Assembly (NCBI GenBank): GCA_024693065.1
Contig: JAILLP010000031.1
Coordinates: 1-57,332, forward strand
Direction: 5' to 3'
Source: Paludibacteraceae bacterium
GTDB taxonomy: Bacteria > Bacteroidota > Bacteroidia > Bacteroidales > Paludibacteraceae
DNA: 57,332 nt
Numbering within the stretch: position 1 is the stretch's first letter; each line of letters begins with the position of its first letter. Below are positions 1 through 57,332 of the stretch, piece by piece. The position numbers and the translations under genes are program-made. The notes under the pieces were generated by a model. It had not been told where the DNA came from. It saw nothing but the letters and a program-made list of their open reading frames with translations, and made no database searches.

Positions 1-1
1 C

Positions 2-397
2 AACTTCCCATCCATGGGCGACAACAACACGCATTTCGACAACATACCGTTCGGTGTCCACACCATGCATGTGACGGACTTCTTCGGATGCGAGACTTCC
101 AGAATCTTCCAATTGGATCCTCCGGAGATCGTTATCCCAGATCATTTCACTCCGAACGGAGATGGTGTGAGCGATAACTGGATCGTCCCTGGTTTGGCAG
201 AGGTATATCCTGCTTCTGTGGTTTCCATCTACGACCGTTATGGTAAAATGTTGGCGCAGTTCTTTGGTGCGGAGACTAGTGGTTGGGATGGAACTTATAA
301 TGGTAAGGCTTTGCCATCCACCGACTACTGGTATCAGATCGATATCGAGGAGATCAACAGACAGTATGTGGGTCACTTCACACTGATTCGCAGATGA
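2..397 (+). CDS. C-terminal end of a T9SS type B sorted surface protein (5' partial)
   Basis: The reading frame is open from the first bases of the window, so the gene begins upstream; only the last 131 residues are seen. The first ~45 residues (FDNIPFGVH...DFFGC) look like an SprB-type beta repeat. The rest is a gliding-motility-associated (type B) C-terminal domain: FTPNGDG, VSIYDRYGK, GWDGTYNGKALPSTDYWY and the terminal GHFTLIRR. In this family the domain directs export by the type IX secretion system and attachment at the cell surface, often with a PorP/SprF partner. It is strikingly close to the end of the giant GH8 protein ending at 43630, which shares WDGTYNG, LPSTDYWY and GHFTLIR. What the missing part does cannot be told from here. 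Confidence 0.9.
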   Translation, partial: NFPSMGDNNTHFDNIPFGVHTMHVTDFFGCETSRIFQLDPPEIVIPDHFTPNGDGVSDNWIVPGLAEVYPASVVSIYDRYGKMLAQFFGAETSGWDGTYNGKALPSTDYWYQIDIEEINRQYVGHFTLIRR

Positions 398-426
398 TCG
401 GTGCGGAGATTATTAACTAATACATC

Positions 427-461
427 GCGGGATTGGAGATTCTCTAATCCCGCTTTTTTTG
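427..461 (+). terminator. Rho-independent terminator after the type B surface protein
   Basis: The arms gcgggattggaga (427-439) and tctctaatcccgc (441-453) pair with a single G:T step and are followed by seven T residues. It lies 30 bases after the stop codon and should end the plus-strand transcript. Confidence 0.85.
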
Positions 462-623
462 TATGGGGATTTCGTGGGATATGCGTGAGGGTAGGGTGGA
501 GACTTCCCCTTTAGGAAGGAAGGTGAATTGAGTAAGGATATGTGATACTGCTATAGGGGATTAGAATTGCCTTGTGAGGAGTAGATTTAACGCCTTGGAT
601 TCGTGTGATTCTTCCATGTGCAA

Positions 624-655
624 AGAGGGCTGGCAAATTGATTTGCCAGCCCTCT
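624..655 (-). terminator. Terminator hairpin after the GH16 gene
   Basis: A perfect 15-bp inverted repeat (624-638 with 641-655) lies just past the minus-strand stop codon at 677. On the minus strand it is followed only by a short TTTG tract, so it is a strong hairpin with a weak U tail. Confidence 0.7.
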
Positions 656-676
656 GAATGATAAGGGGAGACCCCG

Positions 677-2275
677 TTATTTCTTCTTGATGATTTTGAA
701 GGATTCTCCGTTCTCCAATCGGATGATGTAGATGCCCTCTTTGAGGTTCCCAATGACGGATGATTCACCCGCATTGAACGTTCTGACAAGCAGACCGTTT
801 ATGTTGTAGATGGATCCGGATAATTCGTCGAGTCCCTTCTGCGCGGCACACAAATCCTCCATGCCTGTGAAATCTATGACAGGTCCTGTGTAACTCTCTC
901 CTTGTGCACCCTTCTGGTATACTTTGACGTAGTTGACGTACATTTTCGCTTCGCCGCTCTGCAATGCGCTGATCTGGTTGATGTCGTAGATGCGAGGGAA
1001 GTCGCCGCCGATTGCCAGATTGAAGAGGATGTGGAACTCATGGTGGAAATAGGTTCCCGCACTTCTCTGTGAGCTTCTGTCGCTGATGTTCAGTTGGAAG
1101 TATGGCCTTGCGTTAGGGTAGCGGTCTTGGTCGACGTACATGACGAGCCTTTGATCATCCCAGTAGAGTGTGTAGAGGTGGAATTCCCCATCCTGCAGGG
1201 AGTAGTCCCATGTCACGCTCTGTGTGCTCATCTCGTGCGCATTGGAGGAAGGTCCCCAGTGGCATGCGCCGTTGAAGTACCTCTCCTGGCTGCCCATGTT
1301 GAACGCCTCGGAGTTACCCATCTCCAGAATGTCGATCTCTCCGTTGGCAGGCCAGCTTCCCACTTCGTCTCCCATCAACCAGAAGGCCGGCCATAGTCCG
1401 TTGCCAGTCTTTGGCAAGCGGATGCTTGCTTCTACCTTGCCGTGACAGAACTTCATCTTGCCCTGCGTGTTCAAACGTCCTGAAGTGCATGATTTGCCGT
1501 TCGATTGTTCTTTCCTCGCTGTGATGATGAGGCAACCGTTCCCTTCAGAGTCTTTCCCGACCTCAATGTTGTTCCTGCTATAGTATTGCAATTCGTTGTT
1601 ATAGCCTCCGTAACCGTTCTCCTCGATGTTCCACACGTTGCTGAGCTTGCCATCGTCGAACAACTCCTGCCAAACGAGTTTGTAGCCGTCCACTTCGCCT
1701 GTTCCTCTTTGCGAGTTCGGGTCGAAGGTTGAAGAGCTTTGCTGGTTGAGTTTCTTGAGGAGCGTGACCTCGTCGATGTAGACGACCGCATCACTATGGA
1801 GATCGCCACGGTCCACCATGACGAAGAAGTCTTTGTAGGTGCCTTTCGGTGCACTCTTCAGGTCGAATGTGACTGTGGTCCATCCGTTGCCACCGAGGTA
1901 AGCGGTGTTGTATTCGTAGTTATCGCCCGGTCCGGACTCCAACTTGAAAGCAACGTCCCCTTGGGTTTGTTTGAGGAACTTCACCGTCGCATAGGAATAA
2001 TCGTTGTCGCCGGAACCGATGTTGAGGGAATAGACTCCCCTGAGGATAACGCCAGCCCAGTTGTCCGTGCCGACAGGACGGGTGCATTTGAGTACTTTAG
2101 ATGAACTGTTGACGTCGTCAGGCGAAGGGTTGCTTACGACCTCACTGAAGGCGCCACTGACGTCTTCCCAACCTTTAGCTTCGCTTTCGAAATCGTCCAA
2201 GACGGTGCTGTTTTGCGCATAGGCCGTCGTGATGGAGAAGGCCGATAATGCAATAATAGTTTTTATTCTCATCAT
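677..2275 (-). CDS. Secreted GH16 beta-glucanase with N-terminal sugar-binding-like domain and T9SS type A tag
   Basis: Predicted extracellular endo-beta-glucanase (laminarinase or lichenase type). Residues 1-21 form a signal peptide ending in AYAQ. Residues ~24-175 form a beta-sandwich resembling carbohydrate-binding modules (DDFES start, YIDEVTLL end). Residues ~195-455 are the GH16 domain, with the catalytic motif GEIDILEM near residues 311-318 (ExDxxE, nucleophile and acid/base Glu present) and the GLWPAFWLMG substrate-cleft strand before it. The last ~75 residues are a type A T9SS domain (IYNINGLLVRTF ... GIYIIRLENG ... KIIKKK). The 532-residue length suits a modular GH16. It is monocistronic, with its own terminator. 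Beta-1,3 and mixed-linkage substrates cannot be separated by eye. Confidence 0.92.
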   Translation of the reverse strand: MMRIKTIIALSAFSITTAYAQNSTVLDDFESEAKGWEDVSGAFSEVVSNPSPDDVNSSSKVLKCTRPVGTDNWAGVILRGVYSLNIGSGDNDYSYATVKFLKQTQGDVAFKLESGPGDNYEYNTAYLGGNGWTTVTFDLKSAPKGTYKDFFVMVDRGDLHSDAVVYIDEVTLLKKLNQQSSSTFDPNSQRGTGEVDGYKLVWQELFDDGKLSNVWNIEENGYGGYNNELQYYSRNNIEVGKDSEGNGCLIITARKEQSNGKSCTSGRLNTQGKMKFCHGKVEASIRLPKTGNGLWPAFWLMGDEVGSWPANGEIDILEMGNSEAFNMGSQERYFNGACHWGPSSNAHEMSTQSVTWDYSLQDGEFHLYTLYWDDQRLVMYVDQDRYPNARPYFQLNISDRSSQRSAGTYFHHEFHILFNLAIGGDFPRIYDINQISALQSGEAKMYVNYVKVYQKGAQGESYTGPVIDFTGMEDLCAAQKGLDELSGSIYNINGLLVRTFNAGESSVIGNLKEGIYIIRLENGESFKIIKKK

Positions 2276-2487
2276 AATGGTATTAGAATGGTTTATGTCT
2301 CCTTAACTTTTAGAACCGATGCTTTCAACCTAAAAAAGAATGTGTTAGACACTTTTTCGCTATGACAATCGAATTCGTTTGCAATTTTCGTAAATATATG
2401 CGAGTTTAACAACTCTTTTTATGAAAAAAAACGTGTTCAATGTTTGAAAGATGACATTGCACACGTTTTGATTTTGTACCGGAGTGA

Positions 2488-2572
2488 TTATTCCACCACC
2501 ACCTTCCGTCCGTTCACCAAGTAAACGCCGGCAGGCAAGATTCCAAGAATGTGCCGGACCAACTCTAATTCA
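2488..2572 (-). pseudogene. Orphan fragment of a T9SS type A tag (displaced gene end)
   Basis: On the minus strand this stretch reads LPAGVYLVNGRKVVVE and then a stop, the end of a type A sorting domain with no protein in front of it. Bases 2489-2538 match 3975-4024, the end of the GH43 gene, at 49 of 50 positions. Homology stops at both edges: upstream the frame runs into the XRE gene, which uses another frame. It is either the displaced end of the GH43 gene after an insertion or the residue of a lost paralogue. Confidence 0.75.
2489..2538. repeat. 50-bp direct repeat, copy 1 (partner 3975-4024)
   Basis: Copy 1 of a 50-bp direct repeat; the only mismatch is caccaag here against cgccaag in copy 2. 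The two copies bound a 1.4-kb AT-rich segment with two genes. The arrangement resembles attL/attR, with the repeat made of the last codons of the GH43 gene. Confidence 0.8.
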
Positions 2573-3059
2573 GCTTATCTTTCAAAGGAACTAATTCCAA
2601 TCTAGCCTCTAGTTCCCAAGCAACCTTCGTGAGAATATCGAAGCCAACCGAATATTTTCCTTGTTCAATCTTGCTGATATTAGAGGCATCAATACCGGCA
2701 CGTTTAGCCAGTTCCTTAGCCTCCATATTCTTCTTTAGCCGGAGCTCCTTAATCTGTTGACCAATGCGCTTCCTTTCATCCTGAGCCATATTATCACTCC
2801 ATACTGTCAAGAACCCACAACCAAGATTATGATAGAAATGCAGGTCAATGAAAACCTTATACACCACGAATGAGGTGTCACCATCGGATTTCAGACAATA
2901 CTCCGAAAACAGCTTGCAAAAGAAATTTCCGTATTCGTCAATCTTATCATCCGGGAAATCTCCCATCTGAGGAATCTTATTTTTCACATAAAAAGAATCT
3001 CCTTCGTCTGACGTAATATGAAAGGTTCTTTCTTCTTTGTCAAATTCATATTTGAACAT
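2565..3059 (-). CDS. XRE-family helix-turn-helix regulator
   Basis: A small probable DNA-binding protein of 164 residues. The start at 3059 (MFKYEFDKEERTF) is preferred to the ATG at 3119, because a good promoter (TTTG at 3117-3120, TATATTTG at 3090-3097 on the minus strand) overlaps the upstream codons. The N-terminal ~90 residues have no recognised family. Residues ~97-158 form a Cro/CI-type HTH (IGQQIKELRLKKNM, ELAKRAGIDASNISKIEQGK). It is AT-rich compared with the GH16 and GH43 genes around it and sits inside the segment bounded by the 50-bp repeat. The target is unknown; self-regulation or control of the neighbouring barrel gene is possible. Similar HTH proteins occur as antitoxins and phage-type regulators, but no toxin is seen beside it. 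Confidence 0.85.
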   Translation of the reverse strand: MFKYEFDKEERTFHITSDEGDSFYVKNKIPQMGDFPDDKIDEYGNFFCKLFSEYCLKSDGDTSFVVYKVFIDLHFYHNLGCGFLTVWSDNMAQDERKRIGQQIKELRLKKNMEAKELAKRAGIDASNISKIEQGKYSVGFDILTKVAWELEARLELVPLKDKLN

Positions 3060-3089
3060 GTTTTTAAATTTATAGTTAATAATATGTCG

Positions 3090-3120
3090 CAAATATAAAT
3101 TTTCTTTTCTAATTAGCAAA
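3090..3120 (-). promoter_or_regulatory. Bacteroidetes-type promoter for the XRE regulator
   Basis: On the minus strand TTTG (3117-3120), a 19-base spacer and TATATTTG (3090-3097) match the Bacteroidetes -33/-7 consensus. Transcription would begin near 3083, about 25 bases before the chosen start codon. Confidence 0.65.
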
Positions 3121-3326
3121 TAAATTTTCCCATTAATTTGTTAAATAACCTTTTAATTGGTATATTTACCCATTACAAGAACTTATTTAACACAATGCAA
3201 TTTATATGACTGATTTTTCAGATAGTTAAGCCGGAAAAACTATATATAATTATATTACAAACAAAGATAAGTTTCTGATTATTTACCATTTTCATTTATA
3301 ATATGAGAAAGGGATCATATGGCTGC

Positions 3327-3821
3327 CTAAAAACGATAGGTGGCCCAAACACCCAATGAACCGATGCCAATATAGGGTATCCACGACCGATCCCGATTCT
3401 CCTGGACTCCAAACACACCAATATCTGTAGAGATATCCCAATGTTCACTTACACGGAAACGCAAAGAAGGATTCAATCCAAAACGAAACATTAGAAAAAC
3501 GTTTTCCTCACCCAAGGTCCACCCCCAGCAAGCATCAGTCTTTAAATCAAGAAAGAAAAAATCATTATGCCACGGAGTGAATCTCAGGAATGGTTCTACC
3601 ATACCAAAACTCTTATCTGCCTGTGAATTATATCCCATGCCAATACCAGTTCCCATTGCGAAGAAATCATTAAATTCATAGCCTATAGTTGGCTCTAATG
3701 CAAGCGTGAAATAATCCGTATATGAAATCGACGTCGTGAAACCTAAATCAAAGTGTTTTTCGGACATCGCTGAAAGATGGACTCCAAGAGTCAATAGTAA
3801 AATAATCGATAACTTCTTCAT
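3327..3821 (-). CDS. Small outer-membrane beta-barrel protein
   Basis: A 164-residue protein with a signal peptide (KKLSIILLLTLGVHLSAMS) and alternating hydrophobic strands rich in Tyr, Phe and Gly, ending in the aromatic residue typical of outer-membrane barrels (WATYRF). Features such as TIGYEFNDFFAMGTGIGMGY and PFLRFTPW suggest an OmpW/OmpX-sized barrel of about eight strands. No enzymatic motif is seen. It is AT-rich like the adjacent XRE gene and shares the repeat-bounded segment with it, so the two may have arrived together. A minus-strand TATATTTG (3859-3866) lies upstream as a possible -7 element. Confidence 0.75.
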   Translation of the reverse strand: MKKLSIILLLTLGVHLSAMSEKHFDLGFTTSISYTDYFTLALEPTIGYEFNDFFAMGTGIGMGYNSQADKSFGMVEPFLRFTPWHNDFFFLDLKTDACWGWTLGEENVFLMFRFGLNPSLRFRVSEHWDISTDIGVFGVQENRDRSWIPYIGIGSLGVWATYRF

Positions 3822-3973
3822 TTCAAATGCATTTTAGCTAATTCATGGTAATATAAAGCAAATATAATACATTCTATCTCTAATTTCATATTCAAATTCA
3901 CATTATCTATTCAGCACCTTCTCCTAAACATCTATCCTTAACCCAATATGAGATCATTAACAAACCACCTCCT

Positions 3974-6820
3974 CTATTCCACCACCACCTTCCGTCCGTT
4001 CGCCAAGTAAACGCCGGCAGGCAATTGACAATCCACCAAGGCATTAGCCTCAACACCGAAGGTGCGTATTAGGCGGCCATCCAACGTATAGATATAGACG
4101 TCGCATGCGCGGGGAGAGCGCACCGTCAATTGATTCTTTCCTGTATAGACCTCCACATCATCCATCCCTTCATCCGAGTAGACTTCATGCACTCCTACAG
4201 GCTCCACCTTCTTGTAACCTTTCGACTCGATCCACCGCGCGTAGGAACCGTCCGACTCGTCAGATATCGGTGCATAATGTACTTTCTCCGAATCGAAACA
4301 GAAGGCGAACTGGCAGCTTGCGGTCTTGCCCGCCGTACCCAAGCCGACCACACCATTCAGCGTCGGCGTGGCGCTGAAGTTCGTCATGGCGGAAGAGGAG
4401 GAACTGCGTGGATAGAAGTAGTAGTAACCGTCATGCGTGCCCGAAGAGACAATCCTCCACTGCTGCTCGTGGGAGCCGGAGGAGTCCCGCAACGAGAGCC
4501 CGCCGTCCGTAGCGTCCAAAGCCTTTCCGGAAGCCACATCCGTCAGGATATAATAGTCATCCTTGGCGGAGACCCTGAACGAGAGGTTGATGTCGTCATT
4601 GTCCTCCGTCAGGGCCAGCTTGCCCTCCTTGTTGGACAATATCCTGTTCGCGTTCTTGGAGAGCAAGAGGTAGGTCTTGCCCGGCTCAAACGTCTCCACA
4701 CGCCTATAGCGGTTCAGCTTATCGAACAAATCGAGGCTCCACTCCCCGTAGAAACGGATGATCGGATAGCCACTGCGCATATCGATCGGCAACCAGATGT
4801 GCCATGACTCGCCCACGTTGGCGTCCGGGAAGTAGTCTCCGCCCTTCCATCGGTCACCCATGTAGATGTAGGCATCATACTTGCCCGGCACCTTGAATAC
4901 GTAGTTGCTTTGGCTACAGTAAGACTTGTTAGCATTCGCGTCCACGCACGGGTTGCCATTGTCCGCCCAACCCGACAGCGGGAGCTGTGAATAGGAGGAG
5001 TGGGCAGGGTTCGGGTCCCAACCCGTACAGCCCGAGGTGATTGCCACGAAGCGTTGGTGGTACTTGAATATAGCGGGAGCCTCATACTGCTTGTCGACGA
5101 ACATGCGTTCCCACGTGTTGCTCAGGTCCAGGAAGTCATCCTTCAGTAGGGTGCCGTGCATCGTCATGTTCTCCTCGGCCGACCCGAAGTGGTAACCCAC
5201 GTTATAGTCTGGATCGAACATCAATGTCTGGTCGCGCGAACCCGAAGGTTGCGCATCCCCCCTCGGACGCATCGTCTTCACGAACTTATACGGGCCTGTG
5301 ATCTTATCCGCATAGAGGATGGCCACGCGCGAGGCCGCATAGCCTGAGCCATTCTCCCAGTGCACCCACATGACATATTTCCCCGTGTTCGGACATTTCA
5401 TCACCTTCGGGCGCTCCAGTGTGCGGCCATAGTTCATATCTTGGTAATCGCTCCTTAACGGTTGCTCAGGGCATTCGTACGCCATGCACTCCCGCTTCCA
5501 GTTGTAGAGGTCCTTCGAGGTGTAGCAGACGATACCGTTGCTGCGCACAGGGGAAGGGCGGTAGTTCTCACCGAACCAATAGTAGGTGCCATCCTCATAG
5601 AGCACACATCCGCCATGCGCGTTGATATGCTTGCCCTCCGCATCGAGCCAGTCCATGCCCATGCGGATCGCCGAGCTACCGATCAGGAAGGAGTGGTAGG
5701 GTTGTCCGAAGGGGGCATCCACCCGCACGAGGTACCAATAGTGCTTTCCGTCCGAGCCGCTCTTGTCGCTATAGACACCCTTGCCGTCCGATGTGCCGTC
5801 CGTGCCCAAAAACTTCCCGCTTGAGACCACCTGCAAACGGATGTAGCGCTCCTCGTCCGGCGCGTAAGCCACCTTGAAGTGGGCGGCCGACGAAGAGGTT
5901 CCGTTCGCCATCTTCACGTCATACTCGCCCGAAGCGGTCAGGTAAGTGCCCGACGCCACGTTCTTCAGCGCATACGAGCCATCGCTCATCGCCTCGAAGA
6001 CGAACTGCCTCTTCGTGTCGTTGGAACGGTTCTTGATCTGCACATTGCCATTCTCGTTAGACAAATAACGGTTGCTGGCATGGACGATATAGTACTTCAC
6101 GCCTGCGGAGACCGGCGAGTTGCGTTCCGCCTTATAGGCATTGAGGGCGTCCGCCAGCTTCGTCGTGGCGGAGACCACCTCCGCCTGGGAGGTAGGCGAT
6201 TCGTAGACCGATTTCGCGGCGTCTATCTCAGCCAACAGTTTTTCTTGGGAACGCACAGGGTACTCCCCTTCCCCATCGCCGCCCTTTGTCGTCGAGAGGA
6301 AGAGCTCAGCCTTCTCGATGGTCATGTACAGACCGTCCGTGATCAGGGAAGAACCGTTCGCCTCACGCAGATACCAGAGGTGGAGCGTCTCACGTCCGTT
6401 CTTGTCCGAATAGACGCTGGCACCCGGCACAGTACCGTCCGTACCGAGGCAGAGGCTGTTGTCGGCGCATCGGAAGCGCACATAATCACCGCCGCAATCC
6501 TCCACGGAGAACTTGGCGACGTTACCCGTAGAGGAGGAGAACTCCGTGTTCCACTGCCCCGTCTTCGCCACGTTCGAATTACGTTGCACGCTCTTTATCA
6601 GGTAGGAACTACCCGACTGCACGAAGCGGAATTGCTGCGCCTCACCCGCGTTGAAGGTATGGAGGTTCGGTGTTCCATCCACCGACGAGAGCGCCATGCC
6701 CGAGGAGTGGAAGATATAATAGACCCCGTTCGAGGTGATATCCACCTTCGCGAATAGATTGCCTACGGAAAATATGACGGCGGCAAGCGCCCAAACTACA
6801 TATTGAAAAATGTTCTTCAT
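3974..6820 (-). CDS. Secreted GH43-type beta-propeller glycosidase with three beta-trefoil modules and T9SS type A tag
   Basis: A 948-residue extracellular enzyme. A signal peptide (residues 1-24) is followed by two ricin/RICIN-like beta-trefoil segments (~28-155 and ~240-370). These are recognisable from YYIFHSSG and YYIVHASN starts and repeated LGTDGT...VYSDK...WYL endings. The catalytic five-bladed propeller spans ~385-690: AHGGCVLYEDGTYYWFGEN, RDQTLMFD, EAPAIFK and TSGCTGWDPN. This pattern resembles the GH43 branch containing exo-beta-1,3-galactanases (GH43_24/34), so arabinogalactan-type side chains are a plausible substrate; the exact subfamily is inference. A third trefoil (~705-845) and a type A sorting domain (DVYIYTLDGRLIRTF ... 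LPAGVYLANG) follow. Its last 50 bases are duplicated at 2489-2538. Confidence 0.85.
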   Translation of the reverse strand: MKNIFQYVVWALAAVIFSVGNLFAKVDITSNGVYYIFHSSGMALSSVDGTPNLHTFNAGEAQQFRFVQSGSSYLIKSVQRNSNVAKTGQWNTEFSSSTGNVAKFSVEDCGGDYVRFRCADNSLCLGTDGTVPGASVYSDKNGRETLHLWYLREANGSSLITDGLYMTIEKAELFLSTTKGGDGEGEYPVRSQEKLLAEIDAAKSVYESPTSQAEVVSATTKLADALNAYKAERNSPVSAGVKYYIVHASNRYLSNENGNVQIKNRSNDTKRQFVFEAMSDGSYALKNVASGTYLTASGEYDVKMANGTSSSAAHFKVAYAPDEERYIRLQVVSSGKFLGTDGTSDGKGVYSDKSGSDGKHYWYLVRVDAPFGQPYHSFLIGSSAIRMGMDWLDAEGKHINAHGGCVLYEDGTYYWFGENYRPSPVRSNGIVCYTSKDLYNWKRECMAYECPEQPLRSDYQDMNYGRTLERPKVMKCPNTGKYVMWVHWENGSGYAASRVAILYADKITGPYKFVKTMRPRGDAQPSGSRDQTLMFDPDYNVGYHFGSAEENMTMHGTLLKDDFLDLSNTWERMFVDKQYEAPAIFKYHQRFVAITSGCTGWDPNPAHSSYSQLPLSGWADNGNPCVDANANKSYCSQSNYVFKVPGKYDAYIYMGDRWKGGDYFPDANVGESWHIWLPIDMRSGYPIIRFYGEWSLDLFDKLNRYRRVETFEPGKTYLLLSKNANRILSNKEGKLALTEDNDDINLSFRVSAKDDYYILTDVASGKALDATDGGLSLRDSSGSHEQQWRIVSSGTHDGYYYFYPRSSSSSAMTNFSATPTLNGVVGLGTAGKTASCQFAFCFDSEKVHYAPISDESDGSYARWIESKGYKKVEPVGVHEVYSDEGMDDVEVYTGKNQLTVRSPRACDVYIYTLDGRLIRTFGVEANALVDCQLPAGVYLANGRKVVVE
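3975..4024. repeat. 50-bp direct repeat, copy 2 (end of the GH43 gene)
   Basis: Copy 2 of the repeat at 2489-2538, coding for the last 16 residues of the GH43 protein plus part of the stop codon. Similarity ends at the stop codon on one side and within the LPAG codons on the other. Confidence 0.8.
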
Positions 6821-6910
6821 GGTATTATACTAAAAATAGCGCCGCTAAGGTAGCGATATTCATTTAAATGAGCAAATGGGGAGCGGGAGACGTTAGCAAT
6901 TCATAATTGT

Positions 6911-7306
6911 CCTAGGGCGTTGCCCTAGGCTATATGTGTTACGCCCTTTCAGGGCTCGGATGCGAGCATTGCGCAGAGCCACACATCCCCATAAATTCAT
7001 AATTCAAAATTCATAATTGCCATGTGTCGCCCTTTCAGGGCTCGGTTGTACCCGCCGTTTCATGCACAGGGGTTAACACCCCTGCCTGGAGGATGTCGCC
7101 ATAGGGCGTTGCCCTAGGCTATATATGTATCGCCCCTTCAGGGCTGGGGTTTGCGCATTGCGCAGAGCCCGCACATCCCCATAAATTCATAATTATCTTG
7201 TGTCGCCCTTTCAGGGCTCGGATGCGAGCATTGCGTAGAGCCGCACATCCCCATAAACTCATAATTCTTAATTGACTACGTCGAACTGACGTTTCAAAAT
7301 TCATAA
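6911..7306. repeat. Cluster of REP-like palindromic repeats and TTCNNAA heptamers
   Basis: The spacer between the GH43 gene and the next small gene (6821-7406) has no credible gene but is full of repeats. cgccctttcagggct (a gccct/agggc hairpin) occurs at 6942, 7028 and 7204, and with one change at 7131. The palindrome cctagggcgttgccctagg is at 6911, with a near copy at 7101. The block gcattgcgcagagcc...cacatccccataa follows three of them. Runs of the heptamers TTCATAA and TTCAAAA separate the units (6996-7016, 7293-7306). The 14-base gactacgtcgaact at 7274-7287 recurs at 29011-29024. The spacing of 73 to 103 bases is irregular, so this is a REP/MITE-type cluster rather than CRISPR. Confidence 0.8.
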
Positions 7307-7310
7307 TTAA

Positions 7311-7340
7311 CGAAAAGGGGACCCCGAAGAGCCCCCTTGT
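7311..7340 (-). terminator. Possible terminator after the small secreted peptide gene
   Basis: On the minus strand a G-rich arm (7333-7338) pairs with a C-rich arm (7315-7320), followed by TTTTCG, about 70 bases after the stop at 7407. The loop is long and the T tail short. Confidence 0.4.
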
Positions 7341-7406
7341 TCCGTTCCCACCCTACCTTTATCGGGTGAACATTAACTTGTTATAAACTTACCCGCACGT
7401 CATCCG

Positions 7407-7637
7407 TCACTCATAGAAGGACGGTTGTTCTTGTGCAGATGAGAACTCATCCCTAATGGAGGAGAACAGCTGCTCCCCACCTAGGTTTTCCTCTACAGGC
7501 TCCTGAAGCACCATGTCTGGCTCTGGCTCCACATTCGCTGCACTAACTACGCACGTGTTATTCAAGTGCTGTTGATAGATCACTGCAGCTGCGGCGCATA
7601 CGCCCAACACTGCGAAAATTGCGATTCCTTTTTTCAT
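7407..7637 (-). CDS. Small secreted or membrane-anchored peptide, possibly NVEALA-like
   Basis: A 76-residue protein started at the ATG at 7637, which puts KKGIAIFAVLGVCAAAAVIY at the N-terminus as a signal or single membrane segment; an upstream ATG (7664) would add nine residues of no obvious role. The mature part is short and acidic (EPEPDMVLQEPVEENLGG). The SAANVE sequence after a lysine-led hydrophobic stretch recalls the NVEALA family of small exported Bacteroides peptides, but the full NVEALA motif is absent, so this is a weak resemblance. No function can be given. It is a short ORF, but layout and codon use look genuine. Confidence 0.55.
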   Translation of the reverse strand: MKKGIAIFAVLGVCAAAAVIYQQHLNNTCVVSAANVEPEPDMVLQEPVEENLGGEQLFSSIRDEFSSAQEQPSFYE

Positions 7638-7949
7638 GGCCGTAAAAATTAGGTTCAACATCATTTACAATAAGATGCAGATCAATCATCACTGCTATAC
7701 CCAAACTTAAGACTATTCGTTCAGAATTCCAAATATCCGAGCCATTATTCTTCGTCCAAGCCGCATATTTTACCACTTTCCATTTTAACACAATTTTACA
7801 AATAAATATATGAAATATATTGACTGAGTCGCAACCTAATATATAATTATTGATATAAAATAAGTAAATTAGAGACGCACAGCACGACACAGAATAGGAT
7901 ATAACACCAAATCTAAGGAATAAAGAAAGTTCGATGCAATTTCATGTGA
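7638..7949. other. AT-rich spacer without a supported gene
   Basis: These 312 bases between two minus-strand genes hold no convincing ORF, repeat or hairpin. The minus-strand frame across it (to 7890) lacks a protein-like pattern and overlaps the small peptide gene. Confidence 0.6.
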
Positions 7950-8840
7950 TCACTCTCCTATCACCAACTGTCTGACATAGTCACACTTGTCTAGCGATTT
8001 TTTTATTTTGGGAGTTATAACGAAGAACCCCCTCCCTGTAAATAATCTAGAATTTATATAATTCATCGGATATGAGGATGCCGGCAATTCGTCCCCTGAG
8101 AACTCTGGGACAAATGTGTTCCCCATACTATTGGAATCCCAAAGTTGGAAGCTCATGACCGCTACCATTGCGCCATACTCGTCCTTCGCAACCACCTTGG
8201 CGGAGATCGTCGTGTCGGCGGGTATCCAGTTCTTTGTTCCGTCCGTATAAACTTGTGGGTTCCCATTCACATCCGTATAGTGTAATTCCGTCGAATATGA
8301 ATGGACGACGGTTGGTGACAGTTCAAACACTCGTTCCCCTAAGATCTTATTACTGAAATTGTCATAAACGGTCAACTTCAAAGTCCGCACCTTCTTGTCG
8401 ATTCCCGAAACCACACAACAAAATATAGACATTCCGTCTCTATCAGGATACAATTGATTCGGAACAATAGGCTTATAAGCTCCTCTATATTTTTTTAAAT
8501 ATGATGGACATATGGAGTCTGAATTGATCTTGATTTGTGCCTGACTGGATCCAAAAAAGGAAAGGCGTCCAATGTTCGACTCAATCCTCAGGTGAGGCTT
8601 CATGGAATGCTTCTTCATGAAGACGGAGACATTTTCAGCCATAGGTTTCACCACCAAGATAGCTCCGAAATTCTTTTGGATCAATGATTCGTCATCTATC
8701 AGGTCGTACGGAGAGAAGACGACAGACCCGGAATCCTTGACGACCCAAAGCGTCTTTTTCAAGGGGTTACCTGCTTGAGCCCGCACCGAAAACGAGGCGA
8801 GCGCCAAGAGGAATATCAGACATGACCAAAAAGTTTTCAT
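7950..8840 (-). CDS. Exported protein of unknown function
   Basis: I do not recognise this family. The start at 8840 is chosen because KTFWSCLIFLLALASFSVRAQA then forms a signal peptide; the ATG at 8903 would put 21 charged residues before it. The 296-residue product has no further membrane span. It looks like a two-domain beta-rich protein: residues ~30-140 with a conserved-looking KPHLRIESNIG, then ~145-270 with an Ig-like alternation (RTLKLTVYDNFSNKILGERVFEL). A few cysteines (SIFCCVV) are present. The next upstream gene (9057-10175) is also exported and unknown; a terminator separates them, so they are probably separate transcripts. Confidence 0.7.
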   Translation of the reverse strand: MKTFWSCLIFLLALASFSVRAQAGNPLKKTLWVVKDSGSVVFSPYDLIDDESLIQKNFGAILVVKPMAENVSVFMKKHSMKPHLRIESNIGRLSFFGSSQAQIKINSDSICPSYLKKYRGAYKPIVPNQLYPDRDGMSIFCCVVSGIDKKVRTLKLTVYDNFSNKILGERVFELSPTVVHSYSTELHYTDVNGNPQVYTDGTKNWIPADTTISAKVVAKDEYGAMVAVMSFQLWDSNSMGNTFVPEFSGDELPASSYPMNYINSRLFTGRGFFVITPKIKKSLDKCDYVRQLVIGE

Positions 8841-8990
8841 AAGATGTTTCTTTAAATTCGGGCTATTGTTTGCGAATATATCACTTCCTATGCACAATCG
8901 CAAAGAGGGAAGCGGATTTATTTCTTCTGTTTCTTCTCTGATTCCTGCGTTTCGGATGAGAGAAAGGAAGGATTATATGTGGGGTGGGGA

Positions 8991-9022
8991 TAAAAAAAGA
9001 ACCCTCACTAGAGGGCTCTTTT
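8991..9022 (-). terminator. Terminator after the exported 372-residue protein gene
   Basis: On the minus strand the arms AGAGCCCTC and GAGGGTTCT (9-bp stem, one G:T pair) enclose a four-base loop and are followed by TTTTTTT. It is 35 bases past the stop at 9057. Confidence 0.8.
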
Positions 9023-9056
9023 ATCGTTCATGAGGATGGATGATGACCGTTGAGCA

Positions 9057-10175
9057 TTATTCTGCAAGAGATTTCTTATAATTCTCTTGTGCCACAGCCC
9101 ATGTTTTCACCAGCTTAGCCATTCTGGATGCGTCCCCGAAGTCGAAAAGCACCTCGTCCGCCTTCTTGTAGTAGCTTTCGCTGCCTGCAAAATCCTTGCA
9201 AAGAGCGCTATACACCGCCATGTTATAGTACATCGCGGCAGTTATCTCCTTGTTCACCTTCGCGTTCTCGTCGTTTGGATTCGACTGGGCCAATGCCTCT
9301 TGCCATACCTTCACGGAAGGGGCGGCCATCTCCTTGAACCGATCCAACTCGAATGGGCGTTTCTTCAGGAAGTCGAACGCCTCCTGGAACTTATCCACGG
9401 ATGTGTTTATGTCGGTATAGTCAATCGTGCATTTTTTCCTTACCCTCACCTTGTATAGATGGAATTTCACTGTTGACAGAGGGGTTGAGCCGATCACCTT
9501 CGACAAAAACGGTGAATAGTCTTTCAATTGGTTGGCCAATGTGAAGCCCGACATCTTTTTGTGCAAATCATCCTCCGCAAGTTTTTTGTCCAAGAACGGG
9601 TTAGAGACAAAGTCTTGCAAATAGTAGAGCGTATCCGTGTAGACCACGCCACTCTGCGAAGAGACTTCCACTGTGAACCCCACTTCTTTTGTGGACAATG
9701 CTACCAACGCATGTGGTCCCGGCGGTGGTGGAGGAGTAGTTGGCTCCACTGTTTTGGACGACCCTGTGGTGATGGAGAATTTCCCGATCTTCAGAACAGT
9801 CTGTTGGTTGGATTGCGTCGATCTCTTCCTTGGCGCAGGTCGTTTCGCACTAAGATCCTCAATCTTCACCGGTGTGGACTTCTCGAAGTAATCATTTATC
9901 GCCACAACAATATCCGCACCGTCAGGACTGGACACGAACGTACGGTATGAGACACCCAATGTGTTCATGCTCGTTCTCATGAAAGAGGTTGAGGATTGCA
10001 GGGGAACAATATGTTCGGTGACCAATGACCATGATTCCGCCGCCGTGTCAATCGGGCAATATGGATAGCCAGGCACCGTGTGGAAACCCAAGGATTCCCT
10101 GTCCGCCGTTTGTGCCATCATGGTTCCGCTTCCCGCGGCCAACATGAGCACGCCTAGTAAAATTCTTTTCTTCAT
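9057..10175 (-). CDS. Exported protein of unknown function with helical TPR-like C-terminus
   Basis: A 372-residue protein with a signal peptide (KKRILLGVLMLAAGSGTMMAQ). Residues ~25-110 are a beta-rich region, followed by a basic and proline-rich linker (RPAPRKRSTQ ... PTTPPPPPGP, ~110-155). Residues ~160-260 are a second mixed domain. The last ~110 residues are helical, with a TPR-like pair (AAMYYNMAVYSALCKDFAGSESYYKKADEVL). The proline linker suggests a periplasmic or surface protein with separated domains. I cannot assign a function; the neighbouring exported gene at 7950 is equally unknown. Confidence 0.7.
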   Translation of the reverse strand: MKKRILLGVLMLAAGSGTMMAQTADRESLGFHTVPGYPYCPIDTAAESWSLVTEHIVPLQSSTSFMRTSMNTLGVSYRTFVSSPDGADIVVAINDYFEKSTPVKIEDLSAKRPAPRKRSTQSNQQTVLKIGKFSITTGSSKTVEPTTPPPPPGPHALVALSTKEVGFTVEVSSQSGVVYTDTLYYLQDFVSNPFLDKKLAEDDLHKKMSGFTLANQLKDYSPFLSKVIGSTPLSTVKFHLYKVRVRKKCTIDYTDINTSVDKFQEAFDFLKKRPFELDRFKEMAAPSVKVWQEALAQSNPNDENAKVNKEITAAMYYNMAVYSALCKDFAGSESYYKKADEVLFDFGDASRMAKLVKTWAVAQENYKKSLAE

Positions 10176-10478
10176 TATTTTTCAAAGGGACGCTGATCTA
10201 CCACAATCCAAACGACCGAAGGTCCCCGTTAGTCGATTGCTTGGAAAAAATTTCAACATTCAGCTATAAATGTAATATAAATTTCCGAATAATCAAACTA
10301 TTATACTGAGAATAGAGGAAAAAATGTTCATGTGTTGATGGAAACTAGCGAGGAAGTCTTGGAATTTAAAAACGTTCCAAGGCGCATTATCGGGTGGGTT
10401 TATGTGGATGCATAAAACAAGGAGGCAGGAGACATCGTCGTTGTCCCCTGCCTGTCCTGCCAAAATATTATATCGTTA
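10176..10478. other. Spacer between the exported protein gene and the SulP gene
   Basis: These 303 bases contain the SulP terminator (10415-10452) and otherwise an AT-rich stretch that must carry the promoter of the minus-strand gene at 10175. No exact TAnnTTTG is visible and no small gene is supported. Confidence 0.6.
10415..10452 (-). terminator. Terminator after the SulP gene
   Basis: On the minus strand 10442-10452 pairs with 10424-10434 (11 bp, one G:T pair), followed by TTGTTTTATG. It lies 27 bases past the stop codon. Confidence 0.75.
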
Positions 10479-12188
10479 CTACTTTTCTTTTACGTACTCA
10501 CCCGCCTTCGCCAACGCCTCGTTGATGTTGGAGCAGATATTCTCCTCCCCGACCAACTGATCGAACTTAGCCTTCAGCAACATGGAGCGCACATGCTTGT
10601 TGACGCCTGAGAGCACCACCTTGATGTTCGCGCGCTGCGACTGCATACAGAGGTTTTCCAAGTTGTGCAGACCGGTCGAATCCATGAAAGGAACCTTACG
10701 CATACGAATGACGCGCACCTTAGGGGCGTCCGCCACCTCGCTCATGATCTCGTCGAACTTGTTGGCGATACCGAAGAAGTATGGACCATCGATCTCATAG
10801 ACACCAACGCCCTCCGGGATGATGAGTTTCTCCTCGTGCACCGTCACGTCCAGGTTGTCGCCCGGATCGATTTCGTCACGGAAGACACGGATGATGGAGG
10901 ACTCGTTCACACGACGGATGAAGAGCACCACCGCCAGAAGCAGACCGATCTCTATCGCCACCGTCAAGTCGAACACCACCGTGAGGATGAAGGTCACGAT
11001 CAACACGGAGAAATCGGACTTCGGACTCTTGGACAAAGAGACGAAGGCGCGCCAACCGCTCATATTATAGGAAACGACGATCAGCACACCCGCCAGACAA
11101 GGCATAGGGATATAGCCGACCAATCTGCCCAAAGCCAACAAAACCAGCAACAGGACAAAGGCATGCACGATACCCGCGACCGGCGTACGTCCACCATTGT
11201 TGATGTTCGTCATCGTACGGGCGATGGCGCCAGTGGCAGGAATACCGCCGAAGAAAGGGACCACCACGTTGGCGATGCCCTGGCCGATCAACTCCGTGTT
11301 GGAGTTGTGCTTGTCGCCCGTCACACCATCCGCCACCATGGCGGAGAGCAACGACTCGATAGCGCCCAGCATAGCGATCGTGAACGCGGCAGGGAACAAC
11401 CTACGGATAACGCTCAGATAAGTCTCGTCCGCCGCCAGCGTCATGTCCGGCACGTGCGGCATCGGAATGCCGGAAGGCAACTCGTACAAATCGCCGATGG
11501 TCTGGATGGAAGTCACCCCGCAGAACTCACGCAGGAGATAAACAGCCACCGTCATCACCACGATAGCCACCAACGAGCCAGGCACCTTCTTCGAAATCTT
11601 CGGAGTGAGGACGATGATGAGCAAGCTCAACAGCCCCACACCCAACGCCCAGAAATTAACATGGCTGAAGTTCTTGAAATAACAGATCCATTTATGTATG
11701 AAGTCAGCCGGCACATCCGTGATGCCCAAGCCGAACAAATCGTTCATCTGCGTGGAGAAGATCGTCAGCGCAATACCGCCCGTGAAACCCACGATCACAG
11801 GGTAAGGGACGAACTTGATGACACTACCCAAGTGGAAGAAACCCATGAAAATCAGCAGGACACCCGCCATGATCGTGGCGATGGTCAGACCACCCAAGCC
11901 ATATTGTTGGATGATGCCATAGACGATCACGATGAACGCACCCGTCGGTCCACCGATCTGCACCTTCGTTCCGCCGAAAAAAGAAACCAGGAAACCCGCG
12001 ATAATCGCAGTGAGCAAACCCTCTGTCGGACCTACGCCCGAAGCGATTCCGAATGCGATGGCTAAAGGAATGGCGACGATACCCACAATGATACCCGCCA
12101 TCAAATCTGTCATGAAACGTTCCCTACTATAATCCTTAAGACAACTAAACAACCTCGGAGCAAAAACATCCGATAGTGATGCTTTCAT
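10479..12188 (-). CDS. SulP-family anion transporter with STAS domain
   Basis: An inner-membrane anion transporter of 569 residues, the normal SulP length. Residues ~25-430 hold the multi-span core: DLMAGIIVGIVAIPLAIAFG as the first span, then the SulP-typical GGTKVQIGGPTGAF, FVPYPVIVGFTGGIAL and GIANVVVPFFGGIPATGAIA. The C-terminal STAS domain (~445-555) has the phosphorylatable-serine type motif PFMDSTGLHNL. Members move sulfate, bicarbonate, dicarboxylates or chloride. No sulfur-assimilation or carbonic-anhydrase gene lies beside it, so the substrate is open. It is a single-gene transcript with its own terminator. Confidence 0.93.
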   Translation of the reverse strand: MKASLSDVFAPRLFSCLKDYSRERFMTDLMAGIIVGIVAIPLAIAFGIASGVGPTEGLLTAIIAGFLVSFFGGTKVQIGGPTGAFIVIVYGIIQQYGLGGLTIATIMAGVLLIFMGFFHLGSVIKFVPYPVIVGFTGGIALTIFSTQMNDLFGLGITDVPADFIHKWICYFKNFSHVNFWALGVGLLSLLIIVLTPKISKKVPGSLVAIVVMTVAVYLLREFCGVTSIQTIGDLYELPSGIPMPHVPDMTLAADETYLSVIRRLFPAAFTIAMLGAIESLLSAMVADGVTGDKHNSNTELIGQGIANVVVPFFGGIPATGAIARTMTNINNGGRTPVAGIVHAFVLLLVLLALGRLVGYIPMPCLAGVLIVVSYNMSGWRAFVSLSKSPKSDFSVLIVTFILTVVFDLTVAIEIGLLLAVVLFIRRVNESSIIRVFRDEIDPGDNLDVTVHEEKLIIPEGVGVYEIDGPYFFGIANKFDEIMSEVADAPKVRVIRMRKVPFMDSTGLHNLENLCMQSQRANIKVVLSGVNKHVRSMLLKAKFDQLVGEENICSNINEALAKAGEYVKEK

Positions 12189-12348
12189 AATAACAACAAT
12201 GTTAAATTTTTATAAATTAAAAAAATGAGTCGCGAAGTTAGTCATTTTTTCAATCACAAAAACAAAAATGCGGCTCAAAATATGTTATTTAACATTGTTT
12301 AATGATATATGGAGCACGTCGGTTTCATTTACCGCACCAAACATGTAG

Positions 12349-12384
12349 TATTTACTATTTATCCATTTACCATTTACTATTTAC
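12349..12384. repeat. Heptamer array (YATTTAY) near the cytidine deaminase end
   Basis: Five 7-base units of the type TATTTAC/CATTTAC in tandem, with one extra base after the second, ending just before tagcgct. Similar units occur at 17010-17068. Confidence 0.75.
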
Positions 12385-12448
12385 TTAGCGCTGATGCGAT
12401 GATTTCGCCTCAAACTCCATGAACTCTTTGCTCCGTGAGAAATTTAGC

Positions 12449-12916
12449 CTACATCTCGAACTGTAGCGGAAGCAACGAGGCGATGCTTCTCAGCCGATAG
12501 ATTTTTTGTTCTCCATAGAGGAGCACGGAAATAGGCTTCCCGAAACGGTTCTCCGTCTCCAACAGAGACTGCCGGCACGCCCCGCATGGCGTGATTGGGG
12601 AAGGAAGGAAACCCTCCGCATTACGGGCGGCGATCGCCAGCAAACGAACGGGCTGGTCAGGGTACGTGGCGTTGGCGTAGTAGAGAGCAGTACGCTCGGC
12701 GCACAATCCGCAAGGGTACGAGACATTCTCCTGGTTGCTTCCACGCACCACCTCCCCGTTCTCCAACAACAGTGCGGCACCCACCGCGAACTTGGAATAA
12801 GGGGAATAGGAGCCCTCCGTGGCCCTCTTCGCCTCATCGATCAACCGGCGCTCCTGCTCGCTCAACTCATTCCATGAAAGCACCTCCACCCTACAGATTA
12901 TTTCCTTCGTATCCAT
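12449..12916 (-). CDS. cdd: Cytidine deaminase
   Basis: Hydrolytic deamination of cytidine and deoxycytidine to uridine and deoxyuridine in pyrimidine salvage; a zinc enzyme of the cytoplasm. The start at 12916 (MDTKEIICRVEVL) gives 155 residues, close to the tetrameric-type family length; the longer frame to 13063 would run over the divergent promoter region. The zinc site is complete: CAE in PCGLCAERTAL and the second PCGACRQ pair. The form is the three-cysteine (tetrameric) one. SYSPYSKFAVGAALL is the usual N-terminal substrate loop. It is divergent from the glucosaminidase gene at 12981, with only 64 bases between the starts. Confidence 0.95.
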   Translation of the reverse strand: MDTKEIICRVEVLSWNELSEQERRLIDEAKRATEGSYSPYSKFAVGAALLLENGEVVRGSNQENVSYPCGLCAERTALYYANATYPDQPVRLLAIAARNAEGFLPSPITPCGACRQSLLETENRFGKPISVLLYGEQKIYRLRSIASLLPLQFEM

Positions 12917-12927
12917 GACAAAAAATT

Positions 12928-12957
12928 TTTCTATTGTATCAAAATCATATATCTTTG
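12928..12957 (+). promoter_or_regulatory. Promoter of the glucosaminidase operon
   Basis: TATCTTTG at 12950-12957 is an exact TAnnTTTG -7 element. TTTC at 12928-12931, 18 bases upstream, is one change from TTTG. It lies 23 bases before the start codon at 12981. Confidence 0.55.
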
Positions 12958-12980
12958 TAAAAATAATAAAAAAAGGAAGA

Positions 12981-13799
12981 ATGAGAAAAATTTCGGTCAC
13001 AATCATTACGCTCTTAGCATACGCATGCGTCCTTTCCGCAGCGCCGAAAAAACTACAGGTCAACGTCGACTACATCAATAGATACTCACAGATAGCCATA
13101 GAGAAGATGCGTGAACACCGCATACCCGCCAGCATCACCCTCGCCCAGGGCATCCTCGAATCGGGCGCCGGGCAAAGCGAGTTGGCCAAGAAAAGCAACA
13201 ACCACTTCGGCATCAAGTGCCACGACGATTGGAAGGGCGAAAGGGTCTACCATGACGACGACCAGAAGCAGGAGTGCTTCCGCAAATACAGCAAGCCGGA
13301 ACTCTCCTACGAAGACCACTCCCAATTCCTCAAGAAGAAGAGATACGAGTCGCTCTACTCCCTCAACGTCACCGACTACAAGGGTTGGGCGAAGGGACTG
13401 AAGGCATGTGGCTACGCTACCGCCAAGGACTACGCCGACCGCCTCATCGAACTCATCGAGACATATGAACTGCAACAATACGACCAAATAGCCTTGGGCA
13501 ACATGCCAAAGGACGTGATCAACCCAGCCCAACCAGGCGGCGAAGGCGAGAACACACCGATCGCCCCGGAGGTCAAATACCTCAAGGAGAGCAGCATGGG
13601 CGAGATCCCTGTGTGCGACACGCACAGCGTCAATAAGGAGGGCAAGAGGGAATACGTCACCGCCAGACGAGGCGACTCCTACGAGTCCATCGCGGACGAG
13701 TTCGACCTGCGCAGATGGCAGATCCGCCGCTACAACAAGCTGAGGAGGGGAGACAACTCCCAACCTGCCACAGGCGACACCGTATACATCAGCAGATAA
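12981..13799 (+). CDS. Glucosaminidase (GH73, FlgJ-like) with C-terminal LysM domain
   Basis: A peptidoglycan hydrolase that cleaves the N-acetylglucosaminyl bond, acting in the periplasm or on the wall. The start at 12981 follows a clear promoter and gives a signal peptide (RKISVTIITLLAYACVLSAAP). Residues ~25-165 are the glucosaminidase domain: SITLAQGILESGAGQSEL with the catalytic Glu at residue 60, then NNHFGIKCHDDWKG and SYEDHSQFL. Residues ~225-271 form one LysM (REYVTARRGDSYESIADEF, DTVYISR) for wall binding. It heads a close plus-strand series (acyltransferase 18 bases on, then radC and a deacetylase), probably co-transcribed. Confidence 0.93.
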   Translation: MRKISVTIITLLAYACVLSAAPKKLQVNVDYINRYSQIAIEKMREHRIPASITLAQGILESGAGQSELAKKSNNHFGIKCHDDWKGERVYHDDDQKQECFRKYSKPELSYEDHSQFLKKKRYESLYSLNVTDYKGWAKGLKACGYATAKDYADRLIELIETYELQQYDQIALGNMPKDVINPAQPGGEGENTPIAPEVKYLKESSMGEIPVCDTHSVNKEGKREYVTARRGDSYESIADEFDLRRWQIRRYNKLRRGDNSQPATGDTVYISR

Positions 13800-13817
13800 A
13801 GAATAGATCATTACAAA

Positions 13818-14978
13818 ATGGCAAACGATTTCAATTACGACAGCATACGTCCCTACAGGGATGAGGAGGTGAAGGACGCGATCATACGGATGACCAGCAA
13901 CGAAGAGGTATACGCCGTGGCGAAAGCCATCTTCCCTAACCGCAAACCGGAGGAGGTCATCCAATGGCTACGCTCCTTCAAAACCGTGCATGACTTCCAG
14001 AGCCAACTCATCGCGCCATTCCTGCTCGGCTCCATGGACGCCACCGGCAGCACCTACCATCTATACGGTACGGAACACATCGAAAAAGGCAAACGACACC
14101 TTTTCATCTCCAACCACCGCGACATCATCATGGATGCCGGCATCCTCAATTCCCTGATGGACAAACATGGTATCGAGACCACGGAGATAGCCATCGGCGA
14201 CAACCTATGCGCCCGCCCTTGGATCACCGACGCATTGAAGCTGAACAAGAGTTTCCTCGTGCGCCGAAGCGGCACGAAACGTGAGCTCTTCGACGCCTTC
14301 CGCACCCTCTCCCACTACATACGGGAGGCCATCACCTCCAACCGCACCTCCATCTGGATCGCGCAAAGGGAGGGCCGCACGAAGGACTCGGACGACCGCA
14401 CGCAGGAGAGCCTCCTCAAAATGTTCTCCATCAGTGCGCAAGGCAACATCAAACAGAGCTTCATCGACCTCAACATCACACCGATCAGCTTCACCTACAA
14501 ATACGACTCTTGCGACTACCTGAAAGCCATGGAGTTCCAGCAGAAGAGAGACGACGCCGACTTCAAGAAGAGGCCGGAAGACGACATCGAGAACATGCGG
14601 GTGGGCATCATCGGATTCAAGGGTGACGTCAACATTCAGATCACCCCAAGCATCTCGCCGGACATCGAAAGGCTCGTGGACGATGCGGACGACAGGCAAG
14701 CGGTCATCGACAAGGTGGCGCTGATCATCGACCGAAAGATACACCAGAACTACCTCATATACCCTCACAACTACGTGGCGATGGACAACCTGCGCCACAC
14801 CACGGAGAACCTGGGCAAGCATTACACCCCAGAGGAGAAGAAGGAGTTCGAGGCCTACGTCGACAAGCAAATCGACAAGATAAAATTACCGAACAAAGAC
14901 ATCCCTTTCCTGAAGGAACGATTCTGGACCATGTACGGGAATCCGCTCATCAACCAAATCGCCGCCCAAAAGGAGTGA
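13818..14978 (+). CDS. PlsC-like glycerophospholipid acyltransferase
   Basis: Probable 1-acyl-glycerol-3-phosphate acyltransferase-type membrane-associated enzyme of lipid synthesis, 386 residues. The acyltransferase domain lies at ~75-260. The catalytic NHxxxxD block reads NHRDIIMD near residues 98-105, followed by the second block with LNKSFLVRR and the EGR block (IAQREGRTKDSDD). The C-terminal ~120 residues are a Bacteroidetes-type extension. It is longer than minimal PlsC (~240) but like the large forms found in this phylum. Acyl chain and acceptor cannot be told from sequence. It is 18 bases after the glucosaminidase gene and 24 before radC. Confidence 0.88.
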   Translation: MANDFNYDSIRPYRDEEVKDAIIRMTSNEEVYAVAKAIFPNRKPEEVIQWLRSFKTVHDFQSQLIAPFLLGSMDATGSTYHLYGTEHIEKGKRHLFISNHRDIIMDAGILNSLMDKHGIETTEIAIGDNLCARPWITDALKLNKSFLVRRSGTKRELFDAFRTLSHYIREAITSNRTSIWIAQREGRTKDSDDRTQESLLKMFSISAQGNIKQSFIDLNITPISFTYKYDSCDYLKAMEFQQKRDDADFKKRPEDDIENMRVGIIGFKGDVNIQITPSISPDIERLVDDADDRQAVIDKVALIIDRKIHQNYLIYPHNYVAMDNLRHTTENLGKHYTPEEKKEFEAYVDKQIDKIKLPNKDIPFLKERFWTMYGNPLINQIAAQKE

Positions 14979-15002
14979 GGAACAGAATAAAAAATTAGCA
15001 TC

Positions 15003-15731
15003 ATGGAAAATTTACCTAATCGTTTGAGCCTAAAAGAGCTGGCGATCGACGACCGCCCGCGCGAAAAAATGTTGCAGAAAGGAGCGGGCGCGCTTTCCAA
15101 CGCCGAACTGCTCGCCATCCTCATCGGCAGCGGCAACAACATGGAGACCGCCGTCGAACTGTCGCAACGCATCCTGACGGACAACCGCAACAACCTCGCC
15201 GAACTCAGCACGAAAGACCTTCCCCACCTGATGACCTACCGGGGCATCGGAGAGGCCAAGGCCATCACCATCGCAGCAGCCATGGAGATCGGCAGGCGAC
15301 GCAGCGTGGAGAAAGCGTTGGAGAGACCCTCCGTCTCAACGAGCGAAGAGGCCTACAACATCCTCAAGACATACATGGAGGACCTCAATCACGAAGAGGT
15401 GTGGGTGCTCTACCTCAACCAAGCCAACAAGATCATATCCAGCAAGAAAATAAGCTCCGGTGGCGTAGCACTCGCCATCATGGACGTGAAACTCATCATG
15501 AAGGAGGCCTGCAACCTGCTCGCATCTTCTATCATCCTCAGCCACAACCACCCCTCCGGTGCCATCATCCCCAGCGAGCATGACAAGAAAAGCACGCAGA
15601 GGATCAAGGAAGCCTGCAACATCTTCGAAATCAGTATGCTGGACCATATCATCGTGGGGAAAGGTTCCTACTTCAGCTTCAACGACAACGGACTATTACT
15701 TTTAGAAGAAAAACAAACCAAGAAGAAATGA
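15003..15731 (+). CDS. radC: RadC family JAB-domain protein
   Basis: A 242-residue RadC homologue. An N-terminal helix-hairpin-helix (LPHLMTYRGIGEAKAITI, ~70-90) precedes a JAB1/MPN metalloprotease-like domain with the motif SHNHPSGAIIPSEHD, giving metal ligands His181, His183 and Asp194. The family was named for DNA repair, but its biochemical role remains unsettled. Length and motifs are intact. It overlaps the next gene by four bases (ATGA), so translation is probably coupled. Confidence 0.93.
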   Translation: MENLPNRLSLKELAIDDRPREKMLQKGAGALSNAELLAILIGSGNNMETAVELSQRILTDNRNNLAELSTKDLPHLMTYRGIGEAKAITIAAAMEIGRRRSVEKALERPSVSTSEEAYNILKTYMEDLNHEEVWVLYLNQANKIISSKKISSGGVALAIMDVKLIMKEACNLLASSIILSHNHPSGAIIPSEHDKKSTQRIKEACNIFEISMLDHIIVGKGSYFSFNDNGLLLLEEKQTKKK

Positions 15732-17005
15732 TCACAATCTACACCGAGCAAACAAGCCACCGTCTCGCCTACATCTGCGGGCACATCTTCAAGACCGTCC
15801 TCGGCCACGAACCGCGCATCACCACGGACGCAAGCGAGAAAGCGGACATCCGCTACGCGAACACGTTCCAAGAGGGCACACTCACCATACGTCCCAACGG
15901 ACTACTCTTCGAGGAGGACATCCATAAACAGACCATCGAGGGGATCACATGGGAAGGGCTCCCGGCCTTCTTCGCGACCGACGGGGAAATACCTTTCGAC
16001 CTCTTCTCCGCTGCCTTCTACCTGCTGACCCGCTACGAGGAGTACACCTCCGAGCTCAGCGACAAGCATGGCAGGTTCACCGTGCAGGAGAGCGCATCCT
16101 TCAAGCTGCACTTTCTCGAGGAACCGCTCATCGACCTTTGGGCGAATAAACTGGTGGGAATGCTACCCAACCTCGGCGAGCCGGAGAATCCGCCGCACTT
16201 CACCTACCTCCCCACCATCGACGTGGACAATGTCTTCGCCTTCCGCAACCACGGACTGACCCAAACCCTTTTCTTCCTGATGAAAGATGCACTGAAAGGG
16301 CGGAGGAAACGGGCGAAGCTGAGACTGAAGGTGGTCCTCCGCAAGAAAGAAGACCCCTATTTCAACTTGGAGGAGGTGGCGAAGATGCACCGTGGATTGC
16401 CACAAAAGCCCCATTTCTTCTACCACTGCGGATGCTTCGGCGAAAAGGACAAGGGAGTCATCTACCCAAGCCGACGCTACAAGGCCGTCAGGCAAGCATT
16501 GGAGCAGGAGGTCGTCTCAGGACTTCACCCTTCCTACAACGCCTCAAAGCAACTGTGGAGGCTACGGATGGAGAACAACGCCCTGAAAAGATGCCTAGGG
16601 AAACCAACCTTGCACAACCGCTTCCACTACCTGCGGTTCACCCTTCCCGACACCTACGAGACGCTCATCGAGGAGGGATTCACCACCGACTGGTCGCTCT
16701 GCTACTCCAACAACCCGGGCTTCAGGGCAAGCACCTCCTTCCCGTTCCAGTTCTTCAACCTAAAGACGAACGAGGTCCGTCCGCTGACCCTCTATCCCAC
16801 CGTCGTCATGGACAAAAGCCTGCGCAACAACCTGCACCTGTCCATGGAGGAGAGCAAACAGTATATCCTCAACCTTAGCGACAAGGTGAAGTCCGTCAAT
16901 GGCACCTTCATCACCCTCTTCCACAACGAGCACCTGACCGATGAACTGGATTGGGAGGGATGGAAAGGACTTTGCCAGGAGATTATAGACGCACACAAAA
17001 AGTAA
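15728..17005 (+). CDS. Polysaccharide deacetylase family protein
   Basis: A 425-residue cytoplasmic-looking protein (no signal peptide) of the Bacteroidetes polysaccharide deacetylase-like family with an extra N-terminal domain (~1-135: FFATDGEIPFDLFSAAFYLLTRYEEY is typical). The deacetylase-like barrel begins near residue 155 with YLPTIDVDNVFAFRNHG, where the Asp pair is in the expected metal position. The segment HFFYHCGCFGEKDKGVIYP follows, and GLHPSYNAS carries the usual histidine. It may act on surface glycans or wall sugars; the substrate is unknown. It overlaps radC by 4 bases and ends the series that began at 12981. Confidence 0.85.
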   Translation: MITIYTEQTSHRLAYICGHIFKTVLGHEPRITTDASEKADIRYANTFQEGTLTIRPNGLLFEEDIHKQTIEGITWEGLPAFFATDGEIPFDLFSAAFYLLTRYEEYTSELSDKHGRFTVQESASFKLHFLEEPLIDLWANKLVGMLPNLGEPENPPHFTYLPTIDVDNVFAFRNHGLTQTLFFLMKDALKGRRKRAKLRLKVVLRKKEDPYFNLEEVAKMHRGLPQKPHFFYHCGCFGEKDKGVIYPSRRYKAVRQALEQEVVSGLHPSYNASKQLWRLRMENNALKRCLGKPTLHNRFHYLRFTLPDTYETLIEEGFTTDWSLCYSNNPGFRASTSFPFQFFNLKTNEVRPLTLYPTVVMDKSLRNNLHLSMEESKQYILNLSDKVKSVNGTFITLFHNEHLTDELDWEGWKGLCQEIIDAHKK

Positions 17006-17009
17006 GATT

Positions 17010-17068
17010 TATTTACTATTTAGCTATTTACGATTTACTATTTAAGCGCTTTGCTGTTTACTATTTAA
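17010..17068. repeat. Heptamer arrays (TATTTAC type) upstream of enolase
   Basis: Units of the form TATTTAC, TATTTAG, GATTTAC and TATTTAA follow one another at 17010-17045, and two more lie at 17055-17068 after a gcgctttgct break. It is the same unit family as at 12349-12384, again beside an agcgct sequence. Confidence 0.75.
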
Positions 17069-17143
17069 CCTTTCTCCTGGGCATGTGTAGGATGGCAATA
17101 CATAGTGATTCCAGCAGGTTTCTCTAATCAGAAATAGTTAACT

Positions 17144-17181
17144 ACAAATGGCAATCGACGGGAAGGGGAATACCCATTTGT
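17144..17181. promoter_or_regulatory. Inverted repeat upstream of enolase
   Basis: acaaatgg (17144-17151) and ccatttgt (17174-17181) form an 8-bp inverted repeat with a 22-base loop, 64 bases before the eno start codon. It could be a leader hairpin or an operator. I see no clear TAnnTTTG element near it. Confidence 0.35.
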
Positions 17182-17223
17182 TTGTATTGTGTTCACGGTC
17201 CAAAAGCAGAAAATTTGCACTGA

Positions 17224-18552
<1,329 letters not shown>

Positions 18553-18581
18553 CAAAAATTAGTTTGAGTAAATCATAATCC

Positions 18582-18618
18582 GAGGAGGGGGTTTTGTGAA
18601 AAACTTCCTCCTCTTTCT
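18582..18618 (+). terminator. Terminator after enolase
   Basis: gaggagg (18582-18588) pairs with cctcctc (18607-18613), with further inner gtttt/aaaac pairing, followed by tttct. It is 30 bases past the stop codon. Confidence 0.7.
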
Positions 18619-18814
18619 ATCTCCGAAGGGAAGGAAATCCAACGGAAAGGCATAAGATCCAGACGCAACATGCCAGGGAATGCGTATGCGCATACATGTG
18701 GAATATAACGTTTTACCCCTAAATCTATTTCCACCATACAATTAAAAAATGTGAAACCAAGTCCTGTCAAGGAGATTTTTCACGCCGAAAAAGCACGAAA
18801 TGAAAAAATTACAT

Positions 18815-18822
18815 TATCTTTG
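18815..18822 (+). promoter_or_regulatory. Putative -7 element for the GH5 gene
   Basis: TATCTTTG fits TAnnTTTG exactly. No TTTG is found at the best spacing upstream, so the promoter call rests on the -7 element alone. Confidence 0.45.
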
Positions 18823-18969
18823 CGCAGATAAGGTGTAATGATTGGATTAGGAAAACTCATAAACCAAAGGAGAAGGGGAAGAGACATCCTAACGAAACAA
18901 ACACCATCGATTGGGAACAAATATTATATTAGATAACTATCATATTTAATAATCAAAAAACATAGAACC

Positions 18970-21765
18970 ATGAAGAAAAATTTTAGCAAAAAGCTATTTT
19001 TCACATTGTTGGGAATGGGAGCGTCATTTGCGACCATGGCCCAGTCTGTGGTCGTTGAAGCGGAAAAGCCGACCAGCAGCGACTATGAGTTTAGTAAGCC
19101 AAGGAGCGAATCGAGTGGCAACGGAGGAAACTTAGGCTACTTCGACGAGGAAGGTGAGACCGTGAAGTACTCAATGAAAGCTCCAAAGGCGGGTTTCTAC
19201 CAAGTCTCCATGAAGTACATCGCTCAGTTCGACGCAACTGTAAGAATCATCATGGATAATGGTGCTCAATACAGCATCGACGTGGAAGGAAACTACAAGG
19301 ACGGTGAGAACTGGTGGCAACCATCATTGGACAACTACTGGTCAACCGACGCTAGCAAGATCCCTGCATTCTACTTGGAGGAAGGTGACCACACCTTCAC
19401 ACTCCTCAAGGAAACGTCAGGTTCCACTAACATCGATTACATCGAGTTCACTTTGACGGACATCACCGATAACGTAGTCACTAAAGTTAAGACAGACCCA
19501 AGCAAGATCGTGTTGACTCCATACGAGCAGACTTATCTGCGCGTCATCGGATACAATGCGGCTGGTCAGAAAATCGCTATGCCAATCAAATGGTCTAGCA
19601 ACGTGAAAGACGGATTGTACACCGCTGGCTCTTCAGAAGGCACAGACGAGGTGTCCTTCAAGATGGGAGACTACGACGCAAGCATCAGCATCAAAGTGCA
19701 GAAGCCTAGCAAACGTAGAGAGTTCGTCGTTTCCAAGCACGGAGACTTGAACACCTCTAAGGGTTATGTGGCAGATGGCAGCGGCAACAAGGTTAGTCTT
19801 GCCGGTGTAAGCTACTTCTGGAGCTGTTCTTCTAGATTGTGGTGGTGCAAGGAAAACGTGAAGTTCCTGGTTGACAAGTACAACGTTCAGGTTCTCCGTT
19901 TGCCAGTTTCCATCGCTCCATGCGGAAGCAACGGACAAACAAGCTGTAACATGGATAACTTGGGCAACATGGGTGGTGACGGTTTGTGGAACATGAACAA
20001 CTACGTCGCTGCGCCTATGAGCTCCAGGAAAATGGTGGACGAGGTGGTAAAGGCATGTATCGAGAACGATATCTATGTCATCATCGACTTCCACGAGCAC
20101 AAAGCTCAGGACTGGACTAGCACAGCCAACCAGTTCTTCACCTATTTCGCAAAGAAATGGGGTGAATATCCTAACGTTATGTACGAGATCTTCAACGAGC
20201 CAGTTGACGACAACGGTACTGTAGTAAACTACGCTAAGCAAGTGATCCCTACCATCAGAGCAATCGACCCAGATAACATCATCATCGTGGGTTCAACTCA
20301 ATTCTCCCGTCAACCAGACGGTGTGACTGGTGCAGGTCAAGGACAAACAAACATCGCCTACACATGGCACGGTTACGCTCAATACAACCACCAGACTGAC
20401 TGGCAGGGGAAAGACAACTGGAACAACGGAATCCCAGTTGTAGTAACTGAGTGGGGTTGCGACGCTGGCGGTGGTGACGGCGGCATGCACAACATCTTCA
20501 AAGAGCACGGTGTCATCAACTGCTTCTGGTCTATGAGTAACAAGGGCGGCGAGGACGAGAGATGGTCTATCCTCAAGACAACTTGCTACAAGAAGTCTGA
20601 TTGGAATGACGGCGATATGAACAGCAACGGTAAGAGCCAACTCTCAGCCGTATCAAGCTGGGTGAACTATAAGGCAACCGCAATGGCTGACGAGGTTGAG
20701 GAATTCGAGGCATCTGTTAGCAAGGGCGGAAAGGTATTCTTGCCTGCAGAAAAGGTATCCGTTTCTTGTACCGCAACTGGTGGTACTGGAAATTACACCT
20801 ACAAGTGGGAGCAGACCAAGGGTGACGCAGCAACTATCGCTTCCCCTTCTTCCGCTAAGACTGACATCACTGACTTGAAGCCAGGTACCAACGTGTTCGC
20901 TGTGACTGTTTCCGATGGTGAGGAGACTGAGACATTGGCCGTAACATTTGTTGTATACAAAGAGGGTTATGTTGATCCAGGTTTGATCGATGACGTGGCT
21001 GACAATGATCTTATCAGCCGTATCGGAGGTCAATGGGTTAATTTTGATGACGCTTCCGATTCAGGAACATCTCAGGCAAGCGTATCCGCTACAAACGGCA
21101 ACATCAAGGTAGACGCTAAGATGGGTCGTACGAACGGTAACATTCCTCCATATTGCGGTGTTGACCTCTACCTCGACAAGAACTCAACGGTAGAGTCTCC
21201 AGTTCCTTTCGACATCTCTGACTGCTCAACCATCACTTATAAGTTCAAAGGTTCTGAGCACTACTTCAGGGCTGCATTGTCTAAGAACTCCATCAAGGAT
21301 GGTAACTACCACTGCAAGTTGATCGAGGGATCTAACGAGTGGAAGGAAGTTTCTATTGCTGTCAGCTCTTTGGCTCAAGAGGATTGGGGTACTAAGGTGA
21401 CTTACGATCCTAAGGATGTCATCAAGTTCAGCTGGATGGCTAAGGGTGGTGACAACTCTTCTAAGACTTTGGAGATCGACGACGTGACTTGCGTCGGCAT
21501 GGAGTTCGAGGAGAACATGGATCCTCAAGGCGTTGAGTCTAGCGAGGCTATCAACAACACTTATCTCTATCCTAACCCATCTGAGGATGGCGAATGCGTA
21601 TTGTTCGTGTTGAACCGTTGCAAGGTTACCGTTACTGACATCGCAGGTAAGGTGGTTAAGGAGTTCGTTGCAATCCCTAACTTCGCTAACCAATTCAGCA
21701 TTAACGAGAAGGGCGTTTACTTCGTGAACGCTGACGGTGAAGTGTTGAAATTGATCGTTAAGTAA
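18970..21765 (+). CDS. Secreted GH5 cellulase with CBM6-like module and T9SS type A tag
   Basis: A 931-residue predicted endo-beta-1,4-glucanase. Order: signal peptide (ending ATMAQ, ~1-24), CBM6-like beta-sandwich (~26-165, VVEAEKPTSSDYEF ... STNIDYIEFTL), Big-type Ig domain (~170-250) and GH5 barrel (~258-560). In the barrel FNEP gives the acid/base Glu410, VVTEWGCD the nucleophile Glu494, and VIIDFHEH the substrate-site histidines. A PKD/Ig-like domain (~580-665), a second carbohydrate-binding-like sandwich (~680-840) and a type A sorting domain (LYPNPSEDGE ... KGVYFVNADGEVLKLIVK) follow. The GH5_2-like pattern fits cellulose, though mannan cannot be excluded. It has a long leader and its own terminator. 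Confidence 0.93.
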   Translation: MKKNFSKKLFFTLLGMGASFATMAQSVVVEAEKPTSSDYEFSKPRSESSGNGGNLGYFDEEGETVKYSMKAPKAGFYQVSMKYIAQFDATVRIIMDNGAQYSIDVEGNYKDGENWWQPSLDNYWSTDASKIPAFYLEEGDHTFTLLKETSGSTNIDYIEFTLTDITDNVVTKVKTDPSKIVLTPYEQTYLRVIGYNAAGQKIAMPIKWSSNVKDGLYTAGSSEGTDEVSFKMGDYDASISIKVQKPSKRREFVVSKHGDLNTSKGYVADGSGNKVSLAGVSYFWSCSSRLWWCKENVKFLVDKYNVQVLRLPVSIAPCGSNGQTSCNMDNLGNMGGDGLWNMNNYVAAPMSSRKMVDEVVKACIENDIYVIIDFHEHKAQDWTSTANQFFTYFAKKWGEYPNVMYEIFNEPVDDNGTVVNYAKQVIPTIRAIDPDNIIIVGSTQFSRQPDGVTGAGQGQTNIAYTWHGYAQYNHQTDWQGKDNWNNGIPVVVTEWGCDAGGGDGGMHNIFKEHGVINCFWSMSNKGGEDERWSILKTTCYKKSDWNDGDMNSNGKSQLSAVSSWVNYKATAMADEVEEFEASVSKGGKVFLPAEKVSVSCTATGGTGNYTYKWEQTKGDAATIASPSSAKTDITDLKPGTNVFAVTVSDGEETETLAVTFVVYKEGYVDPGLIDDVADNDLISRIGGQWVNFDDASDSGTSQASVSATNGNIKVDAKMGRTNGNIPPYCGVDLYLDKNSTVESPVPFDISDCSTITYKFKGSEHYFRAALSKNSIKDGNYHCKLIEGSNEWKEVSIAVSSLAQEDWGTKVTYDPKDVIKFSWMAKGGDNSSKTLEIDDVTCVGMEFEENMDPQGVESSEAINNTYLYPNPSEDGECVLFVLNRCKVTVTDIAGKVVKEFVAIPNFANQFSINEKGVYFVNADGEVLKLIVK

Positions 21766-21793
21766 TTAGAGACTCACTGAGTTTCATATACAA

Positions 21794-21832
21794 GGGGGCT
21801 AATCATCCATGTGGTGATTAGCCCCCTCTTTA
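21794..21832 (+). terminator. Terminator after the GH5 gene, possibly bidirectional
   Basis: gggggctaatca (21794-21805) pairs perfectly with tgattagccccc (21815-21826) and is followed by tctttatt. The gene on the other strand ends at 21915, so it may serve both. Confidence 0.85.
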
Positions 21833-21914
21833 TTGCTCCGTTGATCGTCCTTCGGGGAGATGCGCTCTTGTGGACTTCCCAAAGAAGAGCCTCCTCAGAC
21901 AATCATTGGAATGT

Positions 21915-22655
21915 CTAGAATTTCAGTCCAAAAACAATTTCTGAATATGTGTCGCTGTGCTCATATTTCTCTGTCGGCACCATGCTGCGATACTCGTGCT
22001 CCACGTTAAAACCCACGTAAAAATGGGAAGTCACCTTGATGTCTAATGCCCCGAGAACATCTATGATATAGTCGTCTATGCTTTCTAAACTGGGTTGGTA
22101 GAAGACGCAACCGGTCAAAGAGACAATATTCCCCAATTTCTGCTTTATCTTCGGCCTCAAGGAGAGCCTGTAGGCGCGGTTGTCCAACTTGTTTTCCTTT
22201 GGCGTGTAATCCACCCTTTCGAACATGAAGGCGCAACTGATTGAATAATCACAGGTGTCTGGCCTCGAATAGATTCTGAACTTCACACCCGACAATGCCC
22301 CCACCTTGTAGTTGTAGCCCTTGTACTGGTTGGAGAGGAACTCCACCGCCACGAAAGGTGACCACTGACCGTATTGGAGGAAATCGACCTTCGTCCCTCC
22401 CTTAGCGTTCAGGTTGGTCTCCGTTTTGTCCGATGCGCTATAGACGATTTTATAGCCTAAATGAAAGGATAGGATACTGTCATTGCGGGTGATGGTCCCC
22501 GCATTTTTTAAATTCAGGTCTTCCACATTGCCCGAATTATAAGATGCTCCCAACGATGCGTCGAATCTCCAACGCTTGGGTGTTTGACCTTGTCCCCACA
22601 TGGAGCCTGCGCAAAACAGGGCGATTAACGCGGAAAAGAATGCCGACTTACTCAT
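21915..22655 (-). CDS. DUF481-type outer-membrane beta-barrel protein
   Basis: A 246-residue protein with a signal peptide (to MWGQGQ) and the DUF481 (YdiY-like, salt-induced outer membrane protein) pattern. This includes an early SLGASYNSGNVEDLNLKN, the repeated pattern of long beta strands, a central PFVAVEFLSNQYKGY, and a C-terminal phenylalanine (EIVFGLKF). It is predicted to sit in the outer membrane. The family's function is not established. It is divergent from the PNPOx lipoprotein gene at 22753. Confidence 0.82.
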   Translation of the reverse strand: MSKSAFFSALIALFCAGSMWGQGQTPKRWRFDASLGASYNSGNVEDLNLKNAGTITRNDSILSFHLGYKIVYSASDKTETNLNAKGGTKVDFLQYGQWSPFVAVEFLSNQYKGYNYKVGALSGVKFRIYSRPDTCDYSISCAFMFERVDYTPKENKLDNRAYRLSLRPKIKQKLGNIVSLTGCVFYQPSLESIDDYIIDVLGALDIKVTSHFYVGFNVEHEYRSMVPTEKYEHSDTYSEIVFGLKF

Positions 22656-22727
22656 GAATCAACTATTTGGTGGAACAAATATAAAGAAAAAATGAAGGAA
22701 TATCCCTTTTTATCCGTTCCCAAGTAT

Positions 22728-22735
22728 TACTTTTG
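22728..22735 (+). promoter_or_regulatory. -7 element for the PNPOx/MATE/kinase operon
   Basis: TACTTTTG fits TAnnTTTG and ends 17 bases before the ATG at 22753. It overlaps the alternative GTG at 22735, which argues for the ATG as the start. Confidence 0.5.
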
Positions 22736-22752
22736 TGAAAAAATCAAAGGCA

Positions 22753-23256
22753 ATGAAAAAATTAGTATTTTCAATTATCGTGTTGGCCGTACTGAGTGCG
22801 TGCTCCAGTGAAAAACGGCAAATCATCCAACCTTCCGACTATCAGACAAGCAACCGAGAGGGCATGGAGGAAGTGTATAATTTCATCAAAAGCTGCGAAT
22901 ACTATTTCATCGCTACGGTGGAGGGAGACCAGCCAAGGGTGAGGCCTTTTGGCACCATACATGTGTTCGAGGATAAATTGTACATCCAAACAGGGCATAA
23001 GAAGAATGTGGCGAAGCAAATCGCCCAAAATCCTAAAATAGAAATATGTGCCTACAATGGCAAACAATGGATAAGGGTGGAGGCTGTCCTAGTGGAGGAT
23101 GAACGTGTCGAGGCGAAGAAATCGATGCTGGACGCCTATCCTAACCTGCGCACTATGTACGACGAGAACGATGGCAATACGGCCGTTTATGTGCTCACCA
23201 ACGCTAAGGCGGACATCTATTCCTTCCCGATGGAAAAGAGGACAATCAATTTTTAA
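22753..23256 (+). CDS. Pyridoxamine-5'-phosphate-oxidase-like flavin-binding protein with lipoprotein signal
   Basis: A 167-residue protein of the PNPOx-like split-barrel fold that binds FMN or related cofactors (YYFIATVEGDQPRVRPFGTIHVFEDKLYIQTGHKKNVAKQI is characteristic across residues ~50-95). Unusually it begins with KKLVFSIIVLAVLSAC, a lipoprotein signal with an LSAC lipobox and Cys17. If processed it would be a lipid-anchored periplasmic or surface protein, whereas family members are normally cytoplasmic. The ATG at 22753 is preferred to the GTG at 22735, which lies inside the -7 element. MATE and kinase genes follow closely on the same strand. Confidence 0.85.
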   Translation: MKKLVFSIIVLAVLSACSSEKRQIIQPSDYQTSNREGMEEVYNFIKSCEYYFIATVEGDQPRVRPFGTIHVFEDKLYIQTGHKKNVAKQIAQNPKIEICAYNGKQWIRVEAVLVEDERVEAKKSMLDAYPNLRTMYDENDGNTAVYVLTNAKADIYSFPMEKRTINF

Positions 23257-23279
23257 ATCTTCGCTATCTGTAACTACCT

Positions 23280-24647
23280 ATGGCCAACAACCCCAAAGAA
23301 TTAGGCACGGAAAATGTGCGTAAATTGTTGATTGACTATTCTGGTCCCGCCATTGCGGCGATGATGGCTTCCGCCTTATATAACGTGATAGACCGGGCCT
23401 TCATCGGACAGGGAGTCAGTGCCTTGGCCATCGCTGGTTTGGCCATCACAATGCCCGTGATGAACCTTTCCGCCGCATTCGGTGCGATGATTGGTGCGGG
23501 AGGCGCCACACTGACCTCTATTAAGTTGGGGCAACAGGACACGTTGAGTGCGCAGAAGGTGTTGGGCAACGTATTCCTGCTGAATGTGGTCCTTGGCGTC
23601 ATATTCATGGCGGTGGGACTCGCCTTTCTGGACGATATTTTGTATTTTTTCGGGGCGAGTGAAAACACCATCAGCTATGCGAGGGATTTCATGCAGGTCA
23701 TCTTGATCGGTAATGTGATCACTCATTTGTATCTCGGGCTCAATAGCGTGATGCGCGCGTCGGGTCATCCTACCAAGGCGATGAGGATGACTTTCCTGAC
23801 CGTCGTCATCAACCTGATCTTGGCTCCGCTCTTTATCTTCTTTTTCCATTGGGGGATACGAGGTGCGGCCAGTGCGACGATAATCGCCCAAACGGTGGCC
23901 TTCCTCATCATCATGAAACATTTCTCCGACAAAAATAACATACTGCATTGGCGACGTGACATCTTCACTTTCGACAAACGGATCATCAAGGGCATACTCT
24001 CCATCGGAATGGCTCCCTTCATGCTGAACGCATGTGCATGTTTGGTCGTCATTCTTATCAATAGGGCGTTGACGGAATATGGAGGGGATCTTGCCGTGGG
24101 TGCCTATGGAGGTATCGTCAATAGCGTGTTGATGGTCTTCGCCATGATTGTCATGGGGCTGAACCAGGGCATGCAGCCGATAGCTGGTTACAATTTCGGT
24201 GCGCAAATTTACTCCAGGGTGCGTAAGGTGCTGAAGCTGACCATCCTCGCCGCCACCTGCGTGACATCATTCGCCTTCATCGTGTCGGAATCCATTCCTT
24301 ACTATGTGGCTAGACTTTTCACGACAGATCAGGAACTCATCAACGTCGCCATAAGGGGCCTGAGGATTTGCGCCGCTGCGTTCCCCATCGTTGGTTTCCA
24401 GATGGTGGCGTCCAACTTCTTCCAGTCAATCGGAAAGGCTTCCATGGCGGTGGTGCTATCCTCCACGAGGCAGTTGTTGCTGCTCGTGCCGTTGCTGCTA
24501 ATTCTGCCGTCTCACTTCAAAACGGTTGAGAGCGTCTTGGCGTGTATGCCTATTTCCGATGCGCTGTCCAGTATCATCGCATTCGTCCTGCTGAAGGTTG
24601 AAATACGCAAATTCAATAGACTGAAAGATAAACCGATAATCGAATAA
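23280..24647 (+). CDS. MATE-family efflux transporter
   Basis: A 455-residue inner-membrane multidrug/toxin extrusion antiporter with about 12 predicted spans. It opens with the family pattern (SGPAIAAMMASALYNVIDRAFIGQG) and has the mirrored motif in the second half (GMAPFMLNACACLVVILINRAL ... GLNQGMQPIAGYNFGA). The transported compound is unknown; drive by Na+ or H+ is family knowledge. It is 23 bases after the PNPOx gene and 17 before the kinase-like gene (two bases counting that gene's first ATG), so one transcript is likely. Confidence 0.93.
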   Translation: MANNPKELGTENVRKLLIDYSGPAIAAMMASALYNVIDRAFIGQGVSALAIAGLAITMPVMNLSAAFGAMIGAGGATLTSIKLGQQDTLSAQKVLGNVFLLNVVLGVIFMAVGLAFLDDILYFFGASENTISYARDFMQVILIGNVITHLYLGLNSVMRASGHPTKAMRMTFLTVVINLILAPLFIFFFHWGIRGAASATIIAQTVAFLIIMKHFSDKNNILHWRRDIFTFDKRIIKGILSIGMAPFMLNACACLVVILINRALTEYGGDLAVGAYGGIVNSVLMVFAMIVMGLNQGMQPIAGYNFGAQIYSRVRKVLKLTILAATCVTSFAFIVSESIPYYVARLFTTDQELINVAIRGLRICAAAFPIVGFQMVASNFFQSIGKASMAVVLSSTRQLLLLVPLLLILPSHFKTVESVLACMPISDALSSIIAFVLLKVEIRKFNRLKDKPIIE

Positions 24648-24651
24648 CCAT

Positions 24652-24659
24652 GGGAGGTG
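24652..24659 (+). promoter_or_regulatory. Strong Shine-Dalgarno sequence deciding the kinase start
   Basis: gggaggtg lies five bases before the ATG at 24665, unusual in a phylum that mostly lacks such sites. It favours 24665 over the ATG at 24650 as the translation start. Confidence 0.65.
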
Positions 24660-24664
24660 AAAGT

Positions 24665-25297
24665 ATGGAGAAGAATATTATCATCAGTATAGGTAGACAA
24701 TTCGGTGCGGGCGGAAGACGCGTCGGACAAGCGCTGGCAAAGGATCTGGGCATCGCCTACTACGATAAGGAACTCATCATGGAAGCCGCCAAGGAGTTCG
24801 GCTTCGCGCCTGTTTTCTTCGAGGAGAACGATGAGAAATCCGCATCCCTCTCGGGTAACGTGTTGCAATGGATGGAGAGCCTTGTGACCAACGGGTTGGG
24901 AAGTAAGAACTACCTTTCTCAGGACACTCTCTTTGATATGCAGTCGGAGGTGGTCCGTAAGGTGGCGGATAAACATTCTTGCGTCATCGTGGGAAGATGT
25001 TCGGACTATGTGCTTCGTGACCATCCCAATTGTGTCAGCGTCTTTCTTCACTCTTCCGATGAGGATAGGATAAAGAGAATCCAGGAACGTTCCGATCTCA
25101 CGAGAGAGGAGACCATCGCGAAGATGAGGATGCAAGACAAGAAACGCGCCGCTTACTACAACTTCTATTCCAACAAGACATGGGGAGAGTCCTCCACCTA
25201 CACGCTTTCCATAGATGTCTCTTCTATCGGCGTGGAAAAAACTGTTAAACTGATCGAACACTATCTTAGTTTGCGGGGACTGATTCCGGAGAAGTGA
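24665..25297 (+). CDS. Cytidylate kinase-like protein
   Basis: A 210-residue P-loop protein of the cytidylate-kinase-like family. ISIGRQFGAGGRRVGQALA at residues ~7-25 is the nucleotide-binding region, in which the usual Walker lysine is replaced by Arg, typical of this subfamily. YYDKELI follows, then a middle HSCVIVGRCSDYVL strand and LTREETIAKMRMQDKKRAAYY as the lid region. True CMP kinase (Cmk) is a separate protein in Bacteroidetes, so the substrate here is uncertain. The start is set by the SD sequence at 24652. It is the last gene of the PNPOx-MATE transcript. Confidence 0.85.
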   Translation: MEKNIIISIGRQFGAGGRRVGQALAKDLGIAYYDKELIMEAAKEFGFAPVFFEENDEKSASLSGNVLQWMESLVTNGLGSKNYLSQDTLFDMQSEVVRKVADKHSCVIVGRCSDYVLRDHPNCVSVFLHSSDEDRIKRIQERSDLTREETIAKMRMQDKKRAAYYNFYSNKTWGESSTYTLSIDVSSIGVEKTVKLIEHYLSLRGLIPEK

Positions 25298-25411
25298 TCC
25301 CCTCCGTATGCGTGGACGTGTCCTTATTTGCTGTTAGACCTCCCTAATGGCTGTTTTTGCATTCTTCCCCATCTAAAATATGTGGAAGAAAAAGTTTTTC
25401 TGGAAAATAGG

Positions 25412-25441
25412 TTTGTCGTGTTTGATTTATATATAGATTTG
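25412..25441 (+). promoter_or_regulatory. Promoter of the PLP decarboxylase gene
   Basis: TTTG (25412-25415), an 18-base spacer and TAGATTTG (25434-25441) match the Bacteroidetes consensus fully. Transcription should begin within a few bases of 25445, leaving a leader of about 95 bases. Confidence 0.75.
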
Positions 25442-25493
25442 CATCCGAATTCGTCGGATTGTCAGTATTTGTACAATCCGAGTGAGTCGGATG
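25442..25493 (+). promoter_or_regulatory. Bistable hairpin leader or tandem operator before the PLP decarboxylase
   Basis: Four arms alternate: atccga (25443-25448), tcggat (25454-25459), atccga (25476-25481) and tcggat (25487-25492). They can fold as two small hairpins or as one long hairpin. In the long form arm 2 pairs with arm 3 over 9 bp (tcggattgt/acaatccga), arm 1 pairs with arm 4 over 7 bp, and a symmetric 5x5 internal loop lies between. The first dyad overlaps the expected transcription start. Either an RNA switch or stabilising 5' hairpin, or a pair of operators 33 bp apart, would fit. Confidence 0.6.
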
Positions 25494-25541
25494 AGTTTAT
25501 TCGGGTACATTTGTTTAATTTATTTGGCGAATTGTTTAGAA

Positions 25542-26933
25542 ATGAAAAACAAGTACGTTGATTTGATCGAACAATCGTTCGAGTTTCCTAACGAGGAGTT
25601 TAGCGTCAATGACAATGAACTCTACTGGTTTAATGTTCCTTTGATGGACATCATCAAACAGTATGGTACTCCGCTGCGCATCTCCTATCTGCCTAAGATA
25701 GCCATGAATATCCAGCGCGTAAGGCGTCTCTTCAATGTGGCCATGGCGAAGGTGGACTATCAGGCGGACTACAACTATTGCTTCTGCACGAAGAGCTCCC
25801 ACTTCTCATTCGTGATGGAGGAGGTACTGAAACATGACGTGAACGTGGAGATTTCTTCCGCATACGACGTGAATCTTTTGGAGTGTTTGGAGGAATCCGG
25901 CCATCTTAAAAAGGATAAATTCATCATTTGTAACGGATTCAAAATACCTCAATATATAGATAATATACGTGACTTCATCAACAAGGGTTTCACGAATGTG
26001 ATTCCGATTCTGGACAACAAGGACGAGTTGGATATGTTGCTCGATGGCTTTGATAAACCATTGAACGTCGGCATCCGTATCGCCACGGAGGAGGAACCTA
26101 AGTTCGATTTCTATACTTCCCGTTTGGGTATTCGATTCAAAGATATCCTCCCGTATTATAAGGAGAAGATTAAAAACAATAAGCAGGTGAAACTGAAAAT
26201 GTTACACTTCTTTGTGAACACGGGTATCAAGGATACTTCCTACTATTGGAACGAGTTGAGCAAGGGAATCAACCTCTATTGCGAGTTGCGCAAGATTTGC
26301 CCGGAGCTCGATAGCCTGAACATCGGCGGTGGTTTCCCTATCCAAGCCCACATGGACTTCACCTACGATTATGAGTACATGGCGGAGGAGATCGTCGCCC
26401 AGATCAAAAACACTTGCGCGCAGCAGGGTGTGCCTGAGCCTCGTATCTTCACTGAGTTCGGCTCCTATACGGTGGGCGAGAGCGGTGCGATGCTCTATTC
26501 CATCGTCAACCAGAAGCAACAGAATGACCGTGAGTTGTGGGACATGATCGACAGCTCATTCATCAACACGATGCCTGACACTTGGGGCTTGAACCAACGC
26601 TTCCCGTTCCTGGCCATCAACAATTGGGACCAGGAATACGAACGGGTGCACTTGGGCGGCCTGACCTGCGATAGCGAGGATTTCTACAACGCGGAGGTCC
26701 ACTCCAATGCGATCTTCCTCCCTAAGATGGCGCAGGGTAGGGAACAGTTCATCGGTTTCTTCCATATGGGCGCTTACCAAGAGGCCTTGAGTGGTTACGG
26801 CGGTATCCAACACTGCTTGTTGCCTGCGCCTAAGATGGTGGTGGTCGACGTGGATGAGAACGGAGAATATTTCACCAAGTTGTTCGCTAAGGAACAAAGC
26901 TATAAGTCTATGTTGAAGATTTTAGGCTATTAA
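25542..26933 (+). CDS. Fold-III PLP-dependent decarboxylase, arginine decarboxylase-like
   Basis: A 463-residue enzyme of the ornithine/arginine/diaminopimelate decarboxylase group. The N-terminal barrel carries a PLP-lysine region (DYNYCFCTKSSHFSFV, ~75-90) and the strand pattern MLHFFVNTGIKD, SLNIGGGFP and IFTEFGSYTVGES (glycine-rich phosphate loop and Glu for the pyridinium). The C-terminal beta domain has GLTCDSEDF and the closing MGAYQEALSGYGG. Bacteroidetes proteins of this type are usually annotated as arginine decarboxylase, leading to agmatine and polyamines; carboxynorspermidine-type decarboxylation cannot be excluded by eye. The start at 25542 follows the promoter and structured leader; a longer frame from 25482 would begin inside the hairpin. 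Confidence 0.82.
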   Translation: MKNKYVDLIEQSFEFPNEEFSVNDNELYWFNVPLMDIIKQYGTPLRISYLPKIAMNIQRVRRLFNVAMAKVDYQADYNYCFCTKSSHFSFVMEEVLKHDVNVEISSAYDVNLLECLEESGHLKKDKFIICNGFKIPQYIDNIRDFINKGFTNVIPILDNKDELDMLLDGFDKPLNVGIRIATEEEPKFDFYTSRLGIRFKDILPYYKEKIKNNKQVKLKMLHFFVNTGIKDTSYYWNELSKGINLYCELRKICPELDSLNIGGGFPIQAHMDFTYDYEYMAEEIVAQIKNTCAQQGVPEPRIFTEFGSYTVGESGAMLYSIVNQKQQNDRELWDMIDSSFINTMPDTWGLNQRFPFLAINNWDQEYERVHLGGLTCDSEDFYNAEVHSNAIFLPKMAQGREQFIGFFHMGAYQEALSGYGGIQHCLLPAPKMVVVDVDENGEYFTKLFAKEQSYKSMLKILGY

Positions 26934-26934
26934 T

Positions 26935-28284
26935 ATGATGAAAAAGAAGCTGATTCTTGCGGTTTTGTTCATCGCCATCGCATTGTTTTGTTACAAGCGA
27001 TGGGATGTGTGGTTCGGCAATCCGCCTGAGCCGGGTTATGATATTCAACATCATCCTGCGAGAGTTCTTCTGACAGTTGGACCTTCGGAATCCTCACGCT
27101 ATGTCTCGTGGCAGTGTGACTCCGTGGCGCAGTTGGGTTGGCTGGATCTGTGCGACACGCTCGGACATGACACGTTGGTCTACGAGACCATGGGACAACC
27201 TTTCCGCTCACGGGCGGGTGTCGCGGCGTACTTTTCGGTCTTGTTGGATTCCCTTAGAACGGATATGGATTATTGTTATAGGGTGCGCGTCGGACAAGAC
27301 ACGTCGGCTTGGATGCAGTTCCATATGCCGGCCGCTTCGGACGACTTCTCCTTCCTCTACTTCGGTGACGTGCAGGATGAGGTGGACGATAACGCCTTCG
27401 ACTCTTTGCTTCCGAACATCATGGCGCATAACGCGGATGCTTCGTTCCTCCTGTTCGGCGGCGATTTGATCGAACGGCCGATGGACAAGTATTGGGAGAA
27501 GGTTTTCGCTTCTCTCTCTTCTTACGCCTACACTTATCCGATTGTCTCTGTGCCGGGTAATCATGAGTATCTGAAGGGCGTTACGCGTACGTTGGAGGAA
27601 CGTTTCCCGCTGGTCTTCCCTTACTACGATATGGAGGCTCATGACGACAATGCGCTCTTTTCCTTCAAGATGGGCGATGCACGCTTCTTCTTACTGGATT
27701 CCAACAAGGATTTCTGGTGCCTCTGGTCGCAGCGGATGTGGCTCGAAAAGGAACTCTCCGCATGCAAGGAGAGGTGGAAGATTGTGGTGCTTCACCATCC
27801 GATCCGCTCCATTAAGAGTTCCATGAACAATTGGGTCGTCAAGCAGTTCTTTGACGATTTGGTCTGTGAGAAGGGAGTGGACCTTGTGCTGCAGGGCCAT
27901 GAGCATGGATATGCCCGCTTCAATGTGGATGCTTCTTCAGACAAGGGGATGACTGAGCCGCTCCGTTTGGTATCCTATTGTTCCAGGAAAGATTACATGC
28001 TCCAGTTCCATGGCGATGTGGCGAAATGGGGCACGGACAGCCGCTACTTCCAGCGGATCTCCTTCTCGGGCGATACGCTCTCTCTCTCCACCTTTGATGC
28101 AGGCTTGCAATTGTACGATAGGGTGAAAATCGTGAAGACGGGTGATTCCAGACGTTTGATCGATGAAGGGGCGGATATCCCTGAGAAAATCCGTGTTTCC
28201 GACTGGTTCCGCGCGAACAAAAGCGCCAAGAAGGTGAAGAAGTTCGAGGAGAACATTGAGAAGTGGCGCAAAAACAAGCCTTGA
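26935..28284 (+). CDS. Membrane-anchored or exported calcineurin-like metallophosphoesterase
   Basis: A 449-residue protein with an N-terminal hydrophobic segment (LILAVLFIAIALFCY), which acts as an anchor or signal. A purple-acid-phosphatase-like fibronectin-type N-domain spans ~35-140 (RVLLTVGPSESSRYVSWQ). The metallophosphoesterase domain follows: YFGDVQD, LLFGGDLIE, SVPGNHEYL, VVLHHP and LQGHEHGYAR supply the complete dinuclear-metal ligand set. It is probably a periplasmic phosphatase or phosphodiesterase; the substrate is unknown. The stop of the decarboxylase and this ATG are one base apart, suggesting co-transcription. It converges with the helix-hairpin-helix gene with only 7 bases between. 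Confidence 0.88.
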   Translation: MMKKKLILAVLFIAIALFCYKRWDVWFGNPPEPGYDIQHHPARVLLTVGPSESSRYVSWQCDSVAQLGWLDLCDTLGHDTLVYETMGQPFRSRAGVAAYFSVLLDSLRTDMDYCYRVRVGQDTSAWMQFHMPAASDDFSFLYFGDVQDEVDDNAFDSLLPNIMAHNADASFLLFGGDLIERPMDKYWEKVFASLSSYAYTYPIVSVPGNHEYLKGVTRTLEERFPLVFPYYDMEAHDDNALFSFKMGDARFFLLDSNKDFWCLWSQRMWLEKELSACKERWKIVVLHHPIRSIKSSMNNWVVKQFFDDLVCEKGVDLVLQGHEHGYARFNVDASSDKGMTEPLRLVSYCSRKDYMLQFHGDVAKWGTDSRYFQRISFSGDTLSLSTFDAGLQLYDRVKIVKTGDSRRLIDEGADIPEKIRVSDWFRANKSAKKVKKFEENIEKWRKNKP

Positions 28285-28291
28285 TGGGGGG

Positions 28292-28882
28292 CTATTCTTT
28301 GGTCGATGATCCTTTCCTTGCCTTGGCGGTCGTGTCCACCCATACGTGGGGCAAGATGTGCCGATAGGTCTCTTCCGATAGCCCGTAGATATCCTTCAGT
28401 TGCTCCTTGTGGGTGAATCCGCCTATCTTTTTCCTGTATTTCACAATCCGTTGGGAAAGTTTGCTGCCGATTCCCCGTAGCTGCTTCAGCGTTGTGGTGT
28501 CCGCCGTGTTCAGTTCGATTCTCAGCTTTTCGTATTCTCTGTTTTTGAGGGATTGTGAGGCGAATGTTTTCCCTTCCTCCTTTTGAGGACGTCCTTGTTT
28601 TGTATGGATGGGCTTATGTCCTTGTTTGGCGTGATATTGTTGGGGGCGTTTGTTCCCTGCGTCAGCCCTCCGTCTGTCCGGCTCTTTGAGGAAGGAAAGT
28701 GTCGTGTCACCTTCTTCCGCCAATAGACTGTCTGTCTGTTCTTTGACTTGTTCCACTTCGCTTGGCATCGTCGCTTGAGAGGGGATGCAAAAGTTAACCG
28801 CGAACATTAATAGTATCAAGCAGGCTAAAACCAATAGCCCGTTCCGTTCTCCTTTCGAGAAAAATAAGAAGTCCTTCCACAT
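28292..28882 (-). CDS. Membrane-anchored helix-hairpin-helix protein (ComEA-like)
   Basis: A 196-residue protein with one N-terminal membrane span (NGLLVLACLILLMFAVNFC) after a short cytoplasmic tail. A charged low-complexity linker (~40-110) leads to a C-terminal ComEA-type helix-hairpin-helix pair (IELNTADTTTLKQLRGIGSKLSQRIVKYRKK ... LKDIYGLSEETYRHILPHV). ComEA-like proteins bind DNA on the outer face of the inner membrane during uptake; here DNA binding is inferred from the motif alone. No other competence gene is in view. The tail end converges with the metallophosphoesterase. Confidence 0.82.
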   Translation of the reverse strand: MWKDFLFFSKGERNGLLVLACLILLMFAVNFCIPSQATMPSEVEQVKEQTDSLLAEEGDTTLSFLKEPDRRRADAGNKRPQQYHAKQGHKPIHTKQGRPQKEEGKTFASQSLKNREYEKLRIELNTADTTTLKQLRGIGSKLSQRIVKYRKKIGGFTHKEQLKDIYGLSEETYRHILPHVWVDTTAKARKGSSTKE

Positions 28883-28937
28883 GATGGTGCAAATAAAACA
28901 AATATGTTATTATAACGCAAAGATAATGGTTTTTGAA

Positions 28938-29130
28938 TTAAAAGTTAAAAATTAAAAGTTAAAAATTAAGAGTTAAAAATTTAGAATCAGTCGAGCAACG
29001 TTTCAAAAATGACTACGTCGAACTAGCTTTAATTCCTAATTGGGGAAAGGATGAATGTTATTTGTCCCTACCATGTCGAATCAACGATTCAAAAACTCTT
29101 AACTCTTAATTCTTAATTCTTAATTCTTAT
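28938..29130. repeat. Inverted heptamer arrays flanking a 116-bp core (MITE-like)
   Basis: Six TTAAAAR/TTAAGAG heptamers (28938-28979) face five heptamers of complementary type, CTCTTAA/TTCTTAA (29096-29130), across a core of about 116 bp. The core contains gactacgtcgaact (29011-29024, identical to 7274-7287) and two related pieces, caacgtttcaaaa (28996-29008) and caacgattcaaaa. The right array runs into the promoter of the gene at 29159. No coding capacity is seen. Confidence 0.65.
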
Positions 29131-29133
29131 TGC

Positions 29134-29141
29134 TATCTTTG
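29134..29141 (+). promoter_or_regulatory. -7 element for the Ig-like lipoprotein gene
   Basis: TATCTTTG, an exact TAnnTTTG, lies 18 bases before the start codon at 29159. Its expected -33 position falls inside the heptamer array. Confidence 0.55.
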
Positions 29142-29158
29142 CGCTAATTTGCGGAAGA

Positions 29159-31030
29159 ATGGATAGAAAGAACGTTATATATCTGTGGGTTTCGGCCTTG
29201 TTGCTTATGCTAATGGGCGCATGTGCGAACATGGCGCAAGGTCCGACGGGAGGCAAGGCGGATGCTGTACCTCCAACCTATTTGGGCAGCAATCCTAAGA
29301 ATGGGGCGCTGAATGTGAATAGTAAGCGGGTGGAGATTCAATTCGATGAATATCTCCAGTTGAATGACCCGTTTAAGAATTTGACGGTTTCTCCTCCCCA
29401 AAAGGGCAATCCTTCCGCCAAGGCTATTGGTAAGAAAATCGTTGTGGAGCTGCGGGATTCATTGCAGCCGAACACTACCTATACGCTGGATTTCGGCAAT
29501 TCCATCGGTGACTTTACGGAGAACAACAAGGTCAGCAATTTCCTCTATTCATTTTCGACGGGCGACCAGCTGGATAGCATGGTCATTTCGGGTATTGTAT
29601 TGAATGCGGAGGATCTGTCTCCCGTAGAGGGTGCGGTGGTCGGTATCTATAGCGATGACGCGGATTCCTCCTTCCTCACGCGTCCGTTTGAACGTATTGC
29701 GAAGACACAGGCGGGCGGACAGTTTTATATCAGGGGTGCGGCGCAGAAAAAGTATCGGATCTTTGCGCTTGAGGATATGAATAACAATTTCTTCTTCGAT
29801 CAATCCGCCGAGGGTATTGCCGTACAGGAGGGTGACGTTGCGATTCCTTCCCTCTTGATAGAACAGCGGATTGACACTGTCTATGGCGATTCCATGAAGA
29901 TTGATACGATTATCCGACGGGAAGTGCGCAAGTACGCCCCGGATAGCATTATACTGCGCTTCTTTCATGAAAAGGTTAACTTCCAGCAATTTAAGAAAAT
30001 CGAGCGTCCTACCCGTAATCAGTTCACCCTCTATTTCGAAAAAATGGAGGAGAGCCTGCCGAAAATCGCTTTGGTGGATACTGTGGCGGACAATTGGTTC
30101 CTGATGGAGGCGAATAAGATGGCGGACACCATCCGTTGTTGGGTTACCGACAGCAATCTCTACCGCAAGGATACGATCGTGTTGTCGATGTCGTACCTGA
30201 AAACTGACTCCGCCGGGACCTTGATTCCTTGCGTGGACACCCTTAAGGCGACGCTGACCTCCTCGTTCCTGAAGAATGAGCTGAAGGCTGCCCAACAGGA
30301 GGATGCGAGACAGAAAAGAGCTTTGAAACATAACCGTAAACTCCGCCGTACGAACCTTGTCGACTTTACTCACTTCTCGACGGTGGGTATTACGGAAAAG
30401 CCTGCCTTGGTTTGGGAAAGACCGCTCGCTTCTATCGACGAGCGTAAAATCCATCTGTATAGGGCTACTGATTCATTGCGTACACCGCTGCCGTTCTCCC
30501 TCGTCAAGGATAGCGCCAGAGACAATAGCAGGAGGTATCTCATCTCTTCACCTGAATTACACCCTGATAGTTCCTTCTCGCTTGCAATCGATTCGGCTTG
30601 CGCGTATGACTTTTATGGTAACCATAATGATTCGATCTCTCTGATGTTTAAAATGTTGGGAGAAGAATTGTATGGCAAGGTGACGATGTCCCTGTCGAAT
30701 GTGCAGGGCAATGCCTTCATCGAACTCTTGAATACAAAGGAGGAGGTGGTGCGCTCTTGCCCGGTGAAGGATAATGTGATTACGTTCGAACACTTGAATG
30801 GAGGCACCTATTTCGCCCGAATCATCATGGACGAGAACCAAAATGGTGTGTGGGATACTGGAAACTTTCGGGAGGGAATCCTTCCGGAGAAGGTTTACTA
30901 TTTCTATAAGAATTTCAAGGTGCGTGCCAATTGGGAGGTCTCCGAGAGCTGGGACGTGTTGGCTACTCCATTGTGCCAACAACGTCCGTCTGGTATGACC
31001 AAGAGGAAAAAGGATAAAAATGGCAGGTGA
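29159..31030 (+). CDS. Ig-like domain lipoprotein
   Basis: A 623-residue lipoprotein: signal with lipobox MGAC and Cys22. The Big_5-type Ig-like domain follows (~38-135: PPTYLGSNPKNGALNVNSKRVEIQF ... YTLDFGNSIGDFTENN ... YSFSTG is the family hallmark, here quoted only in parts). A prealbumin-like/CarboxypepD_reg-like segment (~145-220, VISGIVLNAEDLSPVEGAVVG) and further beta domains to a final GTYFARIIMDENQNGVWDTG segment complete it. Such proteins are conserved single-copy in Bacteroidetes, placed at the cell envelope; their role is not defined. It overlaps the WbqC gene by 11 bases. Confidence 0.85.
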   Translation: MDRKNVIYLWVSALLLMLMGACANMAQGPTGGKADAVPPTYLGSNPKNGALNVNSKRVEIQFDEYLQLNDPFKNLTVSPPQKGNPSAKAIGKKIVVELRDSLQPNTTYTLDFGNSIGDFTENNKVSNFLYSFSTGDQLDSMVISGIVLNAEDLSPVEGAVVGIYSDDADSSFLTRPFERIAKTQAGGQFYIRGAAQKKYRIFALEDMNNNFFFDQSAEGIAVQEGDVAIPSLLIEQRIDTVYGDSMKIDTIIRREVRKYAPDSIILRFFHEKVNFQQFKKIERPTRNQFTLYFEKMEESLPKIALVDTVADNWFLMEANKMADTIRCWVTDSNLYRKDTIVLSMSYLKTDSAGTLIPCVDTLKATLTSSFLKNELKAAQQEDARQKRALKHNRKLRRTNLVDFTHFSTVGITEKPALVWERPLASIDERKIHLYRATDSLRTPLPFSLVKDSARDNSRRYLISSPELHPDSSFSLAIDSACAYDFYGNHNDSISLMFKMLGEELYGKVTMSLSNVQGNAFIELLNTKEEVVRSCPVKDNVITFEHLNGGTYFARIIMDENQNGVWDTGNFREGILPEKVYYFYKNFKVRANWEVSESWDVLATPLCQQRPSGMTKRKKDKNGR

Positions 31031-31637
31031 CGCTATGGCTGGCTCGGTTTTGCTCTCTTCCGCCTACTTGGGCCCCGTCTCCTATTACCAGGCGGTCGCT
31101 TCGGCTGACCATGTGCGCATCGAGCAGTACGACCATTACCATAAACAGACCTATCGCAACCGCTGTAGGATCCTGACGGGCAACGGGGTGATGGACCTCT
31201 CTGTGCCGGTGGTCAACACGGGCGGAAAGATGTGCGTGAAGGATCTGCGGATCGCTTACGTGGAGAACTGGCAACAGGTGCACTGGCGGGCAATCGCCTC
31301 GGCTTATAACTCTTCGCCTTTCTTTGAATACTATAAGGATGATTTCGAGCCTTTCTATACGAAGAAGACGGAGTTCCTCATCGATCTGAACATGGAGCTG
31401 ATGCGGGTCGTGATGGAGCTGATCGGACTGAAGCCGGAGCTCTCCTTGACGGACGATTATCTGACGGAACCCTCTTGCCAAGATTTGCGGGAGGCTTTCT
31501 CCCCCAAAACAGAGTCTTCCCTCCCGTTGAGGCCTTATTATCAAGTCTTCGACCAGAAGTTCGGCTTCGTGCCTGACATGAGCGTGCTGGATCTGTTGTT
31601 CAATATGGGCCCCGAGTCCATCCTCTATTTGAAATGA
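31020..31637 (+). CDS. WbqC family protein
   Basis: A 205-residue cytoplasmic protein of the WbqC family: LLSSAYLGPVSYYQAVASAD at the start, FDHYHKQTYRNRC-like (here YDHYHKQTYRNR), WQQVHWRAIASAYNSSPFFEYY in the middle, LDLLFNMG at the end. Family members are linked to polysaccharide or nucleotide-sugar aminotransfer pathways; the reaction is unproven. The start overlaps the end of the Ig-like lipoprotein gene by 11 bases. An ATG 15 bases downstream is an alternative. Confidence 0.9.
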   Translation: MAGDAMAGSVLLSSAYLGPVSYYQAVASADHVRIEQYDHYHKQTYRNRCRILTGNGVMDLSVPVVNTGGKMCVKDLRIAYVENWQQVHWRAIASAYNSSPFFEYYKDDFEPFYTKKTEFLIDLNMELMRVVMELIGLKPELSLTDDYLTEPSCQDLREAFSPKTESSLPLRPYYQVFDQKFGFVPDMSVLDLLFNMGPESILYLK

Positions 31638-31685
31638 CCGAAGGGGTGATCCCCTCGCTTATATAAGTATAAAATTGTGACCATT

Positions 31686-34600
31686 ATGAATCGTTTTCTA
31701 AAGAAATCGTTGGTGTTGTGCGCCGGTTTGTGCTTCGGCACGTTGGCTTCGTTCGCCGCCGTCCCTGTCCATATCAACTCGGGTAATCCTGCCTATCCCT
31801 TCCCACAGTTCTTGGAGTATGCGTGTGGCGGAAACCTGGGAACGAATAACCCGGAGGGTCTGACCCATGCCGAGATGGAACAACTTATCCGTACGGCTTA
31901 CCAACAGCATGCGAACGAGTTTGAATACACGGGCGATGAACATGAGGGCATAAAATATATCTGGACCCCTTACAAGGCCGCCTACGACTGCTCCGAGGGC
32001 GATGGCTACGCTTTGCTGGCCGCTGCCTACATGGCGGACAAGGTGACGTTCGACGGCTACTGGATGTGCACGCATGACAAACGGCGCGTGCATACGAAAC
32101 GATACAAGGATTGTACCGATAATGCGCCTAACTATCCTTATGGTGAATTCGCCATCAGTGACGGCGCGGACGAGGGCGGCAATACGGCGGCGGACGGTGA
32201 CGTCGATGTGGCGCTCGCGCTCTATGTCGCCTATAAACAGTGGGGTGAGTTCATGCGGAACGATAAGGGGGAGATCGTCAAGGATGCTTGCGGAAACCCT
32301 ATCAGCTATAAGCAGGAGATGATCAATGTGGTGCGTGGTCTGGTGGCGATGAGCACCAGTAACCCTGATAAGAACCCTCGCCCCGTCAATACGGGTCTGA
32401 TCGGTCTGGACGGCTATATGAGGGGTGGCGATACTTGGAAAGAGTTGACGGACTGGGCTTTGCAGAAGGAGAACTACATCGAATGGAATGGTGTCCCTGT
32501 CTATCCTCTCTATGCGAAAGAGGGTGGAGAACAACAGCATATCGACTATTGCGCACCCGCCTATTTCCGTGAGTTCCACGATCTGATTCTTTCCCTAAAA
32601 GATGAGATCGGTACCACGGCGGAGTGGGAGGCTGAGCAATACCGCCGTGGTGAAGCCTCTTCCGACTGGTTGATCAACGATCTGATCAGTAAGAACAAAA
32701 CCTCTTTGCCTACCGCTGGCTGGAACACTTGCAGCCGTGACGGTAGCCAAACCACCTACTCCAACTTCCAGGATGGTGAGGACTATCGTTGCCCTTGGCG
32801 TACCATCAGCAACTATGTTTGGCACGGCAACCCCGACTACTCTTGGAACCCTGTCTCCCACCAGGTCGAGGAGGGTGCGAACAAATATGAATACGATGCT
32901 GCGGTGAAATTGTCCGACTATATGCGCGACCCTGCCCATTGGGGCTCTGGATCCACTTGCTACACGAAGGGGGATAAGAAGATCCCTTATTCGGGCCCGA
33001 GGATGATGGGCTGGCAGATTGATCCGATGACGGGCGCTACCCTCGATGACGCGAACACTTCCGCACTGGGTATGCAAAAGGGCGCCGCCGCTTTCGCCGC
33101 AATCGGTGCACAAGATTATGATTTGATGGGCGACTTGTTCAATGTGATCTACGAGAACTGGGACGCCAAAGGTCAAACAACCGATAAACAATGGGTCTCC
33201 AACTATATGAGCGGATGGTTCCGCCAAACGGGTTTGATGGCCTTGACGGGCAACTATCCTGCGCCTTCCCAAATGAAGGCTCAGCCTAACCTGAAGATCT
33301 ATAGGGCGCTGAAGGATAGCATGTCCTGCTGCCACGTGGGGGATACCATCACCTACCTGCTCTCCTACCGTAACTATGGTTCCGTGGATGCGCAAAGCGT
33401 CGTTATCGTTGAGAAGTTGCCGACCGATTTCTATTTCTTGGATGCGGACAATGGCGGAACGTACGATGCCGCGACCCATACGTTGACGTGGACCATGGAC
33501 CAATTGGCGGGTCTGAAGAGCGATAATATGGAGGGCGAGGCGATCGACTTCTCCGCTCCGAACCTCTCGAAGACAATCGGAACGGTCTCCTACCGATGCG
33601 TGGCGAAGAGTGGTGCGTCTGGTCGCTACCAGGCCACCGCTGAGATTTCCTGCGCCAACGGATTGGGCTCGAAGACGAACCTCTACCCGAACTATGTCAC
33701 GGCGACGATGCAGCGCAACCTGATTGAGGTGATCCCTACGAACCTCACCGTCACGAAGACGTCGGATGTCACGGAGGTGGAGAAGAACGATGTCGTCACC
33801 TTCAGCGTGAACCTCTCGAACGACACGATTCCTTGGCTGACGGGCGGACGACCGGATGTCAACGTGGCGTTGGCCGACGAGGTGAAGGGCGCGCAATATA
33901 ACTTGATGTTCAAGATCTATCATGATGCGGTGGAACCTTATGTCGACAATGGAAACTATCGTGTCACGGTCTTCAAGGATTTGAAGGACGCGACCAACCT
34001 CCAATGCTCGTTCGACCTGATCGAGGGCACGCAGAATGGCGCGACGATGGGCACGAACGCTAACGATTTCGTCTTTAAGGATGAGGTCTTGGCGGATGGC
34101 ACCCGTATGTTCTCCGTGCAGTTCCCTCATGCCTTGGCTGCCTCCACTTACTATCTGAACGAGATGGCCGGAGCCGCTAAGTTCAATTGCGAGGGAACGA
34201 AGTACCCGTTGCGTGTGGTGGCCCGTTTCTATGATGCGAGTTGGAAGACACTCGATTGGAAGGCGGGCTTCTCCCAATTGATCAATGACAGTGACGAAGG
34301 CTATTATTTCCCGGTCACGCCTTCCTTCCAATCCTTGGAGGAGCCTCAGCCGGTGGACCGCCTCTTGCGGACGGCTTGCGACGGCGTGTCGAAACTCACG
34401 AAGAATGTCTTGGTGGAGGAGTTTGATGGCTATGTGTGGCGTAAGATCCTTGGCAATAGCCCGTTCGTGAACGGTGATGTGGCGAAGAATGTCATGGTGA
34501 CCGACACCATTCCGTTGGGCTTCGAGTTCGTCAAGTTTACGGACGAGAAAACTTCCGCGACGTTCCAACCTGCTGATGGTAAGCCTTATGCGGGTATTGT

Positions 34601-34928
34601 GACCTACTCTGCGGGAAGCATGGACTTAGGCACGAAGGATGGATTCTCCTACCAGTGCAAGTACGTGGGAGGTGACGCTAAAAAGATCGCATGCGGAAGC
34701 CATGCCACAAGCGACAGGGAGTCGGTCAGCTCCGCACCGTTGATCATTGTCGACAAGGAGGGTACAGGGCTCTCTCTTGTGCCGTCGGACAATCCGTATG
34801 TGGATGTCTATAACAGCTTAGGTGTCCTTGTGAGAAAGCATGTTCTCGAGACGGAGGCGTTGAAGGGCTTGATGCCGGGCGTTTACGTGGTCGGTGACAA
34901 GAAGATGGTGAAGACGGTAGAGGAATAA
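31686..34928 (+). CDS. Secreted GH8 enzyme with DUF11-like domains and T9SS type A tag
   Basis: A predicted cell-surface beta-glucanase or xylanase of 1080 residues. The ATG at 31686 gives a signal peptide (NRFLKKSLVLCAGLCFGTLASFA); a GTG at 31677 is possible. The GH8 (alpha/alpha)6 domain spans ~25-525: CSEGDGYALLAAAYMADK with acid Glu104, ADGDVDVALALYVAYKQWG with Asp170/172/174, GEDYRCPWR with Asp366, and GWFRQTGLMALTGNYP at the end. Residues ~530-1000 hold three DUF11/CARDB-like beta domains (GDTITYLLSYRNYGSVDA, TVTKTSDVTEVEKND, LVEEFDGYVWRK). A type A sorting domain closes the protein (VDVYNSLGVLVRKHV ... MPGVYVVGD). It is a tandem paralogue of the next gene. Confidence 0.9.
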   Translation: MNRFLKKSLVLCAGLCFGTLASFAAVPVHINSGNPAYPFPQFLEYACGGNLGTNNPEGLTHAEMEQLIRTAYQQHANEFEYTGDEHEGIKYIWTPYKAAYDCSEGDGYALLAAAYMADKVTFDGYWMCTHDKRRVHTKRYKDCTDNAPNYPYGEFAISDGADEGGNTAADGDVDVALALYVAYKQWGEFMRNDKGEIVKDACGNPISYKQEMINVVRGLVAMSTSNPDKNPRPVNTGLIGLDGYMRGGDTWKELTDWALQKENYIEWNGVPVYPLYAKEGGEQQHIDYCAPAYFREFHDLILSLKDEIGTTAEWEAEQYRRGEASSDWLINDLISKNKTSLPTAGWNTCSRDGSQTTYSNFQDGEDYRCPWRTISNYVWHGNPDYSWNPVSHQVEEGANKYEYDAAVKLSDYMRDPAHWGSGSTCYTKGDKKIPYSGPRMMGWQIDPMTGATLDDANTSALGMQKGAAAFAAIGAQDYDLMGDLFNVIYENWDAKGQTTDKQWVSNYMSGWFRQTGLMALTGNYPAPSQMKAQPNLKIYRALKDSMSCCHVGDTITYLLSYRNYGSVDAQSVVIVEKLPTDFYFLDADNGGTYDAATHTLTWTMDQLAGLKSDNMEGEAIDFSAPNLSKTIGTVSYRCVAKSGASGRYQATAEISCANGLGSKTNLYPNYVTATMQRNLIEVIPTNLTVTKTSDVTEVEKNDVVTFSVNLSNDTIPWLTGGRPDVNVALADEVKGAQYNLMFKIYHDAVEPYVDNGNYRVTVFKDLKDATNLQCSFDLIEGTQNGATMGTNANDFVFKDEVLADGTRMFSVQFPHALAASTYYLNEMAGAAKFNCEGTKYPLRVVARFYDASWKTLDWKAGFSQLINDSDEGYYFPVTPSFQSLEEPQPVDRLLRTACDGVSKLTKNVLVEEFDGYVWRKILGNSPFVNGDVAKNVMVTDTIPLGFEFVKFTDEKTSATFQPADGKPYAGIVTYSAGSMDLGTKDGFSYQCKYVGGDAKKIACGSHATSDRESVSSAPLIIVDKEGTGLSLVPSDNPYVDVYNSLGVLVRKHVLETEALKGLMPGVYVVGDKKMVKTVEE

Positions 34929-35078
34929 CGGTCATGCCGTTTCCTGCTTGATAAAGTGTAAATGTATTCCCGTATAGTACGGGCTGAAATAAAAGGTGTG
35001 ATGAGCGTTAGAAAGGTGTATGAGCGTTTCTTGGGGAGGGCACAGGATGAACTCCTCGGAAATCGTATGTTAAAATGT

Positions 35079-35108
35079 TTTAAACTTTCAAAGGAAATGC
35101 TATATTTG
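35079..35108 (+). promoter_or_regulatory. Promoter of the giant GH8-adhesin gene
   Basis: TATATTTG at 35101-35108 is an exact TAnnTTTG. TTTA at 35079-35082, 18 bases upstream, is one change from TTTG. The start codon at 35156 leaves a leader of about 40 bases. Confidence 0.55.
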
Positions 35109-35155
35109 CAACTTAGTATTTTATATAGTAGGTTAAACGAAAATATTATTCAACC

Positions 35156-38100
35156 ATGGTTCGCTTTATAACTATTCATAAAAGGCTGATTGCGCTCTTG
35201 TCGCTCCTGTTGATGGTAACGAGAGTGGATGCGGCCGTGCAATCTCATATCAATTCGGGTAACCCAGCGTATCCGTTTCCTCAGTTTTTATCGTATACTT
35301 TTGGCGATTCTCACAGTTTGGGTAATTTGGGTACGAAGAATGCGGATGGTGTTGTACATGCGGAGATGGAACAAGATATAAGAGACGCATGGCAGATCGC
35401 ATGTAATCATTTTATCTATACGGGGGATGAACTTGACGGAGTGAAATACATCAAAGGTAATGAGGGTATGCCTTATGACGGTTCCGAAGGTGACGGTTAT
35501 GCGTTGTTAGGTGCTGCATATATGGCTGACAAGACCACATTCGATGGATTATGGCTTCGTGTCCATGATAAAAGAATTACAAAAATCAGACGCCATATCG
35601 ATGGTGTGGTTAATTTCCCAAATTTTGACTATGAAGCGGGTGCCTTAATTGAGGCCGATGGAGAAGGTGTTGCGCCAGATGGTGCTTTTGACGTGGTGAT
35701 GGCCTTATATGTCGCTTGGAAGCAATGGGGCGATTACATGGGTATTAAGGATGCGACTGGTCAGCCTATATCTTATAAAAAGGATCTTATTGAAGTCGTT
35801 CAAGGTTTGGTTAGGAGAGGAAGATTTCAGGAAGTGTCGAATCCTACGGGAAAGATGATGTATAGTGGGTGCATTGGATTTGATGGCTTCATTAAAAGAT
35901 GTGACAAGGATGGTGAAGCTACAGGTTGGGCGTATTCTAATAATAAATTTGTGCCCGCAGGTTATCAGGCATTGAATTCTTGTTGTACTAGTCCATGCAT
36001 AGATTATGTTGCTCCTTCTTATTTCCATGAATTTGCTGATTTATTGCAGGATTTTAAGGATAAGTCCGCAGAGGAATTGGCGAATGACAGTGATGAAGAG
36101 TTGGATTTTATGATCATGCAATTCCGTAGAGCGGAGTCTTCTTCTGACTGGTTGATTTCTCAAACCACGAATTTAAGTGAAAAGCACATCCCTTGTGCGG
36201 GTATTGCTACGTTTAATGCAGAGGGAAACAAGATTACTGCAGTGAAAAATTATGCTGATGGTGAGGATTTCCGTTACTGTTGGCGTACTATTTTGAATTA
36301 CATGTGGCATGGCACTCCTACTTACACATGGAACGAGAATACTCATGAGATTGAGTATAAATCAAATACGTTTGAGTACGATGTTGCGAAGAAGTTTAAT
36401 GTTTTCTTGAATTCGCCTCAAAGTAGCCCTTGGAATACTGAATGTAAAACATTCGGAGGTGGTCCCGATGTGTCGTTTAAGGGTCCGATGACCTTGTCGT
36501 ATTATTATACTCCCGATGGAGTTGAACAATCCACTTTTAATTTGAATTGGATGCCTGGAGTGGGCTCTATCACAGCGGTCGCAATGCAGGATTATGATTT
36601 GATGGGTATGCTGTATCGTCAGTGTAACATCGAATGGGAGCCAGTTGGCGGTACGGATAACTATTTGGGTTCCGACCCTCATTATTACCATGGTTGGTTC
36701 CGTCATTTGGGTATGCTTGTCGCTTCTGGTAATTATCCTGCCGCATCTCAAATGAACCCTATGGCTAACATGAAAATATATAGGGCGATAAAAGATAGTG
36801 TCACTTTCTGTTATACAGGCGACAAATTCACCTATTTGCTCGATTATAGGAACTATGGCTCCGTTGACGCAGAGGATGTTGTTATTGTTGAAAATGTGCC
36901 GAAAGATTTTGTGTTTATCAGCGCTTCTGATGGAGGTGTATATAATGAGTCCAATAGAACTGTTACTTGGAAAATAGGTACAGTCCCTGGGTTTGTAACA
37001 GGTGGTTTGTCAAAAACGATGGGGCAGGTTTCTTATGAGGTGCAGGTGGGCCCGAATGCATCGGGGCGTTATTGTACTACAGCCGAAATCACTTGCTCTA
37101 ATGGATCAGGATGGACTTCCAACGAGTTCCCTAACTATGTGACAGCCACTTACCAACGAAACTGTGTGGATGTCATCAAACGTGCATTGATGATTGAGAA
37201 ACTTGCTGATGTCGAGATGGTTAATCCTGGTAATACGGTTACTTATACGATTAATTTCGAAAACTCATCTAAAGCGGGTTGGCTTGATGGTGGTCGTTCT
37301 AGGGTTAATGTGGCGTTTGCCAATTCGGGCGATGCGAATGGTTCTCAGTTGTGGCTTAAATTTAGGTTGTATAACGATGCATATGAGTCATATATCAATT
37401 ATGGTAACTATCGTGTTTCTTATTATATATATGACTCCAATCTTAAGTGCGAGGTCTCTTCTTCTGACTGTAACGTTGGATGGGGATGGTATACAGCGAC
37501 TTATGAGGGAAAAAGAGAACCGACAGATCAGGTGACTGTCTCTCACGAAACAATTGTGGAGGACAAAGATGAACATGGAAGGTGGAACCAGAGACTTATT
37601 CTTCGGTTCGCTCCTTTATTGGTGACAACTACAGGACATCTTTGCAATTATTATGGCATGGGAACCAGAATTCATAAGGGAGGTGCGGAGCCTTTACGTC
37701 TATTCGGCTATTTGTTCCCGTCAACGTGGAGTTCCACCAACTTTGGAGATGATTGGTCCTGGGATGCCAAAGCCTCTGATGCGGATGATGGTAATTATTA
37801 TCCGATTACGCCTTCTCATCAGTTGATTGATATGGAAACTGGTGAGTCGATAGAAATTCCTGTCAATGAGTATTCCCCAAATATTTGTGAGACCCCTCGA
37901 CATACGGTGGATAATATTCTGGTGGAGGAATTTGATGGTTATGTGTGGCGTCGTGTCTTGGGTACAGGTCCGATGGCAGGACGTGAGGCGAATAATGTGG
38001 TTGTGATTGATACTTTGCCTGCGGGAATGACGTTCGTCTCTTTCCAAAACAAGTGCCCTCTTCAAGACTACGGCGCTAGCTGGGATTCTTATAAAATTGC

Positions 38101-41100
38101 TGATGGACGATGGGTTGTGAAGTGGGAGATCCCTGTTATGCAGATAGAACAAAAGGGTTCGATTGTCTATACTGCTGAAGCTAGTTTCCCTTCTGGGAAG
38201 GATTGCTTGACGGATGATGAGAAAACAGAAAACGTGGCTTGGATTTTAGCGGATAAAAACTCTCCGGTGGGTGATGTGGCTGTCGTTACCGTGACGTGTG
38301 CAAAAGTCCCGGATCCGATTATTCCAACTACGTTGACAAAAGTTGCCGATAAAGATTCATATAGCGTAGGTGACCCGATTACATATACAATCGGGTACAA
38401 ACAAACGCATGGCGCCATCTTCAATAATGCGGGTGCTTCTACTCAGGATTGGACCTTAAGTGGAGCTTCTTTGTCAAATGGTACATTGAGTTTGCCAAAT
38501 GGATCAACTGCGAAGTTTAACAAGTCATATTCGAAAAACAGTTATGTGGAGATGAATTGCGCTTTTACATCTTATGCATCAACAGAAGTTGTTCTTCGTG
38601 ACAAAATAAGATTGGATATTCGTCTTGATTGGTCAACTATGAAGCTTACATGTTACGATGGAAATCAATTAAAAAAAGAGGCAAGTATTGTGTTCCAAGG
38701 AACGGAAGCCACATTGCGTATCCAATTGACTGATGGAATTATGCGTGTTTGGGTGGATAATGACACCACGAATTCAGAATCTTTTACAGTTGATAATCTA
38801 ACAACAACAACTGCTGGATGTTTAGGTTTTAATGGTATTGAGGCAGGAGACTTCAAATTCTCTAACATCCATGTCCATACCGACTACGCCTATGACCTCT
38901 CTATCGTGGACCTTGTCCCTGCAGAGGTGGAGGTTGATGAGAGCTCTTTCCAATCGTTCCATAACGGTTCCGCCGCTGGAACAGGTAAATTGCTGAAGGG
39001 TGCGGATGGTGACTCTATCGTTTGGACGGGTCTGGCGAATAACCCGATCGCCTTCGGTGACACCTTCACGGTGACGTGGAAAGGTACGGTGAAAGAGTGC
39101 TCTCAAAAAATAATCAACCTCGCGAAGGCTAAACTGCTTGGTCATGCCCATAATGAAATCATGGCCCAGGCGGTGAGCGGTTGTGGCGAGGAATGCCCGC
39201 TCACGAACACCTCTTTGCAAATCTCCAAAGATACGGTGTGCGCCGGAGAGTCTGTCAAACTGGTTGCGGGCCCTGTCGGAAACTATAAGTATATATTCTT
39301 TGAGAATGGTGTGGATATTACTGGGGAGTCAACTAGCAATACGCTTGAATTGACCCCGATTTCAGCGGGTAAATACAAGTATATGGTGTACGTTGTCTCT
39401 GGTACCACAAGGGATCCTTGCCATTCCCCAACCGACACGCTTGTCCTGACCGTGGAGAAACTGCCGGTCGGCTCGAACTTCATGATCGATCCGTTCTGCA
39501 AGGGAAATGCTGATGTCACCGCTTTCGAGAATGAGGTGAATAATATGTTGTCGAATGGTGTATCCTACTCTTGGTTCGATGCGCAGAATCAACCGACAAC
39601 CCAACCGGACATCAATGGATTGACGGAGGCGGGTGATTATAAGTTCTCTTATACCATGACCACTCAGTCGGGTTGCGAGAGCCGTCAGCCGAGCACGCTG
39701 GAGTTTACCCTGAGGGCAATCTCTGGTCCGACGGGTACGGGTATGGTCTCTTATATCCTGGGCGATACCGCCGCTAACGGAAAATTCGATAAGAACCTCC
39801 TTCAACAAGACCCTTCGGTGGTCGATGTGGAGAGCGGATATACCTACAATTGGTATGACGAGAATTACCAATTATTGCAGGGCGCTCCTATCCCGGATGT
39901 TCCTGCCGCTGGCTCGACGGTCACTTACCATTATTATGTGAATCGCACCCAACCTGTTGGCTGTGTGAGCGACACGCTCCCTGTCACTGTCGTTGTGAGC
40001 GGTACCACCGTGCCTGTCCCTGTAAATGTATCTTACTGCTTGAACGAGACGGCCCAGCCTATCACCGCTACTGTGAGTGAGGTGAGTGATTCCAATGCCT
40101 CTTGGGAGGTGGTCTATTATGACAGTGACGGAAATGAACTGACTAGCGAGGCGGATCGTACGCCTAATACCTCCGTCGCTGGTGCGATAACCTACTACGT
40201 CAGCCAGCGTGAGGTGGGTAACCCGGCTAACGAGAGCGGGAAAGTGCCGCTTGTCGTTACGGTTGTCGAGGTGCCTCTCCCTGACGTTTCCATGAACCGC
40301 ACCCAATATTGCAAGGGTGAGCAATATGAACCTTTGCAGGTGAAGAGCAATTCTCCTTTGTACGATGCGAACCGTTCTTCCTTCTCATGGTCTGTCGACG
40401 GACAGAGCGTGACGGGCGTTCCGTTGGCTCAGACCCAGACTGAAGTGGTGTCGTATGGTGTGGTGGAGTCTTATGAAATAGAATCGGGACACGTCTGCGT
40501 GAGCGATACGGTGAAGTTCGCGGTGAAGTCTACTTTCGTCCCTGTGGCGACGGGTTCTCTCTCCGTGAATTACCTGAAATCGGAGGCCGCGGCTGATGGA
40601 TCGTTCGAACCACTCTTGTCCAAGGATCCTAGTGCTGTCACTGCTTCCGACAACTCGGACTATGAACTGGTATGGTTCGATGACGCGATGAACGAATTGG
40701 GCACTACGGATCCTTCTCCTAAGAAAGATAATAGTTGGTCTGAAAATGAAGATGTGAGATTGACCTACTTCGTTAAGCAACGTCATAAGGAGAGCGGTTG
40801 CTTGAGTGACACGGTGCGTATCACGGTTATCTTGAGCGACGCATTGATGCCAAACACCTTCCCGATGAATTATTGCCACCATGCGAAGGCGTTCTCGTTG
40901 GAGAATAACGCTAGCATTAACACGAATAATGGTCAAGTTAGGGATATTGATTACGAACTGGAATGGTTCTCCCCTGAAGATAACTATGCCTCTCCTTTGG
41001 CTTCCGCCCCTGTGCCTAGCACGGAGACGGTCGGCGTGACGATCTATAAGGTGGCGCAGAAGCATAAGAATGATGGTACGGTCAGCACGAAGGCGGAGGT

Positions 41101-43630
41101 GAAGGTGACGGTCTTCCCTAATCCGGAGATCAAAGTCGACGCATTGCCACAGACCTGCGGGGAGGTGATTGAAATCTCTAAGTATATCCACTTGGCGAAT
41201 ACGGTCGACACCTCTTTGCTGAACTACTATTACTTCACGGACAGGAATTGTGTGAATCCTCTTTCCGAACTGATGTTGACGGAGAGTACTGTCTTCTATG
41301 CGAACGCATATTATACGATATTCTCCGAACCGAATATCATTGGCTATTGCGCATCCGACACGATCGAGATGAATGCCACCATCGATGACCTTACCAACCT
41401 CGTGGTGGATGCTCCTTCCAGCGTTTGCCCGAATGGTGATATCCATCTCAAGGCATCTGCGACAAGTACCACCTCCTCTGTTTCATACGAGTGGAGTGGT
41501 GCGGCTACGGGTAGTGCCGATGTGCTCGACACGAAAGATGAATCAGGAGTGTTCGGTGAGGTACATTCTTATCACTTGACGGCTTCCGCTGGTGCGTGCC
41601 ACTTGGATACCACTGTCTCTGTGACGGTCGGCAAGGGTGAACTGACGGGCGATGTGTTGGCGAACAACCAAGCCACTCATAATCTCAAGATCTGCGAAGG
41701 CGAACCTGTGGAATTGTCCACCACCCATGATGGACAAGACTTTAAATGGTCTGATCTGTCTGGTGGCCTAGTGGGCTCGGATAAGGACGTTTCGGTCTCC
41801 CCAGCGACGACAACCACGTATGTGCTATCCTTCATGAACAAGTGCGAGACTTCCGATACGGTTGTGGTGGAGGTTTATCCGCTCTCCTTGACGGCAGACT
41901 TTTCCTTGTTGGATACTTCCATCTGCGAGAAATCATCCGCTTCCGCAGTCCTTACCATCAGCGGATATGACCCATCTATGTCCGGCTCGTATATCAAGTG
42001 GATGAAGAATGGTAACGAACTGAGCGAATTCGCGGGTCAAACGACCTTGCGGCTTGATAATGTGGACAAGGATGATAGCGGCGAGTATACGTACGAGGTA
42101 AGCAACGGTATCTGTTTGGCGAAGACTTCTGACGTGAAGACCACCGCCCAACTTGAGGTCAAACCGTATGTCTTGTTCGCCGAGCCTACTACGGTCTTGG
42201 TGCCTCATGGCGGCTCCGCCGATTTGAAGATTCTCGGTCTGACTCCTTCCGATGCGACCGTTTCCTGGAAGGGTGACCTTCATGATGGTGCTAGCAATCC
42301 GTTCACAGTGACAGATATGGAGAAGGATGAACTCTTCGCCGTCACACTTTCGGCGAATGGCTATTGCGACTCCGAGACGGAGGTTCAGGTCTTGGTTGAC
42401 GCCAAGGCGGTTGTCTCCATCTCTGTCTCCGCCGATGTTGTCTGCGTCGAGGATGGCGTGAAGGTTACCGCCGATACGACGGGTACGGGTCATCTCCTCT
42501 ATCCGGATCAGTATCATCTCGCTTGGTACTCGCTGGACGGGGAGGCTAATCTCTCTAAACTTAGCGGTGAGGGCTTGTCGATCCATGATTATCCGCAGGC
42601 ATCCGCTTCTTACTTCGCGGTGGTTACCTATGGTAGTCAGGAGGCGGTCAGCGATACGCTTGCGGTGGAAATCGTCACCCCAGCTGTCTATACGGTGACA
42701 GAGGATGCGGTCTCTTGCTCGGGTGACGAGGTGACGATCGAAGTCTCTTCGGAGGAAGAGGACGTCGAGGTCGAGTGGACGGAAGACGGCACGAAGGCCT
42801 CTTCGATAGTGGTCGCTCCTACAGAATCACGCGCTTATCCGTTCGTTATCACGAAGAAAGGACTTTGCCCTGTGTCGGATCAGATACCTGTCTCCGTCAA
42901 GGAAAAACCTACGGTTACGATGGACGAGGAGAAGACCGTCTGTGAGGGCTCTGACATCATGGTCTCCCCTACGGTGACTGGCAAAGAGTACAGTAGTTTC
43001 GCATGGACGGATCCTGAGGGAGAAATTGTTTCAAGGGAATTGAAACTTGTCATGGCTCCGACATTGAGCGGTGATTACACCCTGTTGGTGGAGACTTCCT
43101 CTTGTGGTGATGCTTCTGCTTCCATCAATGTGAAAGTGATTCCGACTCCAGTGTTGTACATCGATTCGTTGGGCTTTACGACACGCAAGATAGAGGTGGC
43201 TTCCGGTGGCTCCGGCACGTTCGAATACAAGATGGATAAGCAGGAGTGGCAGAGCGATAACCTCTATGAGAACCTAGCGTACAAAGTGCTGCATACCGCA
43301 TATGCGCGCGATGAGATGGGTTGTGTCGGTGTCACTGTCTTTAATGTCTCACAACCTCCTGTCCCGATTCCGGAATACTTCACTCCTGATGGATCCGGAC
43401 TGAACGAGGTCTGGGATGTGGCTCCGATTCTGGAGGCTTATCCTAAGAGTACTGTGAAGATATTTGACCGTACAGGTAAGGTCATCGCTGAACTCGATAG
43501 CTCAATGTCTGATTGGGATGGTACTTACAACGGAAATCCGTTGCCTTCCACCGACTATTGGTACATCATCAATGTGCCGGAGATCCGTCAACAATTCACG
43601 GGTCACTTCACGTTGATCAGAGGAAAATAA
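35156..43630 (+). CDS. Giant GH8 enzyme-adhesin with Ig-like repeats and T9SS type B tag
   Basis: A 2824-residue surface protein. Signal peptide (~1-26), GH8 domain (~27-540), DUF11-like beta domains (~545-1080 and ~1243-1330), a jelly-roll-like insert (~1082-1242), about fifteen Ig/PKD-like units (~1345-2735) and a type B gliding-motility C-terminal domain (FTPDGSG, WDGTYNG, LPSTDYWY, GHFTLIRGK). The GH8 acid is Glu111 (DGSEGDGYALL) and the base region is DFRYCWR (Asp371). The central Asp motif reads DGAFDVV where the paralogue has DGDVDVA, so Ala177 stands for an acidic residue. The Ig units recur as VCxGDxVxL ... YEWxxxG patterns. Codon use is AT-rich up to ~38860 and GC-richer after it. 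It probably binds and cuts a plant polysaccharide at the cell surface. Confidence 0.9.
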   Translation: MVRFITIHKRLIALLSLLLMVTRVDAAVQSHINSGNPAYPFPQFLSYTFGDSHSLGNLGTKNADGVVHAEMEQDIRDAWQIACNHFIYTGDELDGVKYIKGNEGMPYDGSEGDGYALLGAAYMADKTTFDGLWLRVHDKRITKIRRHIDGVVNFPNFDYEAGALIEADGEGVAPDGAFDVVMALYVAWKQWGDYMGIKDATGQPISYKKDLIEVVQGLVRRGRFQEVSNPTGKMMYSGCIGFDGFIKRCDKDGEATGWAYSNNKFVPAGYQALNSCCTSPCIDYVAPSYFHEFADLLQDFKDKSAEELANDSDEELDFMIMQFRRAESSSDWLISQTTNLSEKHIPCAGIATFNAEGNKITAVKNYADGEDFRYCWRTILNYMWHGTPTYTWNENTHEIEYKSNTFEYDVAKKFNVFLNSPQSSPWNTECKTFGGGPDVSFKGPMTLSYYYTPDGVEQSTFNLNWMPGVGSITAVAMQDYDLMGMLYRQCNIEWEPVGGTDNYLGSDPHYYHGWFRHLGMLVASGNYPAASQMNPMANMKIYRAIKDSVTFCYTGDKFTYLLDYRNYGSVDAEDVVIVENVPKDFVFISASDGGVYNESNRTVTWKIGTVPGFVTGGLSKTMGQVSYEVQVGPNASGRYCTTAEITCSNGSGWTSNEFPNYVTATYQRNCVDVIKRALMIEKLADVEMVNPGNTVTYTINFENSSKAGWLDGGRSRVNVAFANSGDANGSQLWLKFRLYNDAYESYINYGNYRVSYYIYDSNLKCEVSSSDCNVGWGWYTATYEGKREPTDQVTVSHETIVEDKDEHGRWNQRLILRFAPLLVTTTGHLCNYYGMGTRIHKGGAEPLRLFGYLFPSTWSSTNFGDDWSWDAKASDADDGNYYPITPSHQLIDMETGESIEIPVNEYSPNICETPRHTVDNILVEEFDGYVWRRVLGTGPMAGREANNVVVIDTLPAGMTFVSFQNKCPLQDYGASWDSYKIADGRWVVKWEIPVMQIEQKGSIVYTAEASFPSGKDCLTDDEKTENVAWILADKNSPVGDVAVVTVTCAKVPDPIIPTTLTKVADKDSYSVGDPITYTIGYKQTHGAIFNNAGASTQDWTLSGASLSNGTLSLPNGSTAKFNKSYSKNSYVEMNCAFTSYASTEVVLRDKIRLDIRLDWSTMKLTCYDGNQLKKEASIVFQGTEATLRIQLTDGIMRVWVDNDTTNSESFTVDNLTTTTAGCLGFNGIEAGDFKFSNIHVHTDYAYDLSIVDLVPAEVEVDESSFQSFHNGSAAGTGKLLKGADGDSIVWTGLANNPIAFGDTFTVTWKGTVKECSQKIINLAKAKLLGHAHNEIMAQAVSGCGEECPLTNTSLQISKDTVCAGESVKLVAGPVGNYKYIFFENGVDITGESTSNTLELTPISAGKYKYMVYVVSGTTRDPCHSPTDTLVLTVEKLPVGSNFMIDPFCKGNADVTAFENEVNNMLSNGVSYSWFDAQNQPTTQPDINGLTEAGDYKFSYTMTTQSGCESRQPSTLEFTLRAISGPTGTGMVSYILGDTAANGKFDKNLLQQDPSVVDVESGYTYNWYDENYQLLQGAPIPDVPAAGSTVTYHYYVNRTQPVGCVSDTLPVTVVVSGTTVPVPVNVSYCLNETAQPITATVSEVSDSNASWEVVYYDSDGNELTSEADRTPNTSVAGAITYYVSQREVGNPANESGKVPLVVTVVEVPLPDVSMNRTQYCKGEQYEPLQVKSNSPLYDANRSSFSWSVDGQSVTGVPLAQTQTEVVSYGVVESYEIESGHVCVSDTVKFAVKSTFVPVATGSLSVNYLKSEAAADGSFEPLLSKDPSAVTASDNSDYELVWFDDAMNELGTTDPSPKKDNSWSENEDVRLTYFVKQRHKESGCLSDTVRITVILSDALMPNTFPMNYCHHAKAFSLENNASINTNNGQVRDIDYELEWFSPEDNYASPLASAPVPSTETVGVTIYKVAQKHKNDGTVSTKAEVKVTVFPNPEIKVDALPQTCGEVIEISKYIHLANTVDTSLLNYYYFTDRNCVNPLSELMLTESTVFYANAYYTIFSEPNIIGYCASDTIEMNATIDDLTNLVVDAPSSVCPNGDIHLKASATSTTSSVSYEWSGAATGSADVLDTKDESGVFGEVHSYHLTASAGACHLDTTVSVTVGKGELTGDVLANNQATHNLKICEGEPVELSTTHDGQDFKWSDLSGGLVGSDKDVSVSPATTTTYVLSFMNKCETSDTVVVEVYPLSLTADFSLLDTSICEKSSASAVLTISGYDPSMSGSYIKWMKNGNELSEFAGQTTLRLDNVDKDDSGEYTYEVSNGICLAKTSDVKTTAQLEVKPYVLFAEPTTVLVPHGGSADLKILGLTPSDATVSWKGDLHDGASNPFTVTDMEKDELFAVTLSANGYCDSETEVQVLVDAKAVVSISVSADVVCVEDGVKVTADTTGTGHLLYPDQYHLAWYSLDGEANLSKLSGEGLSIHDYPQASASYFAVVTYGSQEAVSDTLAVEIVTPAVYTVTEDAVSCSGDEVTIEVSSEEEDVEVEWTEDGTKASSIVVAPTESRAYPFVITKKGLCPVSDQIPVSVKEKPTVTMDEEKTVCEGSDIMVSPTVTGKEYSSFAWTDPEGEIVSRELKLVMAPTLSGDYTLLVETSSCGDASASINVKVIPTPVLYIDSLGFTTRKIEVASGGSGTFEYKMDKQEWQSDNLYENLAYKVLHTAYARDEMGCVGVTVFNVSQPPVPIPEYFTPDGSGLNEVWDVAPILEAYPKSTVKIFDRTGKVIAELDSSMSDWDGTYNGNPLPSTDYWYIINVPEIRQQFTGHFTLIRGK

Positions 43631-43681
43631 GTAGAACCGATTGCCAGGTGTGCTACTTCTAGTTCGCTTGGCCGATAAAAC

Positions 43682-43732
43682 AAGGCAGGTATGAATCCGA
43701 AAGGAGGAATCCCTGCCTTCCTCTTTATTTTT
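43682..43732 (+). terminator. Terminator after the giant GH8-adhesin gene
   Basis: aaggcagg (43682-43689) pairs with cctgcctt (43712-43719) and is followed by cctctttatttttt. The loop is 22 bases. Confidence 0.65.
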
Positions 43733-43861
43733 TAAAATTCAAGCGATATTTTATTCTTAATTCTTGGCTTTTAAATTTTGATTTCTGAACAAAATCGCCT
43801 TCCAATTGTGGAATTTCTTATTTTTTGCGGTCCGTCCCCTTATTTATTCACGTTTATTCAT

Positions 43862-43869
43862 TACCTTTG
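43862..43869 (+). promoter_or_regulatory. -7 element for purB
   Basis: TACCTTTG fits TAnnTTTG and lies 21 bases before the purB ATG at 43891. No TTTG is found at the usual spacing. Confidence 0.5.
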
Positions 43870-43890
43870 CGATTCAAATTGAATGTTATT

Positions 43891-45234
43891 ATGGAATTGA
43901 GTGCACTTACAGCAATATCTCCTGTGGATGGAAGATATAGGAGCAAGTCTGAATCCTTGTCTGAGTATTTTTCTGAATTCGCTTTGATTCGTTATCGGGT
44001 TCGTGTGGAGGTGGAGTATTTCATCGCCCTGTGCGAGTTGCCTTTGGATAACCTGAAGTCTTTCGACCATGGCAAGTTCTCACAACTGAGAAGCATCTAC
44101 AAAGAGTTCTCTTTGGAAGATGCCCAGAAGATCAAGGACATCGAGAAAATCACCAACCACGACGTGAAGGCGGTGGAATATTTCATCAAGGAAAAGTTCG
44201 ATGCGTTCGGTTTGCAGCAATTCAAGGAGTTCATTCATTTCGGATTGACTTCCCAAGATATCAACAACACTTCTGTTCCTCTCTCCGTCAAGGAGGCTTT
44301 GGAGCAGGTCTATGTGCCTAATATGGAGAAGCTGATCTCCGAATTGGCTAAGAGGGCAGAGGAGTGGAAGAACATCCCGATGCTGGCCAAAACCCATGGA
44401 CAACCGGCCTCCCCAACTCGCTTGGGTAAGGAGATCATGGTCTTCGTCAGCCGTCTCCAAACTCAATTCGACCAACTGAAGTCATTGCCTTGCAGCGCTA
44501 AGTTCGGTGGTGCCACGGGTAACTTCAACGCCCATCATGTGGCGTATCCTCACTTTGATTGGAAGTCGTTCGGTAACCACTTCGTGAACGATGTCCTGGG
44601 CTTGTCTCGTGAGCAGTGGACGACCCAAATCTCCAACTACGATAACTTGGGCGCCATCTTCGATTGCCTGAAGCGTATCAATACGATCATGATCGACATG
44701 AACCGCGACTTCTGGCAATATATCTCCATGGAGTATTTCAAACAGCAAATCAAGGCGGGCGAGGTCGGCTCATCAGCCATGCCGCATAAGGTCAACCCAA
44801 TCGACTTCGAGAATGCGGAGGGTAACTTGGGCATCGCCAACGCGATATTGCAACACCTCTCCGCTAAGTTGCCGGTTTCCAGACTGCAGCGTGACCTGAC
44901 CGATTCTACGGTTTTGCGTAACGTGGGCGTTCCTTTCGCCCATACGATCATCGCTATCCAAAGCTCCTTGAAGGGTATCGGCAAGTTGCTCTTGAACGAA
45001 AAGGCTTTGCATGCGGATCTGGATAAGTGCTGGGCCGTCGTGGCGGAGGGCATCCAGACTATCCTTCGTCGTGAAGGTTACCCTAACCCGTACGAGACGT
45101 TGAAGGCGTTGACGAGGACGAACGCAGGCATTACGGAAGATTCTATAAAGAGTTTCATCGACACGTTGGAGGTGAGCGATTCCGTGAAGGCTGAGCTGCG
45201 CGCCATTACTCCGCATAACTATTTCGGTATTTAA
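43891..45234 (+). CDS. purB: Adenylosuccinate lyase
   Basis: Cleaves SAICAR and adenylosuccinate, releasing fumarate, in purine synthesis; cytoplasmic. The start at 43891 (MELSALTAISPVDGRYRSK) matches the family N-terminus; the frame upstream to 43825 is not needed and overlaps the promoter. At 447 residues it is the E. coli-like long form. The fumarase/aspartase superfamily signature is intact: GSSAMPHKVNPIDFENAEG near residues 292-310, and the earlier FGLTSQDINNTS and KTHGQPASPTRLGKE loops are present. The stop TAA overlaps the first base of the ABC gene's ATG, so translation may be coupled. Confidence 0.97.
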   Translation: MELSALTAISPVDGRYRSKSESLSEYFSEFALIRYRVRVEVEYFIALCELPLDNLKSFDHGKFSQLRSIYKEFSLEDAQKIKDIEKITNHDVKAVEYFIKEKFDAFGLQQFKEFIHFGLTSQDINNTSVPLSVKEALEQVYVPNMEKLISELAKRAEEWKNIPMLAKTHGQPASPTRLGKEIMVFVSRLQTQFDQLKSLPCSAKFGGATGNFNAHHVAYPHFDWKSFGNHFVNDVLGLSREQWTTQISNYDNLGAIFDCLKRINTIMIDMNRDFWQYISMEYFKQQIKAGEVGSSAMPHKVNPIDFENAEGNLGIANAILQHLSAKLPVSRLQRDLTDSTVLRNVGVPFAHTIIAIQSSLKGIGKLLLNEKALHADLDKCWAVVAEGIQTILRREGYPNPYETLKALTRTNAGITEDSIKSFIDTLEVSDSVKAELRAITPHNYFGI

Positions 45235-47093
45235 TGGGTTTCACTGTGGGATTGATGGAAAATAAGAAGGTGAAATTCCCTTTCATAATGCTGATCAAGC
45301 GTTTCGTGGGTCCCTACAAGGGCTACGTGGTGCTGAATGTGTTATGCAACCTCCTTTCCACGGTCTTTAGCCTCTTCTCTTTCGCATTGCTGATCCCTAT
45401 CCTGGAGATTCTTTTCAAGACGAGCAATGCGGTATATGAGTACATGCCCTTTTCTTGGGACATGTCGGTCATCAAGAACAATGCTTACTGTTGGGTCTCC
45501 CATTACATCGAGCAGAATGGCCCGATGAACACGTTGATGCTCCTGAGCGTCGCCTTGATCGTGCTGACGTTCTTGAAGACGTTCATCTCCTATTTGGCCA
45601 GCTATTTCATCATCCCGATGCGTTCCGGCATCGTCCGTGATTTGCGTAACCAGCTCTACCGCAAGGTGGTGGACCTTCATATCGGCTTTTTTCAGAAGCA
45701 ACGGAAGGGGGATATCATGTCGCGTATGTTGGGCGACGTGGGCGAGGTGGAGAGTTCGATCATGAGTTCGGTCGAACTTCTGTCCAAGAATCCGGTGATG
45801 ATCATTGTCTACCTCTCAATCATGTTCCTGCTGAGTTGGCGCTTGACCCTCTTCGTGATGGTGGTGTTGCCGTTGGCTGGATTCATCATGGGTCGAGTGG
45901 GGCGCTCTTTGAAGAAATCGTCGAAGGAGAGCCAGACCCAATTAGGCCAGTTGCTTTCCCAAATAGAGGAGACGCTGAGCGGCCTTCGCGTGATCAAGGC
46001 TTTTAATGCGGAGCATGCGGTGATCCGCCATTTCGGGAAGATGAACGATAACTTGCGTCGGGTGGTGAATAAGATGAACCGGCGTTATTCGCTGGCGCAC
46101 CCGATGAGCGAATTCCTCGGAACGGTCACCATCGCGGTGGTCCTCTTCTTCGGTGGCGTGCTGATTCTGAACGACAATAGTTCCTTGTCCGCCTCTGAGT
46201 TTATCTATTATCTTGTCATTTTCTACAGCATCATCAATCCGGCGAAGGAACTCTCCAAGGCGATGTATAGCGTGGAGAAGGGATTGGCGTCGTTGGAGCG
46301 TATCGATGTCATCTTATCGGCTACCAATCCGTTGAAGGCGGTGACGAATCCTGTGGCGGTCAAACCTTTCAGCAAGGAGATTGTCTACAAGGATGTCTGG
46401 TTCAAATATGAGGAGGATTGGGTGCTGAAAAATATTAACCTGACCGTGCCAATGGGGCGTACAGTGGCCTTGGTTGGGCAGTCCGGGTCCGGAAAATCGA
46501 CGCTGGTCGACCTGTTGCCGAGGTTTTACGATGTGACTCAGGGTGAGATCACCATCGATGGGGTCAATGTGAAGAACATGTCCACGTACGATCTGCGGTC
46601 CTACATGGGCAATGTGAACCAGGAGGCTATTTTATTTAACGACACAATATACAACAACATTACGTTTGGGGTGGATGATGCCACGGAGGAGCAGGTCATC
46701 GAGGCGGCGAAGATCGCCAATGCGCATGACTTCATCATGGCGACGGAAGACGGGTATCAAACGAATATCGGGGACAAGGGCGGAAGGCTCTCTGGCGGAC
46801 AACGCCAACGCATCAGTATCGCCCGCGCCATCTTGAAGAACCCGCCTATCTTGATTTTGGACGAGGCCACCTCCGCATTGGACACGGAATCCGAGCGTCT
46901 GGTGCAGGAGGCTTTGGAGCGTTTGATGAAGACGAGGACGACCATCGTTGTCGCCCATCGCTTGTCCACGATCAAGAATGCGGACGAGATTTGCGTGTTG
47001 AAAGATGGAGAGATTGTGGAGCGAGGAAGCCATGCGGAGCTGATTTCTCTGGATGGTGTCTACAAGAAATTGTACAACATGCAGTCCTTTTGA
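45234..47093 (+). CDS. ABC exporter, MsbA-like (fused permease and ATPase)
   Basis: A 619-residue half-transporter. The six-span permease domain covers ~20-335 (YVVLNVLCNLLSTVFSLFSF and PVMIIVYLSIMFLLSWRL among the spans). The ATPase domain covers ~380-615, with Walker A GQSGSGKST, the Q-loop region GNVNQEAILFND, signature LSGGQRQRISIARA, Walker B ILILDEATSALD and H-loop VVAHRLST. Layout and length fit lipid A or lipid-linked exporters, but peptide or drug export is equally possible. The ATG at 45234 overlaps the purB stop; an ATG at 45255 (ENKKVKFPFIM) is also plausible. Confidence 0.92.
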   Translation: MGFTVGLMENKKVKFPFIMLIKRFVGPYKGYVVLNVLCNLLSTVFSLFSFALLIPILEILFKTSNAVYEYMPFSWDMSVIKNNAYCWVSHYIEQNGPMNTLMLLSVALIVLTFLKTFISYLASYFIIPMRSGIVRDLRNQLYRKVVDLHIGFFQKQRKGDIMSRMLGDVGEVESSIMSSVELLSKNPVMIIVYLSIMFLLSWRLTLFVMVVLPLAGFIMGRVGRSLKKSSKESQTQLGQLLSQIEETLSGLRVIKAFNAEHAVIRHFGKMNDNLRRVVNKMNRRYSLAHPMSEFLGTVTIAVVLFFGGVLILNDNSSLSASEFIYYLVIFYSIINPAKELSKAMYSVEKGLASLERIDVILSATNPLKAVTNPVAVKPFSKEIVYKDVWFKYEEDWVLKNINLTVPMGRTVALVGQSGSGKSTLVDLLPRFYDVTQGEITIDGVNVKNMSTYDLRSYMGNVNQEAILFNDTIYNNITFGVDDATEEQVIEAAKIANAHDFIMATEDGYQTNIGDKGGRLSGGQRQRISIARAILKNPPILILDEATSALDTESERLVQEALERLMKTRTTIVVAHRLSTIKNADEICVLKDGEIVERGSHAELISLDGVYKKLYNMQSF

Positions 47094-47328
47094 TGTTAAA
47101 AAGTCTTTAAACTTCGACCGTAAAAGGTGTATTTTACCCGATTTTGACTCTAAAAATCATCGAATTATCGAGTTGTTTTAACATTTTTTGCTTTTTTTAT
47201 GTCAATTTGGGGGTCTGTGTGTAAATTTTTTGTATATTCGCCCGTCTTTGTGTGGACATAAATGAACATCACAAAGTGCTGGAGTTGTAAATGAGTTTAG
47301 AAACTTACGTAAGAAACAACATAGTTCG

Positions 47329-50300
47329 ATGAACATGAAAAACATGAAAACAATGTCTTTTTTAAGAAATTTGTCGAAATTCTTCTTGGTGGCTACGACT
47401 TTGACACTGGGTTGTATGCCTGCATTTTCGGAATTTACGAAAGTTCGATCTGATAATGGATGGAATGGTAAGGTCACTAAATTGGATGTCATTGGTGATT
47501 ATTACCAGTTCACTTTGGATAAATTCAGGGGAGAAATCGTCATAGAAACGGATATCGAAGCTGATACCATTTATTTGCCGGGCAATAATACGAAGGGTTG
47601 GGTGCTTGAGAATGACAAGGCTGTGAAAGTGCAGATCAACAACGAAACCTCAGGCTTCCTTTGCGTTAGCTACGACAGACCGACCAATTCCGTAAGCGTC
47701 GCTTATGGCTCTTGTAGCGGTACGATTTATGCGGATAAGGATAGGGTGTGTAAAACTACCGGAGGTGATGTGAAGTTCAAGGTGTTGAATGGTGACGCAA
47801 GCGCCTCTAAGCGTTGGGGTTTGCTCTCCTATGACGGCAAAGATACGACGTGGTTGTCTACCTATAATGATCGTGATAGTTTCGTTTATACGGTTACGGA
47901 CTCTATTGTGATGTTGCTGAAGTATACGACTTCATCTGGACTTGTCTCTTATTCCTCCGCAAAGGTGGGCCTGTCTTTGGCGGATTGCGGCTATAAGGTC
48001 ACTTCCAGCGTTACGAATATTTGCCCGGGTGACCCTGTGGTTCTTACTTCCAACTATACGGAGGGTACTACTTATGAGTGGAGACGTAATAACGGGAAGG
48101 TGCTCGCCACAACCACTGAGCCTACTATTTCGTTGAATCCTCTGAATTCGACTAAATACAAGCTTTATGTCGATGGCCTGTTTGCTGGTGATGCGGAAGT
48201 GAAGGTGGCAGGTTGCGGTTTCTATATCTCTTCCTTCTATCCTACGGAAATGTGTATGCAGGATTCCAACTCGTTGGTTGCAATCGGTGAGGATATGTTG
48301 CCGGATTTGGGTAATAACGTCTTCGATTGGCAAGTGTCCGAGGATGGTGAACTTTGGACTACCATCAAGACGAATGCGAGCAATCGTCTGAATGTATTCC
48401 CTACGGAAGATAGGTATTATCGCGCCGTTTATAACAAGACGGGGCAAACCACTTCGCCTTTCTTCTATGAGGCGCCTAATTGCGAAGACAATGGAGACTG
48501 CCGTGGATTGCAGACGAGGACTTTGTTCTACGAGTCCTTCGGTTACTTTATCGACGAGCACACTTACGTTTCCGATAAGGATGTCTTCGTCAACGACATG
48601 ACAGTGAAGGGTGGTGTCGCTGGCCGGAAAAGCGGTTCTACTGTCGGCTACGCAGGTAATTACTCGGGTGATAATAGTGGCGTGGATTATATGACTCGTA
48701 TCATGGCTACAGGAAATAGTGGTAATGGTTCTGGATACTATAGCGTAAGGGAAGATAGAGACTATGGTTCGTTGAATCTATTGACAGAGGGAACCACTAC
48801 CTACCACATCGAGAAATACATTGCACCTGACCCGAACGGATATGTGGTGCCAGCCACTACGTTTACTCGTTTGGGGGATGGTAAATCTAACCAGTTTGTG
48901 GGTACGGATGGTCACTTGTATCTGCAGGCGAACCCAGTACTGCCGGAATACACTTGGACGGAATATGAGGGTCGGAATAGGGCTTACCGTCTACAGGATG
49001 GTTACTATGCCATCGTGGCGAATCCGGATTCCGTGGACCATCATGACGGAAACTCTTATGTGGATTGTACCGATAATACAGGTAACGTGAACGGCGCCAT
49101 GTTGTTTGTGAACTGTGGTGAGACTTCCAAAAGTAAGGCCGCCATCTATGCGCAGCGTGTGCATTTGGGTTGTCCTGCGGACCGTTTCGCGTTCAGTATG
49201 GCGGTGAAGAATGCGACGGCTAAACGTACTACAGAAGACGGTACTCCACAAAACCCGATAAATGTTTCTGTTTATCTGTTGAAGGATCAGGGTTCCGACG
49301 AGTTGCCTGGTGACTATAGGACGATGGGATCTGTTCCTGCCGCAAGCATCTTGAATAATGAAATTGAATCTGGGGATATACCAGCGGGATCTGACGAATG
49401 GCATGAGGTTAATCAATACGTGCAGTTGGATCCTTCGCAAAAGGTGCAGTCTTTGTGGGTTGTCCTCTACAACAATGGTCCTTCCGGTAATGGTAATGAC
49501 TTGTTGTTGGATGATATCTCCTTCTCCGTATGTTTGCCTAAGGCTGAGCTTTCAGCCAAGGTGGGCGGTGAGTTGATTACAGGCGCGCTTACCGTTTGTG
49601 ACGGTAGTGACGTGGAATTGGTGGCGAAACAGAAGGGTGATTACATCCAAAATCCTGTTTACTTGTTCCAATATTACGATAACGACACCCAATCCTGGGA
49701 GGATATGAGGGATTATTCGGACGTTTCTACCTACAAGAAGACTACCGCAACAATCTCCGTGACAGATCCTCGTTTCGTTGGTGATGTGCAATATAGGGTG
49801 ATCATCGGCTCCAGTGTGGATGAATTGAGGGATGTGGAGTTGCATTCAGGGGATGTTTGTAACGAATTCCTCGTGGCTACTTCCGATATTGATATAAAGA
49901 ACACATACGGTGGTCCGATGTGTGGGGATAATCCAGAAGAAAAGGTTTGCTTCGTCGTCGATGACACTGTTACTGTTACGGGATGTCGTCAGTTGACGAG
50001 GAGTGATCACACATGGAAAATGTACTGGATGAGCGAGTCTGGCCAGATGCTGGTCGACACGATGGAGGTGACCGGTGTTGATTCCGACCAGATCCATTTC
50101 ATCATCGATAGGGATTATAACGTGAAGGTATTTGACCGAAACTGGAATTTGGTGGCTAATACGGACTCTGTAGGTATGTCGCAGATTATATTCGGTGGTA
50201 TCGATGAGGGAGGTTGTACCCATCAACAAAAATTCTCGTTGGTGGCGAAGCATGTTGTTAATTTGAATTATAATGAGTCTAGTACGATCGGTTGCGACTC

Positions 50301-53300
50301 CGTGCTAGTGCAAATCTATAAGGATGTGCCGGAGGCCGGTCTCAAATGGGAGTGGGGAATAGCTGGACGAGAGGTGATTATCAATGATACGGCTCGCGTT
50401 TTCTATCCTTATGGCTTGTCGGAAACATCTACGATATCGGATACGCTGTATGTCTCTGTGATAAACGACGGAGATCAGTTCTGTGCTCCTGCTGATCCGA
50501 TGAAGGTTCCTTTCAGGGTGAACAATGTTTCGTATGGTGTGTCTGTTGTTCCAAGTTCGAATCCTATTTGTGTGACACCTGGACAAAATGATGATGATGT
50601 GTTGATGGAATTGGTTGCGCATATCACTCCTACTAAGGCGACCGATATCATTACGGTTTACAATTGGAGATTGGACTTCGGAAATGGAGATGTGGTGGAT
50701 ACGACTTCGTCCGATACCACTCTTCGACTGAGATATAGGGATTTGGTTCATAGAACCGGTCGTCAAATGACGGCTGATATCATCTCTACCGAAACTGTTG
50801 ATTGCGGTACCATTTCGAATAACGATTCTACATCGAAGGCTGGTGTTGATATCCGTGAAGGTGCGCTTTCATTGTTGGTTTCGGCTGAGAACGACAAGAT
50901 ATGTTTGAATTCCACGGATACCATTACCTTGAAAGCGACGATCAGTCCTATCACGGCAATGACGAACTTGTCATACTTCACTCTGTGTGAGTCTAGGGAT
51001 TCTGTCCTCGGAGTGCCAACTGTCGTTACGGATAGTTCATACACGATTTATATTGATAAGACGAATTATCCGAATGTGTTTAAACCGGGATCCACTAAAT
51101 ACTATTCCATCAGAGCTTACGATAAATATTGTAGCGCAAATAGTAATTCCCCTTCTATTGCGGTGTTCCTGAATGGTTACGATTTCAATCTTTCCGACGA
51201 AGGAAAGGACAATAAGGAATGTTTGGCGTACGGTGAAAAGTTGGTGGTTACTGCTGGATTGACGGATCCTAACGCCGCCAAGTTGATTAAATCATACAAG
51301 TGGTATAAGGATGGTGAATTTGTAGGTGGTTCGGGCCTCTCTCACTCTTTTGTGGTGGGCGAGAGCAGCAACTCCTTCTACAAATTGGTGGCAAGTGATG
51401 ACATATGTGATGATGTGGCGGATTCTTTGCAGATCGCAGTCAGCATCAAGTATAAGACCAGCTTGTCTGCAAGCAAGTTGACGACGTGTCAGGCTGACGA
51501 TAGCGCTACTGTCCATGTTTCCTTCTCTCCAGCCACTTCTATTTTGCAAGTGAAACAGTTCGAATGGCATGCTGTCATTGGTGGGAAAGATACCGTCATG
51601 TACACGGGTAATCATGCGGATTCTGTTCTTGTGATTAATTCCGAGCGTTTCCCATGGTTGGTTCGCGCTGGTGTGAATGCGAAAATATATCTGATTACCA
51701 GGGATAGTATTTGTGACGAGGTGAAATCTGATGGCGAACTTGACTTCAGGTTTAACTCTCCATATGAAATGCTTGTTGATTACAATGGCTCTTCCGTGTG
51801 TGTGCCAAGTGATAAGGATATCGATCCGGACACCATACTTTTGCGTGTTAGGGTTAGGATAGAACCTGCGGAAGCTGACGGACAGGTGTCTAACTTCATC
51901 TGGCATTATAAAGCAAAGGATGAGACATTCTGGAATGTGATTAATACTTCCGTTAACCACTTGGAGATGACGTATAATGATTTGAAGGGTTATAAAGGAA
52001 AAGATATTGATCTGTATGTCACTTCATATGATGACATTTGTGCGTCTGGAAATGCTCCACAAATGAGTGATACGGTGAAGATTGAAATTCGTGTCGGAGG
52101 CTTTAAGGTTTCTTTGGCTGATATGCCGGATGCTTATTGCGTGAAATCTTTGGATGATGCATCTTTCCTTCTGAAGGCTCTTGTTATTCCGTCTGACGCG
52201 AGAAATAATGTCTCCAAGTTCTATTGGTATGATAACGGGGTGATTATAGACTCCACGGAAGCGGATAGTATTATTCTCAACAAGGATAATTATATAAAGG
52301 CCTTTTCTGCAGGTTATACGGCTAATTTCTCTGTGTCTGCTTATGATAGCCATTGTGAGTTGGATACAGTTAGGTCGGACGAGTCTTGGATTGTTAGGTT
52401 TAATACTCCATTCACATTGATGTTTGATATCCCATCTCATAAGATCTGTTTGCCGCCTACATCGGATGAGGCGGTGACGTTAACCGTTACTACGGAGCCG
52501 AAGGAGGCACAGCAACAAATCCAAGAGTATATCTGGAAGCGAACCACTCCATCTTTCCTTACAACAACGACTACGTCGGAAAAATTGAACTTGCGTGAAG
52601 CCAATTGGTTGACAGTCTCTGATAGGATGTATTTCACCGTGACTGCCTACGATAACATTTGCTATAATGAGGCAAATGGTGGTGCAGGTAAAGAGGATTC
52701 GTTCATGGTTAACCAGAACTTCGTGCCTACACTGAGTGTCGATGACCATTACATGTGTTCTGTGGATGATAAAGTGGAGGTGACAGTTGCCATCGATCCG
52801 CAGGAGTCTTTCGTGAAGGATTATACGTTCTACTATATGTATAAAGGGGAAAGGAAACCATTGAAAGCTGGAGATTTGTACAAAAACGTGTTCTCTTCTT
52901 CAGACCCGATGTTGCCGGCGGATATGAAGGCTGGTGATGTTTTGGACTTCTTTGTCAGTGTAGATGATGGCGGTGTCTGCGGACCAATTGAGTCTGACCG
53001 CTCTGTAGTCTATGTTCAGACACCATACGAGTTAACCCTTACGACGGATAAACAGGCGGGTTGTGTGAATGGTGATGTGACGTTCGCGATTACCGCGATT
53101 GACCCAGATGGTTCTGAGCGTTTCATCAAACAGTATATCTGGTACGACGGAACTACGGCTATTGATGGAATTTCCAAGTTGCAGAAATCGTATACGACAA
53201 AATCTATGACGGTAGGAAAACATAATGTGACAGTCGTCTCTGTTGATAGTATTTGCCCTAATGTCACTTCCAATGCCCAGGATGTTGTCATCAACGACTC

Positions 53301-54339
53301 TTTGCGTGTTACCTTGACGCCTTCGACTTACACGTATTGCTATCCTAATGACGGGTATGTTAAGTTGAATGCACAGGTGACAACTGGTACGCCTGTACGA
53401 TATGAACTGTATGATGCGGTTTCTGGCACTCGTTTGAAATCAGTGCCAAATTCTGCTCCGCTGTGTACTTTCGAGGGTTGTACTCCTACAGAGACCAATA
53501 ATTCATACTTCGTGCGTGTCTTTGATGATGTTTGTAGCTACGATGAAGCGACGGCTGCCTTCGCATCGACCTCAATCAATGTTCATGTTCCTGTGAATTT
53601 TGAGGTTCAAATCAAAGATGGTGTCAAAGATGTTTGTGTGGGTGATTCAATTGAATTATCTTTGATCCCAGTTTCAGGTTCTCCTACGTACTATTATGTC
53701 TATGGTAAGTCTTCGGAAACTGTAGAACGAATTGTGGCGCAGGATACCACAGTCTTCTATGATGTCGCACAGAAGGGTGGTTACTTGAATTATACGGTTG
53801 TGGCAATTGACGAAATCTGTCCGAATTCATCGGAGTCTAATGGTTCCGTATTCGTTCATGAAAGTCCGGTTATTCAACTGTATGCGAACAAAGAGAATGT
53901 TATTATCGGTGCTGATATCGAATTATATGCTGATCCAGAAGTGGGTTCGCCTACCACGTATGAATGGTTCTGTGATGGTCGCTCGTTTGATGTGACATCC
54001 GTTAATAGGACAACGTATTTGCCGGAGTCAACGTCGGAATATTCCGTTGTTGCGTCCGATGGTGTTTGTCCTTCCGCTTCTTCCTCTATTGTTTTGGAGG
54101 TTAAGTTGCCGACAGCTTTCACTCCGTACGTTTTGGATGGTTATAACGATACGTTCATGCGTGGTTTCACGGTGATGGTCTTCGATCGATATGGACAGAA
54201 GATTTTTGAGGGAGACAATGGATGGTATGGACAGAAGGGAGATTCCAAAGAGTTCGTGGATCCAGGTGTTTATTTCTACAAGGTTGTCATGAAGAATGGC
54301 AGGGTAGAGAAGGGCACTGTCGAGGTAGTATTTGAGTAA
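47329..54339 (+). CDS. Giant Ig/PKD-repeat surface adhesin with T9SS type B-like tag
   Basis: A 2336-residue SprB/adhesin-like protein. Signal peptide (~1-36), an N-terminal beta region with two PKD/Ig-like units (~37-390), a jelly-roll/carbohydrate-binding-like domain (~397-735: TLFYESFGYF ... LLLDDISFSVC), about fourteen Ig-like units of ~100 residues (~740-2255) recognisable by CV/IC-led strands followed by ...SFxWxxxG/IWY, and a C-terminal sorting domain (AFTPYVLDGYNDTF, VMVFDRYGQKIFEG, VDPGVYFYKVVMKNG). The last is of type B but lacks the WDG triad seen in the two other type B proteins here (it has NGWYGQ). Start choice among 47329, 47335, 47344 and 47353 is uncertain. It leads the gene series of OmpA and PorP/SprF genes. 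Confidence 0.87.
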   Translation: MNMKNMKTMSFLRNLSKFFLVATTLTLGCMPAFSEFTKVRSDNGWNGKVTKLDVIGDYYQFTLDKFRGEIVIETDIEADTIYLPGNNTKGWVLENDKAVKVQINNETSGFLCVSYDRPTNSVSVAYGSCSGTIYADKDRVCKTTGGDVKFKVLNGDASASKRWGLLSYDGKDTTWLSTYNDRDSFVYTVTDSIVMLLKYTTSSGLVSYSSAKVGLSLADCGYKVTSSVTNICPGDPVVLTSNYTEGTTYEWRRNNGKVLATTTEPTISLNPLNSTKYKLYVDGLFAGDAEVKVAGCGFYISSFYPTEMCMQDSNSLVAIGEDMLPDLGNNVFDWQVSEDGELWTTIKTNASNRLNVFPTEDRYYRAVYNKTGQTTSPFFYEAPNCEDNGDCRGLQTRTLFYESFGYFIDEHTYVSDKDVFVNDMTVKGGVAGRKSGSTVGYAGNYSGDNSGVDYMTRIMATGNSGNGSGYYSVREDRDYGSLNLLTEGTTTYHIEKYIAPDPNGYVVPATTFTRLGDGKSNQFVGTDGHLYLQANPVLPEYTWTEYEGRNRAYRLQDGYYAIVANPDSVDHHDGNSYVDCTDNTGNVNGAMLFVNCGETSKSKAAIYAQRVHLGCPADRFAFSMAVKNATAKRTTEDGTPQNPINVSVYLLKDQGSDELPGDYRTMGSVPAASILNNEIESGDIPAGSDEWHEVNQYVQLDPSQKVQSLWVVLYNNGPSGNGNDLLLDDISFSVCLPKAELSAKVGGELITGALTVCDGSDVELVAKQKGDYIQNPVYLFQYYDNDTQSWEDMRDYSDVSTYKKTTATISVTDPRFVGDVQYRVIIGSSVDELRDVELHSGDVCNEFLVATSDIDIKNTYGGPMCGDNPEEKVCFVVDDTVTVTGCRQLTRSDHTWKMYWMSESGQMLVDTMEVTGVDSDQIHFIIDRDYNVKVFDRNWNLVANTDSVGMSQIIFGGIDEGGCTHQQKFSLVAKHVVNLNYNESSTIGCDSVLVQIYKDVPEAGLKWEWGIAGREVIINDTARVFYPYGLSETSTISDTLYVSVINDGDQFCAPADPMKVPFRVNNVSYGVSVVPSSNPICVTPGQNDDDVLMELVAHITPTKATDIITVYNWRLDFGNGDVVDTTSSDTTLRLRYRDLVHRTGRQMTADIISTETVDCGTISNNDSTSKAGVDIREGALSLLVSAENDKICLNSTDTITLKATISPITAMTNLSYFTLCESRDSVLGVPTVVTDSSYTIYIDKTNYPNVFKPGSTKYYSIRAYDKYCSANSNSPSIAVFLNGYDFNLSDEGKDNKECLAYGEKLVVTAGLTDPNAAKLIKSYKWYKDGEFVGGSGLSHSFVVGESSNSFYKLVASDDICDDVADSLQIAVSIKYKTSLSASKLTTCQADDSATVHVSFSPATSILQVKQFEWHAVIGGKDTVMYTGNHADSVLVINSERFPWLVRAGVNAKIYLITRDSICDEVKSDGELDFRFNSPYEMLVDYNGSSVCVPSDKDIDPDTILLRVRVRIEPAEADGQVSNFIWHYKAKDETFWNVINTSVNHLEMTYNDLKGYKGKDIDLYVTSYDDICASGNAPQMSDTVKIEIRVGGFKVSLADMPDAYCVKSLDDASFLLKALVIPSDARNNVSKFYWYDNGVIIDSTEADSIILNKDNYIKAFSAGYTANFSVSAYDSHCELDTVRSDESWIVRFNTPFTLMFDIPSHKICLPPTSDEAVTLTVTTEPKEAQQQIQEYIWKRTTPSFLTTTTTSEKLNLREANWLTVSDRMYFTVTAYDNICYNEANGGAGKEDSFMVNQNFVPTLSVDDHYMCSVDDKVEVTVAIDPQESFVKDYTFYYMYKGERKPLKAGDLYKNVFSSSDPMLPADMKAGDVLDFFVSVDDGGVCGPIESDRSVVYVQTPYELTLTTDKQAGCVNGDVTFAITAIDPDGSERFIKQYIWYDGTTAIDGISKLQKSYTTKSMTVGKHNVTVVSVDSICPNVTSNAQDVVINDSLRVTLTPSTYTYCYPNDGYVKLNAQVTTGTPVRYELYDAVSGTRLKSVPNSAPLCTFEGCTPTETNNSYFVRVFDDVCSYDEATAAFASTSINVHVPVNFEVQIKDGVKDVCVGDSIELSLIPVSGSPTYYYVYGKSSETVERIVAQDTTVFYDVAQKGGYLNYTVVAIDEICPNSSESNGSVFVHESPVIQLYANKENVIIGADIELYADPEVGSPTTYEWFCDGRSFDVTSVNRTTYLPESTSEYSVVASDGVCPSASSSIVLEVKLPTAFTPYVLDGYNDTFMRGFTVMVFDRYGQKIFEGDNGWYGQKGDSKEFVDPGVYFYKVVMKNGRVEKGTVEVVFE

Positions 54340-54377
54340 ATAGTAAAAATTAAATAATTTAGATTATGTATACTGAT

Positions 54378-55748
54378 ATGAAAAGGACTTTAGCTGTTGT
54401 GACGTTGTCCTTTTGTGGACTGGCCGCCTTCGCTGGCATTCATGAAGAATACACTGAAGGGTATGAAATCCTCTCTTCTGATGCGAGTTCAAAGATGCAG
54501 GAGCTTCCGATGTCTTTCTATAAAGAGGGTAAGGTTGCGTTCTTCAGAGGTGATACCGCTTATACGGCTACGGTTGGCAACATGTATGATTTAGTTGACA
54601 TTGAAGTTTGTCCGGAACTTACAGGACTGGGCATTTATGGTACGTTCGCTTATGATCCTCGTAAGCGAACCATATATTTTTCCCGTGTGGACGAAATCGG
54701 TAACGCAGACATGTATGAGGCAACGCTTCAGGGTGGTTCGTTCAGTGAACCTAAATTGATGAAGATTGAAGGTCTCGACAAGCTGAGGAAAAAAATCCGT
54801 GGTTCTTCTACTGTTATTGCGGGTTGGACATACCGTTATGACCGTGTGACCGGATTCTTCAACCCTACTTTGGCTAATAACGGTACACGTATCTATTTCT
54901 CGGCAGATTTCAAGGGCCATGGTTTCGGCAACCGTGATATCTGGTACATCGATAAGGCGAGAAATAAGGAGGAAGTTGGAGCTGATTGGGTGATGCCTAA
55001 GAATGCTAGTGATACTGTAATCCCGTTCAACACGAAAGCTCGCGAGGATTATCCATTTGTCGTGGGTGATTCCATCATGTACTTCACTTCCGATCGCCCA
55101 GGTGGATTCGGTGGCTTGGATGTTTATATGTCCCGTTATGAGAAAAACCACGAGTTCAAGGTTTATGATACTACATTGAAGGACTCGGTTGTTGTGAAAC
55201 GTGATATTTGGACTCCAGCGGTTAATTTGGATTCCACTTTTAACACGCGTGCTAATGAGTATAACTTCATTGGTTCCTCCAAGTTGGTTATGTTCCTTTC
55301 CAATAGAGCTGGAGGTAAGGGTAAGGATGACATATATGTTCCTATGCCTTTCCGTGCTGAACCTGATGTTGACCTGATGCCTGAGATTACGCTTACGGAG
55401 CCTAAGGGCTTCAACTGGGTGCTCTTCTTCTTCGACTTCGACAAGTCTGATATGAAACCTGAGTACTTCGTTCAGTTGGATGAGTTGGTAAGCGCCATGA
55501 AGGAGTTCCCTGGCGTTGTGTTTGAGATCAGTGGACATACCGATGAGCGTGGATCTGACAAGTATAATATGAAACTTTCCCAAGAACGTGCTAATTATGT
55601 GAAAGGCTTGTTGATCGAAAGAGGTATGAGCCCTAACGAGTTGGTCGCTGTGGGTAAGGGTTTCCACGAAACTGTTATCAAGAACGCACAGACGGAGCCT
55701 GAGCATGAGCAGAACCGTCGTGTTGATATCAAAATCTTAAACGAATAA
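54378..55748 (+). CDS. OmpA-family protein with PD40 beta-propeller repeats
   Basis: A 456-residue exported protein (signal KRTLAVVTLSFCGLAAFAG; an ATG at 54366 would add four residues before it). Four or more PD40/WD40-like propeller blades occupy ~60-330 (RTIYFSRVDEIGNADMYEA, TRIYFSADFKGHGFGNRDIW, SIMYFTSDRPGGFGGLDVYM, VMFLSNRAGGKGKDDIYV). The C-terminal OmpA domain (~345-455) has FFDFDKSDMKP, ISGHTDERGSDKYN and LSQERA, the peptidoglycan-binding pattern. Proteins of this build accompany SprF/PorP genes and T9SS adhesins (PorE/SprE-like settings). It starts 38 bases after the giant adhesin gene and is followed 14 bases on by PorP/SprF. Confidence 0.9.
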   Translation: MKRTLAVVTLSFCGLAAFAGIHEEYTEGYEILSSDASSKMQELPMSFYKEGKVAFFRGDTAYTATVGNMYDLVDIEVCPELTGLGIYGTFAYDPRKRTIYFSRVDEIGNADMYEATLQGGSFSEPKLMKIEGLDKLRKKIRGSSTVIAGWTYRYDRVTGFFNPTLANNGTRIYFSADFKGHGFGNRDIWYIDKARNKEEVGADWVMPKNASDTVIPFNTKAREDYPFVVGDSIMYFTSDRPGGFGGLDVYMSRYEKNHEFKVYDTTLKDSVVVKRDIWTPAVNLDSTFNTRANEYNFIGSSKLVMFLSNRAGGKGKDDIYVPMPFRAEPDVDLMPEITLTEPKGFNWVLFFFDFDKSDMKPEYFVQLDELVSAMKEFPGVVFEISGHTDERGSDKYNMKLSQERANYVKGLLIERGMSPNELVAVGKGFHETVIKNAQTEPEHEQNRRVDIKILNE

Positions 55749-55762
55749 TGTTGGGAGGTTAG

Positions 55763-56713
55763 ATGATGAAGAAGTATTTAGTTTTTTTATTGGTGTCTAT
55801 GTTGGGTGCAAATGTTTTTGCACAGCGCGATCTGATGCTTTCCCAACAGTTTTTTTCAAGGTTGAACATCAACCCTGCCGCCACGGGTAACACTGATGAT
55901 GTGGACTTGTTCCTCATCGGAAGATGGCAATGGATGGGCGTTACGAATTCCCCTAAAACGGGTGTTTTGAACATAAGTAATTATTTCGAGTCTGTACGAT
56001 CTGGTATTGGCTTCTCTGCTTCTTATGATGACTTGGGATATGCTAACCGTACGATGAATATGAAGGCGGCTTACGCTTATCATGTCAACTTGAATGAGAG
56101 TATGTTGATGTCTTTCGGTTTGTCGGCTGGTATCCTTTATCATTACTTCGACCCAAAGAAGAACTATTGGTTGGATCCTGAGGAGTTGGAGCGTGAGTCC
56201 TTGAATTTCGGAGAGAAGACGACTGCTGTGAATCCAGACATGGACTTCGGTGTTGAGTTGGCTATGCCAAAATTGATGTTTGGTGTTTCCATCAACCACT
56301 TGCTATATGATGAGGATAAGGTGACTACTTCTATGCCAGGTCGTCAGTTCAACTCTTATGTGAGGGCTTTGCTCTCGCCTTCGGAAACGATTGACTTCGC
56401 TCCTGCGTTGGTTTATGTGCACCGTAATTCCATGAATCGTATGGAGTTGAATATGCTGTTGTTCTACAAACGTTTCCTGTGGTTCGGCGTTACTTATCGT
56501 CCTGACTTGAATGGTGTTGACCTCTTCTCTTCTCATGTTGTCCAATTCTCTGTTGGCTTCGAGTACAAGAAGTTCAGGTTGGGTTACTCATTTGACCTTG
56601 GCTTGGGTGATGTTGCGAAGAGCGTTTCTCGTACTTCTAGTGAGATCCTGCTCTCTTGGAGAATCGCTAAGTCTGTCAAAGGTGGTGGCGCAAGATTCCT
56701 TGAGGATTATTAA
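55763..56713 (+). CDS. PorP/SprF family type IX secretion-associated membrane protein
   Basis: A 316-residue outer-membrane protein. Signal peptide (KKYLVFLLVSMLGANVFAQRD), then the PorP/SprF hallmarks: SQQFFSRLNINPAATGN, RWQWMG, NISNYFESVRSGIGFSASYDDLG and repeated beta-barrel strands with GVSINHLLYD. SprF-type proteins are needed for surface display of their type B partner, here most likely the giant adhesin upstream. The 14-base gap to the OmpA gene supports one operon. Either of two adjacent ATGs (55763, 55766) may start translation. Confidence 0.94.
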   Translation: MMKKYLVFLLVSMLGANVFAQRDLMLSQQFFSRLNINPAATGNTDDVDLFLIGRWQWMGVTNSPKTGVLNISNYFESVRSGIGFSASYDDLGYANRTMNMKAAYAYHVNLNESMLMSFGLSAGILYHYFDPKKNYWLDPEELERESLNFGEKTTAVNPDMDFGVELAMPKLMFGVSINHLLYDEDKVTTSMPGRQFNSYVRALLSPSETIDFAPALVYVHRNSMNRMELNMLLFYKRFLWFGVTYRPDLNGVDLFSSHVVQFSVGFEYKKFRLGYSFDLGLGDVAKSVSRTSSEILLSWRIAKSVKGGGARFLEDY

Positions 56714-56737
56714 TGGTTGATTTTTTCGCCTAATCTC

Positions 56738-56767
56738 TTTGTTTTTGGCGAGAGTTCTGTATATTTG
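56738..56767 (+). promoter_or_regulatory. Promoter of the second PorP/SprF gene
   Basis: TTTG (56738-56741), an 18-base spacer and TATATTTG (56760-56767) form a full consensus promoter, 17 bases before the ATG at 56785. This gene can therefore be expressed apart from the upstream operon. Confidence 0.7.
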
Positions 56768-56784
56768 GAAAAATTGTAGATGAT

Positions 56785-57332
56785 ATGAGAAGAGTTTTTA
56801 AATATTTGCTGTTGATGGCCTTTGCCGCTGCCCCTTTTTCGCAGATGCATGCCCAAGATGATATCGTGTGTGATCAGTATCACTTCAACTATTATCTGGT
56901 TAACCCTGCAGTAGCTGGAGCCGAAAGGTGCAGCCACTTGATGCTGACGGGAAAGTTCCAATGGACGGGGCCGGAGTTGGAGGATAAGCCGATGACCCAG
57001 ACGCTGAGTTTCCGTACTCGTGTCCTGAAGAATGTTGGACTTGGTGTTTACGCTTATAACGACAAGAACGGTTATTCCTACCGTCAGGGAGGTGAGGTGA
57101 CATTCGCTTACCACATTCCTTTGTCGGAGAACAGCCATTACATGATGAAGACACAGTCTATCGACCGCCAATTGTCGTTCGGACTCTCTCTAATGTTGAA
57201 CCACTATAACTTCGACAAGAAGTTGTTCAATGATTATGGATTCGAAGATCCTTCCTTGGGAAATGGAGGTTCCAACAAGGGTATGTACCTCAATGCGAAT
57301 GCGGGTGTGTACTTCTTGTGGGATAACTTCTT
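56785..57332 (+). CDS. Second PorP/SprF family protein (3' partial)
   Basis: The reading frame is open to the window end (182 codons seen). Signal peptide RRVFKYLLLMAFAAAPFSQMHAQ, then QYHFNYYLVNPAVAGAE and GKFQWTG, the PorP/SprF pattern near the N-terminus, followed by LGVYAYNDKNGYSYRQGGEVTFAY-type barrel strands (quoted in part). It is clearly related to the gene before it but diverged: NPAVAG instead of NPAATG. It has its own promoter. Its end and any downstream genes lie outside the window. Confidence 0.9.
   Translation, partial: MRRVFKYLLLMAFAAAPFSQMHAQDDIVCDQYHFNYYLVNPAVAGAERCSHLMLTGKFQWTGPELEDKPMTQTLSFRTRVLKNVGLGVYAYNDKNGYSYRQGGEVTFAYHIPLSENSHYMMKTQSIDRQLSFGLSLMLNHYNFDKKLFNDYGFEDPSLGNGGSNKGMYLNANAGVYFLWDNF

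What the first reader, a model, noticed from the sequence alone, without database searches (positions are those of the whole stretch)
2489..4024. Two-gene AT-rich island bounded by a 50-bp direct repeat of a gene end
Bases 2489-2538 and 3975-4024 agree at 49 of 50 positions, in direct orientation. The right copy is the real 3' end of the GH43 gene; the left copy is an orphan reading only LPAGVYLVNGRKVVVE and a stop. Between them lie an XRE regulator and a small outer-membrane barrel gene, both more AT-rich than the flanking glycosidase genes. This is what site-specific insertion at the 3' end of a gene leaves: the gene regains its end from the element and the old end is displaced. No integrase is present, so it would be a mini-island moved in trans, or a recombination between two sorting-tag ends. 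Using a T9SS tag as the exchange site would be new to me.
Basis: partly seen in the sequence, partly recalled or inferred. Interest (0 to 1): 0.72.

Follow-up and report, generated by a model that had tools for sequence, protein, structure and literature searches.

The report
Displaced gene end behind a glycosidase
In a probable gut bacterium, the last 50 bases of a sugar-cutting enzyme's gene occur a second time 1.4 kb further on, most likely because imported DNA was spliced in behind the gene and an older gene end was left stranded; it looks like ordinary recombination rather than a mobile element, though a relative seems to have reused such an end as a secretion tag.

Summary
In detail: 49 of 50 bases agree, the pair is unique in the 3.48-Mb genome, and the left copy is an orphan 3' end followed by a hairpin. 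Between the copies lie an XRE-type gene and a small predicted outer-membrane barrel.

A site-specific mini-island is not supported. No recombinase was named among 28 window proteins scanned; XRE and barrel were together at none of 9 other XRE-homologue places; the left border is a patchwork (orphan end, 25 bp of an opposite-sense LRR_5 gene, XRE stop); and in relative G003 the second tail copy is about 135 bp, not 50.

Relatives suggest another account. Behind GH43 genes 92-97% identical, seven genomes carry five unrelated sequences, each starting at or within about 10 bp of the stop codon. Window and G001 differ at 1 of 236 positions beyond the stop but at 5% in GH43. In G003 a giant gene behind GH43 ends, in frame, in a GH43-type tail identical to the orphan over the orphan's length.

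Most likely, recombination at the GH43 3' end added foreign DNA and stranded an older end. Chief rival: the orphan is the remnant of a G003-like giant gene. No true empty site was found, and several other gene ends here are breakpoints too.

The parts
2489..2538 (-). Orphan copy of the GH43-type 3' end (LPAGVYLVNGRKVVVE; TAA at 2488-2490)
   Evidence: 49/50 to 3975-4024; 51/51 incl. stop to the tail of the G003 giant gene, 50/51 to GH43 of G005, 49/51 to own GH43
3975..4024 (-). Right copy: true 3' end of GH43 (stop TAG)
2428..2469 (-). Hairpin with U-rich 3' arm just downstream of the orphan stop; terminator-like (inferred)
   Evidence: -17.3 kcal/mol for 2410-2488, z -3.65; not listed by the simple terminator scan
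2539..2563 (+). Scrap of a BspA-like LRR_5 gene, sense opposite to the orphan
   Evidence: 24/25 to G003:C42:33990-34014 (E 1.4e-4 for one genome), inside an 803-aa ORF with LRR_5; 2-mismatch match in an LRR_5 ORF at G000:C28
2565..3059 (-). XRE/HTH_3 regulator-like gene, 164 aa; three homologues examined are followed by a nuclease-like or CoiA-like partner, absent here
3327..3821 (-). Small outer-membrane-barrel-like gene, 164 aa
   Evidence: usual locus of the family elsewhere
3738..3973 (.). Segment nearly identical to G001 (1 difference in 236); its edge lies at the GH43 stop
3974..6820 (-). GH43-like glycosidase with lectin domains; 93.5-96.6% DNA identity to six relatives

Best explanation
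The orphan is an older GH43-type gene end, stranded when foreign DNA was added directly behind GH43 by recombination at the gene's 3' end. Proposed steps: (1) incoming DNA with GH43-end homology, followed by the barrel (and, in the same or a later step, XRE), paired with the resident gene; (2) it joined homologously on the GH43 side, leaving a complete gene with a TAG-type end; (3) on the far side it joined without homology inside the resident TAA-type end, 50 bp before the stop, leaving that stub with its hairpin. Shown: the two ends, the foreign neighbours, the edge of the segment shared with G001 at the GH43 stop, the patchwork at the left border, and a comparable second tail in G003. Inferred: order of events, one-sided homology, and that the stub was GH43's own end. 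The 1.4 kb are a mosaic, not an element; I expect no function for the stub beyond ending transcription.
For: Downstream of the GH43 stop, 7 genomes with 92-97% identical GH43 carry 5 unrelated sequences (an eighth row, G013, was cut at a wrong place and dropped). Alignment to the window ends -4 to +10 bp from the stop in 5 of 6 relatives; the sixth, G001, runs into the barrel to its contig end. G000/G001: 1 difference in 236 bp beyond the stop against 141/2832 in GH43 (Fisher p 2.6e-4; against the nearest 727 bp p 0.006). A 42-base tail pattern with up to 3 mismatches occurs at 8 places in 6 of 358 family genomes: 6 GH43 ends, the G003 giant gene and this orphan (the G006 GH43 end is too divergent for it). 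In G003 the second copy is fused in frame to the giant gene, 129/135 to G005 GH43. LRR_5 scrap, and XRE without a partner, at the left border. Of 93 tag ends plus the orphan, the other long matches are among neighbours or apparent paralogues.
Against: No genome shows the ancestral join of a GH43 end with 2431-2488: that stretch has no genus match better than about E 0.2 (list cut short). GH43 itself shows no G001-like tract, so the homologous arm is not visible. The orphan is identical to the tail of another gene (G003 giant, 51/51) and slightly less like any GH43. Of 17 window genes tested, GH16 (5 of 5 relatives), the 10479 gene (3 of 3) and 21915 (4 of 5) also lose alignment at or before the gene end, and 18970 within 64 bp of it in 4 of 5, so GH43's end is not special. 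All these genomes are in many contigs, and the comparable G003 arrangement spans two of them.
Confidence: 0.5

Rival explanations
1. The orphan is the last 50 bp of a giant T9SS-type gene like that of G003, which stood behind GH43 and ended in a GH43-type tail. Its body was deleted or replaced by XRE and barrel.
For: The orphan equals the tail of the G003 giant gene at 51/51 bases incl. stop, 53/53 in the alignment with flank. In G003 that gene appears to lie between GH16 (with a 217-aa gene) and GH43, as the orphan does here (adjacency inferred over two contig ends that meet about 218 bp apart in homologue coordinates, in a gene with internal repeats).
Against: No trace of the giant body was seen between the two tails here. 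The window's own giant homologue (47329-54339) has a CHU_C tail and lies elsewhere. Sequences after the stop differ. One or two bases of better match are weak evidence.
Confidence: 0.27
2. Tandem duplication of the GH43 3' region, then insertions and deletions that left 50 bp of the second copy.
For: Direct orientation and near identity.
Against: Stop codons and flanks differ between the copies. The left copy is cut by an unrelated LRR_5 scrap. Two full GH43 genes side by side were not seen in the loci fetched, but were not searched for specifically.
Confidence: 0.1
3. Site-specific mini-island moved in trans, with the GH43 3' end as attachment site.
For: Insertion-like anatomy with a direct repeat of a gene end; foreign content; sharp edge at the stop against G001.
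Against: No recombinase among 28 window proteins scanned. The two copies in G003 differ at 5 of the last 50 and 13 of the last 135 bases. XRE and barrel together at 0 of 9 other places. No second site flanked by these borders among the 8 tail places in 358 genomes.
Confidence: 0.07
4. Assembly artefact: chimeric join of a draft genome at a short repeat.
For: Window and relatives are assemblies in many contigs; the G001 contig ends inside the barrel.
Against: The barrel-GH43 join occurs also in G001. A chimera at the repeat would still need a second copy beside the XRE gene.
Confidence: 0.06

Closest known systems
Homology-facilitated illegitimate recombination (HFIR); PMC3240628, outline and abstract seen
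   Same: Integration with homology at one end of linear DNA and a non-homologous join at the other would leave a full gene, foreign DNA and a truncated older end.
   Different: Described there as experimental integration; here it is inferred from one locus, and homologous arm and donor are not seen.
Displaced orphan 3' ends and immunity genes at Rhs and T6SS loci (PMC3967940 and PMC5361080, passages seen)
   Same: A new segment arrives behind a conserved part and an older 3' part remains downstream as an orphan; PMC5361080 proposes, with 'perhaps', HFIR for it.
   Different: Here the stranded piece is a conserved end of a glycosidase gene, with no toxin or immunity gene, and the gene's product keeps that end.
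Genomic islands integrated at gene 3' ends by tyrosine recombinases (recalled)
   Same: Direct repeat of a gene end flanking foreign DNA.
   Different: No integrase found, no fixed core length, no second site found.

Membership tests
Site-specific integrative island | Recombinase in the element or nearby | tested here: not met
   28 window proteins against Pfam, none a recombinase; not scanned with Pfam: 35156-43630, 56785-57330, 2-397 and short ORFs. A recombinase in trans was not tested.
Site-specific integrative island | Same borders or same element at another site | tested here: not met
   Tail pattern at 8 places in 358 genomes, no second flanked copy of this island; XRE and barrel together at 0 of 9 other places
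Site-specific integrative island | Constant, near-identical core repeat | tested here: not met
   50 bp with 1 difference here; about 135 bp with 13 differences in G003
Site-specific integrative island | Empty site in relatives | tested here: inconclusive
   G009 and G010 have GH43 and GH16 tail to tail, 65 bp apart, without the island, but 2431-2488 has no genus match better than about E 0.2
Site-specific integrative island | Circular form | not testable with these tools
   needs reads
HFIR product | Homologous anchor on one side | tested here: inconclusive
   GH43 is shared, but the near-identical tract with G001 stops at the GH43 stop
HFIR product | Non-homologous join on the other side | tested here: met
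   Orphan abuts an opposite-sense LRR_5 scrap and the XRE stop; donor unknown, so microhomology was not testable
T9SS type A sorting domain | Match to TIGR04183 over its cut-off | tested here: not met
   GH43 end 16 bits against 23; GH16 end 26 bits, over it

The most novel reading that the evidence does not exclude
The GH43 3' end is a recurrent junction at which neighbours are exchanged between species, and its stranded ends serve as ready-made secretion tags: in G003 a giant gene has captured one in frame (tail capture), while in the window the stub stayed orphan. Sorting-tag DNA would then be both a recombination handle and a way for newcomers to become secreted cargo.
Probability: 0.2. 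Interest if true: 0.62.

Novelty: new variant of a known kind. Interest (0 to 1): 0.36.

Why it matters
It shows in one locus how secreted-enzyme neighbourhoods of gut Bacteroidales can be reshuffled at gene ends without a mobile element in sight, and gives a footprint (orphan 3' end, foreign genes, hairpin) that can be searched for. If stranded tags are recaptured by other genes, as G003 suggests, it would be a simple route by which proteins join the secreted set. Literature searches on T9SS tags with recombination, fusion, gene conversion or orphan repeats returned 0, 1, 0, 283 (10 listed) and 1 papers; from titles and abstract starts I recognised none that describes this. They cover open-licence full texts only.

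Tried and rejected
Sharing of tag DNA as a common habit of this genome: not seen. In 93 of 101 TIGR04183 places plus the orphan the other matches of 25 bp or more lie in neighbours on one contig or in apparent paralogues, apart from one 27-bp match (C19/C29); bodies were not compared, and for a few places the frame ran far past the match (up to 441 bases), so those are not true tag ends.

The island as a unit in other genomes: not found. A flank match for 2431-2488 in the genus: none better than about E 0.2. XRE as part of a known defence pair: homologues in G006 and G012 are followed by CoiA_N-like genes (below Pfam's cut-off) and in G008 by an HNH_3 gene; PADLOC gives the window XRE only HTH-region matches. 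Not pursued.

The GH43 end as a unique breakpoint: weakened by the control (GH16, 10479, 21915 and nearly 18970 behave alike; 18970 and 21915 are also among the more diverged genes).
Full report
Setting. The window is contig C22 of an unnamed 3.48-Mb genome in 37 contigs.

The observation. The two 50-bp copies agree at 49 positions and occur nowhere else in the genome at up to 3 mismatches. The orphan stop is TAA, the GH43 stop TAG. A stable hairpin with a U-rich 3' arm follows the orphan (z -3.65); the simple terminator scan did not list it. Bases 2539-2563 match, at 24 of 25, an ORF of G003 with LRR_5 repeats, on the other strand, with a 2-mismatch match in an LRR_5 ORF of the own genome. 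The XRE stop follows at 2565. So the left border is a patchwork of scraps.

What relatives show at the GH43 end. GH43 is 92.5-96.6% identical among seven genomes. Past the stop there are five unrelated sequences: G000 with G001, G009 with G010, G003, G005, and G006, which shares about 9 bases with G001. The next genes are: barrel (G000; G001, up to its contig end), GH16 tail to tail (G009, G010), a giant gene (G003), an LRR_5 gene (G005) and genes in the opposite direction (G006). Alignment with the window ends between -4 and +10 bp of the stop in five of six relatives. This is not unique: of 17 genes tested, GH16 (5 of 5), 10479 (3 of 3) and 21915 (4 of 5) also lose alignment at or before the gene end and 18970 within 64 bp in 4 of 5, while the other 12 mostly run on.

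A shared segment with its edge at the stop. Window and G001 differ at one position (an indel) in 236 bp from the GH43 stop into the barrel, but at 141 of 2832 positions in GH43 (Fisher p 2.6e-4). Fourfold sites of other genes are 40-97% identical between window and G001, so the segment was probably exchanged recently. G001 also keeps a 62% barrel homologue at the family's usual locus, also intact in G003 and G005. In the window's genome that locus (C27) holds another gene and only a scrap of a barrel 3' end (22 of 30 bases; 0 of 500 block shuffles reach this). XRE has only distant homologues: 10 of 358 family genomes including its own at E 1e-10. The three examined in detail are followed by CoiA_N-like or HNH genes, and none of 9 places has a barrel within the DNA held.

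The parallel in G003. A giant gene whose 3' part ends C40 and whose 5' part begins C46, next to GH43, ends in a GH43-type tail: 129 of 135 bases to G005 GH43, 122 of 135 to G003's own GH43, falling off further upstream. That the two parts are one gene is inferred; it has internal repeats. The window's giant homologue ends in a CHU_C domain instead. The orphan is identical to this tail over its 51 bases. In 358 family genomes a 42-base tail pattern occurs at 8 places in 6 genomes: six GH43 ends, the giant gene and the orphan; the more divergent G006 end is missed by it.

Wider rearrangement. In G003, G005, G006, G009 and G010 GH16 lies beside the 25389 block (G009 on a second contig with a GH16 fragment), and in G001, G003, G005, G006 and G010 the gene at 1-397 lies beside or within 2.4 kb of the 22706-25255 segment. 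In the window, GH16 lies between the 1-397 gene and the orphan, and the block from GH43 to about 22580 has the other orientation relative to both flanks (22706-25255 itself varies in orientation among relatives). By my reading at least two inversions or an equivalent move are needed. The locus is a much rearranged one, which favours ordinary recombination.

Interpretation. A stranded older gene end with foreign genes between is well supported in outline. Which gene the orphan belonged to, GH43 itself or a G003-like giant gene, is not settled; I put 0.5 and 0.27. Site-specific insertion is unlikely (0.07). The closest precedents are displaced 3' ends at Rhs and T6SS loci (PMC3967940, PMC5361080, passages seen) and HFIR (PMC3240628, abstract and outline). 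The T9SS label of this tail rests on motif and context, since it does not reach the TIGR04183 cut-off.

Noticed in passing
G000:C27:130437-131870 (L178): Usual locus of the barrel family: the body is replaced by a 304-aa gene and a scrap of a barrel 3' end (GHWATYRF stop) remains, a second orphan 3' end in this genome; in G010 the gene has an internal deletion.
   Followed up: partly
window 6898-7309: Copies of a dispersed intergenic repeat; a 50-70 bp stretch of L053 that also matches here (7260-7308) matches dozens of places in the own genome.
   Followed up: no
window 22706-25255: This segment (PNPOx-like, MatE and cytidylate-kinase genes) lies in opposite orientation in G001/G003 compared with G005/G006/G010, relative to the 1-397 gene.
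   Followed up: no
L160:176-3943 (G008:C20): A Cas12a-type gene (RuvC_1, REC1, REC2, NUC and PI domains) lies beside an XRE homologue and an HNH gene.
   Followed up: no
window 3974-6820 against 677-2275 and 18970-21765: GH43 is more similar between species (83-92% at fourfold sites) than GH16 (58-73%) or the GH5 gene (54-78%), suggesting recent exchange; but the nearby permease (94-97%) and enolase (86-94%) genes are as conserved, so this is weak.
   Followed up: partly
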